NCBI GenBank assembly: GCA_029851415.1
Contig: CM056741.1
Coordinates: 174,761,021-174,825,020 of the forward strand
Source of the DNA: Eretmocerus hayati
Taxonomy: Eukaryota > Arthropoda > Insecta > Hymenoptera > Aphelinidae
Length of the DNA: 64,000 bases
Direction: 5' to 3'
In this document: one piece after another, positions 1-64,000 of the stretch
Layout of the letters: each line of letters begins with the position of its first letter
How positions within the stretch are numbered: position 1 is the first letter of the stretch
Translations under genes and position numbers: made by a program
Notes under the pieces: model-generated
The model's database searches: none
What the model saw: only the letters and a program-made list of their open reading frames with translations
Told to the model about the DNA's origin: nothing

Positions 1-540
1 GCCAAGTGTCTGCATACGATATACATTCTTACACTTATAAGCATCGTAGCAATAGGGCAAATCGTGAGGCTGATGAAGCGCGTGCGGCCGCAAGTGGTCG
101 GGTTTGTGGCTCAAGCCTACAAAGTATATTTACCAAGTGATAAAGAGATTTGGGGAGAAATTTAAACCCAGCCCGCGGCTTCCATAAGATCATACTACTA
201 TTCTTCACCACTTGCCGCATGCCATAGAGTTGCCTTTCGGCAAATATAGCCCAAAGCCCAGTACGGATTTCGACTTGCGAGATTCTGTATAGACTCGTAT
301 GTTACAGGTATACTATACCTGATTTGTAAGTGCGGGCTTACGCCTACGTAACAATCTCGATATTCTCAATACTTTTGTTGAAAGTAGCGGTAGGTGGAGT
401 TCTCAATTGTTACATTTTTTTTATTGAGAACTGCTGATCCGTGAAACGTGTGGCACAATTACTCGTTTATTGGCCTCATGCGTATCATCTGTGTACAAGA
501 TTGTGAAAAAGAAGAGATTCAGAAATGGAGCAAAAAAGAG
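1..540. other. Unassigned left edge
   Basis: No gene is recognised here. Frame 1 of the plus strand is open from the window edge to a TAA at 163-165 (54 codons), which could be the tail of an exon cut by the edge but is also short enough to be chance. The stretch from about 60 to 190 is richer in G+C than what follows. The sequence shows no similarity to the right flank of the palindrome that begins at 541. Confidence 0.3.
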
Positions 541-2598
541 TACACGGAAAAAAAGATCCGAATGTCACGTTAGGGGAACTCTCCTCAACGTCACATTAGG
601 GAGGATCCGCAACGCGACGTTCGGGTGTCTGTAATGCTGTGCTGAGGAAGCTGTAGTGCGACGTTCGGGACTCCCTTAGCTTGGAGCTTAGGTTCCCCGC
701 AGAGCGACGTCTTGGGCCGCAGGTAAATCGGTCAGTCCCTTTTGGCAATTAGGTGAGCGCTCGGGACCCAATGTTTATGGCCCTGCGCTAATTACCTACG
801 GTAAATTTGTAACACTCTTAGAAATTGCACAGAACTATTCGCGAATGTTAAATTCACTCTCGTCTCTTCAAGATCTTCTCAAAGAAACTCGAATCATGAA
901 AATCGGCTGATATCAAGTAATCATGTGGCTAGCAAGATAGATTATCAGCATTCCAAATTGATTACTGGACATCACCCGATTTTCACGATTCGAGTTTCGA
1001 ATAGAAGGTGTTGAAAAGGTGAAGATGAATCTCACATTTGCTTGTGGTTTTGAGCACTTTTGAGGAATATTGCAAATTTGGAATAAGTCATTCGAGCAGG
1101 GCCATAAATAACCCGGCCCGAGCAGAAATCCCTCATTTTACCCGCATTCCAACCGGGGGGAGCCGACAAACATGAGCGGCATTTAGACCAATTCTTTTAG
1201 ATGACCACTTAGCTCAGTGGCAAAGCTTTTGCTTCACACGCGGAAGGTGATGGTTCAAATCCCGCAATATTCTTTTTTTTTTTTTCATTTTTTTTTTTTC
1301 ATAATTCCATTTTGCTTTTTTTAGAGAGGATATTTTTTTGCCCCAGAAGATTTTTGATCAAATTTCTCAGTGAATCCAATATTTTCTTCCACGAAATTCC
1401 GTTTATATCAACAATGCTTATAGACCATTCTGTTCCCCTCACCGAAATCTATTGATTGTGGGTAACGCTTTTTCTCCATGAACCATTCCAAAACTATGAG
1501 AGACTCATCTTTGAGGCCCTCTGTGTGTGTGTTGTTTTTACCGCCACCCTTTCTCCCCTACTGTTCACCTGATCACTTTTTGGCTTTCTACAAGTTGTAG
1601 AGAATCAGAAATATGGCAGCCCAGTGATTTGCCAGCTCTCATTTTTCAGTCAAATTTGATCCATAGGCTTCTTAAAACAAGATTCCTAAAATTCCGTCTC
1701 TCAATACGTAAGTAGCATAGCGAGCCTCTCGGTGCTGGTGCTACATACTCGCAAAGGTCGAAAAAAAGAAAAACCACATCACACGGACCTGACATTTTCA
1801 CCTTTTTTTTTGATGATAATTTTTTCCGGTAGCCCCGGATCGAATAATTGATGATTGCACCAGAAAGAACACGCAAAAATACATCGATAATGACTTTTTA
1901 AAATTTTTTCTTTAAACGTTCTAAGGGTTCGTACAAGTAGGCACATATTATTTCAAAGTTTCCACGGAGAAACTCATATCGATTGGTTGAGATCGAAATT
2001 TCTATTCATCTTCCAAGATCTTAAATTTAAAAAAAAAAATCAATATTCTCACCAAAATCTCCATTTTAATCATATGTAAACCCCTTGTATCCAAAGTCCG
2101 CCTTAACCAAAGGATGGATATTGTTCAAGAAGCCATAGTGTAGATGGCCCAAACTCATCTAGAATGCTTCCTCAAAAAAATAATTCAGAATATAAGTAGA
2201 TATTTCTATTGATACTCATTTTTTCCTGTAAACTTCTTTTCGAGCTCCTTCTACGACTCATTCATCTCAATTTCAACCACCTGCAGACATAGGCTTTCTC
2301 TCATTCTGAATTGATTGGTTGATGCGAAATTTTCATTTTATTGATAAAACATGATTCAAATTCCTTTTTTCCTCTCAAAAAAAGGAAATTTTTGGATTTG
2401 GCATTTGGTTAAGACCATTTTCGAGTTGCTCATTCGATTGGTGAATACAAAGTTTCGACTAACTCTCACTTTATTCGAATATTCCTATACATCTCTTTCT
2501 TTATTCGAATATTCCTTTACATTTCTTTTCACAACAATCATCTTTATATTCCAATGCAACTCCGTATCAATCAATTGATTCAGCACTTCGAAAATCAT
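541..2598 (+). repeat. Left arm of giant palindrome
   Basis: This 2058-bp arm pairs with 3575-5632. The first 180 bp hold five related G+C-rich motifs, at about 562, 588, 613, 658 and 702. The rest is AT-rich, with a tRNA-like relic near 1203-1272 followed by long T runs. Confidence 0.9.
1203..1272 (+). tRNA. tRNA-Val(CAC)-like relic in left arm
   Basis: Box A-like TTAGCTCAGTGG lies at 1209-1220 and a perfect box B, GGTTCAAATCC, at 1252-1262. A 7-nt anticodon loop with anticodon CAC at 1235-1237 sits on a 5-bp stem that pairs if G-U is allowed. The acceptor ends (gaccact and aatattc) do not pair and the T stem has two mismatches, so this is a decayed tRNA or a tRNA-derived pol III promoter rather than a working gene. 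A T run follows it. Confidence 0.4.
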
Positions 2599-3574
2599 CT
2601 AGATCTAATCCTTCCCACTTCATTGAACCAGAGGGAGAAAGTACGAAATATTTGTGCGTAATTAGATCCGAATCAGATCTACGAGAGAATAACTCTTTCA
2701 CCTAACCGATCCCAGACTTTTTTCGCAGCTTTTGGATTCTATGGTGCAAAATATGAATCGTTTACCACTTATGAAGTCCCATGAAAATTTTTCATGTACC
2801 TGAATCGTATTTTACTGTATCCTTATTACCATTACACCCTTTAAAGTATACCCACGAACATTCAAGAGATTTTCTCGAAGCTTTCGACGAATTTCGTGTT
2901 TCATAAAAGGGGATGATAATAGTCAAGGTTTTTCGTCTCTAACACTATAATATCTTGTCCGCCGTATATAGAACTCTCCAAGAAAATCCCGTATTGAATA
3001 ATCGATTCAGCTCGTCAACAAGCATCTACGGTGATAAGTGTACCCGACTTGCCTCCATTCAGCCATTTTCGTAACAACTGTGGTCTATCTTAAAATGTTT
3101 AGATTAGCTCATTTTGAAGCTTGTTAGAAGACCTTCAAATCGGGTGAAGTACATCTGATTCAACTGGAGCCGAGGTATATTGATTCCCCCAAAATGTAAT
3201 CTTTCTAGTTTACGAAGGAGTGTACCCAACTTGCCCCCATTGAGCCCTTTCCTCAACAACTTGGGTCTTTCTCAACACTCTTAATGTACTTCAGCACTTC
3301 CTGTAGCTTGTTCCAAGATCTTCATAATGAGCTAAACGTATGACTTAAACCAATTAGAGCTGAAATTTTTTGATTCTTCATGAAAAAAACTATGTAAATC
3401 GATGGTGAAGTGCATAGGATCGTAGATAATCATATTGGAGCTGACGTATAATGTTCTTAGAATGTCTGTTCGAGTCATTGAAATTCAAATTTTATCAATT
3501 AAAAGGGAGAGTATGCGAGAAAATGTTATTCTAGGAGGAGTAATTTGTTATATCTTAATATATTTTTTAACGGG
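2599..3574. other. Spacer between palindrome arms
   Basis: Unique relative to the arms. From about 3031 it contains two copies of a phrase close to GTGTACCCAACTTGCC (near 3040 and 3212), the hallmark of the repeat family also found at 6453-6660 and 15004-15835. An insertion of that family therefore seems to sit in the loop. No coding region was seen. Confidence 0.6.
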
Positions 3575-5632
3575 ATGATTTTCGGAGTGCTGAATCAATT
3601 GATTGATACGGAGTTGCATTGGAATATAAAGATGATTGTTGTGAAAAGAAATGTAAAGGAATATTCGAATAAAGAAAGAGATGTATAGGAATATTCGAAT
3701 AAAGTGAGAGTTAGTCGAAACTTTGTATTCACCAATCGAATGAGCAACTCGAAAATGGTCTTAACCAAATGCCAAATCCAAAAATTTCCTTTTTTTGAGA
3801 GGAAAAAAGGAATTTGAATCATGTTTTATCAATAAAATGAAAATTTCGCATCAACCAATCAATTCAGAATGAGAGAAAGCCTATGTCTGCAGGTGGTTGA
3901 AATTGAGTTGAATGAGTCGTAGAAGGAGCTCGAAAAGAAGTTTACAGGAAAAAATGAGTATCAATAGAAATATCTACTTATATTCTGAATTATTTTTTTG
4001 AGGAAGCATTCTAGATGAGTTTGGGCCATCTACACTATGGCTTCTTGAACAATATCCATCCTTTGGTTAAGGCGGACTTTGGATACAAGGGGTTTACATA
4101 TGATTAAAATGGAGATTTTGGTGAGAATATTGATTTTTTTTTTTAAATTTAAGATCTTGGAAGATGAATAGAAATTTCGATCTCAACCAATCGATATGAG
4201 TTTCTCCGTGGAAACTTTGAAATAATATGTGCCTACTTGTACGAACCCTTAGAACGTTTAAAGAAAAAATTTTAAAAAGTCATTATCGATGTATTTTTGC
4301 GTGTTCTTTCTGGTGCAATCATCAATTATTCGATCCGGGGCTACCGGAAAAAATTATCATCAAAAAAAAAGGTGAAAATGTCAGGTCCGTGTGATGTGGT
4401 TTTTCTTTTTTTCGACCTTTGCGAGTATGTAGCACCAGCACCGAGAGGCTCGCTATGCTACTTACGTATTGAGAGACGGAATTTTAGGAATCTTGTTTTA
4501 AGAAGCCTATGGATCAAATTTGACTGAAAAATGAGAGCTGGCAAATCACTGGGCTGCCATATTTCTGATTCTCTACAACTTGTAGAAGGCCAAAAAGTGA
4601 TCAGGTGAACAGTAGGGGAGAAAGGGTGGCGGTAAAAACAACACACACACAGAGGGCCTCAAAGATGAGTCTCTCATAGTTTTGGAATGGTTCATGGAGA
4701 AAAAGCGTTACCCACAATCAATAGATTTCGGTGAGGGGAACAGAATGGTCTATAAGCATTGTTGATATAAACGGAATTTCGTGGAAGAAAATATTGGATT
4801 CACTGAGAAATTTGATCAAAAATCTTCTGGGGCAAAAAAATATCCTCTCTAAAAAAAGCAAAATGGAATTATGAAAAAAAAAAAATGAAAAAAAAAAAAA
4901 GAATATTGCGGGATTTGAACCATCACCTTCCGCGTGTGAAGCAAAAGCTTTGCCACTGAGCTAAGTGGTCATCTAAAAGAATCGGTCTAAATGCCGCTCA
5001 TGTTTGTCGGCTCCCCCCGGTTGGAATGCGGGTAAAATGAGGGATTTCTGCTCGGGCCGGGTTATTTATGGCCCTGCTCGAATGACTTATTCCAAATTTG
5101 CAATATTCCTCAAAAGTGCTCAAAACCACAAGCAAATGTGAGATTCATCTTCACCTTTTCAACACCTTCTATTCGAAACTCGAATCGTGAAAATCGGGTG
5201 ATGTCCAGTAATCAATTTGGAATGCTGATAATCTATCTTGCTAGCCACATGATTACTTGATATCAGCCGATTTTCATGATTCGAGTTTCTTTGAGAAGAT
5301 CTTGAAGAGACGAGAGTGAATTTAACATTCGCGAATAGTTCTGTGCAATTTCTAAGAGTGTTACAAATTTACCGTAGGTAATTAGCGCAGGGCCATAAAC
5401 ATTGGGTCCCGAGCGCTCACCTAATTGCCAAAAGGGACTGACCGATTTACCTGCGGCCCAAGACGTCGCTCTGCGGGGAACCTAAGCTCCAAGCTAAGGG
5501 AGTCCCGAACGTCGCACTACAGCTTCCTCAGCACAGCATTACAGACACCCGAACGTCGCGTTGCGGATCCTCCCTAATGTGACGTTGAGGAGAGTTCCCC
5601 TAACGTGACATTCGGATCTTTTTTTCCGTGTA
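3575..5632 (-). repeat. Right arm of giant palindrome
   Basis: Reverse complement of 541-2598 with only a handful of substitutions. It ends at 5632, after which similarity to the left flank stops abruptly. Confidence 0.9.
4901..4970 (-). tRNA. tRNA-Val(CAC)-like relic in right arm
   Basis: Mirror copy of the relic at 1203-1272 on the opposite strand, with the same box A, CAC anticodon and box B, and the same unpaired acceptor ends. Confidence 0.4.
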
Positions 5633-5948
5633 GAGTTGAGCTGAGCAGAGGTTCGACGACCGAGTGCGGAGACGCGCGAGCGGACCACCGAGAGCGGTTT
5701 TTTTTTCTTTTCGCGCACGCGCACCATGTACCGAGAAATTCAAGCAATTCAAGCAGAGGCTTGCTTTCCTTCTTCTCCATTTTGATATTCTTATACTTGA
5801 CTCACGGGATGTATTTTGATGGATTCCACAAACCCTCATGTGGTCTGCCTAACTTTTTATTCCTATTATATGAGCTGCAGTAGCAAACTTGGATTCCAAA
5901 AATTTTTTTGGCATGCGCGTGCATAATTTACTATTTCATGACTTGCTG
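5633..5948. other. Intergenic, nothing recognised
   Basis: The first 100 bp are G+C-rich with many CpG (5636-5730). Short open frames exist on both strands, but none has recognisable motifs. Confidence 0.4.
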
Positions 5949-6354
5949 CACTGAGAAAAAATTCTTGGTCGTACAACCTTGCGTTTTGCCGTATGACCGA
6001 AAAGTGGTATAGCCAGGAGAGCAATACCGATTTTGTCATCGCATCAATCCATCAGATCGATTTGGCAGTCTGATATTATAGCCAGAATAAATAAACGTGG
6101 CCCATATATTTCAAATGCTCTGATATTTCATGGATTCACAGTCACATTACGGCTATTTTGCCACAATATCTACCAATTTTTTGCACAGAGTGGTACCGGT
6201 AGAGGGACAAATATAATCGAAAGATTTTTAGGTTATCCACATATATGCAATAACAAAATCATTTTGCTGTGGTGACAATCCAGTGTTGGTCTGACGGCAA
6301 TACCACGTAACAATACAGTCGTATTGTGCTGACGGCAACACTTTATTCTCATGT
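5949..6354 (+). mobile_element. MITE family A, copy 1
   Basis: Starts with CACTGAGAAAAAATTC and runs about 405 bp, with strong similarity to the copies at 39638-40046 and 40498-40898. Its right terminus has decayed (TTCTCATG instead of TTCTCAGTG). The 80-codon open frame inside is a by-product of the repeat and recurs in the copy at 40498. Confidence 0.8.
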
Positions 6355-6452
6355 TCGTTAATTCGATTGATAACATACTCAAGCATAGATAAGATTGGAT
6401 ATGTCGAGGAGGGGACGGGGCTACTTTTCGCATTTGACGGAATTCGCGTTAT

Positions 6453-6660
6453 AAGGCAGTTCTACCGAACTTGCCCCATTAAGTCATTTTTGCAACAACT
6501 CTGGCCCAACGTATTTCAGCTCATTTTGAAGCTATTGTGTCAAATTCTACAAAATGAGCCAAAATACTTTGGGAAATATTGAGATGGTCCAGAGTAGTGG
6601 AGTAAATCGGAGCTGTTGAGAAAATAGCTCAAGGGCGATAAGTTGGGTGCTCTTACCTTA
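6453..6660. mobile_element. Short element of the ACCCAACTTGCCCC family
   Basis: Begins AAGGCAGTTCTACCGAACTTGCCCC and ends AAGTTGGGTGCTCTTACCTT, a diverged inverted pair. Internal text (gcaacaactctgg, agctcattttgaagc) matches the spacer at 3031-3420 and parts of 15004-15835. It is about 208 bp and probably an internally deleted copy. Confidence 0.6.
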
Positions 6661-7919
6661 AGGTAGTTGTCCTGCGACCTAAGCTCTGGCTATCCAACTT
6701 CACTTTTCAGTCACTAAGATTTTAACAAAATTATAATTTGGGTGAGTTGGATTGTTCTGCCGATCAAAAAGCAAGCTGGAATGAGTTTAAATACTTTTCC
6801 GATCAAAAAATGGCTCGAACCAGACGATAATTTGGCCATAAACAGAATTTTTGTGGAGTCCGTTTTGCAATTTCAGTTTTCTCATGCCTGCCACAAAGAA
6901 ACTAAACGAGCAATCCTGAGCGGAGATGGCCAAAAGATTTATCATTGTATAAACTTCTTTCTCCCGCAATCTCATCATTTTCTGTTGCCGAGATCAGTTG
7001 TGAAACTCAAAAAAGTGCCATTTCGCGTGCCCTCTCCCATAAGCGAAATGTTAAATGCTACGAAATCAACCGTTTTTTTATGGCTAGGGCTCCGAAACGG
7101 AGCGGCCGATTGACTTGAGATTTTGTACTGATATTCATTAATACTTGAACTGAATTCTCACCAAGTTATGAGACATTCTGTTGTCAGTTAATTTCACAGG
7201 ACAACTACCCTGACTGAAATAAGGAAAAATGGATTCCATTCACTGAAAAAAGTAGGTCATGATCATGATTGATCAGCTTGTGGGCCGACAGACCTCTCAT
7301 AGATTGTTGCCAAAAATTTGAAATAATACGCCCCGACGTTGCGGCGAAGTTAGTGTTAATTTTGTATATCAATGATTCACGACGGGACTTCCATATATTC
7401 ATCGACCATGATATTCTTGACAGTATAAAATTTGCATGAAGATATGCCGTAAATATGGGTTGAAGTGATCGCAAAATTCATTTCAGATGGTGAAATCTCT
7501 TGCTCTTATTCATTCTGAGATCAAAACTCCATTCTATGTTAAAACCCGAGCCTGGTGGCAAGGTAAGGTCACTAGGGTACCCGTGATCAGTTCAATCAAG
7601 TGAAAAAAATTCCTCACCTGAACGACATCATGAATTGCCCCCGTCCTCTTGTCTCACCATTTGTTCTGAGACTCTTAGGTGCGACATATATTCTGATAGT
7701 ATTTGGATACTCCACAGGACTCCAGGTTCGTTATGAAATTATTTTATTTTATTATAATATAATCAAATGGCAGTCCAAAACCTGTCGGTCCGGACCTCAC
7801 GTCTCGGGTTGCCCTCGGGGTTGCCTATGTGGAACGGGGGAAGTATGATGAGTGGCCTTATCGGTCACGGATGGGACGATGGGTGAGTTGGTAGGTAAGT
7901 GGTCAAGTGGATGGATGTT
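6661..7919. other. Intergenic, nothing recognised
   Basis: AT-rich. Open frames up to 123 codons (6742-7113, plus) show no domain or splice support and are about the length expected by chance at this base composition. Confidence 0.4.
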
Positions 7920-8400
7920 CTGGTCTGGATGGTCTGAAACGGTCTGGCACTGTCTGAAATGATCTAGGACCGTCTGTTACGAACTGGGATCTCTTTCAAC
8001 GGTCTAGGACTGTCTGAAACGCCCTGAGACGACCCGGCACGGTCTGGAACATTGTACGGTCTAAAATGATCTGGAATGGTTTGGAACGGTCTGATATGGT
8101 CTCAAATGGTATACGGTCGTCTTTCACGAATCTGGATGGTCTGGCACGGTCTGAAATGATCTGGAATGTTTTGGGACGGTCTGATACGGTCTCGAATGCT
8201 ATACAATCGTCTGTTACAAATTGGGATAATCTGAAACGATCTGGTACGCTCTGGGATGTTCTGGAATGGCCTTGAACGGTCTGGAAGTGTCTGGTACGGT
8301 CCAAAACGGTCTAAAATGATCTAATATGGTTTAAAACGGTCTGGTAAGACCTGGAACTTTCTGGCTACGGTCTGGAACGATTTAGGAAGGTCCAGTCTAG
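7920..8400. repeat. Degenerate minisatellite, core ACGGTCTGGA
   Basis: About 480 bp of variants of a 10-11 bp unit such as ACGGTCTGGA, ACGGTCTGAA and ATGATCTGGA, repeated dozens of times with substitutions. Its flanks (7860-7920 and 8440-8560) carry a looser GATGGGT/GGTAGAT repeat. The open frames on both strands here are products of the repeat. Confidence 0.9.
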
Positions 8401-8560
8401 GCTGGGCTAGGCCGAGCTGGCTATATCATAATATGTGGCCATGTGGGTTATGGATACGGGTGCGGAACATTCGGTAGATGGGTATGTTGATGGTCGAGGG
8501 GGTACCCGGGTAGATAGGTTGATGAGTAGATGGCTAGACGGACTGGTGAGCGGTTAATTA

Positions 8561-11500
8561 TACTTAGGTCAATGATATATCAACTTTACGAACTTCATGA
8601 CAAATTTCTTTTTGATAACATCAGTTGATCATTACCCATCATCTTACACATGACCCTTCTGGGTTACAAAAGGATTCCAGGGGCCTCTGACTCATTAAGA
8701 ACATGTACAAGGCAAACGAGCTGTATCGAGAGAGGCAATAACGCTAGTAATGAGTTAAAATTAATCATTTTTGGGAGCCCTTTCCAAAATCTTTGTATTC
8801 TTACCTACGCCGCGCCGATAAGTCACACACACTATAAATCCCCTTGAGATGGATTAGGAGATAACAGACTAATTTCCCCCCACCCTTCCCATTATTTGAT
8901 CTCAAATAGCTTTGATGCAGTATTCATTAGCTCCATACTCAAAGTGGTCCTTGCAAGCCACTCAGGCTGCCATCATCAGAAAGGCTAGACGAGAAGTCGA
9001 GCATCCTTTTGGACACCAGGACAATATCTTTGGATTTTGAATCCTGCAAAGTATTCGAGATAGATAATTTAATTTTCTTTCGAAAATCATGAAGACTATA
9101 TCTATATTCTTACTTATAAAACTCCTTCACATACGATGTAATATTCTTCTACTAAAAGTATTCTTGGCTCTTATGATCTTTCGCAAGCACTTCATCAACT
9201 TACGCATAATTGAGGGCACTAAAAAAAGTGTAATATGGCTTGCACGAAAGTCGATCATAAGTTCCACCTACATACAGGAAACACAGCTCTCATCAGGGCT
9301 CCTAAATTCGAGCTGTTTATCCAAGCGTCGTGCAAGCTTCTAACTAGTTCATACGCGGCACGCGGATGTCTGTTGTTGCAGCTTATATATCGAGAAGTCA
9401 AATTCGTTATAAATTTCTACCCTTCATATATACGCCTACACATAATCATGCATAGGAATACACATATGTATAGGCTTTATTCCAGCGAACCAGAGTTTGG
9501 GAATAATAGACGAGAGCGCACCCGTGAGTTTCGCCGAAATTCGGGTGTGTAGTTTAGTTCCCTGCTTGCATGAGTTGTATGTGGGTGGTGTATGATGTGC
9601 GGCCCTCGAGTGATGAGTGCCCGGAAGTTGTCAGTCTCATTGGTTTATATTCAGATTTCTTAGCATTGACTTTAAATGAGATTCATTAGGTGACCTGGGG
9701 TGAGAATTCTCAGATATTATATGAGAGAAAATTCACATAATCCTCATATCGGTTGTCAGGTTTCTATATGTGCTGACTTAACATAATCGTTGTATGAGAG
9801 TAAAATTTCATCTGCAGTGTATGACCTTGTAATAAGTCAAAGGTAATGAAGCATCACCATTTTATCCTTGGTGTTCAAGCTTGATCGAGGTAACCTGCCC
9901 TTGTGGAAATTGAGAAAGAAATTCGGATTCGACAAAGATATTATGATCAAATCATTCAGGGAATGTGGGAAAAATGGATTCAATGACTTTCAGGTTTGCT
10001 GGCGTTTCGAGAACAGGATTGAATTTGAAGCTAAACAAACCGTCATCTTGTTATTTTATGGAAAATTCCCCGAAAAATGTGGAAGAGATTTGAGTAGAAA
10101 TCTTCAGGATAACCCGCTTTGCCAGCAAACTGCACTTTTGGTTTGTCTGAATTGTTACTTCCGATCCCATTCTGGATTTTTTGCTCTTTCGATTCGCACT
10201 AACTTTATTTGCTTCTAGCAGGGTCAAACATCGGAGTTTTTCTGGCAAAGGTTTTCACAAGAGAAGGCTTTGGTTAAATTTCTTATGGATCTCAAATTTC
10301 CTGTAACCCTGACTACCCGAATAATGTTTCCCACAGCGACACAAGAGAAAAGCTAGAATCAAATCCATCAGAAAGTTTCTTGGGCTCTGATGCATGGATA
10401 TTTACTATATCAGTATATTCCATGTATAGCCATGTTTGATAAAATGAGGTTATTAATATGATGATGTTGAAGCTTATTGTGGGATGCTATAATCTGCTCT
10501 CTTAACTTTGTGAGCAACCGAAAAAATCTGTCAATAAAGTTGTTTGTTCTGAGAAATCTTTCAGAATTATTTATCACGAATATTGAAGTAATTACTTCTG
10601 TTCTAGATATTGGGATATCTATTCATTTGTGTGAACTCATTACATTTCACCGAGTTGGTAGAAGACTGTTTCCTATTATAATATGATAACAACCCACATC
10701 ATGGTATTCTGATGACTTTTTAAAAATTACAACCCTTGTAAATGATCGTTACCCAAGAATCAAAAATCATGAGAAAATCCTACGATTTGAGCTGCTGTTG
10801 GAAATTATTCTCAGGACATATTTAAACTATGGTATCAGACTATGATATGCAGCGGAGGTGTAACGACATTGCAGTCGGATTCAAGAGCAGTTCACGTATC
10901 AACCCAATTGTCTTGGGAGAGAGGTCATTGTGCACATCCAGAATGACAAAAATGAACAAATTATGTATGTAGAGTGACTCAGAGTATCAATGAATTTACG
11001 TTCACCAGAAACAGCTGTACAATAATTTTGAGTTCAAGGACCACACGTGCTTTGATCATGAAGAGTTTTGGTTACCGATTTATACCATCAGGAATTCTTT
11101 CGCATCTGATGTCAAACCGACTGAGAAAAATTCGATTTTTTTCAAACAGACAGCGAATTATTCAAATGTCGTCTTCGTACGATGATCTTTCAAGAGGTCA
11201 AGTTTGAAACCATGACTCTGCAGTGTAAGCACTTTGAATTCCTTTGCGCGGATCAATGACAGAAAGAGAACCGCGTTGGATCATTGGGTGATGAATAATT
11301 TTGAAAATTCATTCCTCATCTATAACGACAACCTCTTCCCTTCCTAAGAGTCAAGAGTTTGTACTAAATACACATCCAATGTATTCTCAGAACTAAACTT
11401 CTCCGAACTTCATCACGGCGGTAGGTTACCAAGATCTGTAACTTGCTCTCAAATGGTTTGCTACCATCTTTTGTGAAATTTAACGAAGACTCCGCTCGGT

Positions 11501-11809
11501 ATTCAGTATCAGTTGGAGTTTCCAACTAAAGTTTCTTCACGGAAGCAGATTCATGTTTCCCTTTGACAAACAGGTGGGTAACTTTCTCGAGTTTCCATGA
11601 GATTCTGCATATTCAGATGAGCATGGAAATACATGTCTTCTATATTTGGTCTTAGATAACCCTGCAAAAGCATCAATATAGATCACATTTTCAAGTCGAA
11701 GAAGACTGCGATGTACTCGGTACAGTGTGAGAATATCTTTAGTCTTTCACACAGCAATTATGTACCATTCTCGACTAGTGATTTTTGATTCCCCTAAGAC
11801 TATTTTCTA
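8561..11809. other. Intergenic, nothing recognised
   Basis: AT-rich DNA without recognisable genes. The longest open frames (9235-9552 and 9868-10218, plus) have no motif, homology I can name, or flanking splice signals. Confidence 0.4.
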
Positions 11810-11817
11810 TTTCATTT

Positions 11818-11935
11818 GAAGACCATTATTTGAATTTCTCAAGATTATTTCAAGATTATTTCAAGATAGTTTCGAGATAATTTCGGGATTATTTGAAGAT
11901 TGTTATCAAGTTTTTCAACGTTTCTTCAAGATTAA
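11818..11935. repeat. Minisatellite, unit TTTCAAGATTA
   Basis: About ten imperfect tandem copies of an 11-12 bp unit, TTTCAAGATTA, with variants such as TTTCGAGATAA and TTTGAAGATTG. Confidence 0.75.
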
Positions 11936-14900
11936 TAATACATGTCCAAGCATGTCTCAAAACCACCTTAAAAGAACTTTTAAAAATATATTAAAAAGGA
12001 AATTCATGCGTACTTGTAAAAGAAAAATTCTCGAGAGAAAAGCCATAAGTTTGAACATGAACTCGTTGAGGATTTTTAGCTTAATAGAACATCATTATTA
12101 GGCTCTTTTTATTACGTGATGAATTTGCATGAAAAAGTTCTTACGTAATCTTCACACATGGAATCTGGAAAAAAACCCTCAATAATTTGTTTTGTGAGGG
12201 AAAATTCATGGTACTCTCGTGTATTTTTTATGAGAAGCCCGTGGGATATTCTCTGAATTTATATCCACGCACATTTCAGTCATAATTTCACCAATAGATT
12301 CCATATGAAAATCTGAAGATTCTGAGACATGACACACAGATTAGTTCATGAATTCTATGGGAGAGAATGAAAGTGAGAGACTCTTTATTGAACCGCGAGG
12401 ACTCTTGTCCAATGAAATTTGACCATCAAGATTTGACATGGTTAGCATAGGTATAGGTAAATCACAATTAAAACTCTTCAAACCAGTTTCTTTACCAAGA
12501 ACCTCGAGAATAAACTTGAATTTCTTGTGAGTTGCACTCGTCAAATCTTCTGGATACCACCAACCGTGGTTCATTCAGAACACTCTTGAACATTCTTCCT
12601 CATTATTCACATCTATAATTTGTATTTTTCACATCAGAAATGAATGGTGTCCGTGGTCAATCAACAGCTCATATTACCAACTTCCAACTGGTGGGTATGA
12701 AAGTTCATTTAGACGTCTTCGGTCAAAGTTATAAATTCTCAAAGTAGTGCTCCAAAGGGAGGCAAAAATTTTGGTAACTTTAGAATAGTATTCAGAGCTC
12801 GTCACCTTTGCCCTTCATAACTCGCATCTCCTGCACAAAATGAAAACATCTCATCGATTCGACGATCGTCACGTATCGACTGCAAAACACCTGCGCCGAT
12901 CTACGTCAGCTTTCAAGACCTGAACAATCGTCATCGCAGTCTTTAAAAGCATAACGTGCCATAGCAGTGAAAAATAAGCGCGTGCCATCGTCATCATTGA
13001 GGGAGCAGCGAACTTGGCATGTTGTGTTAGGCCGTAAAGCCTTGCGATTGAGAGTGCCAGAATCAGACCAGAGGCTTATACTTCTCTTTTTCTCACACAT
13101 CTATACGTATACTTCAGACACGTTCGATACACATATTTCTCAAATGCACTCTCGTCGGAAAACCGGACGTTGGCATCTCATATACTCTTGCCTCGTGATG
13201 TATCCTCATCTCTATACTGATGCCCTCTTACATCCTTTTTTCTTATTTCTGGCAAGATATAGCTGATGCCTGTCAGACTTGCGAGGCAATTTTTGGATGG
13301 GAGCTTGCAGCTTGGCTGCAGAAAATGTCAGTCGCGTAATGCGCTAGATAAACATCCCTTTGTCGTACTTTTGACCCTTCTCGGATTAACCAGTCCGACG
13401 AATTTTTGGGCTTGAATTACTCGTGCTGGCCAAAATTATTCTGAGGGATTCCGAATATGTGTTTATATTAGATGCGTTCTTGTATGTGAAGTATAGGCTT
13501 GCATGGGCTAAATCGAGTTGACGAGTGATTTTTTTAGAGCTTGACTGCGAATGATTGTCTGTGGCTCTAAGCTTAGTCAAAGCTTTTAGGATCTGAGGCT
13601 TGCTGGACAGTTTAGATTTGGTTTTAAATGGTTTCGAAATGGTTTTAGCTGGTATATTGCAGTGGTGTCTGTCATCGCTTGTAGGCAAAAGCATTTTGTT
13701 GTGAGAAGTGTTTGATTCCCATGATGATAGAAGGTGATAATTACATTAATTAGAACGAGTTGCAGGGGTGTAGATCCACAAGGAAATGATTCATCAAAAA
13801 TACTTTGATATCAGTTTCTTTTTGTTATTTCAATTTTACAGAACATGGTTGGAGCATTTATCGATGTAAGTAAATAGGGGGCATTATTTCGTACACTGGC
13901 ATGTTAGTAAAAGTTCTGCTTTGATTTCTTTTGCAAAATTCTCATGACAATTCTTCACTGAATCGTTACAACTCCAAAACACTGTAGCGTATAGTTCCTT
14001 ATATCCGCGGAGGATGGACGAAACTGGATTCGAAATTTTCTTAGAACCCCTTTTTCTCGGCTTGTATGTTGGTGATTCTATGGGAATAATTTGAAAAATT
14101 TTTCTCAAACAAAGATTTTTTAAAGACTTTCAAGTACCTTTTTTCATATTAAAAATTGTAATATTGACAGAAAAATGCTTTTAGCGTATTTCTGAAATGC
14201 TTTTTGAGGTGTAAAATAGTTTTTTCGCCTTTTCCGAGTTTTAATGCCAAAATATACTATTTATTGTGCATACGCCGATGCTTGGGCTCTTGGATTCAAG
14301 CTAAAGGTATATCCTAGATAACCTGCTGAATGCAATTAGAGGAACCAGAACTGAATTGACTGCGTTCAAAAGATCGAGGGTCTTCCGCACAAACACGAAA
14401 CCATAGAAAAAAAAAAACATAAAATTTGTTCCTCTCTTCCCGAATGAAATCCTTCATTTAGAGACCATAGAACCTGGGAGTGGCAATACCATGAAGGTCC
14501 GTATGCTTGACATTTAATTTATAAGCTCTGGCGCATCTACCCACATAGTCCGATGATAAGCTCGAATAAACATTAGAGTCACATTTCTTGATCATAAGAA
14601 AAAACCGAGGTTAGTACAGGAGCTCGCACCAGCTCATTCTTCCTTGATCATCAGAAGCTACTGTAAGTTTGGTTCCAATCAATAGAATGAGCTTTAAAAA
14701 TATTTATTTCGAAGGAAATCTACCAGGTTAACACAAGTCAAAGAATGGATTTGCATCCGATTTGATCGTTGAGCTATTTTATATTATTTAGCAACAGCAT
14801 TTTGGATTAGCGATATAAACTCCTGATACAAGGAGATACAGAATTTTGCAAGGATAGTCGGAAGGGATTTGTTGATATTAGATGGGCTAAGATAACATTC

Positions 14901-15003
14901 TTAGCAGAAACCGATTTTGGCCATCGAGAAAAATGAGTGCGTTGACCGACGAGTGATTTTTCAGTCATTATTCATATCAATCATCAATCGCATTGCTATA
15001 TAA
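11936..15003. other. Intergenic, nothing recognised
   Basis: No supported gene. A 102-codon Ser/Lys-rich frame on the minus strand (13386-13694) reads like protein but has no supporting signal. Confidence 0.35.
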
Positions 15004-15835
15004 GGTAAGTGTACCCAACTTGCCTCTGTACCCAACTTGCCCCCACATGCCGATTTCAGGAATAGGCGCTCGTTGACCTTCCCGCAATTTTTTTTTACGT
15101 TTGTTATGTTAGAATATGAGAAAATACGTAGTTTTCATCGACCCCGGATCATTTCTGCGTTCTCCAGAAAATATGAAGTGAGTTTTCCATTTTTCGTGTT
15201 TGCAGGGCTAAGAAATTGAGGAGGAAATCGCGTTCACTAAAACCGGTGCCAATTTATTTTTATTCGACCAATCTTGACGTACCTCAGCGCATTCGATTCC
15301 TTGTCTCAATACCTTCAAAATCCGCTCTTCAGAGTTGCAGAACTCTGATTTGGAGCGATTTTACGTACAAAACACGAAGATGGTTTGAGAATCAAGAAGG
15401 CCGACATCGGAGTGTACCCAACATGCCCCCATATGGTTATCTCAGAAAGGCGTGCAGTATGACTTTTTTTACCACTCAGAACGTGTTTATCACGTCAAAA
15501 TAGGTCGGAAACGATGTCTTGGGCCAGCTCAAAGCTACAAATGTCGCTGCACGGTGATCAAAACGGATCAAAGCGATTCTATTCACTTCATCGCCGATTT
15601 ACATTGTTTTAAATGATGGGGACAAGTTGGGTACACACTTTTGTGAACTCTCAAAAATCACCTTTTGGGAGAATTCAAACAGCTCGGCTCCACTATATCC
15701 AATTTGGACGTATCTTAGCTCATTTTAAAGGTCTGGAGACAAGCTTTAAAATGAGCTAGAGTACGTTGGAAAATATGGAGATGGATCGAAGTTATTGCGA
15801 AAATGGCTTAATGGGGGAAATTGGGTACACTTACC
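15004..15835. mobile_element. TIR element of the ACCCAACTTGCCCC family
   Basis: 832 bp bounded by GGTAAGTGTACCCAA at 15004 and its inverse TTGGGTACACTTACC ending at 15835. The phrase GTACCCAACTTGCC recurs inside at 15029 and 15412 and inverted near 15620. The last 100 bp resemble the copies at 6453-6660 and in the palindrome spacer. No transposase frame is present, and no clear target duplication was found. Confidence 0.75.
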
Positions 15836-18800
15836 TCATATCACCCACAATGTAAATCGAGCAACGATGTGATATCAATAAGATCATTTGTGTGTATGCA
15901 AGGTTCATCTAGACAAAGTTCAGATAATGGAACCAGAACATTATGCATCCAATAGGATCGAGGAAGGGAGGGGGTGGTGATTATAAAAGAGAGTATAGAG
16001 CGATCAGGGCAAACTTGAAAGAGCAAAGAGAGAAGGGAAGCACCAGAGAGAATTCAACTGGGAAAAGAGACGTGCCGGTAGTGTTTGTTCAGCCGCAACT
16101 TCTCCAAATCTTTTGTAATGTGGCTCCGTATATGCCACCGATATATTCCGGTATAACATATATATGTGATTTCGAGGGTTACGGTTGTGCCATGGCGATA
16201 ATATAGATAGGCTCGTGGTTGACGCTGAAAATAGAGGCTAGAATCAACCACGAAAAGGCTACCAAGAAGCTTTCTGGTAAATAATTCGTTCTCTGACTTT
16301 CCCAGTGCTCTCTGGGAGCTTTTTTGCCTTTCTACTCTGACTTCACTGAAGCATGAGCTATAGATTTGTCGGCACTCTCAAACGACCAGATTTCCAACAC
16401 TTTTTTTCTTCCAGTAATGCCAACGGTAACGAGCATGTGTGATTGGTTTCATCGAAAAACTAGAAAAATATTATTCTGTAATTGATCTCCTGATGTGTGA
16501 TTGTACCTCCTAGAAACTACTCGGAAAAATAAGTGGGGAAAAGTGGCTGGGGCGTGGGATGGCATTATGAATACGATTTAAAAGTCTGCTTTGGTTTTTC
16601 TTAGAAGAAAACCCATACAATTAGCATGGAGGGAACACATTCTTGGGAATATCAAATGGACCTGCGAAAATTTGCGTCGGGATCCCGGAAGTAGCTCGTG
16701 GAAGATTGTACTCGGAGCGTAGGTGACAATTTATCACACCTCGATATGAGAGGTTGGTTTCATTGTTCACTACAAACTGGTTGCGTAATTAATTGTCAAA
16801 ATCGGTGCATCATTTATGTAAGTCAAAATTATTCGCGTTTGCAATCGTGTGAAAAACGGAACCTTCTTAGAATAAACATAATATATGAATAAAATTAAAA
16901 GGAACACCGATTTGGAGTAAAGGAATATGATTTGTTCCAAGGATCTTAAGAGTAAGATTTTCACAAGAAAATTCCAAATATTTCCTCAAAATTCACGACA
17001 AATTTTTGAAAAAATGTCGCGGAAAATGTAGAAGAATGATTATACAAGTTTTCATTGTATTGGGCGACGAGTGATGGTTAGACAACAATAGAACAAGCCA
17101 GATGAAATGGATGAGCCGCAAAGCACGTTTGGTAATTTTTTAGAATGTAATGCGTTGATTACATGAAATCTGAGTCGAATGTTAATGGATTTTGATAGTC
17201 TGCGATTTCTTAGTCCTTTGGTAATTTCAATAGTCGGCTGAAGGTGTTCTGAGGGTCGTTGATTAAGAATTCGTTCGATAAAACTATTTGTTCTGTTACC
17301 TCTCGTTGATTATTTTAGTCATCTCTCGTGGCCAGTTGCTTACGGTCCAGGTCTAGTTAGAAAGCCAAGTGAAATTGACCTATCTATTATGAACGTGAGA
17401 ATTTCCACTAGCCTGATTAGGAGTTGCAACGGATCAGATATTGATTCCCGAGCATGTTACGACGTTGAAATTCTCGTTATAGTTCCCTCCTATGAGATAC
17501 AGACTTCCCATTTAAGGAGAAAATACTTCTTAATCAGAGTGCATGTCAATAAGGCACTTTTGAAGATGATAAATTCGCATTTTATGAGCTTGCACCTCCC
17601 CTATACTCGTTCAAAAATAAGTAGAGTCACGCGTGATGGTCATTTGTTGTCGGCGTGTCGTTGTCTTATCCATAGTAAGAAGGTAATGCATAACGTGTTT
17701 CGTTTTGTAGGAACACAGATCGGCTGTCTAAAAGACACGAAGCCACAGCCAAGACAAACCTCAAATGCTTGCTGAGCAAACAGTTGGAATTAGCCGCTTT
17801 ATATGGTCGGCTCGCGACCGTAGAGTGAAGAGTGCGTATACATCAGGCATGCGTTGGGAGACTTATCATCTCATGCGACAGTTTGCTTCACGATATGGAT
17901 GTGTGAAATACCACTGCTTCCACCCTCTGTTCTTACGTTGTATGTAAAGCTGATGGAAGTGGATGAGTTGCAGAGCCGTTTCATCTTTTACCATTTAGAA
18001 CTTGGTAGAGAGTACCATTTTCCCGTGACGTTGGTACTCTGCGAGATTTCAACTTGGATATGATTCAAATTTACATGGTGTTTGCCTTGGTACAGAGTGA
18101 CTTTGGTTTATTATGAAAAATGTCCGACTGAAATTTATAAATTATTAGGCCTGTATAATAGTGGCTTCACTATGGCTAATTGTATGTGTAAGTCGAGATA
18201 GAAATAATTGAACCGCAACTGCAGTGACATTAAAAAATTGAATGCAATGAAAACATTTTGTTGATAACTCCAAGGATTTCGGTTAATGCATTCCGTTATG
18301 TTTTATGCAATAAACAGATTTCTTACAAATACTACGAAACTAGCAAGTTCTTCTCTCGTTGGCGTCCGCTCAGTCTTTGCCCTTGAGATACAGGTATCCC
18401 TCTGTATTAACGAAGGTACGTGAGAGGAGGTTACATCGTGATCATGAACACTGGAGACAGTATAATAGCATTTCTCACTCAGGGAACGGAGGGTTGCGCG
18501 ACATTCGCGAAAGAATCACTCGATTTCCAAGACATGATTGGGAATGGATTGTTTTTTTTCTGTTAAGAGCACCATTTCAGATTTTAATGGCTACGAATGA
18601 TATTCTTGAAACAGCTCTGTTACCTTCAGTTGTCCAGCTCATTTACCCAGAATCTTGTATGGTATTTTGTAAAGGACTACTCAGATCTTCTGCCGATACT
18701 CAAACTTCAATTGACTATGAATTGACTTGCGAAATTAACAGAATCTTATAGAATGAATACTCAAAAAGTTACTCAATCAAGTCAAAGTTACACAGTCACA

Positions 18801-19367
18801 CTAACACATTCGAACGTGAAGTGAGCGACAACGTCGGGTCACTTTCGTTCAATGCCTTGACTCGAGAGTGACTAACTCTACTGAGTGCGACCAAACAACG
18901 AAAAAACTAGAGTATGGAAGCGCGAACTTTTAACGCTTAAACACATCAGTATACGTGACACCATCAACTTACCAACAAGACAACTTCTTCACCAACGCAT
19001 GATCAACCATGACACCTTGAAAAGTTGGACACGCAGCTCAGTCGTCTGTTGCCTTCACATGAAAAATTATACGCATATACGTACGCACGCACACATTTCC
19101 TTTAGTTGGCAGCACTGATACACGATTTTTGGTTACCCGGAGAATCTATAAGCGGGCAGGATCTCACCTGTAGCTCGATATTTTGATAATACGTGACCGC
19201 TTCCCTATCCTTACTCTTCGGACACATATTTCAAATCAATCCCGAATTTTAGGCTTTTCTTTTAGTGTGGAGTGGTATCTTCATACCTCTGGCTACACCC
19301 TCGAATCATGTATTTAAAGCTTGGTTGTGAATGCTAAGGAGCTCTCCGTATTTTTGCATTATTATGA
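15836..19367. other. Intergenic, nothing recognised
   Basis: AT-rich. Frames of 128 and 130 codons (17389-17775 and 18359-18751, plus) are about the longest expected by chance in a window of this size and composition. They show no domain. Confidence 0.35.
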
Positions 19368-19655
19368 ATCTTCTTTGAGGCTGTCTATCTTTCTCAGCTC
19401 AAGACACTCTCTGAACCGCCGCCTATAGAGTCACATCCATATTGGAGCGGACACCTAATAACTACGGTCTATCAAAAGGCAATCCGCTCTGCCTACACTT
19501 TCACCGCAAGACAGAAAGCAGATCTTACCCGTCTAATATCGAAATCCTACTCTACATATTATACATGTACAGAAGCTCTCCAACATTGTAATACAGACGA
19601 CACTACCATCAGATCAGAAGACCAGCCTGAAGCGACGTCTGATCCTCATAGTTGA
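19368..19655 (+). other. C-rich open frame without ATG, possible decayed coding fragment
   Basis: A 95-codon stop-to-stop frame with no start codon near its 5' end, ending at TGA 19653-19655. It is C-rich and unlike the surrounding AT-rich DNA. It reads as a plausible hydrophilic peptide containing TARQKADLTRLISKSY and a Thr/Asp/Glu-rich tail. I do not recognise it. A relic of a transposon gene is possible, and chance is not excluded because roughly ten such frames would be expected in the window. Confidence 0.15.
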
Positions 19656-21835
19656 GCTATATATACTGACAGTGATGCGGATGGTACTGCATCAACCCTA
19701 TCTACGCGGACCAACCGCAGGAATATATATCCAGATAATCCGCGACCCATTCATATGCTGATGCGCGGTACTTGTCGCGTGAAATTGCCACCGGGCGATC
19801 TCTCTATACACTACCGTATGGTATTGTGCTTTAGCGATGTCACAGTGGTATACGCTATATATATCTTCATCGTCACCGAGGCAGAAGTGGCATGATGGGC
19901 TTCGATTCCCTTTTCACGCCTTGCGGATTCGGTTCTTGCTTTTTCATTTATATGCGCGTGTAGTATAGCAGTGGGTACTCTATATATATTGAGATCTTTT
20001 TTGTTGGCATTTGAGCCCAATCGTATCGGCATCGAACAGCTATGAACCCATCCAGCCAATCTTGCGTCTATGCATTTTTTGCATGATATTACATACCTTT
20101 ATTGAGAGTGTCGTTCTCTGTTTGTCCCTCTCACGGTTTTTGTCGACGCCTCTTTTCGGTACTCGGAAATCCTGAATTTGCAGTTTGGCGATCGATCAAT
20201 ATAGGTTGGGTTGGATCAACGCGGTTCGAGATGAACATGCCTTGTGCTGCGCGTCAATCTCGACTTCAATGGTGAGTTTACTTCGCTGAAAACATTTTAA
20301 AGAAACAGAGAGATGTTTTTCCGAGTGTTTTATAATCTTTGTTTTTCAATGATGCAATATTTGTACTTGATGACCGGATTATCTAAGAAAGACCAAATTG
20401 GATCACAAGAAATCTAAATCCCTGAATCTACGTTTGACCTCTCATTTTTTTTTGTTGGAAATATTTTATAATAAGATAACGTCTCAAATTTTTCGATTAC
20501 TTCAATTATTCATTCAGGTTCAATTTCTGGCTTGGTTGGGACTAATTAACATCACAATGACTTTAAAACTTGATGGCTTAATATTGTGATTTGACCTATA
20601 TAATGAGACCACACGCCCTTGTTGATCTCATAATGTTTCAAATCACTGGAAATGCCTTTACCCAACAAAACTTACATGTTTGTTCATCTCATGCCATAGT
20701 TATAAGATCAGATGACTCAACGGTTCACTTGAGGACCTCTTTCATGATGTATCACCTGCTGATTATTCATCAACCGAGTGATCATGGAATTCGACGATCC
20801 TCACCTCTTCAGTGATGTGTGATCCAGTTCGATTTGATCATAGTTTAACAACCAAGACGCAAACTTCTTATCTTCTCAATGGGTTTCAACTTGGCCTTTT
20901 CATTGATTGAACTATTGTACTTGATATTTATAGCTTATGTGACTAGTCAATGAAATTTTTGATCTTTCACTGAGCTAATAATCTTGTGGGTACATTCTTG
21001 ATGAGCCAGTGATCAAACTTCGCAGCAAGATAGTAATTTGGTGTTATGGACAATTTAAAAATTGGTTGATCAGATAATTAGGTTCTATGAGTCTTCTATA
21101 AGGGTATCCAGGCTGAACATCAAGTTGTCTGTTGATATAACTATGGACCTGTTATTTGATTTCTATAGTTTCGGTTAGTTGTCCGGTAAGTATGTAGGGT
21201 ATACGAACCTTCGGATCATGATCTTCGACTGTTCATCATTCGATAACGAGCTTGATATAAACTTACGGGTTGAAGAGTTATTATCAGGGAAGGCTAACGG
21301 ATGGTTACCTATGAGTTTTAGGCAGTAATCGGGTTGAGACCGGACCAACAGTATAAATAATTTCTATATATATATACAGTAGTCGCGTCCTCGGTTTGAT
21401 AGTCCATCAAACATCAATGCTCGGATGAATGTATATAAGATCAACTGATGGTTCACCTACTTGATTCAGGTTATGACATACTTCGTATTTGATATCTTCT
21501 ATTTCATTTGTCCTTGATTCATCCCGGAATCTTAAAAACTGGGAATTATCCAATTCCAGGCCTGTCCAATTCGATTCTGAAGTCCATTCCAGAGTTTGCG
21601 TGGTTTTTTGTAAGGCTTGATCTCAACACCGTCAAAATACTTTGAACATTTTTGACGACTTCCGTCTTCATTTCATAAGGGGAAAAACCTGCAATTGAAA
21701 TTTTTCGTCGATTCAAGGTCAGTGATGTACGTATATCGAATTTTCACAGAAGATCGACCCATTATAATTATAATCAAAAGAGTACTCTGCCAACTGTTAC
21801 AACGGGTGAGATGGCTATAATACTTCCACACCCAC
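19656..21835. other. Intergenic, nothing recognised
   Basis: No gene supported. There is a short AT dinucleotide run near 21365. Confidence 0.4.
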
Positions 21836-22087
21836 AATTCTGTGGCGGTCGGACTAAAGGGCGTAAGTCCATTTGAATGAAAATCGAGAAAAATTGAATG
21901 TTATCACTATAATACAGGGGAGTGGGCTTGCGCCCTTTTACGAATGGAATTTTTTGCCAGCAATGTAATATTTTGGTCCGGAACGAGTTGTAAGTGATGG
22001 AGATGATCCAGTAGAACATCGTAGATGCTTTAACTCAAATTTTATGAAAATTGGACTTACGCCCTTTAGTCTGACCACCACAGAATT
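21836..22087. mobile_element. MITE with GGACTAAAGGGCGTAAGTCC inverted termini
   Basis: Left end reads AATTCTGTGGCGGTCGGACT, then AAAGGGCGTAAGTCCA. The right end (about 22050-22087) is the inverse with few changes. It is about 250 bp with termini of about 40 bp and no coding capacity. Confidence 0.75.
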
Positions 22088-23850
22088 TTTCTGGTGTTAC
22101 AAAGCTGGAATTTTTACCAACTGATGGAGAAATGTAGAGGAGACACAAGAAAATACTCAGTGTTGGTGTTGTCCACTTCAAACATACCTTGTACAAGTCA
22201 TGATACCATGTCTGTAATCTTATTGGAGGTATTGTGGATATCAACTGAAAATGTACGTCCTTATATTAGGAATATTCTGAACCAAAAAAAGTACACGGGA
22301 TGTTGACTTATCGAATGCTGAGAAACTGGGTTATTAAGAAATGGCAATGCAAAACTTTGGTTTCGTAGAACAGCTACTGTGGCTAAGAAACGATCGAGAG
22401 TGCCTATTTAAGCAATGCAGAGGCCTCGGAAATGCTTGTAGGGGCACATTGAGTCTGTTTGTTATCTTTATGCCATGCGCAAAGCTCCCGGTTGATTTTA
22501 TACTGGAGAAGTGAACTTCTGCTAGAATGACGATGGCATGGCGGGACCCTAAAGCTGTGAATTTTCAAACGAGCATGTATGAGTATCAATGTATTTGCGT
22601 TCGGTTGGTTCTTGCCAAGTGTAAATGTGTAAACTGCTGAAATACGTGTCAGATTGAGACAAGATGCAGACCACCATTTGGCCTATTTGTCATCATTATC
22701 TTCGATCTCGTGCCAATTTTATTATGTATGGGGTATATCGTTGGCTTGTATAGTCATCTAGTTTTTTTTTCTGAGTCGTTAACGATGTGGACGTCCCGCT
22801 GAGACTTGGCTTGTTTCATGAGATAATATTTGCACGCTTCCGAACAAAAATTAACAAGTGTTATGTAGGGTGGCACTACTGTAATATATGTCACACAGTT
22901 TAGGGGGATTATGCATGCAGTAGGATCTAATAAGAGTTGCGTTTTTGGAGTCATTAGCTTTCGAAAGTGAATTTCTTTTTGTCAGTTTTGAACTATCTAA
23001 TTTGTATGTATTTTGATTGAACTTGAATAAATATCTAAAGTACATCCCTGGTAGAAATGGTCATCATTTTTTGGTCAAAAACTGGCTAAATCATTCTCAA
23101 ACATTTGGATTAGAATCCTAGTCGAACAGAATTCGGACAATATGTTTTAAGAAGACCCTAATAACCAAGCCTTCAATACATGGCTTTTTGAATGGGTGAA
23201 GAGAACTTTCCAATTTTCATTAGAAGAAAATGCTTGCTAGAGAATTGAAGTCATTTTGCCATTTCTCAGTTGCTATAATAAGAGCAACATTAACAGAAAG
23301 GACCTTCCTTTTTTCAGCGAAGATTTTCTTCCCGTGTATTAAAACTGAAAATTTTAAAATTACCCAATAAAGAACTCTCGCCTCCAAATAATCATACGGA
23401 ATACGTACAGAGTTTGACCAACCCTTCGTAGAGATTTTATTCTCTAATTTGTGGGTTATGACTGATATTGACTGGGGTCCTGAGTAAATTTTCTCTTGAA
23501 CTCTTCACAGAGCATCTCCAACAGTGAATTTGATTGGTTTTGGCGATGACATCCAATAAGAAATCAATCGCGATGACAACACTTTTTTCGTAATAAAGTA
23601 TAAGTACCTAATAGGATACAAGAAAACAGATGAAACATTTCAATGATTTCATCAGCTTATCACAATTATATAATAAAATGGCCGAAGACGTTAGAGAAAT
23701 CTTTTGAGGCTCGATCTCAAGAATGGAATATTAGTAAAATGCTCGGTAGAACAGGCCATGATTCTTGTTTTTCAGAAATTTCCAAGATTTTTTCTGGTTT
23801 CCATATTGGGTTCCCTGCATTCTTTCTAAGAATACTGATTGAAGGTATAA
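22088..23850. other. Intergenic, nothing recognised
   Basis: AT-rich DNA with no supported gene or repeat. Confidence 0.4.
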
Positions 23851-24371
23851 TAAAAATTGAAAAAAAAAATTTTTTAAAACACGCTTTTATTACACAAGTT
23901 GGATCAGAAAAAAAAAACGGCTCAAAAGGAAAAAATAATTTTCCCTACCTTTTATGCCCATCTTTTGTTTGGGAAAATCTCATTGTATTCCACTACATAC
24001 CCTGGGAGTTTTCATTTCAATGTGAAACTTATCCCAAAAAAGCTTGAGGTGCTTCTGTAGAAACTATTCAATTTTCAATTCTGTAGGTGCAAACGATAAT
24101 ATATATTCCATCAGAAATAGATATTGGAGATTTCCTGAGGCTTATTAATGAATCTCAATTTTTAGATAAAGCACCTCACGCTTTTATGGGATAAATTCCA
24201 CATTGAAATGAAAACTCCCAGGGTATGTAGTGGAATACAATGAGATTTTCCCAAACAAAAGATGGGCATAAAAGGTAGGGAAAATTATTTTTTCCTTTTG
24301 AGCCGTTTTTTTTTCTGATCCAACTTGTGTAATAAAAGCGTGTTTAAAAAAATTTTTTTTTTCAATTTTTA
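23851..24371. mobile_element. Small fold-back element
   Basis: Arms 23851-24054 and 24169-24371 are near-perfect inverted copies (paired positions sum to about 48223) around a 114-bp spacer. The ends are A/T homopolymer-rich (AAAAATTGAAAAAAAA). Open frames on both strands are mirror images of one another, not genes. Confidence 0.85.
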
Positions 24372-25630
24372 TTTCTTTTTTTTTAGTCATAAGTTATTCC
24401 TACTAAAATTGCTATGGATGGGATCAGACCGAATTTGAATTTCAAGTTTATTCCTCAGAGCTATTCTGAATAGTTTTTCTAAATAGAAGTTTTTGAAACT
24501 TTCATTCAAAGTCAATACCGAATAAGTATTATCACTCAAGCGGTTACCCATGGATCATGCTCGACAAAACACTTGGATAATTTCAGAAGTATTGTTAAAA
24601 TGTCTCTCAGGCACATTTGTATAGAAAAAGGGCAAAGATATGTCAGTGTAGATCCTCATAACAAGTCAAATTCTGGATTCATGACTTAGATATGTCACTG
24701 TCATCTTAAATCACATTCCAGGTTGAAAAAGCTGTTCCATCAGTCGTTTGGATATCTTTTTTAGTCTTTTCATGATACTCTCAATGTGCTTGATGAGTTC
24801 TAACTTACATTGATTAAATGTATGTAGGAAGCAACCAATTTTAAGGCATTCGTTCAACTCCTTTAGAGACCAGAGAAATCAGTTGTTAATACTCTACATG
24901 AAACAGGGATGTTCTATGAGAGAACTGATTCCACATACATTGCTGGTAATTACCAATGACTTGAAAGTAAAAGATTTTCACCCGTCGGTTGACATTTGTT
25001 GGGCGATACTTGATCACAGCGTGTCACCACCTAACTATCATTGAAGAACAAGAATGTTGTCAAAGAATATACATCAGGACACAATTTCACTGATTGTTCT
25101 CTTATACACTATAAGCACTTTTGTAGTCTATCAACTTTTTTGCAAATGAAACCAATCTGGACTTTGAATAAGTGCCCTACATTCACTGTTGAAAGGGAGC
25201 ATAACTCCATAATCATTCTTCATATGATTCACCCGCTGGAGCTAAATGGCATGAAGCCATCGCACACTGTAATATATTTTCAAATATATTTTATGTAGTA
25301 GGGATAACTAGTCGTGTGAAGAGAAGTGTATTCATACTCATCCCTGGTTCGACCACAAAGAAAGTAAATTACAAGAACTTTGATCAAACTTGTTCACATT
25401 CATCACAAAATCTTTACGACAAACCATATGAAATATTTAAAACTGACAGCGGAGCTGTCAATAATGCCAATGAACTTTGGTGACACAAGGGAGCGAAAAT
25501 GAATGTTTGGTGTAGAAGTGATCTTAGGTGACAAGACCAATAATCTATATTCGTTACCAATGATGAGCATTCTCAGTTTCTACTTCATCTCCCTTCTCTG
25601 ATAACTACGACACAGTTATCACTGCCCCCT
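24372..25630. other. Intergenic, nothing recognised
   Basis: AT-rich, no supported feature. Confidence 0.4.
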
Positions 25631-25900
25631 TTCCACCATGATTATCACGGGAAAGCAACCGGTGGCCTCGCAAAAGCAAACAGAAAATTTCTGGCGCGAG
25701 GTTATGCCATGTACTTGTACCTGTGCCTCAACGTGGACACCCGGGCGCGTTGAGAGCGAGTGCTTTGGGGTATATGCCTGTATATGCCGTCCGTGTCCCG
25801 GGCGACGATCACGAGGAAAATCGGGGGCACTCGGGGCCCGGGGGGTTTTCTCGAGGTTAAGATGTGACAGTCCGTGAGCCGTGACTTCAAACCACTTCAA
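25631..25900. other. G+C-rich island
   Basis: About 270 bp with many CpG and GGGGCCCGGGG-like runs in otherwise AT-rich DNA. Both strands are open over most of it, as expected from G+C content alone. It could be an exon, a promoter or a regulatory island. No splice or promoter signal settles this. Confidence 0.3.
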
Positions 25901-28439
25901 ACACCGAACTCGAGTGAGCTGGGTGACGGCTAGCTTGCGTATAGCTGTGCGGCAAAACCCAGATCACAGTAAAATTGTCGTATTTCCAACGTATTTCCAA
26001 CGTTTCACGAGAAGCGCTTCGATTGGCCGAAATCGCTGAAAAATGAGTGGAGGGGAACGAGGCGAAGTGTAATAAAAGCGTAGAAAAAACTCCATACCAT
26101 TCATCGGACATTTTACATCCGTTTCCGGAACCCTCGCCGGAACCAGTCATAGAGAATTCTATCTCTCCCAATTTACTAAGTAGTCGAATTTGAGTAACGT
26201 ATAGAATGAGCTCATAGAGATCCTTAGGATCGGATGAGAAACTTTTGCGAAAATTTTCGAAAAAAAAAAGAAAAAAAAAGAAAAAAACATCCTTTTCCAT
26301 GCCCGTGAATGAGAATAGTATAACTTGAAAACATAATTTTGCTCTGCATATTTTGATTCAAAAACATCACCGAAATTTTCGCACATTCACTGGGGGAAAA
26401 TCTATATCGTCATCTGTTCGCCCACACACGAAGCTCTTATACGCCTTCACTTGTTAACTAGAAACAAGCTGACGTAATGATGTGCCACCGCTAGAGATAT
26501 GAAATAATAAACCAAAAGTGGCGACTGTGACAGAATGTTTATTGTCATATGACCATGGAAGATTGCGACTTACCGATCCTCAGAATTCCAATTTTGTACG
26601 TGAAGCTATATAACTCACACAAATTCGGCTCTTGACCGATTATCATATGATTTCGGTCAAGTTATTGTCAACAATCTTTCTTGTCACCAGATGAGATTTC
26701 TCATTTCGAAACACTTATTTAATTGAGTAGAGTATTTTTAGTTCCGTTTTTGATTGACCTCACAAACTCACAGCTTATTCATTTAGATTTCCGAAATACT
26801 TAGTCCGACGGTAGTTATCATGACAAAACGTCAAACTACGAAATTAATGCATTGTTTTAATAATACCAGAACGGATCTTATCCTTTTCAGAGTCAGATAA
26901 ATCGAAGAAAGGCTTCAGTATAGACCTTTCTCTCATAGAATTAAACATTCCTTCGTGAAAAAGCAATTAAACTTGCCTGATATTTCAAAGTAGTCTAAGC
27001 AGTATATCTACTTCTATATAGGTAAATTTAACGCGACATTGACGATTCGCCGTAGGGCTAAATACTCTCTTCCACTCAAATTTGCGGGACCTTTGCAAAA
27101 CGACAAAATTGAAATTCGACGTCGTCCTTTACTTCCTCTCTTTAGCCTTGTGCATTTAAATGAAAATTAAGGCTAGAGAGAGAGAGAGAGAGTCTCCATC
27201 TCGGCACTGAGCCTTGCAATCGCCGATCTTGTAGAGGTACTCTCGTCGCTATCTATGAATATTCATACATGACAGAGCGGGTTTATAGCGCACCCTGGTT
27301 GGCTTTTTCTCGTCCTTCCAGTTTGAGTCAGAGACGCCTGCTTGGCGTATTTTCTGCCTATCTGTGAAGCCTGATTCTGAAATGTGCACTTTGACTCGTT
27401 GAATGAATTTCCATCTAGTGACTAGATAATTATCTGTGCCTTAATTCATCAAGTCTTGGAAGGCATGAGAATTTTGATGATACTCCTGAGAGTGGGAATT
27501 TAGGGAGACTGTGAGGCTCGTTTGAGATAATATCCCACAAGAACGTAATGAACAAAATATTGATTGAGACTCAAATTTTGTTCTAGTCATTTTTCGGCTC
27601 TTTAAAAAATACAAATATCTGCCATCCCTGAGCGTATGGGAAATCTTTTTTGGACTTGAGCATGTAAATGAAAATTCTCGTATCAATCATCGTTTCAAAA
27701 TTGGAATTGCTTCAACCTGAGAAAAGATTGAAAGATTATGAAGGGTTATCCGGAGATTTCGAAAGATTGGAGAAAATGGTACGGGAAACCCGGTTAATTC
27801 GAAAATTGCCTCAGGGGATCTCAATTGTGAACTCATTTCTTGTATTATAGAGGTGAATCGAATTTTGAGGAAAGTATCTGAAATACGACTCATATGTTCG
27901 TGATTCCAGGCTTCTCCTCGGAATCAATCGAATCTTTAGGTATGAGGTAGAATTCTCATTTCGTGAGATTCAAACGGAACACGATTTATATCACGTGGTT
28001 ATAGTTAAATATCCTAACGTTCGGCGCTGTAGTCTTGTCTATTTAGGATTTGTTCGTTTGAGATTTAATTTAAGATGCCATTTGAATTCGAATGAGGATT
28101 TTGTCAAAAATCAAATTTGGCAGTGTTGTGTCGGTCGTTTCTGGAAGGATGGTTTATTTAAATTCTGACATTTTTTGCGTAGCTATAGCTCCATATCTCC
28201 TTCCTATTGAGAAAAAAGAAAAAGAACTTCACTGGAGTCACAACATGTTTTGCTACACAAACCCGAGTCGAATTCCAAAGTGAAACTAGATTGAAAAAGC
28301 CTCATCTTGATGACTGTTGAAACAGATACTCACAGTTTGTCGAGAAGATAACGAGGTCATTTTAAAAAATTGTCATATTTACAAAAATTATATGACTCCG
28401 AGATAGAATTCTACCTTGAAATGAACGAAGCTTCATTAT
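25901..28439. other. Intergenic, nothing recognised
   Basis: No supported gene. Contains an (AG)n run at about 27174-27192 and A-rich runs near 26260-26285. Confidence 0.4.
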
Positions 28440-31320
28440 ATCTCGTAGGCCCGAGTTAAGGTGGACACCCGTTGGCATTTTTTTCCATGCGGGGTACAAA
28501 TTAGATCGGAGTTGATTATCACATGGTTCGACATTCTGCCTTGGATGATGAAGTGAACAAATCGAGAAAATGAAAAATTCGACACGGACGTGAATTTCTT
28601 TTCGTCTTTTAAGAAAGATACTTTTGCGATAGGGCATCGTGTAGCTCATCAAATATGGGGTCCGAAATGACTTGTCCAATAATTTTTTTACTGCTCAATT
28701 TGGCAGGAGAACTGGGGGAAAAATTCCTAATTTGAATTTGCCACCACAATTGCCGTAGAGGTTAGTCGCACTACGTATTAGGTGATGTTATTGTTTCGGT
28801 ATAATGTCGATTGCTCTTGTTATCGTTGGTGTTCAACCTATGATCACGAATGTTGTCTTGTAGGTTATATGCAGCCACGGCATTGACAATAAAAACTCGT
28901 GATCGAGTGAGAACTTCGATCGGCTTTACACCGTCGCAAAATATCGGATGCATCGAGCATGTACTCTTCTATCATTAGACTCTTGTACTGAAAGGTGCGG
29001 AGTAATGATGCGGAAAAATTTGTTTAGTAGTCATGGGATCAAAAACCTCCAATATAGGACGAAATTGGAACGATCCCCCATTCCAACCTCTTAGAAAATA
29101 GTAATGCCCAGCCGGTTTAGGTGGTGGTTTTCAATTTTAGACATTTTATCAACCAAATTCTGAGTACAAATTTTGAGAATATGTATCACACGTGGTAAAC
29201 AGATCATGGGCACGAGTTGGATCGGTATCTCATAGCTGGGAAAATTTTAAAAAATCTGAAAAATCGTGGCTTTGTCTGCTTTCTCACGAGCTTAAAATTC
29301 TATGGAGTGGGTAGTGCTTCCGAGAATTACAAACGTGAACTCATACTAGAGAATAATAATGCCAAGCAGATTTGAATACTGCTTTTGAGTTCTCAACATT
29401 TTCTCAACCAATATCTGAACGCGAAGTCTGGAAAAAGTCTGCATCATAAGTAGATGATTTATAGGCATAATTTAAAACAGCATCTCATAATCGGGACGTG
29501 GATAAATACACGAAAATTTGTGGCGTTGCGACTCTACAGTTCTGAGATCAAAGTTCTTAAAAGTGGTTGAGTTTTTGGAAAATTTTAAATACGAACCACT
29601 CAGAAATGGGTGATTCCAAGCATATTTTAGTTTTGCTCTTCGAGTTTAAGGGTTATATCATGTAAAATTTGACTACAAAGTTTGGGGAAGTTTCCATCAC
29701 AGATCAATTATTAACACAAATGAAACTAGTATCCAGTAGCTGGGGAATAGAAAAATGTCTGAAAAAAATTGTGGCTTGGACTGACCCAAATATGATGTCA
29801 AAATTCTCGAAAGCGAATGAGTTTTTTTTTCAATTCCAAACTCGAGTATGATTGATATCACGATTCTCAGTAGCTTGCCCTTTTTCTATAAACCTTTTCG
29901 CCCCTCTAAAGATGATGATTTCATATAGCTCGGCAGTTGGTTCTCAATCATTTTCGAATTATTTCCTACTCTCTATAGCTACAGGTTATTGTTGCAACGC
30001 GTGTTTACAATTTACTTTGATGCAAACTCTTCTGAGATTTTGTAGTCAGATTTTAGCTGACAGAACTTTTATAATCAAAATGCAGAACTCGAATCTGCTT
30101 GGCATTACTGTTCTCTAGTAGGTTCACATTTAAAATTTACACGAAACCTTTCCATTCTTAAGGATTTTGGTCTCATATGTGAGCAGTCAAAGCCTTAATT
30201 CTTTCAAACATTTTTATACTCCCTGGCTATGGGGTACTGGTTCAACTCGTATTTATAGTCTACCTTCGATGCCAACTTTCCTCAAACTTTGTAGTCAAGA
30301 TTCAGCTGACAGAATTTCTATAATTAAAACGCAGAACTTGAATCTGCTTGGTATTGCCATTCTCTAGTGGGTTCACGTTTGAAATTTACACAAAAACCAC
30401 CCGTTTTCTGAAAATTGTGATCCCATTCTAGGTAACCAGCAGAAGCCACAATCTTTTTGAAACATTTTTCTACTTTCCAGCTCCTGGGTACCAGCTCAAT
30501 TCATGTTTATGATGTACTTGAGATGTAAACTTTCCCAAACTTTGTAGTCAGAGTTTGGGTAAAAATAAAATGTCTAAAAGTAAAAGCCAACATCTGAAAC
30601 TGGTAGACATAACCATTTTCTAAGAGGTTCGAATGCGGGATTGTTCCAATTCGTCCTACAATGGAGATTTTTGATCGCGCATGACTACTACACAATTTTT
30701 TCCGCATCATTGGACTCTTGTACTGAAAGGTACAAGAGTACATGCTCGATGCATCCGATATCTTGTGACGGTATAAAGCCGATCGACATTCTCACTCGAT
30801 CACGAGTTTTCATTGTGAATGCCGTGGCTGGATAACCTACAAAACAACATTCGTGATCATAGGTTAAACACCAACGATAATAAGAGCAAGTGACATCATG
30901 AGTAATTTTGTAGATTTTTTGTCCTTGATGTTTAATATATGAGCAAGTGACATTATTCCGAATCAATAATAACATTACCTAATACGTGGTGCGACTAACC
31001 TCTACGGCAATTGTGTTGGCAAATTCAAAATGACCTATTTTCCATTAGTCTTCCTGCAAAATTTAGCGTTGAAAAAATTATCGGACAAGTCATTTCGGAC
31101 TCCAAATTTAATGAGCTACACCATGCCGTATCGCAAAAGTATTTTTCTTGAATATTTCGAAAAAACTTTTTCGGCTCGCATCGAATTTTCCATTTTTTCG
31201 ATCTGTTCACTCCGCCATTCAAGAGAAAATGTCGAGCCATGTAAAAATCAACTTCGATTTAATTTGTACCTCGCAAAGAAAAAAAATGTCAAGGGGTGTC
31301 CACCTTAACTTGATCATACG
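28440..31320. mobile_element. Fold-back element with ~250-bp internal units
   Basis: The outer arms are inverted copies: TTAAGGTGGACACCC at 28456 pairs with GGGTGTCCACCTTAA ending 31308, and GCCGTAGAGG at 28752 pairs with CCTCTACGGC at 30999. Inside, each arm holds about three tandem ~250-bp units. Anchors in the left arm are near 29158, 29412 and 29668 (variants of GACTACAAAGTTTGG). Anchors in the right arm are near 30041, 30289 and 30541 (TTTGTAGTCAGA). The arms are clearly diverged, so this is older than the palindrome at 541-5632. Confidence 0.8.
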
Positions 31321-32581
31321 AGATATCCAAATTCATCTTCCGATAGGCATGAATTTCACAAAGCACAAGGGTATCATCGCGCATCGTGATTCTAAGCCAC
31401 CCACTCAACAAAATCAAACTCCGTATACATACATACTTATATGCACTCGACTCATGAAAAAAAAAAAGTATAAGAAACCCCTATTATACTTGAAAAGTTC
31501 AAAATCATGCATATCCGCGTCAACGGAAGTGAGAAAATCTCATCAAATCCAACCGCACTCTAAATACTATACTAACGTCAGCCGCATAATTCAACGCATC
31601 AAATTTTTTCTTTCCGGGTTCCCGGAAATCCTATACCCATCATTTTAGACACCAATAAAGGCCTCACACCGCCATACATATATAGGAAGAAACTCCTCAA
31701 GGGTATAATATATAGACTCAAGCACATACCGCCTCGCACCCTCATCCACTTCCAAATAAAGTCGCAGATAGATGAGAAGAAGAGTAGCCATACGTCGTGT
31801 TCCTCAAGTGGGATATTTCAAATTGATTGGCCGCTATTGAAGGTGTGATGACGTTGACGAGTATCCGGATCTGCCAAGAGGATGATTAGACTATTACTTT
31901 GTCCAAGAGATGCCCGCATCTAGTCAAACAATGGCTGCCTATATACATATTATACAGACATATATAGACACAGAGAGACAGCGAGATGAAAACCGAGTTT
32001 GTGAGATGACGAGGAATTCTCTGCCTTTGCAGAAGCTTCGTCGAGAGTTCTATCTCTGATATATATATATATATATATAATCGAGGCAGGGCTTGAGAGT
32101 TGAACATCAGGCCGAGTATAGAGTGAGTGAGAGAGAGCTTTCCCCGTTATATCAAACGAAGAGAGCGAGAGATGTGCTGGAACTTTGGGAAGCAAGATGG
32201 AGGTGTCCTCGAGTGTTTTCGCTCGCGGCGGGCGTCGGACCCTTGGAATAACAGACGCCAAATTGAATCCTCTACTCGCTTTGTGTCCCCCCCCCCTCTC
32301 TCTCTTTCTCTCTGTGAGCTTCCCTCCAATTCACTTTACCGCCATATATAACCCTATGTAACCTTATTTATATATATGAATTCTATATATCTATATATAT
32401 TTAGCCACCCCGAAAGCGTTAGAATTCGTCTTTAGACGAAGCCAGCCATCGTCTTTTCCGAGAGTTTTTCCGACCTCAACAAGCTCTTTAGAGCGATTGT
32501 AAGGGTTGCAGAAGCTTTTTCTCGCCATCGCCTTCATTACCTATATCCCTCATCCTGAAATTTTTCCCCCTTTTTTCCCAG
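31321..32581. other. Intergenic with simple repeats
   Basis: Contains an (AT)n run at about 32058-32081, a C8 plus (TC)n run near 32287-32312 and an AT-rich stretch near 32365-32400. The part 32120-32300 is G+C-richer and open on both strands. A 5' exon there is conceivable but unsupported. Confidence 0.4.
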
Positions 32582-32647
32582 GCCATCGAGGCGCTGCATG
32601 ACGCTAGCAATCAGAATAAAAGCGCGGGAAGCTTGAACTTTTTGCAG
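32582..32647 (+). CDS. Possible 66-nt internal exon
   Basis: A pyrimidine-rich acceptor (ttttcccccttttttcccag, AG at 32580-32581) and the donor GTTAGT at 32648 enclose 66 nt. These are open in the frame that starts with the first base and encode 22 residues including EALHDASNQNKSAGSLNF. Joined in phase 0 to the next candidate exon at 32930, the frame continues for five residues to a stop. I do not recognise the protein and cannot identify upstream exons. It is a prediction from splice signals and an open frame only, so it may be chance. Confidence 0.3.
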
Positions 32648-32929
32648 GTTAGTTTGTGGAATCGATCAGGCTGCCAAGCCAAGGCAATTCCACGAATTGT
32701 GAAAGATTTTTAGTGTAAAGTTTTCCATAAAACACGAATTTTGCTTCGTTTTTGTCTCGATTTTTGCTTTAGTTGATTCAGTCGTTCTGGATCCGACAGT
32801 GTTCATTTTATCCATGATTTTCACGTACCTAACCGAAATCGAATTGTTGATTCCCTCGATATATTCCAATAGGGCGTTTGAACTAAATTCCGCCGTGGAA
32901 TTCTATTCTTGAACAACTGTGTGTTTCAG

Positions 32930-32947
32930 GATCTCGTGCTTAACTGA
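32930..32947 (+). CDS. Possible terminal mini-exon after 32582-32647
   Basis: Acceptor tgtgtgtttcag ends at 32929. Reading on in phase 0 gives DLVLN and TGA at 32945-32947. The implied intron, 32648-32929, is 282 bp with GT-AG ends. It depends entirely on the preceding candidate exon being real. Confidence 0.2.
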   Translation, partial: DLVLN

Positions 32948-33600
32948 ATCCGCGCGATATAAAATGAAACATTGAATTATACTTGATTCAAGATCCAAAA
33001 TCAATCAATGTCATTCATGCTCAATAATGATTCTCGGTGTATGGAAGTGATGTTAGGGTTTGAAGAATCAAACTCCGATTAACCATCTTCAACACGCTAT
33101 CGTTCCAGGCCTATATCCCTTCCATCCTTATGAGTTTTGGACTAAACTTATCTCGTTATATCAGATGAAGTTAATAATTTTGTCATCGAAAAGACCCTGG
33201 TAGAAATTAGGTTTCATCTGCCCGAGCAAAGCTAAAAGAATGGCCAGTTTTTATACACAGTCTAGAGGAACTGAATAATTTATGGCTAAATTTTGAACAG
33301 ATGAAATGCCAATCCTACCGCGGGGCACCATAGAGCTGAAGTTTTATAGTGGGTCGCCTAATTTTCTTAGCTTTCGAAAAAACACCAATGAGCCTTGTCA
33401 AGTCCTGAGTCAACTGGGATTTCATCCCTTGAGTTGTGATGTAAAAAATGTACATTTTGGGAACGTTCCAATCTCACGGTTCGTGTCCGGATGCTATTAA
33501 AGAGCTATCGGTTTTGACGATACCTGAGTCATTTGGATTAAACATACTTTTTGATATAATTTTAATGTGCCAGAGTATAGTATTCTGACTCGTGAGCGTA
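32948..33600. other. Intergenic, nothing recognised
   Basis: AT-rich, no supported feature. Confidence 0.4.
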
Positions 33601-34025
33601 ATCCCTAGTAAAAACAAGTGCCTCATGATTATATATGAACATGTTCCCGACTGGACTGTGGTCATACATGACCGCCTATGACCACGAGGCCGAAGTCATA
33701 GGTCGTCATTGGTCTCCATACTTGATCCTAGGAATTCGTGTTGGAAATGAAGCACTTCATTGCGAACTCGAAGTGTTTCTCAATCCGAAGTTTCGAAATA
33801 AGCGCGCTTGGGGCTCCAACTGCTAGGTCTCCATCCGATATTGAAAATGTCATGTACAACTACTTGATTACAATACCCTACGGCCATGTACGAGTTGGCT
33901 TTGTGTACCTATGACTAACCATGGAGACATAATATTTTCTGAGGTCATAGATGGTCATAGATGACCACAGTTTGGCTAGGAACATGTTCATACATGACCA
34001 TGAGGCACTTATTTTTACTAGGGAT
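33601..34025. mobile_element. MITE with ATCCCTAGTAAAAA termini
   Basis: 425 bp. The left end ATCCCTAGTAAAAACAAGTG matches the inverse of the right end, and similarity continues about 100 bp inward through variants of GAACATGTTCC and GTGGTCATACATGACC. No coding capacity. Confidence 0.85.
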
Positions 34026-34159
34026 GTTATACCGTCAAACGATGTAGCTTTGGGACACTTTTGATCATTTTTGATAGAAATTCCTCTGTAACTTTGATTA
34101 AAAGTACAATATATTTGTAGTCAAACGAAAGTTTACAGTTGCAGCTTTTGATTGATGGG

Positions 34160-34990
34160 TCTCAAAGTCACGTCTCACGTTCTTAATTGGTTGGAGTTAT
34201 GGGTGTCCAAAGAAGTGTTCTAAAGTTGGACCCCCAATGGGGTTATTTTGCAACAGCAAAAGTAAAATGTGAGGACTGTCGACATTATGTTTTGCTGTAC
34301 GGCTCTACATTCATTCCTAAATATCAAAAATCCGATTTACTATGCCATTAGTAGCATTGGAGCTCCCATATATTATGGTGGATTTCGTGGAAAAGACTTT
34401 TGAACCTCATTGTGCGCTTCTCGAAGCTCAATTATCAAGTTTTCCAAAGTTACCCCGCCCGGTATTCGAAAAAGCCTAATTCTCTTCGGTTTCCTGAGGT
34501 GTTCCGAAGTTACCCCATACCTCGACAAAGCATGGATTTTCCCATTTAAGTGTTCCAAAATCACCCCGGTTTGCAAGAAAAATATGAACTTTTCAGTTTT
34601 CACACTACAAAATAGAGGCAAGATGAAGGTACACCAATGTAAAGATGAAATCGTCAAGGTATTATTGGTATGGTTTGGTGAAATCTAATAGCGCCATAGC
34701 CATGATATGGACCGGAAGTGCTTGAATCATACTGGTCGTTTGGAGCAACTATTTTCCCCCAAAACCATCTTTTCGAAAAAGTTCGTTATAAACGAGCACA
34801 CATCTGATCGGGGCCTCACATCGGTGCGAAACATTCCCCACACATCCCGTTAATTAGCAAAAGTGGTACTAGAACCGGAGAGAAACCTGGTTTCCAGGTA
34901 ACGGAGATATACAACGTTTTACTCGAGTGCTCCAAAATCACCCTTGCTGTTCAAAGTATCCCATTTCACGATAGTTCTGAGTCAATAGAT
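34160..34990. repeat. Repeat region with the phrase TTCCAAAATCACCCC
   Basis: The phrase occurs as variants at about 34443 (TCCAAAGTTACCCC), 34502 (TCCGAAGTTACCCC), 34553 (TCCAAAATCACCCC) and 34930 (TCCAAAATCACCC). A related stretch occurs near 34228. It looks like a transposon family with repeated motifs, and its ends are not clear. Confidence 0.5.
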
Positions 34991-36500
34991 TTGGAACAAT
35001 CGCGCACTCGCACTCAATATTTGATGGGTCGAGTGACGATCAAAATACCAGACCAGACTCGCTATGAAGTTAAATCCAGAATTATTCTGATCCTTTTAGT
35101 ATTAGGGTTTAGAATCATCTTACTTTATTATTTTGATATATGTTTGAGCTGAACTTTGTTCTGATCTGGGTTAGACGTTCGCCCGAAATTCGTAACGGAC
35201 CAAAACCAAATATTTCCCAATGGAGAAAACAAATGTTTCAAGGATACTGTTGAAGATCTTATTCTCGAATAAAGTAGCAACACATAGAAAATAATGTAAC
35301 ATAATTTTTGTTCCAGCAAAGATCGGATCCTTCGTGACCCGAAACGACAAACAATTCGAGTTCAGTCATTGACACCAAAATACTAAATGTGGCTTGAGAA
35401 CATCCCTCAAAAGGATGAATTGACCCGTCATTCGGTTATCTTGAGATGTAAAATGAAACCTCATCAAGAGTACAATGACTTCTAGAACGGCATGCCGCAT
35501 CACGATTGAATCATCTACAGGTGATGAAAGAATCACATTGCTTTGGCATACGTTTAGTAAATAGCAATCAATCACTCAGATGAAATTGATTCAATGATAC
35601 GTAAGGAGATATTTCATCGGCGATTTGATTTGTTTCTTTTGATTGCGCAAACATGTGAACAATTTATACGATGAACTCTGATGGCATCATACGGGTGCAT
35701 GCATGCAATGAAGATGAAAGTACTGATCTTCGAATATCGTGAAATTTTTAAAGAATTACATATGGGATCCCACAAATCCATCTTGGTGTCAAGAATGAGA
35801 ACATCAACCGTAATTATGGGACACTAAACGTTACATAACCTGAATTCTTTTGACGAAAGAAAGTGAAAAATATTCTTACCGACATTCAAATTTAACTCAC
35901 GTATACGCTTCGGAAACAAAGCAGCGCAATCAATCTCCATAAATTGGATATTTTTTGAACACTTGATCCAAATGGAATCTTCTCACCTCAAAATGAGCTC
36001 ATCACCGATAAAAGATAATAATAATCCCCGTCACGAATTTTGCCTCAAGACTATACTTCCATAACGTCTAATAGCACAGATAATCTCGTCGACCGCATCC
36101 TCAGATTTCCTTTTGCATAACCATCACAGTTCCTCATTGCTACGCAGCAAACCCATCACACAGAGCATTAGCATTCAGCACGTCTGATGTCCCCACCCAG
36201 TCCCCTCTTTTCTCTCTTCTCTCCTTCTCTTTCATCCATCCATCGCCTATATACATTCTGAAGGGTGTGTCTCACATCACAGCCAGTCTCATCAAAAGAC
36301 CACATCCCACCATTGGGTTACTTAGTAACGTCCCTCTTGAGTCCAACAGCCAATAACTACTCTCCAAAAGCTCCCCACTACTGTATCTGGGCTACACTGC
36401 TACAGCATCATCATCAGAGGCAACTTGCTTGACTCTGGCTGCATCCCGCACACGCGCCAGTGTGTTTTTGTAGGGCTGCGGGGGCGCAGCGCAGCTCAAA
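34991..36500. other. Upstream region of croc
   Basis: No gene. The segment 36190-36480 has CT-rich runs and a short G+C-rich stretch just before the possible promoter. Confidence 0.4.
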
Positions 36501-36530
36501 ATTATACGAGCAACAGCAGAAGCTTCAGTA
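36501..36530 (+). promoter_or_regulatory. Possible croc core promoter
   Basis: TATA-like ATTATACG at 36501-36508 lies 24 bp before TCAGTA at 36525-36530, which resembles the insect initiator. This would place transcription start near 36527 and give a 5' leader of about 180 nt. TATA match and spacing are both sub-optimal. Confidence 0.25.
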
Positions 36531-36707
36531 GCAGAAGACGCCAACGCGAGTGTTGCCCAAGTCAAATAAATAAATAAAAGAAACAGTGTCGATACAATAT
36601 GTCTCTTAGCGTAGGCTAAAGACGTTCATTGCACGCTAGTAGTTATAGAGGGACTTTTGGTGGAATTTAAAAAAAAAAATCTTGGTGTGAAAAATCTTTT
36701 TATCAAG

Positions 36708-37753
36708 ATGCATACGTTGTTCGGTGAACAGAATGCCTATTACAGGCATCCGACGGGTGTACCTATGGGTATGGGTACTCCTGGTTACCCTGGTGTAGGT
36801 GGCGCTCCAAGTTATTACGAGGCACAGTACAGGTATGGTTATGCTGGTGCTACAGGATATCATCCAGGTGTCGGTGGTATTGGTCAACCTCATGTTCATC
36901 ATCCACATGCTAAGGATATGCAAGTTAAACCACCATACTCGTACATAGCACTCATCACAATGGCCATACAGAAAGCACCGGATAAGAAGATAACTCTCAA
37001 TGGTATTTACAATTTCATCATGGAAGAGTTCCCGTATTATAGAGAAAACAAACAAGGTTGGCAGAACAGTATCAGACACAATCTTAGTTTGAACGAGTGT
37101 TTTGTGAAAGTTCCAAGAGATGATAAGAAGCCTGGAAAAGGTAGTTACTGGTCTCTGGATCCTGACAGTTACAACATGTTTGAAAACGGTTCGTATCTCA
37201 GACGTAGAAGACGTTTCAAGAAACAAGATGCTCTGAGAGAAAAAGAAGAGGCTCTAAAACGTCAGAATATGTTGCCACAGATTCAGATTAAACAGCAGCG
37301 TCCAGATGTCGATACCAAATCTTCGTTGAATTCGGTACATCCAGAAAAGAAACTGTTGGATCAACAACAGGTATCAGGATTGTGTAAACCCAAGAGAGAA
37401 CCTTTGACTGATACAACTACTTCAGCAACGCATTGCATGGTTCTGAACAATAACAAGTATCACAATCATCACAGTCCCATACAAGATTGTAAAAGTGTAC
37501 CAGTTGTTACATCAGCAAGCCAAGGAGTCATACAAAGTACCCTGGTTCAAAGTCACCAAAGTCATCATCATCAACAACAACAGCAACAACAACCACAAGC
37601 ACAACATAACCTCCAAGACATGACTCTCGATCCAACTAGTTTCAGTGTTGACGCTTTGATGACTGGTACAACTCGTGATAGTTCAGCTACAAATCAACTT
37701 CAAATGACCAGTCAACTGATTAGGGATCATCAACATCATCATAACAGTATACC

Positions 37754-37792
<39 letters not shown>

Positions 37793-38194
37793 CAGTTTAA
37801 TGAACACAAGGCAAGAGACAAATTCTTTGAGCAGTGTTGTGCAAGTGGATCAATCGGTGATTTCTAGAGATTTACAAAATTCTGTAGCAATAAGTACGAC
37901 ATCATCGGCTTCTACGACGGCAGCGGTTGCCGCCATGATGGCTTCTTCGGGATATGCTCACGTAACGAGTAGTAGTCTTTCAAGGGTTAACCCGTCGCCA
38001 ACTTCTCATATGTATCCAACGGCATACTGCCCAAGTAGTTACATAATGGATCATCATACTGAATATAATGCAACATCGGCTGCTAGAAGCCATAGTAATG
38101 TTGCTCATGCTCAGTGGTATCAGGAGGCTTCGAGTCCTGACGCAACTGCGGCTATGTATCAGGATACGCAATCACCAAGCTGTCAGCTTTACAG
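36708..38194 (+). CDS. croc: Forkhead transcription factor FoxC/crocodile, exon 1
   Basis: Encodes residues 1-495 plus two bases of codon 496 of a sequence-specific nuclear DNA-binding protein. The start is ATG 36708-36710 in the context CAAGATG. Upstream in the same frame there is only TTG, and the N terminus [14 protein letters not shown] is the conserved FoxC/croc start. Residues 74-168 are the forkhead domain, from [15 protein letters not shown] through recognition helix [16 protein letters not shown] to wing residues [12 protein letters not shown]. The basic run RRRRRFKK (165-172) is a likely nuclear signal. FSVDALM (312-318) matches the eh1-like Groucho-binding motif of Fox proteins. 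His/Gln tracts lie at 284-298 and 350-361 (CAA-rich DNA). The exon ends at a perfect donor, ACAG/GTGAGT, phase 2. Residue 539 is the last one before the first stop, close to usual FoxC length. In Drosophila, croc acts in head patterning. Confidence 0.95.
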
Positions 38195-39637
38195 GTGAGT
38201 TTTTTTTTTTAATACATATGTTTGTCATCTCGGGGGCAAAATGGTTGTGCGTTACAAGTATTTCTTTCGGAGTTCATTCCTCTTGGAGTCGTTTACCTCA
38301 AACTTTGGAACGATTCACTTTTATTGATCTTCGTTATTACGTGATTGAGATCAGTACCTCGGTAATCGTGTGCTTGAATTTCTGTCATGAAGAAGTGCAT
38401 ACAAAGAAAATGTATCGATTGTGAATTCGTGACGTGCAGCATTTGAAGTTGTGATATTGTTAAAATATATCCTGGGTCGTTCGATCAAGAGAATTATAGC
38501 CCAAATAAGATCGTTCCATCAACTTCACACGATAACACTGATTTTCGACGTTTGCAAATGAATGATGAGAGTAACGAAATAATTATGGGGACCAATTATA
38601 AGTATATTTCTGAATCTCACACTGAATTAACACCTTCACTGCAATTGGACCCACCAGTGGGGCACCCAACGCACACAGGATTCGAACGCCATTTCGGCCA
38701 GTGCACTGAACGTGATCAGAACATCTTTTTGCATAATTTTACTAATATGAAATAAAGTGTTACTGACTCATAGCTCTGACCCCCAAAATAACAGAATTCT
38801 ACTATGATTGAGTCATTGAAATTCTTTTTAATGATCAATTCCACCTTCACTCGCTGAACTAGGCCAGAACTCGGAGCAAACTCTTTGCTCAAACTCACTT
38901 CATGGTCAAGGGTCTCAGAAATTGTTTTGCCTGACTTTCCCGAATATCCTATTTCATTCATACGAACAAGGTAGAGAATTTATCAATCTTTTAGCTCGTA
39001 CATTCGTGGAAATGGATTTCGTTTACGAATAAAACTGCTGCAAAATCTTCTCTCGCAAGTGTGAACCAAATGTCTGTGATGCATTATTGAGAGTTCAATG
39101 ATCGACAGGCGTTGGTATATACTCATGCATCAATACTCATGAGTGCGTGAAAACATATTTGCATTCTGTGGTGATATTATTCTAAGTGATATATCGCTAA
39201 TGAGTTAGGGTTTGATCATATATGATCTGAACTGTTACGACAAATTCATGAAAACCACGTGATCCGAAAGAGTTGCAATGATTGTGAGAAAAATTCATCG
39301 ACCCGAATCCAAGTCATTGATCTCATTGAACAACTGCAAAAAAGTTCAAAGGTTGATGACACAATCTTGCGCTCGAGATAAATATTGGAATTGTTTAGCC
39401 AAAATTATCAAATGACAAATATGGTGAGTGGATATAAATTTGGATTTCACATGGACGATGGGAATTGATTGATAGCAAATGTTGTAATAGCGAAGAAACA
39501 TCTCCATCCAAGTTTTCATTCGTTGACGAAATCAGCGCATCAGTGTTTCATTATTTTAAAAAGGTTGGAGAATCTCTTTGGTCTCCTGGGATTACGTGAA
39601 AATTTACTAATATAGGAGATGTTGCGGAATAAACTTA

Positions 39638-40046
39638 CACTGAGAAAAAATTCTTGGTCGTACGGCCATGCGTATTGTCGTACGACCAGAATGGTATTTG
39701 CTGCAGAACAATACCGATTTTGTTATCGCATCAATCTATCAGAACGATTTGGTGATCTGGTAATAGAGCCAGAATAGTTAAATATAACGCATATATTTCA
39801 AATGCCCCGATACTTGATGAATTAACAGTCATAGTACGGTTCTTTTGCTACAAATGCTACCAATTTTTTGCACGGGATAGCACCGCAAAGGGACAAATAT
39901 AATCCAACGATTTTTTAGGTTATTCGTGCCAGATTAGTTCAATAACAAAATTATTTTGCTGTGGTGTCAATCCAGTATTGGTCTGACGGCAATACCACGT
40001 AACAATACAGTCGTATTGTTCCGACGGCAATATTTTATTCTCAGTG
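39638..40046 (+). mobile_element. MITE family A, copy 2
   Basis: 409 bp with intact termini CACTGAGAA and TTCTCAGTG, flanked on both sides by TA, a likely 2-bp target duplication. It lies in the same orientation as copies 1 and 3 and inside the croc intron. Confidence 0.85.
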
Positions 40047-40497
40047 TACAGCTGATCGCTATTCAATCAAACGAGCTATTTTACAGTGTGTTCTTGAAAG
40101 GAATCAGATACTTTGATCCCACCAAAATTGTGTTTCATCTTATCCTCAAAAATAATTCGCTTCGTGAAATGTAAGAGGATGCCAGAGGCAGTAAAAAAGC
40201 GAAGAAAAAGGATCCCTTGTTCTCTCAACTTATCAAAACCGTCAATGAATTTTGACAACAAGCAGTACAGTGGCCATAAGATATAGGTCTTGAATTTGTT
40301 CATCCGCACGAAACTGATATTTTTTCTCCTTTTCTCATCTCCATGATTTCCCATCAGATCGTCTCGAACTTTATCAGTGAATGATTGAAGAAATCCTTGA
40401 GAAACGTGTGCGTATCTAATCTGGCAGGAGTTTCTCAGGTGAAAATCTAGACCAACTTATTTGCATTTTGAATTTTGTCATTGAACAGTCTGGTCTG

Positions 40498-40898
40498 CAC
40501 TGAGAAAAAAAATTTGGTCGTACGGCCTTGCGTTTTGCCGTACGATCAAAAAGTGGTATAGTTAGGAGAGCAATACCGATTTTGTCATCACCCCAATTCA
40601 TCAGATCGGTTTGGCAGTCTGGTGTTACTGCCAGAATGAATAAACGTGGCATATATATTTCAAATGCTCTGATAGTTGATGAATTCACAGTCACATTACG
40701 GCTATTTTGCCACAAAAGCTACCAGATTTTTGCCCAGAATGGTGCCGGTAAAGGGACAAATATAATCGAAAGATTTCTAGGTTATTCGCGTGCAATAACA
40801 AAATCATTTTGCTATGTGACAATCCAGTATTGGTCTGGCGGCAATACCACGTAACAATACAGTCGTATTGTGCTCACGGCAATATTTTTTTCTCAGTG
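40498..40898 (+). mobile_element. MITE family A, copy 3
   Basis: 401 bp with the same termini, flanked by TG on both sides. It is closest to copy 1 internally (GCGTTTTGCCGTA, AAAAGTGGTATAG). It sits 451 bp downstream of copy 2 in the croc intron. Confidence 0.85.
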
Positions 40899-43196
40899 TG
40901 AGGTTCTCTTTGCTTCGGCCGAGGCTTCAGCACGCATAGCGACGCACGAATGAGTCAAGAAGTTGTATAGAAGATGAATTTTTCATATTAACGGTCAGCT
41001 GCCGTCGGGTCGGAATTATCAGAACATCATATTTTCACTGAAATATACTTAAACAAATGTGCCTACTCTTATCGTTACGAAAAATTCTCCGGGATAACTC
41101 TTCGAGGTTTGGTGGCAGTCTTTTCCACCTTACCGCGATGATGAATTTTCAATGTCGGTGTAAATTTTGAGAAATGTTTTGAAAGTAGTTGAGGATGCCA
41201 AAAGTTATTTTCATGATTGGAATGATTTCTTCTTTCTTGTGTTCAGTTTGAAATATAGAGGTCAGTGGACTTTTTCTTCAGCTTTCAAATTATTTGATAA
41301 AATACTCTTTTGAGGGTGAACTTTTTTGGTGAGGAACTTCTGTTTTCAAAAAGGGGATATATTATTTCTCAAACAATGAAGTCTTCAATAATTGCTTATC
41401 CATCCAATAAAGTGTAGAAATTTATCTATAGTGTATGATGATCTAACACGAGTCTCGAAATTAAAGATGTCAGCTCGAATTCTCAAGGTCTACTGCTCAG
41501 TGATACCACCATAAAGTTACTCAATTTTGTGTAGTGGATACTAAAATTCTTAAAATCTTGATGAAATGAAAAGTTGACTTCCAATGCGATATGAGTTTTA
41601 AATTCTTGAATCATCGTGCGGGTCGATTTGAATCACATCTTTTTGAGCATGGCATCTCCTTTGATTTCACAGTTTGCTCAGAAACAGATGGATTCTCGAC
41701 AGTCAAAAAAGATTTGTCTGGTTTATTTCATGCTCATTTCGAAACTTTGAACGAATAAGTTGGGTCGCAGAAAGTCATTAGAATCGCTGCATTGAAACTT
41801 GTCTTTACAGACCATATCTTTAGATCCTGCAACTATTGTCAGAGCCTGCGTTTAGTAGCTACAGGAATAATGATTTGAGAAATTTATTTCATAACCAAAA
41901 GTGCACGGTGGTTGACATATTGCAGACTTGAGGGCCATGTGAAGGATTTTTAAGACAATATTTGAGCGCACTTTTGATTTTGCCACCTTCACATTTGACA
42001 AATGATGTCAGATGATATAGCACATTTGTAAACAGAGAGATTCATAATAGTACTAGAGAATAAGTATCCCAGGATCATAATTACACATTAACAATGGTCT
42101 TTCATGATAGGGCTCATCGAATGCGATTCCTTCCAATGCTCTTATTTTGTGTTTTTCCATCTCAAATGTCCATTTTCAGGAGCTCCTCATCTTGCTTAGA
42201 ACTCTCATCAACAGATTTCTTCTTGATCCGTACATCATTTTACGCAAGCGATTCGTGGTACCCAAGGCAAGATTCGATCCACGCAGATTTACTGCGATAA
42301 AATTTTTTTCAATTTCCAGAAAATTGGTGGAACGACTTTAGCTGGATTTGGGTTATACTTTACGCTCATTCTCTTTATCACAATCATACTAGATCAGAAA
42401 TTGTATGCACGAAAATCCAAGACATAGTTGAGAAATTGAAAATCGGTTAAGGGGCACAAGTAAGTCCCTTTAGGAAAAATGACTCAAATCCTGGGTCAAA
42501 AAGCAATATTTGCAGCAATACAGTTCAAAATACATGTAAGCGATCTGCTATTTCCTCACATGCACTGTAATTAAATTTCTAGTCAATTTTCTCTTCCACA
42601 CAGCTGATAGAAAATAGTGTTAGATTATTCAGACTATAGTTTGTGATTTTTGCATCTTCGTGATAATTACAACCCTCGCAATAAGTTCTAATCGGCCATT
42701 TAACTCGGTGATGGAAAACTAACATTTCCCGCCCCTGTATCAAAATCTTCTATTCTATTATTACATTTGTCATCACTGCTTTCCAGGATTGAGGAGGTCC
42801 TTTCGTCCTCTCTATAAAAACAAATTTTCATATCCATTGTACGTTTGAGAATCTGATCCCCGCGCAAAACGAGAGACTCCGCGAGTCACAAATTTATTTT
42901 TCTGATCTTTTCATTGGTACCACTCTATCACACCTGAGCTTGCTGTTTCTATTATTCATACACACAAAAATGATTCAAATTGTTTTTTCCGTAATTTGAT
43001 GAGAGAGATTTTCATGATCGGCCCAGACTCTACGTAATAATCATTAACCGACCTCGTGTTCGAGCCGAGACTTTTTTCAAGATCAGCACTCTTCAATCCC
43101 ATTCCTTGTTCAAATAAAGGCTCAAACTTCACAACCCGGATAGAATAAAATTCACGAAATTCGTTTCTGAAAAACAAAAAATTTGTATGATTTCAG

Positions 43197-43329
43197 ATCG
43201 AGTCCGCCAACGTCGTCGTTATCGTCGGGTGCTGCACCGTCGCCTCCGCTCTATCACCACAGATACTATCAGGATTGCAATGCCGTAAGCACGAGTGGTA
43301 ATTTACCAATAACGTTACACAAATACTGA
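43197..43329 (+). CDS. croc: croc exon 2 to first in-frame stop
   Basis: The base A at 43197 completes the Arg codon split by the intron. Then 43 codons follow to TGA at 43327-43329. The segment is Ser/Pro-rich, then contains LYHHRYYQDC, and ends LPITLHKY. The tyrosine/Asp-Cys pattern recalls the extreme C terminus of vertebrate FoxC proteins as I remember it. It is the only continuation found with a good acceptor in the right phase, and the standard product would be 539 residues. The frame does not end as coding-like sequence at this TGA; see the next entry. Confidence 0.85.
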
Positions 43330-43497
43330 GAATACCGAAATTCAAGATCCCTTACACGGGATCTTGAACAGAATCATCATCATCAACCACAATCAAATTC
43401 CATCGGCAATGGTGGTAATCAATTCGATCCCAATTTGGTATACGTTAAGCAAGAATGGATTCCTGCCAATGACGACTTTTCCAAAGAGTGGAATTGA
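43330..43497 (+). CDS. croc: Probable stop-readthrough extension of croc
   Basis: In the frame of exon 2, 55 further codons follow the TGA at 43327-43329 and end at TGA 43495-43497. The extension has a charged start (TRDLEQ), a HHHQPQSNS stretch like the body of the protein, an Asn/Gly-rich part, and the terminal block NLVYVKQEWIPANDDFSKEW. VKQE fits the SUMO consensus (hydrophobic-K-x-E). A perfect hairpin starts 11 nt after the first TGA. Readthrough would yield 595 residues, counting the decoded stop. Alternatives are a sequencing or assembly error in a sense codon, an unseen splice variant, or an ordinary 3' UTR that is open by chance. Confidence 0.6.
   Translation, partial: EYRNSRSLTRDLEQNHHHQPQSNSIGNGGNQFDPNLVYVKQEWIPANDDFSKEWN
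43341..43368 (+). promoter_or_regulatory. RNA hairpin after croc TGA, putative readthrough element
   Basis: TTCAAGATCCC (43341-43351) pairs perfectly with GGGATCTTGAA (43358-43368) around the 6-nt loop TTACAC. The stem begins 11 nt after the TGA. Stem-loops in this position promote stop readthrough in known insect cases such as Drosophila headcase, although there the structure is larger. Confidence 0.6.
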
Positions 43498-44850
43498 GAT
43501 ATATTAGGAATCTTGGCTGATTTCATCGCTCATAGTGATCATTATACCCAAAAAGTCATTTTTTGACGAAATGGTGTATGGTGAGCGACGGTTGGTGAAA
43601 ATGTGAAATGAATTGATTTTTGGATTGATGTGAGCCAATTTGATGAGGTGAAATGTGTGAAGGAAAAATTTTACTGATAGGTCAGAAGGAGCTTTTTGAA
43701 TTGTGTTCAGATTTGATTACGAATTTTTGTTGTAAAATATGGTGATTATATATTAATCGCGGGAAATTTGTTGTAGGGGTCATTGTTGTGTATTTTTTAG
43801 GCGACTTTCTAATTGATAAATATAACACGGTACACCAGTGTATACGATGACGGTGACGTTTTGTATATAATAGATGATATATAGATCTAGTGGTTGGTAA
43901 TATTTAGAGAACCAGTGAATTCAATTCTGAACGCAGTTAATTTCGCGGATGGCATTTTAGATCGTCAGTGCGTTGAGATTTTATAAAAATTCAAGAATAG
44001 CTGAAGTATTAAATTATCAAATACATATCTTGATTTTCGTTGCAATATTGAGAAATAATTACCGAATTAGTGTGATGAAAAATTTTTTTTATCCTGTTAC
44101 TACTGACTCAGATACAATAATTGTGTATTTTTCTCGTTCAATCCTCGTGAGTTTGACGTTGAAGCAGATCATTGAACTTTGACTTGCCAAATTGTACGTC
44201 ATTAAACTGTATCGATCATTTTTGACTCACGTGAAAACAAAATTTGAGTTAATTTTGGAGGAAAAATTTGACTTTTCTTAGGAATTTCATGACGTATCAG
44301 TGAAGCAGGGTCAAGGTAAAATCTCAACCTCTTCTCACGATTTTATGTACAGCCTGGTTAATTTTTGCGTCCACGTGCCATCTGTGCAAACTATTTGGAT
44401 GCATTTGAGTTATATACGCTGAGTAAACAGTATCGACACCTGTTTTGCTATCATTTGTCATTCCAAGTCATCCTGAGGACGAGCTAAAAAGTCGTTAAAC
44501 TTTCTGATTGAATTCTGCCTTTCAATCGTTCATTGGCTGTTTCGATCATTGAAATCATAACAATTCCAACTTGCTAAAATTCCATTTCAAATTCTTTATC
44601 ACTGCAGAAATAGTTTTTTTTTCCTGACAGTGATGGTTTCGAACAATTATTCAAAAAGTTGTTCTTGGCTGGATAGGTGAATTTTGAGCATTACAACAAA
44701 ATTCGCTATAATTCTGGAACTCGAACATCTATAGCGTATAGAATCAAATGAAAATTTCTGGTGGGTGAAACTCTAAAACCGTATCGATTCAGTTGTATGA
44801 AAAGTGAGTATAGTGTATGATAGAATTGTAATAAAAAAATAGTTGTAGAT
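43498..44850 (+). other. croc: Likely croc 3' UTR
   Basis: AT-rich and without a gene. The first convincing poly(A) signal I see is AATAAA at 44830-44835, followed by a GT-rich stretch (GTTGTAGATGTGTATAG). The true 3' end could lie further on. Confidence 0.4.
44830..44835 (+). terminator. Possible croc poly(A) signal
   Basis: Canonical AATAAA followed within about 10-25 nt by GT-rich sequence. Other AATAAA copies near 45340 and 46075 are alternatives. Confidence 0.35.
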
Positions 44851-47800
44851 GTGTATAGTTTGATCATGTGCATTTACGAAAAAAGAGCTGAGATATTTAT
44901 TATTATTGATATGTAGTTATGAAAATGAATGATATCGGTTATTCATTCTTAGTGTGAATAGATAAGAATATTTCAAAGTTGACGAGATAGATCGACTGCG
45001 TAAAATACGAATACTGATCGCTTGAGTATATATTGATTCGAGAGTGCGATTTATCGTGGTTAATTGTAGTTCACTATATCAACGCATCTCGAGCTTAAAA
45101 ATGTCCATTTTATGTCTGCAAAGTTGCCCCTTCGACGCAAAATGAGAATTTGTGTGATTTTCGATTCTCTTCTATTCGTGGTTTCAAAACGAATATGCAA
45201 TGAGAGTCTTCGAATCACAAAGACTTTTTATGTTTAATCGGATTTAATTGAATTTTTCTTATAATTTTCACAATTTCGAGAAGGTGTGTATGGAGGATCA
45301 GATCGGGAAGAATTTTAATAGAATTTTGATCGAAATTTGAATAAAATCCGTTAGGAACTGGCACCACCAATCTTTAACTTTCGAAGAAAATTCACAAAAT
45401 GCCCAGAAGAATGGCAATCGCATAACCCGCGTCATCAAATTCTATTTTTTAATTTTTACCAGTGATACTGCTTTTTTTTATCCACGGCCAAAAAAATAAA
45501 AAAGCAACCTCGTCAATCTAGAATCACCTGAATGAATGTAACATATTAGAATGCGATGACGTATATACATCATGAGTGAGAGAAATCTCAATCAAAAGCA
45601 AAGGAATTTTAGGCAACTGAACAACATCAGATGAATCGTTGCCTGCGATGAGTTGTAATCTTATTGATGATAATAATGTGTCACAATTTCGTGTGCACAT
45701 GAAGGATATTGAATAGATAGCTGAACGAATCAATATTTCATTCGTTTGAAAACTTTTACTGTATTATATTGAGATGTCATCAGAAAAGTTAGAGGCATCA
45801 TCCATTCTTTTGTGACAATCGATGGTGAATGTGTACGTCTCAATTGAAAACGAATGTCATCGTGTGGGTGCAGTTATATTAATGGATATTTTTTAGAGCT
45901 CGAGATTGTTAGATCTCTGTGTGTGTAAAATAGATGACGAAATTGAAAATATTTATTCGATGAAATTGTACATTAGCAAAATTAGCAAGTATAAGAATTT
46001 AGAGAACTATCGATATAACTATATATTGTGGTAGTTTAAAGGATGAATGAGTGCATCGAGCGAAATTTGAATTAAATAAAATTTCGCGAGAACTGAACGT
46101 CATTTTTATGATATCCTGATCGTTATTATAATTATAAATAATGCGGAATTATTAGTACGTAGAAATTATAAGAATAAACTCATTATCGATCGAACATTAT
46201 TGTATTGACTTTCATTTACAATCCTGAGACGTAATAACGTATGACATCACCGTTACAAAAAAAAAGTATGACATCTCACATTATTGAACATATTTTGAAA
46301 AAAAAAAATAATGACAATGTATAAAAGTATAGAAACAAGATTCCAAACAAAATTTAGATGATCAAGCTGATCAGCTCAGAATCACGTCTACGAATTGTAA
46401 TGAGAGAATCGATTCATTTTCATTTTTGAATATGATTTCTGAATTCATTAACGATTATCATTAAAACTGAAAACTTTTCTGACGCGAAATTTAAATATTT
46501 TCTATCCATGCAGGATAATATTGTTAATTGCAATTTTTTACTTTCTTGCATTCTCAAAACTATATGCCTGCCATTGTTTGGATTTCAACTTTCTGACTGA
46601 GCATAGAAAAACAATTGGAGAAATTTACTGGCAATAAGTAATTTTTTATAAGAGTATTGAAAATGTCTGTTTTGAATTTCGCTTTGAAGAACGATATTCG
46701 AACCAAAGTCTTCGCAAATCCGTCAATCACACTTAACACAATTTCGAGATATAAATATCCTCATGAATATTATTCGGCGTAAAAACCATACCTGCATTTC
46801 AAATTGTTTGAGAATGTTAGGATTTTTTGCTAGACGCAAAAGATCTGTTTTCTCGTTTTTTTTTTTAAATCTGGGCAACATATTCGAAGAGTTAGCTCAA
46901 AACGAAGCTTGGATTCGTGTTCAGACGCTCATTTTTCTTCTGGAAAGAATATTTGAATACCTTGTAGAAACGAGAATTTGGGGTTTCCTAGTTATTTTCG
47001 AGAAACTAGGGTTATTGCAGAAGTAGGATTTTTTTGTGTGCGTATTTTCGAAGTTAAAGACACGCTCATTAGAAATGATTTCTACGAGGGTTTCTATCAT
47101 ATAACTGTGCTGATCCAAAAAATATCTACACCTCAATATAATTCAACGTAGAATTGTTCGAATCTGCGATGTCCGAAATTAGCGTCGGGTGTAGATCCGA
47201 TTGTTTGTACTAATTTTTTGCAGAAATATGTCTAATCTTTCGTTAGCCCTCTGAACGTTCGTCGAAATTTGTGGCTTGATTATTTTTCGTGATGCACATT
47301 AGTCAAGTATGTGAGCGTCGTTTTGCCCTATACAAAGCATGCAAACTCCCTCTTTTATCAATAATCCTTGTTGTTAAAAAACTACAAAAGCAAATTTTGT
47401 TTGTGGCATAGACCCAAGTATGACTTTCTGACGCGAAATGATCGTCTAAACACGACTCGGTGCTCCGGTGTGAGCTACTACCGACTACCACGTAAGAGAC
47501 TTTGCGTATAGGCCAAGAAAACTTCTTAAATTTGAATTTTTTTTTCTCCATGTAGCTAAGAATTCTCACGTTCTGGAGCATTTTGGAGCTCGGATTTGGT
47601 GTTTACGCCGAAATTCTTATTAGTTCATCATCGTCCGGCTAATACGATATTCCGACCTCAAAAATGTGTTGTCCAGCATTTTTGATTCTTTTTCAAATTA
47701 TTCTATCAATGAATTATCAAATTCTAATTTTGACCACCCAAAACCCAAACGAGAATATTCAGAACTGGGTTTCTAACCAGAAATTAAACTTGAAATCTCG

Positions 47801-47950
47801 CAATATTTGTACTATCGAAAAAAAAAAAAATAGTCAGGATAGCAGAGTTCATGATTTGGAACAAAATTTCGATATATATTTTAGTGTCGAACTAGATGAC
47901 TCCAAATAATTTAACAAATACGTCCAAAAGGTGATACTCGGATATACTAA
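44851..47950. other. Intergenic, nothing recognised
   Basis: Strongly AT-rich. No supported gene, and short open frames only. Confidence 0.4.
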
Positions 47951-48184
47951 AAGAGCTCTTGTGATAGCCAACATTCAAACAATGCCCAGCATCCCGATGG
48001 ACCTCCACGAACACTACACAAGTCCTTGGCCGGCGGCGGTGGCGGCAATGCTTATACGTCCAAAAGCCTCTGTCCCCTTATTCCAAGCACGTGTTTTGGC
48101 AGATGTGGACCTCGCTCAAATCCAAATCTCAAACCCCTGCAGGACTCCTACCGAAGTAGTCGTCGTGTGGTCCGCTCTTTTATT
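47951..48184 (+). other. G+C-rich exon-like open frame
   Basis: 78 codons between TAA (47948-47950) and TAG (48185-48187), with a Gly run (GGGGGNAYTSKS), several Cys and an Arg-rich end. A second plus frame is also open. The base composition differs sharply from its surroundings. It could be an exon or decayed gene fragment. No convincing splice sites or homology are visible. Confidence 0.2.
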
Positions 48185-48310
48185 TAGCCTGGTATACGAT
48201 TTTAAAACGTAACGGATCATTGGCGACTATTCCATTCTCATTAATGCTCCAATACCCTAGAAAATCTATGTGCGACTGATGCTGAGAGGGACAAAATGTG
48301 ACCTGCCTTG

Positions 48311-48348
48311 ATGACGACGATCATGATGATGATGATGATGATGATGAT
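48311..48348. repeat. (GAT)n microsatellite
   Basis: About 11 tandem GAT units with minor variation. Confidence 0.9.
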
Positions 48349-49672
48349 TTGACCGATGTCTGCTGCCGCTTTGGAGTATACTTATTAGTGGCTGAAAGAT
48401 GACTGGCGTTTGGTAGGATATCTTTATTGTGTATTACGAGCTGGCTGGTGCTTTTGGAGTTGTACACAGAGATAGGCGAGGAGATAGGTATTTCCTGCTA
48501 TGTGCGTCTATGATCGAAGAATTATATTGCTGACTCGAATGATCAGGAATTGATTTTGGTCGAGCTGAGGTTTTAATTCTGATTCGCAGATGCGATAAAA
48601 TACTGAACTATGATGGTTCTGCAGGTGAGTTTGAAAAGTGAATCAGTGGACGAAAGGAGTTGAAAGTGTTCTCCAAAATTTCATTCTCTACCAATCATCA
48701 TGTGAAATCTACCATTAAAAATTCTTCATCATGCCCATGACAGTCTTGATTTTCTCAATAAATGATCGATGACATGTATAGTTTTTTCGTTTATCGCTCT
48801 ATAATGATCGTGGTAACCTGTAACATGCGCTTGAATCCAGATGAGTCCCACTTGAAAAGGATGTGAAAATGGAAAAATTTAGGCAAGGTTCTGGAGTGAG
48901 CTGTAAAATTAATGTTTTTATAAAAGTCCATCCGAGCACGACTCCGAGACCGAATTCATAAACAGACTACTATTTAACTTCCAAAATCAAACTCTCTTGG
49001 TACCATTCACTCCTGTAATAACTAATTGCTGATATCGCCGCGTTATCCGACATTTTTGACAAATTTGGATAGAGACGATTTTATTTAAACCGGTAAAGAT
49101 TTGTATCTCAATTCACATTCATGGAATTAACCCTCGTGGAATATCATTGTTGTAAAAATATAAGACTTTTCTATTTGAAACCCCCATGCAACTAATTCAT
49201 ATTCCTTGTATGAAATTCTCGATGACTGTTAATGATGGCAATTTTCAGATTCAACGCCAACATTCAAACCATTTCCCGAGGTGAGTTACTTTTCTTTATA
49301 GTTGTCATTCGTCAGTCATGGACAATTACAAGAAAACTTGATATTCATTCTGTCGATAATAAGATCAACGTCAAACCGTGAAAAACTGCGCAGTCACCCC
49401 AAATACAATATTCCATTTACTTTATTCTTATAATAGGAGACAAACCCTAATTAAAATGTTTGTGCAGGAAGGAGTCTAGACATCGACTCACGATGACCAT
49501 GCACTATTGAGATTCATCAAATGTATATATTTTTCTCATCAGGTTCCATTTGGCGAGGTGATACGTGGACACCTTAAACCCATGTGAATTTTATTTCCTG
49601 ATACAGAAATCAGTCCTGTCATCGATTATTTTTGATCCATATATCTATCATGGGACTGATGAGATTACATGG
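48349..49672. other. Intergenic, nothing recognised
   Basis: AT-rich, no supported feature. Confidence 0.4.
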
Positions 49673-52600
49673 TTAACACGTTCGCTGCGACGGGTCCCAC
49701 CGGTGGGACCCGCTCACCTTTCTCTGTGTGCGGTGGTAATTAAAATCCCATTCAACCCGTTGATTGTTAATGTCCAGTATACTGGACAAGCTCTTTTCTC
49801 GATATTCCGTGATAACGCTTGATAGGAGCATTGGAAAAATCTGCAAGAAATCAGGAAATTTCTGGGTCACTATTAAATCATGTTGGCACAAGAATTAGGT
49901 CTCAATAGCATGTCGGTGAAAATTTGATCGATCATGGATCGAATTTTTTTTTGCTCTATTTGTTCGGAAATTTCCTCAGGAACACGATGGAATGTTCGAA
50001 ATTCCAGTCCGATGTTCAAAGCATGTCGAAAACCCGGATTTTGTATCAAATAATTTTTTTCTCGAATACTACTAGCCGGAGACCGGCGAAAAGTCACCAG
50101 TTTTGTCAAAGAGATCGAAAAACACACCATAGAATTTTTTCCGACCAGATCGGTTGCTGGGAAGACCTGGAAATGGGGCTCATACTTCGAGCGATATTCA
50201 CTTCTATGGCGATTTTTTAGAGGTTATGGGTCGGAGACCGATAAATACTCCCGGAAAATACGTTCCAATTGAGAAGATACACCCATATAATTTTTCGAAG
50301 CGATCGATCGCTGGGAACACCCAAAATCGACGCAATGGGAGGGCCGAAATGGGGTTTCTCTCCGATTTTTTGGAGGTTATGGCCGGGAGACCGGTGAATT
50401 CACCAGAATTATATTGTTACGTTGAAAATATAAGCACATGATTTTTATCAACCCGATCAATTGCTGGGAACACCCATAAACGAGGCAGAGGAAGGGCAAG
50501 AATGGGGGCTTTTTGCGATTTTCTGGAGGTTATGGCCAAGAGACCGGTGGATACTTCCGGAATTAGTTGCTTGGATGGGGAATCGTGCCACCGATTCCTC
50601 TCGACCAGATCGGTGGTTGGGAAGACTTAGAAAAGGGCTTCCGACTGAAAGCGATATTCATTCCTATGTCCATTCCTTGAAGGTTACGGGTCGGCGACCG
50701 ACACATACTCCAGAGGAAGGGCAAAAATGGGGGTTTTCTGCGATTTTCTGGAGGTTATGGCCGGAGACCGGTGAATACTCTTGGAACTAGTACTTGAATG
50801 GGGAATCGTGCCACAGATTTCTCACGACGGTTGCTGGGAAGACCTAGAAATGGGGTTCAGACTAAGAGCCTTATACGTTTCTATGTCGATTCCTTTGAGG
50901 TTATGGGTCGGAGACCGAAAAATACTCCAGGAGAATATTTTCCAATTGAGGAGATACACCAATATAATTTTTCGACCTGATCGATTGCTGGGAACACCCT
51001 AGATCGCGGCAATGGGGGGGGGGGGGGCGCAGGGTGGGGTTCTTGTCCGATTTTTTGGAGGTTATGGCCGAGAGAGCGGTGAATTCATCAGGGTTATATT
51101 CTTATGTTAAAAATATTTGCATATGATTTTTCTCAGCCCGATCAACAGCTGGGAATACCCATAAACGAGTCAATGAGAGGGATAGAAATGGGTTTCTCTA
51201 CGATTTTTTCGAGGTTACGGCCAGGAGACCGGTGAATACTCTCGGGACTAGTTACTTGAATGCTGGGTCGTGCTACAGATTTTCTCCGGAAAGATCGGGT
51301 GCTGGAAATACTTAGGAACGGGGCTCAGACTGAGAGCGATATCCATTTCTATGTTGACTCCGTCCATTTTCGTACTCCCGTCGCGTCGATTTTGAGTGTT
51401 CCCAGCGATCGATCTGGTCGACAAATTATATGGGTGTAGTTTTCCAAGCGGAAAATATTTCCCGGGAGTCTTTATCGGTCTCTGACCCATAACCTCCAAG
51501 GAATCGGCATAGAAATGAATATCGCTCTCAGTCTGAGCCCCATTTCTAGGTCTTCCCAGCAACCGATCTGGTGGAAAAAAATCTGTAGCACGATCCCCCA
51601 TCCAAGCAACTAATCCCGTAAGTATTCACCGGTCTCATGGCCATAACCTCCTAACAATCGGAGGAAAACACCATTCCTGCTCTTCCATTGCCTCGTTCAT
51701 GGGTGTTCCCAGCAATTCATCGGGTTGAAAAAAATCATGTGCATATATTTCCAACGTACCAATATGATCCTGATGAATTCACCGGACTCCCGACCATAAC
51801 CTCCAAGAAATCGGACGAAAACCCCATTTCAGCCCTCCCATCCCGTCGATTTTGGGTCTTCCCAGCGATCGATCGGGTCGAAAAATTATATGGATGTGGC
51901 TTTCCAATCAGAAAATATTTTCCGGGAGTATTTATCGGTCTCCGACTCACAACCTCCAAGGAATCGACACAGAAATGAATATCGCTCTCAGTCTGAGCCC
52001 CATTTCTAGGTCTTCTCAGCAACCTATCCGGTCGAGAAGAATCTGTGGCACGATCCCCCTTCCAAGCAACTAATTCCGGAAGTATTCACCGGTCTCTTGG
52101 CCATAACCTCCAGAAAATCGCAGAAAACCCCCATTCTTGCTCTTCCTCTGGCTCGTTTATGGGTGTTCCCAGCAATTGATCGGGTTGAAAAAAATCATGT
52201 GCTTATATTTCCAACGTAACAATATAATCCTGATAAATTCACCGGTCTCCCGGCCATAACCTCCAAAAAATCGGAGATAAACCCTATTACGGCTCTCCCA
52301 TTGCGTCGATTTTGGGTGTTCCCAGCGATCGATCTGGTCCAAAAATTATATGGGTGTATCTTCTCAATTGGAACGTATTTTTCGGGAGTATTTATCGGTC
52401 TCCGACCCATAACCTCCAAAAAATCACCATAGAAGTGAATATCGCTCGAAGTATGAGCCCCATTTCCAGGTCTTCCCAGCAACCGATCTGGTCGAAAAAA
52501 ATTCTATGATGTGTCTTTCGACCTCTTCGACAAAACTGGTGACTTTTCGCCGGTCTCCGGCTAGTAGTTTCCGAGAAAAAAAATTATTTGATACAAAAAC

Positions 52601-52973
52601 AGCTTTTTAGACATAATTTAAATCTTGGACTGGAATTTCGAACATTCCATCGTGTTTCTGAGTAAATTTCTGAACAAATGGAGCACAAAAAAATTCGATC
52701 CATGATCGACCCAAACTTTACCGACATTTAATAGTCGACCATTTTTGAGAAAAATAATAATAATCAAAAATTTTTCAACTCTCTAATTTTGCCATTTTTT
52801 ACGGTTTTGACCTAGTGTTTGGTGTTCTAACCATCAGAAAGGGTTTGCGAGTGCCAGAAGTCACTTCTAAAGTTAACGGGTTAATGGATCCCACCAGTGG
52901 GACCTCGAGTGGGACCCGTCACACACAGGGAAGGAACTGCGATTTCTATAATGTCACAACGAACGTGTGTCAA
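49673..52973. mobile_element. Fold-back element with TTAA end and ~155-bp unit arrays
   Basis: Left end TTAACACGTTCGCTGCGAC. The inverse of the right end reads TTGACACACGTTCGTTGTGAC. The TTAA/TCAA flanks suggest a piggyBac-like TTAA target. Both subterminal regions carry palindromic motifs: GTCCCACCGGTGGGAC inside a 22-bp perfect palindrome (49691-49712), TGTCCAGTATACTGGACA (49771-49788), and TCCCACCAGTGGGA near the right end. The interior is an inverted array of about sixteen ~155-bp units, each with GCTGGGAAnAC and GGAGGTTATGG. Eight face right (50150-51350) and eight face left (51360-52490). Outer arm positions sum to 102636. The long open frames on both strands are repeat products. No transposase is present. 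Confidence 0.8.
50098..52540. repeat. Inverted array of ~155-bp tandem units
   Basis: Anchors of the GCTGGGAA motif lie near 50155, 50310, 50462, 50614, 50831, 50988, 51149 and 51301. Inverted TTCCCAGC anchors lie near 51399, 51554, 51707, 51859, 52015, 52167, 52320 and 52475. Two alternating sub-types (GGGAAGACC and GGGAACACCC) suggest a higher-order unit of about 460-680 bp. A G run sits at 51018-51028. Confidence 0.85.
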
Positions 52974-55900
52974 CCAGTTTTTTGAGATTTGCGATGATTT
53001 TGATTCTTACAATGATGAGAATCGAGATATTTTGATGAGTCTGACCAGGTAAAAATGGTGCAAAATTAATAACTCATGAATGTTTTCATCACAAACGGAA
53101 CTGTCCAATGAATTTTCTCAACTGTAGTCTGACGTTGTATGTCATAAGCTGTAAGTACAAAACTGTTGTAGATTCGGGTTTGCATTTCGAGTATCTATTT
53201 ATCACACTGTATTTTTTTTTGACAAGTTCATATTGAGGATAACAGCAAATTGTACACTGTCAACATGACTGTGGTTAAATACTTCTTGTATCCAGGTTAT
53301 ATTCTCAATCCATTTTTCTAGATCAGTCTTAATAAAATACAACATCAACCTGTCTGCCTTGTTTAGAATCATTTCGGCTTTATAAGTTTCATCGCCTTGT
53401 AAATATATCAAGCAGAGCAGATGGTTATCTTTAGTCTTTCCAAACAACATACCGCAAGTGTTGAGATGCTAATTGAAATTTAGTAAAAAAAGCTTCTGGA
53501 GCTAAGTGGATGAAAAATTTTCTCAAACTTTCTCTGGGAAAAATTCTTTCGCCCAAACTTCTTACACCAATCTAAAAATAAATTTCTTCCGACTCTGATT
53601 ATTATAGGCGCAATGTCGGGTAGCCCCCCTCTAACATATATTGGTTTACATCAATGACGATGAGAGACGGCTGGAGTGCGTCTTGGAAATAGGGCAACGA
53701 GAGTAAAGGAAATAGTCAATGAAAAAGTGGAAAGTGTGGTAAATTTTTTTGTAGAGCTATGAAGTCTGAAAGCTGAACTTTGGAAAGTCCAAAAGTTTGG
53801 AAAAACCAAGAAATGCAAAATTACGTGAGAACGTTATTTGGAAATCAGGAATGCGGATTAGAGCGATGAAAATTTGGAAAATCAAAATTAGGAGGGACAA
53901 TACTTAGACGACCTGGAAATGTTAAACACTAGAAACAACCAGAACCTAAAAATAAAATAGTTCTGTGAAACGAATTTTGGTTGTTTCCAACTTGCGATTT
54001 CCGGGGTAATTCCAAATTTTTGCCATTCTAAATTTGCCTACCCTTCTTATCACAAACGTTTCAATACTGGCTCTTCCGTGATTCTGCATTCTGTTCGGCA
54101 TTCTGAGTTTTGGTTTTTCCGAGTTTTTAATGCATCATACTTATTGTATTATTAGATAACGTATAATTGGATTCACATACACTGCGTGTAATTCTCGCAA
54201 TCATCATTCTCGAAAGTCTGGTAAGCGTGTTTCATGCTTCTTGGACCTGTTTTGAAAGAGCATGTATGTACAAAATGATTATACGGATGTAAATGAAAAT
54301 GTGTGTTCTGAGAATTCAGAAATCTAATTATGGCTCCATGTTGATCAATTTTCAATACTTTTCTGAGAATTTATTAGAAGAACCACTGAGTTGCAGCGAC
54401 TCCTTTTACAAAGTGTAAAACTTAAATTACCAGGTAATCACGTGGCTTAACATCACATTTGGGACAAAATATTTTGATGTAGTAAACGTTTGAGTAAATT
54501 TACAATCTAATCATTTGACAAGATCGGCAGGAGGGATGAAATTTTGTATATACTCTGCGCATTGTTGAACGATGAACAGTTTGACTGTACATTCAGGTTA
54601 AATATTTGAGTTGGGTCAGGAATGTGCACAATTTGGGTGTGAACTTGACCCTATAATGTTCACAAGAGATTATCCAAAAGGTTCATTGGGATTTTGGGGA
54701 GATTTGAGTGTCAAGAGATAGACTTGCAACTTTGTACACAAACGAGGGTTGCCTCCCCTTATGCTGTACTTACCTACTCATCAGGAAGAGCATCATTCGT
54801 TCAAATACGATTCAAGTTCGTGACGTTGGTTGGGCATGAATGATTTCATGTCAATGTAATCATTATTAGCTCAATTTGCTTGGAGTTGTTTTAACATTTC
54901 TTCCAGAAATCTAAAGCAAAATTTGAAATAAATGGAGGATTCTTGATTTTTAGGCACTGGAGATAGAAAATTTTATTCTTTACTCTGATATTATTGGTGT
55001 TTCTTCCCCCCCCCCCCCCCCTCTCAATTTACAGGAAGACAAAGTCACAGTTATGCGCTGAGGTTGCAACTTTTACGTGGAGGGAAGCAAAATTTTGATT
55101 CACACGCTATGTGTGACATTCAAACTTTCGATTAATGTTAACTAGTTAATGATCATGCAATGAATGAGATCTTTTACAATAAACTTTCGTAAAAAGAAAT
55201 TACGGGTCTCACTTGAAACGGTATTTCATTCAAATTACAACGCGCATGTCATGAATTCTGATATTCATACTAGTTGGAACCAAAATGTGTACTCGCGAAA
55301 GAAAGATAGTTTCTGTACCCCAATGGAAATCGAGATAACAGTAATGAACATTGGGAAAAAATTGAAAATAGTAGATTTCGCACCGAGATTATGAGGTTGT
55401 AGCTCGCTTCTGAGGGATTGGTTTTCGTGCCAAGCCGCAGGCGAGGGTCAAAATAATCGCTCGGACTTGGGGAACCTCATGATCGAGGCGCGAATGCTAT
55501 TTTATGCAATTTTGTAAGCACCCAAACATCGGAAAATTGCATAAAATATTTTTTACATGATAATAAGTATTGTAATATTGATAATAACGTTACATTATTC
55601 TTCCTCCTCATTATCTCAGTGCCAAAAATGAGTTTTGAATCATCCAACTAATTGATCGAGTAATCCTCATCCAAAACGATTAATTCATATTCCTGTCTGC
55701 TAATTTCTTCCTCAACAGTAAAGGTACAACTGAAATTAGAAATATTCGATATCTCATAGCCACTGACCATTTGAGCTATACCACCATTCGTCCCACATCA
55801 GTCAACCATCCGTTGAGGGCGCAGCCGCCGACGCATGACAAAAATCAGCTGAGTCTCACTTTTTGGCAGTATAGGTAAAGATTCGACCAGACCATCAGCC

Positions 55901-56536
55901 ATGCATGCATCATGTGAAACTATAAACGAAGCTCGTCGCGTCTCATAGTCTGACACGATGTCTGACGTCCCCTAAGCCACAAGTATATATTGAAGATGAG
56001 AAACGTTTTAAAACGAGATGGGAATGACTCGCGCCCTCGTCAAAAATGTTTCTCCCATATGAAGAAATGTCAAAAAGCTTCTTGTGCATACGTGCATGCG
56101 TGGGATCAGTAACATGTGTTAGTAGGTGGCTAAAAAAAGTAAAAAATTCTATACGCTTCTGTAATATTTAACACCCGGAACTAGATATACACGTATAAAG
56201 ATACTTGTACAGAGATATCATCACAGACCATCGAACCTGCAAAAAGCGTCAAATGGTAAATATATACATATATATATATGTATGTATCTATGAGTATGAG
56301 TGATGTATGAGTATGACGAGATTTTGGGTATAGGCCACCCACGCAGGACGTCCGGCTATCGTAAAAAGAAAGAGAGGAAGCAACAGCCTCTCATGGTATA
56401 CATTCGTTTTTTTTTTTTAAATCAATGGTATTTTTTCGTAAGTAACTGCTTGCGCAACCAATACATTTCGTTTCGTCAAAAAAATTATAAATCTGAGCAC
56501 ATTTTTCTCGTATCTTTTATCAATTTTGATTGGGTT
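52974..56536. other. Intergenic, nothing recognised
   Basis: No supported gene. Includes a C homopolymer at about 55006-55021, the hairpin at 55498-55548, and an AT/TATG-rich simple repeat at 56262-56285. Confidence 0.4.
55498..55548. repeat. Perfect 16-bp inverted repeat
   Basis: TATTTTATGCAATTTT (55498-55513) and its exact reverse complement (55533-55548) flank a 19-nt loop. Confidence 0.85.
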
Positions 56537-57735
56537 AGGTGAGAGTGGGGCGAATAAGGACATGTTTTGCAGTGGGGCTATCTGTCAATAGTTGGAGATA
56601 GGCGCGCTACGGGACTTGAAAGTTCAACTATTGAATATATTGTAAAAAAATTTTCAGACCTCCAGGTCACCGCTTTCATAATTTTTTTTGAAGTTTGAGA
56701 AAAAAAATCTGTCCTAATTCGCCCCGCGATTTAGGACAGTTTTGGGGACAAATTAGGACATGCAGCCATTCAAAATTGAGGTATACTGCAATATTCCTTG
56801 TCTATAAGAGTAGAATTTGCTCATCAAAACACGTGATAACAATAAAGAGTAGAGAAGGAAACCCCTCCGCGACCTTTCCATCTTCGGATAGGTTCAGCGA
56901 GCGAGAGCCATTTTTGTGTCATTTTTATTTCTTATTGAAATAGGCCCTTCATTGGTGTACTATTTTCTCCAGTTATCAGCAATCGACTCGCATCTTCTTA
57001 GAGTCGGCTTTCTTTAATACTCGGCCCATGTCAACGATCCAAATGATAGCGAGCGACAATCAACCCAATATCAGCGAATCCGAGAGTGAAAATGCGTGTA
57101 AGCGAAATTTCATCAACAGTGACTTTTGACCTCTAATCTGACTCCTAGGACCGTCATTGGACATCATAACTTTATTTTCTCACCCATTTTCAATCACCTA
57201 ACTAACCCTCAAGTCCCCGCGCTTCGAAAAGTTCGCACAAATGCATACGCGCCTTGGTAGGGGCAATTATCCTTGAAAAACACTGACAAGCAATCGTTCG
57301 ATCGATTCTAGATGGGATTTAGCATTATCCTAATTCGCCCCGTCCAGTTTGTCCTAAAATCCCTCAAGCGTATTCTTCGCAAAACTAGCGGTGACTAGGG
57401 TTCAATCGGGCCAATTTTGACCCATGACATTTAAAAATCTTCGTTTTGTAATGTAGTTTTTGACCCCCAAATGGCGAATAAACTCGTCTACTTTCGCAGA
57501 AGTAGTTTGAATCTTTGCGTTCGGAAAACAAACCGCGTGAGGCCCTCAAAAAGCACCCCCGTGTCAGCGTGGACTTCCAGTATCGTTTCAGAAGGTCTTA
57601 ACACGATAAAAACCATTGTCTGTGATGGTATTAAAAGAAAATTTGCGCGGCGAAAGCCTAGACTCACCCACAACCGAGCTATCTCGCTTGTCCCAATTCG
57701 CCCCTGTCCTAATTCTCCCTACTCTCCCCTATACC
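56537..57735. mobile_element. TIR repeat of the TCCTAATTCGCCCC family
   Basis: Begins AGGTGAGAGTGGGGCGAATAAGGACA and ends with a diverged inverse, CCTAATTCTCCCTACTCTCCCCTATACC. The core TCCTAATTCGCCCC or its inverse recurs near 56556, 56711, 57342 and 57692. It may be one ~1.2-kb element or a short one (56537-56740) nested with another. A 105-codon frame at 57471-57788 has no recognisable domain. Confidence 0.6.
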
Positions 57736-59001
57736 TCAATATCTCTGCATGTCCTATAAGTGTCGATATAAACATTAGATATATGTAGATGATGGATGCA
57801 CGGATGTGGTGAAAACATACGAGACTGAGCATAAGGCCCTGCGGCTAATTTTAGGGCGCGAGGATCGAGGCGAGGATCGCCAAAAGCTATGGACCAAAGT
57901 ATTATAGTCGACACTGGGTTAAACATTTGATGGTTCTGGGAATATGGCTCGCGGATAGCCTGAATCTGTGTGATTTAAATGTGTTTTATTCCCTAGAGTA
58001 ATGCAGTGGTTGAGCTTGAGCGGGACCTGGTGCAGCACGTATCCAAAGGAATATAATCGGCCTCTCGGGACTGTAAACTTAATACTTACTGAGATGGAGT
58101 CGCGTGCGGTAAATATTTCCGCACGAGGGATCTGTTTTGAGTCAGTTGCCATCAGAGCTGGTGGTCCGGATGAAGAAAAAAATGGTATGTTGTACATTAC
58201 ATCGGTGTTTCGTGGACGCGTTCTGTTTCATGTGAGAGATTTCAAACAATTTTCAAAAAAAAACAATTTATTGGCAATTTTGACAGTTTGTCTTTTGATT
58301 GGATTTAGAAAATTGATAACTATGAAGACGTACAGATATGCTGTAGAGATTTTGAAGGACAAAATTAGGTCACCAGTTTGTAAAGCAATTATGATTGTTA
58401 CAATGACACTGATGGTTTAAGCCGAGAATTGCAGACTGATGCTATAGAAACCCATGTCTCACGGTTGATTTTCAGCAAGAGGAAATCATCGATATGGTAC
58501 ATTCAAACGCATTAGGTACACCACAGTCTGCATCATTAGAATTTATCAGGGTTTGATAATTGATCTAATTAGGCTAGAATTATCGAAAATTGAAAAAACC
58601 GGATTACCCCACGTTCATTGACTCTTTAGTTGAATGTAAATTTTTTCCTATTTCAGAGCCAAGTAAGGACTTTCGCCGGCTGGGTCTGGTAAAAACACTA
58701 AAATTTTTTTCAAATGTTGCTAATATGCAAAAACAGCCAAAAACTATTTTTGATGTTATTCCGATTTTTTATTCAGCGTAGAAATAAAATAGCTCATCTG
58801 TGACTATCTTCCAGTTTTTGAAACAAACTTCGGCGCATTTTTTGTCAAAACCAGCACTTATGAGAGTAAAAATTTTGTGAAATCATTCATCGGGCCTCTG
58901 CTTGTAGAAAATGTCCACCAAAAAAAATTATTAGTGATTTTTTGGATGACATTGGAAGTGTTCTACGTCCTGCCAGAAGAGTTATTTAGACACAATAAAA
59001 T
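57736..59001. other. Intergenic with one exon-like segment
   Basis: Apart from the candidate at 57997-58184 no feature is supported. Confidence 0.35.
57997..58184 (+). CDS. Possible 188-nt exon
   Basis: Acceptor tgttttattccctag ends at 57996 and the donor GTATGT starts at 58185. The frame through ATG 58001 is open across the segment and beyond. Its translation includes SGTWCSTYPKEYNRPLGTVN and is richer in G+C than the flanks. I recognise no domain and find no partner exon. The opposite strand is also open, which weakens the case. Confidence 0.2.
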
Positions 59002-60893
59002 AGTGATCTGAACCACCGCTCACACTATGTTGTTTCTAACTTGGCAGGGCCATTGACTCTGAATCCGGTATCGTTTTGCAACGAAAATATCGTTAATCTC
59101 GAGATATTGGAGCCAAAAGGGGAAAATTGCTGATAACTCATGAATAATGGTCTTTTGGGTCACGGAATACACATCTAAAACTATATAAAATCATCTCCTG
59201 TCTCACAAACCTAAGATATTGACTGTTACTTCAGTTTCATAAAAACAATTTGGTTTTTCGACATTCCAATTCAGTAAGAGCACAAAATTTTACGTTGAAT
59301 AGGTACTTTTGAAATATTTTGAGTGATCTTCAAAAGGTCTCCACAATGGAATGCTTTAGCACTCGACAAGGAGATAACTATCCCAACTCGCTGGCCTGTC
59401 AGACGATCTGCCGACCCACTGACCTACTAACCTGATGTATGACCCACTCACCCACCATTCTCTCGATCTGTCACATTACCCAACACTCCGTCGAACTGGT
59501 AACCTGTGGACCCATCGACCTACTGACCTGCGGCATGACCCGCCAAACCGTTGACCTGCTGGATGATCTACCGACCCACCTATCTTTTCAAATGACATAT
59601 CAACTACTAACCCCTTGGCCTGGTAACATTCAGGATGGTCAGTAGACCCACCGACCTACTAAACTGTCATATGACCCGTCAACCTATATCCGATCTACTG
59701 ACCTACTGATCTATTAATCTGACACATGACCCACCAACTTGTCAAGCTGGTGGACTCCCGGGTGACTAACAGACCCACCGGCCTACAGATGTTATTATGT
59801 GACATGTCGACCTGCCGGATCACTCCCCGATCCACCAACCTAGTAATCTGACACATGACCCACGAACCCTTTGGAATCCATTAATCTGTCGGATAACCGA
59901 CCGACTTACAGATCTATTCATCTGCCACATGGCTCCACAGACCCACTGACCTGCTTAACTGAAATATGACCACATGGCTTGCCAATCCACTGAGCTGCTA
60001 TGACTCACCTATCTACCCAATGAGCAAATGACCTACTTCACAATGACTAAGAATATGATTCACTGATCCATTGATCTGTTGACCCGTTATGTGACCTGGT
60101 GACAGATATGACAAATAGAGAGGTTGGTGGTTGTGTAGGTTATTCGTTGGGTCTACAAATCGATGGGTCATATGGCGGTATATTGAGTCAGTAGATCGAT
60201 GAGTCTATAACTCACCTGGTAGGTCCCCAAGAGGGCAGATTAGCGGCCTAAAGTGGTAGACGAATAGGGCAATCGGCCGGTAATTCATTGGTAGATCGAA
60301 GGGTTGGCGGCTCATATAACAGTGCAGTAGGTCGGTGGGTTTATTGGTCATCCGGAAGATCATCAGACCGAGCAATTAGTGGGTCGGTAAGTCATCCAGC
60401 TCGACGGGATGATGGTACGTGTGGCGGGTCAAGAGATTGGTGGGTCAGTGGGTCATACATCATGATAGTGGGTCTGTGAGTCTGCAGGTTGCCTGGCAGG
60501 CCAGCAGGTTGGGGTAGTCACCTCCTTGTCAAGTGCTGGTCTATTCCATTGTGGGATCTAGTAAAGATCACTCAAACTATTTCGAAAACATATAACTGAA
60601 CGTAAAATATCGTGCTGTTTCTGAATTTGATGTCATACAACAAAAATTCCGTAATTGAACTAAAGTAATAGTCAATATCTCAGGTTTGTGTAACAGTAGA
60701 TGAAATATACCGACGAATTCGTTCTCAGCGAAACCGAAAAATCTACATTCATTTTTAGGAATTTTTTTTCCTACCTCGTTTGACCTGCAATATCTCGAAA
60801 AATCACGCGATTGGTGCACATCGACTCTGGATTTGAAATCAGTGACCCGAAGAAACGTGAAAATAACACAATGAGAGCGGTGGTTGAAACTAC
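59002..60893. mobile_element. Fold-back element with minisatellite arms
   Basis: The outer parts are inverted copies: ACCACCGCT at 59012 pairs with AGCGGTGGT at 60876, and CCACAATGGA plus the surrounding text at 59341 pairs with TCCATTGTGG near 60550. Positions sum to about 119896. The inner parts are degenerate 10-12 bp tandem repeats, pyrimidine-rich GACCCACCGACC on the left (59390-60090) and the purine-rich inverse GGTGGGTC on the right (60115-60515). No coding capacity. The arms are diverged. Confidence 0.8.
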
Positions 60894-62931
60894 TTTTTTG
60901 TTCCGTGAGGCTGTGATAATCATTGAATTGTACTAACAGCTATTTTAATTAATTTATTATTCATTCATTTAATTCATTTTTAGATATTTTATTTATTATT
61001 TATTTAATTTATTTTTGGATCTTAGAGAAAATCCACAACTCGACCATTGGTGAAATTCAATTATCGTCCTTTGACTAGAACTACGGTCAATTTTGTGCCA
61101 TTTTTGTAAGTACTAGACAAGAATGGTATAATTGATAACCGAATGCGTGTAAGTAAGTTAGGCGCAACTGGTGAATTGTAGCCTGAGCGAAGCAAGTCCT
61201 CGGATCAAAATTACCTATACTAAGGACAGGTCGGTTCCCACCTCAGGATGCAGAAACTACGATTTTGTAATCCGCACTCAGAGCAAGGTTGTCGCTTTGC
61301 ATTCCGTCGGTGAAAAATCTTTCCTTATTATTCGTAGACCCTCTGTGGACGGATGTAGTTGAAATGTTCAAGAACGACTCATAAGTAAAGTCTATGATTA
61401 TCGTGGAGTGGACTAATTCAAAGTGAATAATTTTCCATTGAATTACATCGATAAGATGAATGTTGTTCAGGTCTGATTTTTATGACCCTCCGAGTAAAGA
61501 TGAGACTATCCAAAGACTGTGGAAATTCTAGATGGGAGCTTATCAAAACCCAACACGAAAATGAACAGACAAAGATATGAACTTTTTGCCAGTTTGAGCC
61601 TATTTACTGATAGTTAGATGTTAGATTCTCATCAAAGAGCAGGTGTAGGTATCGAGGTAGGTATCCCGTCATTTGAGAAATGACTTAAAAATTCCAGATA
61701 GTGATGATATCACAGATCAATCATAAATCTATTGGAATGACGAACACGCAGGAGGTCTTACTTACAGTCAAACTCACGTCATATTGAATTGAATCGAACA
61801 TACAGCACAAAAACCACGATAGCTCTAAACAAATAAATGTAGGCTAAATACGATATAACTACTGGAGCGTGCATGAAATGTGTTCACAAAATTTCAGAAT
61901 ACTTACTCTTTGACTAGAGACTATTGCTCGACGCAATTTTGTGGATCGTCCAAAACAATATTCGACCACGTGCTTATCCAATACCGCTTCAATTGTCCGG
62001 TCGTGATCGCCCGCGGTGATGGCATTTGCGTTGTTAAACTCGATACAGTTTCATTAAATAGATATATAGATCGTTTACTATCGAAGGCCAGAATGCGTAT
62101 AGAGATCGACTATTATACCGATGTATGGATTATAAAATGGTTGCCTACCACCCGCATCAAGATCAGCTCTTCACGCTTCGTCGACGTTGAGCCCGTTCGG
62201 TTCACGTCCTTTACACCCTATACTTATTACGTGAACTGAACAATATGGCCTTAGGATAATTCTCTATGTACCTTCAGCATCACACGTGGCTTTTAGGGAT
62301 TGCGCATCTTTTTTTGTGTGTATGTATTAAGGTCCCTGGATCGCCTGCGGATCGAGCGATGCTCTTTATACTGCGCTTAATATAAGTAAGCTCGTTACGA
62401 TTTCAGGGGTATTGTATGGCATCAAAGTGTGTGTGTACTCTTGCGCGCAAGGTGCGTCGACCCGCAAGTACTGGCTCCAAATTTCGATGATGACTTAGTC
62501 AATCACTTGAGACAGGCTTGGAAATGGCAATATTTTTTATATTCGCTTTTTGTACAGATAAGTGAGGATTTTTGATGATGAATCAAATGTGGTGTGAAAT
62601 TGGAATTTAGCTGGCTATTTACACATAGTAAAATTACATGTGATGATAAATAATTTGAGCTACCAACTCGTAGAATTCCATGCTGTTGAGATTCAGTTCT
62701 TGTAGACTGTATTTCTGAGCTGAGTTAAACAATTTACTCCGATAAGGCATGCATCATCTCTATAGAAGCCGAAATTATTTCCTTTTACCTGGGCCATCAA
62801 AACTGTTTGAAATGTTTTTTACTTATCAACGCATTTTCAACCTCTTTTCGAGGTTATTCTGCCGGGCCTACAATTTAAGGTGCGTTCCAAACCACCGAAG
62901 CCACTGAAAAGCACTTATGAAAATTCACATT
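60894..62931. other. Intergenic, nothing secure
   Basis: 60949-61017 is a low-complexity TTTAATTTATT run. A 119-codon frame at 61880-62239 (plus) is unrecognised and of a length expected by chance. Confidence 0.35.
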
Positions 62932-63004
62932 GGTGCCGGCCGAGATTTGAACCCCAGCTTTCTGCGTTGAAGGGAAGGACCTTATCCACGAAGCCGCGGT
63001 GACT
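62932..63004 (-). tRNA. tRNA-like relic
   Basis: On the minus strand a tRNA-sized segment contains the box B-like GGGGTTCAAATCTC and a box A-like CGGCTTCGTGGATAAGG with the right spacing. It ends in GGCACC. Acceptor and anticodon stems pair poorly, so it is a relic or a tRNA-derived SINE head, not a functional tRNA. Confidence 0.3.
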
Positions 63005-63650
63005 ATTTTTGACATTCAAACTTTGTCAATGTAAGAATTTTTGGCTCGAATCACCACACAAAACGGACTCTATCATTAATGAAGAGAAGTAAAACTCGAA
63101 AGTTGGTCGATTCTCTGAATTTTGTCAGAAAAATAGTGCAAAGATACCATCAATCAGAGTTTCCATATTTTTTTTTTTTTTTTTTCATTAATTAGGACCA
63201 AAACTAGATCCGAGTTTAGAAAATGGCTAAATTGTGCAAATAATGTTTGTCCATAAAAATTTTATCAATGATTGAAGAATGAGATACTACCAGAGTCAGG
63301 AAACAAATTATTAAAATCTGATCACCAGAATAAGCTTATATAAATTATGCGTCAAAACATGTGAAAAGTAATGCGGTGATGGCTGCATCTATTTCCCATC
63401 CTTAACTTTAAGAATACCGTAAACTTGGTGACGAATATAGACACCTAAGTAATTCAACCAATTGTAGCCTATTCGTCTTACATAATATGTGAACTCTTAC
63501 TACGATCTGGTAACTATTGTATACTGGGCAAAAAAGCTGAAGTTTAACGCATCAGCAGACCACAAGCCACAAAATTCCGTCGAAAAGGCCAATTGGGGTT
63601 CGTATAGATTTTGGGTTATATAAAGAGCTATGTAAGGGCTCGTTTATCAA
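63005..63650. other. Intergenic, nothing recognised
   Basis: AT-rich with an ~18-nt T run at about 63168-63185. Confidence 0.4.
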
Positions 63651-63660
63651 AATATCTTTT

Positions 63661-63692
63661 TATATAAAACCACCCCGGGTAAAAAATCAGAC
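63661..63692 (+). promoter_or_regulatory. Possible TATA/initiator promoter
   Basis: TATATAAAAC at 63661-63670 lies 28 bp before the A of TCAGAC (63687-63692), the spacing expected of an insect TATA-Inr promoter. A G+C-rich CCGCC repeat follows at 63720-63742, as in many 5' leaders. The downstream gene would lie beyond the window. Confidence 0.3.
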
Positions 63693-64000
63693 TTGCTTTT
63701 GTGAGGAGCGATCAGCCACTGCCACCGCCGCCGCCGACGGCAGCTTATTCTATATAGTTTTCCCTTTTTTGACGTTAAATCGAGCGTGCGCGTAGCTGTG
63801 TTGTGGGGCACAGGTTTTTTTTCTCTATTGTAGTCAATTTGAGCTTATTTTATGGGTCTATATGATAGAATAGAACAAAGGGCCTGAGAGTTCCATGGGA
63901 AGGAAAATTATTGAGCTAATTTGTATGATAGACAATGTTGCACCTCACGCAGGAATTTACTCCCGTCGAAACAAAATTGAGTTCAATCTTGAATGGAAGA

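Follow-up and report, generated by a model that had tools for sequence, protein, structure and literature searches.

Ordinary termination is the most likely reading of a UGA at a conserved stop position, followed by a hairpin and an open frame, in FoxC/crocodile of Eretmocerus hayati

Introduction

Does translation of FoxC/crocodile (croc) in the parasitoid wasp Eretmocerus hayati end at the UGA that closes its reading frame, or does it sometimes run on? The stop codon is followed by 55 open codons, within which a perfect RNA hairpin lies, and then by a second in-frame TGA. A preliminary description of this locus suggested that the protein may be extended by programmed stop-codon readthrough. 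Here we examine the gene, its stop codon and the sequence after it in a 64-kb window, by which we mean the whole stretch of DNA analysed.

Results

The FoxC/crocodile gene

The protein deduced from the gene in this window contains a forkhead domain (Pfam Forkhead PF00250, E 2.3e-40). From this domain, and from closest relatives that are named crocodile or FoxC by their sources, we identify the gene as FoxC/croc, an identification by similarity. Two exons are joined across a single intron (Table 1). The residues at the junction, CQ(L/M)YR followed by SSPPT, are found in 24 of the 25 proteins that reach the C terminus (M in 3); unlike these, P0025 carries an insert at the junction point. The spliced coding sequence of 1620 nt yields 539 amino acids and ends at the first TGA. 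Both this length and the 595 residues given earlier for the readthrough form were reproduced from the spliced frame.

Table 1 Features of the FoxC/croc locus in the window.
Feature	Position	Strand	Basis
FoxC/croc exon 1: start ATG, forkhead domain, low-complexity linker	36708..38194	+	PF00250; matches P0001
Exon 1 donor, TTACAG/GTGAGT		+	splice sites
FoxC intron, phase 2	38195..43196	+	junction residues shared with relatives
Exon 2 coding part, conserved C terminus ...YYQDCNAVSTSGNLPITLHKY	43197..43326	+	protein alignment
Possible phase-0 87-nt mini-intron, GTAAGC ... GAACAG, spanning the first TGA	43285..43371	+	weaker rival reading, unsupported
First stop, TGA then G; conserved terminator position	43327..43329	+	sequence; protein-level comparison
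55-codon open stretch, candidate readthrough extension EYRNSRSLTRDLEQNHHHQPQSNSIGNGGNQFDPNLVYVKQEWIPANDDFSKEWN	43330..43494	+	ORF reading
Perfect 11-bp RNA hairpin, 6-nt loop, 11 nt past the first TGA	43341..43368	+	folding, stem scan
Second in-frame stop, TGA	43495..43497	+	sequence

The deduced protein is 100% identical to the E. hayati record P0001 over the matched C-terminal region, and the match is full-length except for 118 residues that are missing from that gene model. P0001, which is a public model, omits residues 251-368 (window 37458-37811), a His/Gln-rich part of exon 1. As Nasonia P0003 keeps the start of the omitted piece, the in-exon intron of P0001 looks like an annotation artefact.

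Repeats were also recorded in the window. An inverted repeat of 2,059 bp, with arms at 541-2599 and 3574-5632 that are 99.8% identical and about 1 kb apart, probably represents either a foldback element or a recent insertion of an element whose inverted ends are long. Three copies of a repeat of about 400 bp (5946-6351, 39638-40047 and 40495-40899) are 79-88% identical pairwise, and two of them lie inside the FoxC intron. Within 28438-31326, inverted pairs are formed by 28801-29717 with 30001-30899 (71%) and by 28438-28816 with 30941-31326 (81%). The segment 23849-24373 is an imperfect palindrome with an 87.6% match to its own reverse complement over 534 aligned bases. A dense cluster of repeats in direct and inverted orientation (67-91% identity across 0.2-0.8 kb) fills 49910-52727, where both strands carry long open frames.

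The first stop codon and the conserved C terminus

A protein search with the spliced form gave 35 proteins at E up to 1, among 111 candidates. Ten of them (P0026-P0035) end at or just past exon 1, as expected for ORFs from unspliced contigs. The C terminus is reached by the other 25, which comprise the E. hayati record itself, 22 others with names and two without; the names are presumably those of sawflies, ants, bees and parasitoid wasps. All 25 stop at the homologous residue, at the end of ...SGNLPITL(H/Q)KY (QKY in two), and 10 of the last 14 columns of their alignment are invariant. Since these proteins share the same end together with conserved columns, the 14 residues before the TGA are coding and conserved.

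Judged from this alignment, TGA 43327-43329 is the normal terminator of the family. The position of the stop is thereby shown to be conserved across Hymenoptera protein records; the codon TGA is that of E. hayati, and the other species were compared as proteins. A reading error at the TGA had been raised earlier as a threat to the readthrough proposal. It is ruled out by the stop position common to 25 of 25 proteins, and a recent nonsense change was rejected on the same ground. None of the 25 runs past the TGA position. As annotation stops at stop codons, the absence of the extension from protein sets is no argument against readthrough.

The open stretch after the stop codon

The coordinates first given for the two stop codons and the 55 sense codons between them are exact (Table 1). 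The accompanying estimate of a roughly 2% chance for 55 open codons is too low, as 148 of the 2784 TGAs in non-exonic window DNA (5.3%) are followed by 55 or more open codons. Over the same stretch the +1 frame is also open, for 64 codons (43313-43504). By itself the open stretch is weak evidence for readthrough and is shown to lie within chance.

The hairpin 3' of the stop codon

The perfect 11-bp stem, the 6-nt loop and the start of the stem 11 nt after the first TGA were all confirmed. Arms at 43341-43351 and 43358-43368 pair without a bulge around the loop 43352-43357, and the whole hairpin is 28 nt long. Folding of the RNA, which had been proposed as a check, gave a z score of -4.55 for an 87-nt stretch against 200 shuffles, and the predicted fold of an 83-nt stretch gave -5.18, also against 200 shuffles. 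No other perfect stem in the 64-kb window reaches 11 bp with a loop of 3-10 nt. Ten first-order Markov simulations of the window contained 0, 0, 0, 3, 0, 0, 0, 2, 0 and 0 such stems per run.

In a scan of 28-nt folds (63,972 windows, every second position, both strands), equal or better folds were found at two other places, around 49685-49691 and 63717-63721. The GC-corrected folding energy of the 100 nt after the stop was matched by 7.4% of 3196 windows, i.e., it is not extreme. The hairpin is a strong predicted structure, seen in one species.

Hairpin and open frame were also considered together. Among 6175 stop triplets in the window, an open run followed 315, a perfect stem of 10 bp or more lay within the next 60 nt after 70, and the next 60 nt had an MFE of -17.0 or lower after 148. 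The open run coincided with the perfect stem at 6 of the 6175 triplets and with the low MFE at 13, counts in which triplets close to one another are not independent. For E. hayati, with a reported 24,471 genes (PMC10482854), this base rate gives about 24-52 genes with both features by chance. The combination, at 0.1-0.2% of stop triplets, is unusual for one chosen gene, not genome-wide.

Coding potential of the extension

The coding measures took a single gene, FoxC exon 1, as their training set, and they differ from the Z curve of PMC5100048. The non-coding ORFs came from the 64-kb window and may include transposon ORFs. In amino-acid composition, the extension ranks at the 84th percentile of 326 non-coding ORFs when the average composition of proteins is the reference, and at the 88th percentile of the 326 when FoxC relatives are. 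It is mildly protein-like. The run that gave these amino-acid percentiles took the whole coding sequence for codons, and its exon 2 row is circular.

Phased base composition places the extension at the 99.4th percentile of 314 non-coding ORFs, in frame 0 only, a value that is uncorrected for the about a dozen measures examined. Its main source is A at codon position 2, i.e., hydrophilic residues. The known coding exon 2 reaches just the 83.8th percentile, so phased base composition discriminates poorly. In synonymous codon choice the extension does not resemble FoxC: it ranks at the 21.5th percentile among 326 non-coding ORFs, where exon 2 reaches 98.8 and nine pieces of exon 1 lie at 76-100.

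The full-codon score, ranked among 314 non-coding ORFs, puts exon 2 at the 100th percentile and the +1 frame at 78.3, above the 70.7 of the extension. RNY periodicity is 98.7 for the +1 frame versus 90.4 for the extension, and GC1-GC2 is 97.5 for the extension versus 31.8 for the +1 frame. The exon 1 rows are leave-one-out for synonymous choice and phased composition, and not for the run with full-codon score, RNY and GC1-GC2. These single-species measures disagree. As readthrough regions are described as scoring between coding and non-coding DNA (PMC5100048), the mixed pattern of the extension does not decide the question.

Searches for relatives of the extension

No homologue of the extension was found among the FoxC-length proteins matched by the spliced form (35 matches). 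With the readthrough form as query there were 8 candidates, none at E ≤10, though the query held the shared 14-residue end. As that conserved end also went unscored, this insensitive search is a weak negative. A search of short proteins with the extension gave no candidate sharing three words. The absence of a homologue from three protein searches of limited sensitivity weighs little.

Nasonia P0003, compared with a genome contig collection that holds no insect DNA, gave 222 pattern stretches and no relative. The pattern of the conserved C terminus was found in three bacterial MAG records (L001-L003), which were set aside, and in zero viral contigs, again in collections without insect DNA. Two other identities of the extension were considered and rejected. 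One is a known domain, for which there was no Pfam match even at E 10. The other is part of a repeat or transposon; no long second copy of 43197-43900 occurs in the window, and its matches other than itself are of 14-28 nt.

Discussion

Readings of the locus

We consider ordinary termination followed by a 3' UTR that is open by chance to be the most likely reading, with a probability of roughly 0.68. Translation would end at TGA 43327-43329, as in other Hymenoptera, and give the 539-residue protein. The next 55 open codons would be 3' UTR that happens to have no in-frame stops, and the hairpin would be a stable 3'-UTR structure beside the stop that arose by chance or serves some non-coding function. 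We infer that useful amounts of the extension are not produced. The open stretch and the hairpin could allow occasional readthrough.

Programmed readthrough is unlikely, yet arguable. The hairpin would slow or reshape the ribosome at the UGA, a near-cognate tRNA would sometimes be used, and a 595-residue FoxC with a hydrophilic tail would result. That tail contains VKQE, which we take to be a SUMO-type motif (psi-K-x-E). The stop position shared by all 25 proteins is in keeping with such a mechanism, as are the uniqueness of the perfect stem in 64 kb, the rarity of its pairing with an open frame, and the phased base and amino-acid compositions of the extension. In the dfr reporter of Drosophila, UGA is described as the leakiest stop, nearby stem-loops promote readthrough through their stability and not their sequence, and all six further stem-loops tested, which came from other genes, raised readthrough in the dfr stop context in fly cells (PMC13170385). 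Readthrough is abundant in bees, where 851 candidates are reported for bumblebees and at least 306 are inferred to be functional (PMC7826183). RNA structures within 100 nt are reported for 9-10% of Drosophila and Anopheles candidates and under 1% otherwise (PMC5100048). This enrichment and the bumblebee candidates make readthrough in a wasp plausible. The details at FoxC are less favourable. The base at +4 is G (43330), as first described, and not the C of the favoured UGA-C context (PMC5100048), and the codon usage of the extension is not coding-like, with a full-codon score below that of the +1 frame. Open runs of this length follow one TGA in about nineteen, the +1 frame is open as well, and the three protein searches returned no homologue of the extension. 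The stem starts after an 11-nt spacer, as against a dfr stem-loop at about +10 to +58, where a shift by 3 nt lowered readthrough (PMC13170385). At 28 nt, the hairpin also falls under the filter of that study (a stem-loop of 35 nt or more within the first 60 nt, with a loop of 3-10 and no more than 2 bulges), although its 6-nt loop and lack of bulges pass. The same study lists 1012 fly genes with qualifying stem-loops, 50 of which overlap predicted or measured readthrough, so a stem-loop near a stop is alone a poor predictor. Some stem-loop candidates gave little readthrough in the yeast or mammalian tests described (PMC5100048, PMC4132726). A literature search on croc or FoxC with readthrough gave no paper relevant by title and the start of the abstract; 'croc' is absent from the main texts of PMC5100048, PMC7826183, PMC3840789 and PMC13170385, and the fly, mosquito and bee gene lists sit in supplements outside that search. 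We hold it unlikely that FoxC of Hymenoptera undergoes programmed readthrough stimulated by the hairpin, with a minor isoform whose 55-residue tail may carry a SUMO-type site.

Splicing could bypass the TGA in another way. Alternative removal of an 87-nt mini-intron would take out the 14-residue end, the TGA and the hairpin and leave 566 residues ending ...KEWN, a reading that we find quite improbable. By the splice-site consensus, the donor GCC/GTAAGC lacks its exon-side part and the pyrimidine tract of the acceptor is poor. In favour of this reading, both sites keep the frame, the length is a multiple of three, and the hairpin lies wholly within the would-be intron. The amino acids after the acceptor are slightly more protein-like (86th/90th percentile) than those before it (77th/73rd), with short pieces (14 and 41 codons) ranked against 55-codon nulls. 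Of 6140 stop triplets, 330 are likewise spanned by a comparable GTRAG..YAG pair of 3n length (60-130 nt). Splicing would delete a tail in which 10 of 14 columns are invariant in 25 proteins, and the isoform is seen in 0 of the 35 protein matches. As for the UGA being read as selenocysteine, the in-frame UGA and the RNA structure downstream would suit it, but we give this almost no chance and reject it for practical purposes. No Rfam family reached its gathering score in 43000-46500, where the two matches at E ≤5 are to models of snoRNAs, and the Hymenoptera examined, Nasonia and Apis, are described as having lost selenoproteins and the capacity to make them (PMC2500217). This UGA is also located at a conserved C terminus.

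If readthrough of FoxC were real, a developmental forkhead factor would join the insect readthrough genes, and the locus would offer a minimal, easily tested hairpin for the trade-off between stem length, spacing and +4 base. If ordinary termination is correct, the locus shows how readily a lone stop and a hairpin suggest recoding, with 24 to 52 genes of this kind by chance.

Comparison with known readthrough systems

Headcase of Drosophila is a related case, in which an RNA structure 3' of the stop is likewise said to trigger readthrough (PMC5100048, PMC13170385); this is demonstrated experimentally in headcase, whereas FoxC has a predicted structure. The readthrough candidates of Drosophila, Anopheles and bumblebees share with FoxC a UGA, a conserved stop position, a coding-region intron and a predicted RNA structure within 100 nt. 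What defines them is the PhyloCSF coding signature of their second ORF, while that of FoxC was analysed here in a single species, and their +4 base tends to be C where FoxC has G. A further difference concerns CAGCAGCA, which is enriched in the second ORF or the 250 nt upstream of candidates and is not required (PMC5100048). It was not found in the 1620-nt coding sequence of FoxC, nor by eye in 43330-43494, which counts against readthrough.

The closest parallel is dfr/vvl of Drosophila. Like it, FoxC is a developmental transcription factor with a stable stem-loop that follows the stop directly and an in-frame extension. To this extent the architecture resembles, as the preliminary description held, an arrangement known from insects; the stop of dfr is UAG, and the FoxC hairpin is below the 35-nt filter. 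The UAG of dfr stands in a favourable +4 to +9 block that is required for its readthrough (PMC13170385), and FoxC has UGA-G. The dfr stem-loop is closer and longer, whereas the stem of FoxC begins at +15. For dfr there is near-complete sequence conservation in 31 dipterans together with reporter and in vivo evidence, against the one species from which the FoxC hairpin is described. With an 11-bp stem placed 11 nt past UGA-G, the geometry of the candidate FoxC readthrough lies outside the described dfr type.
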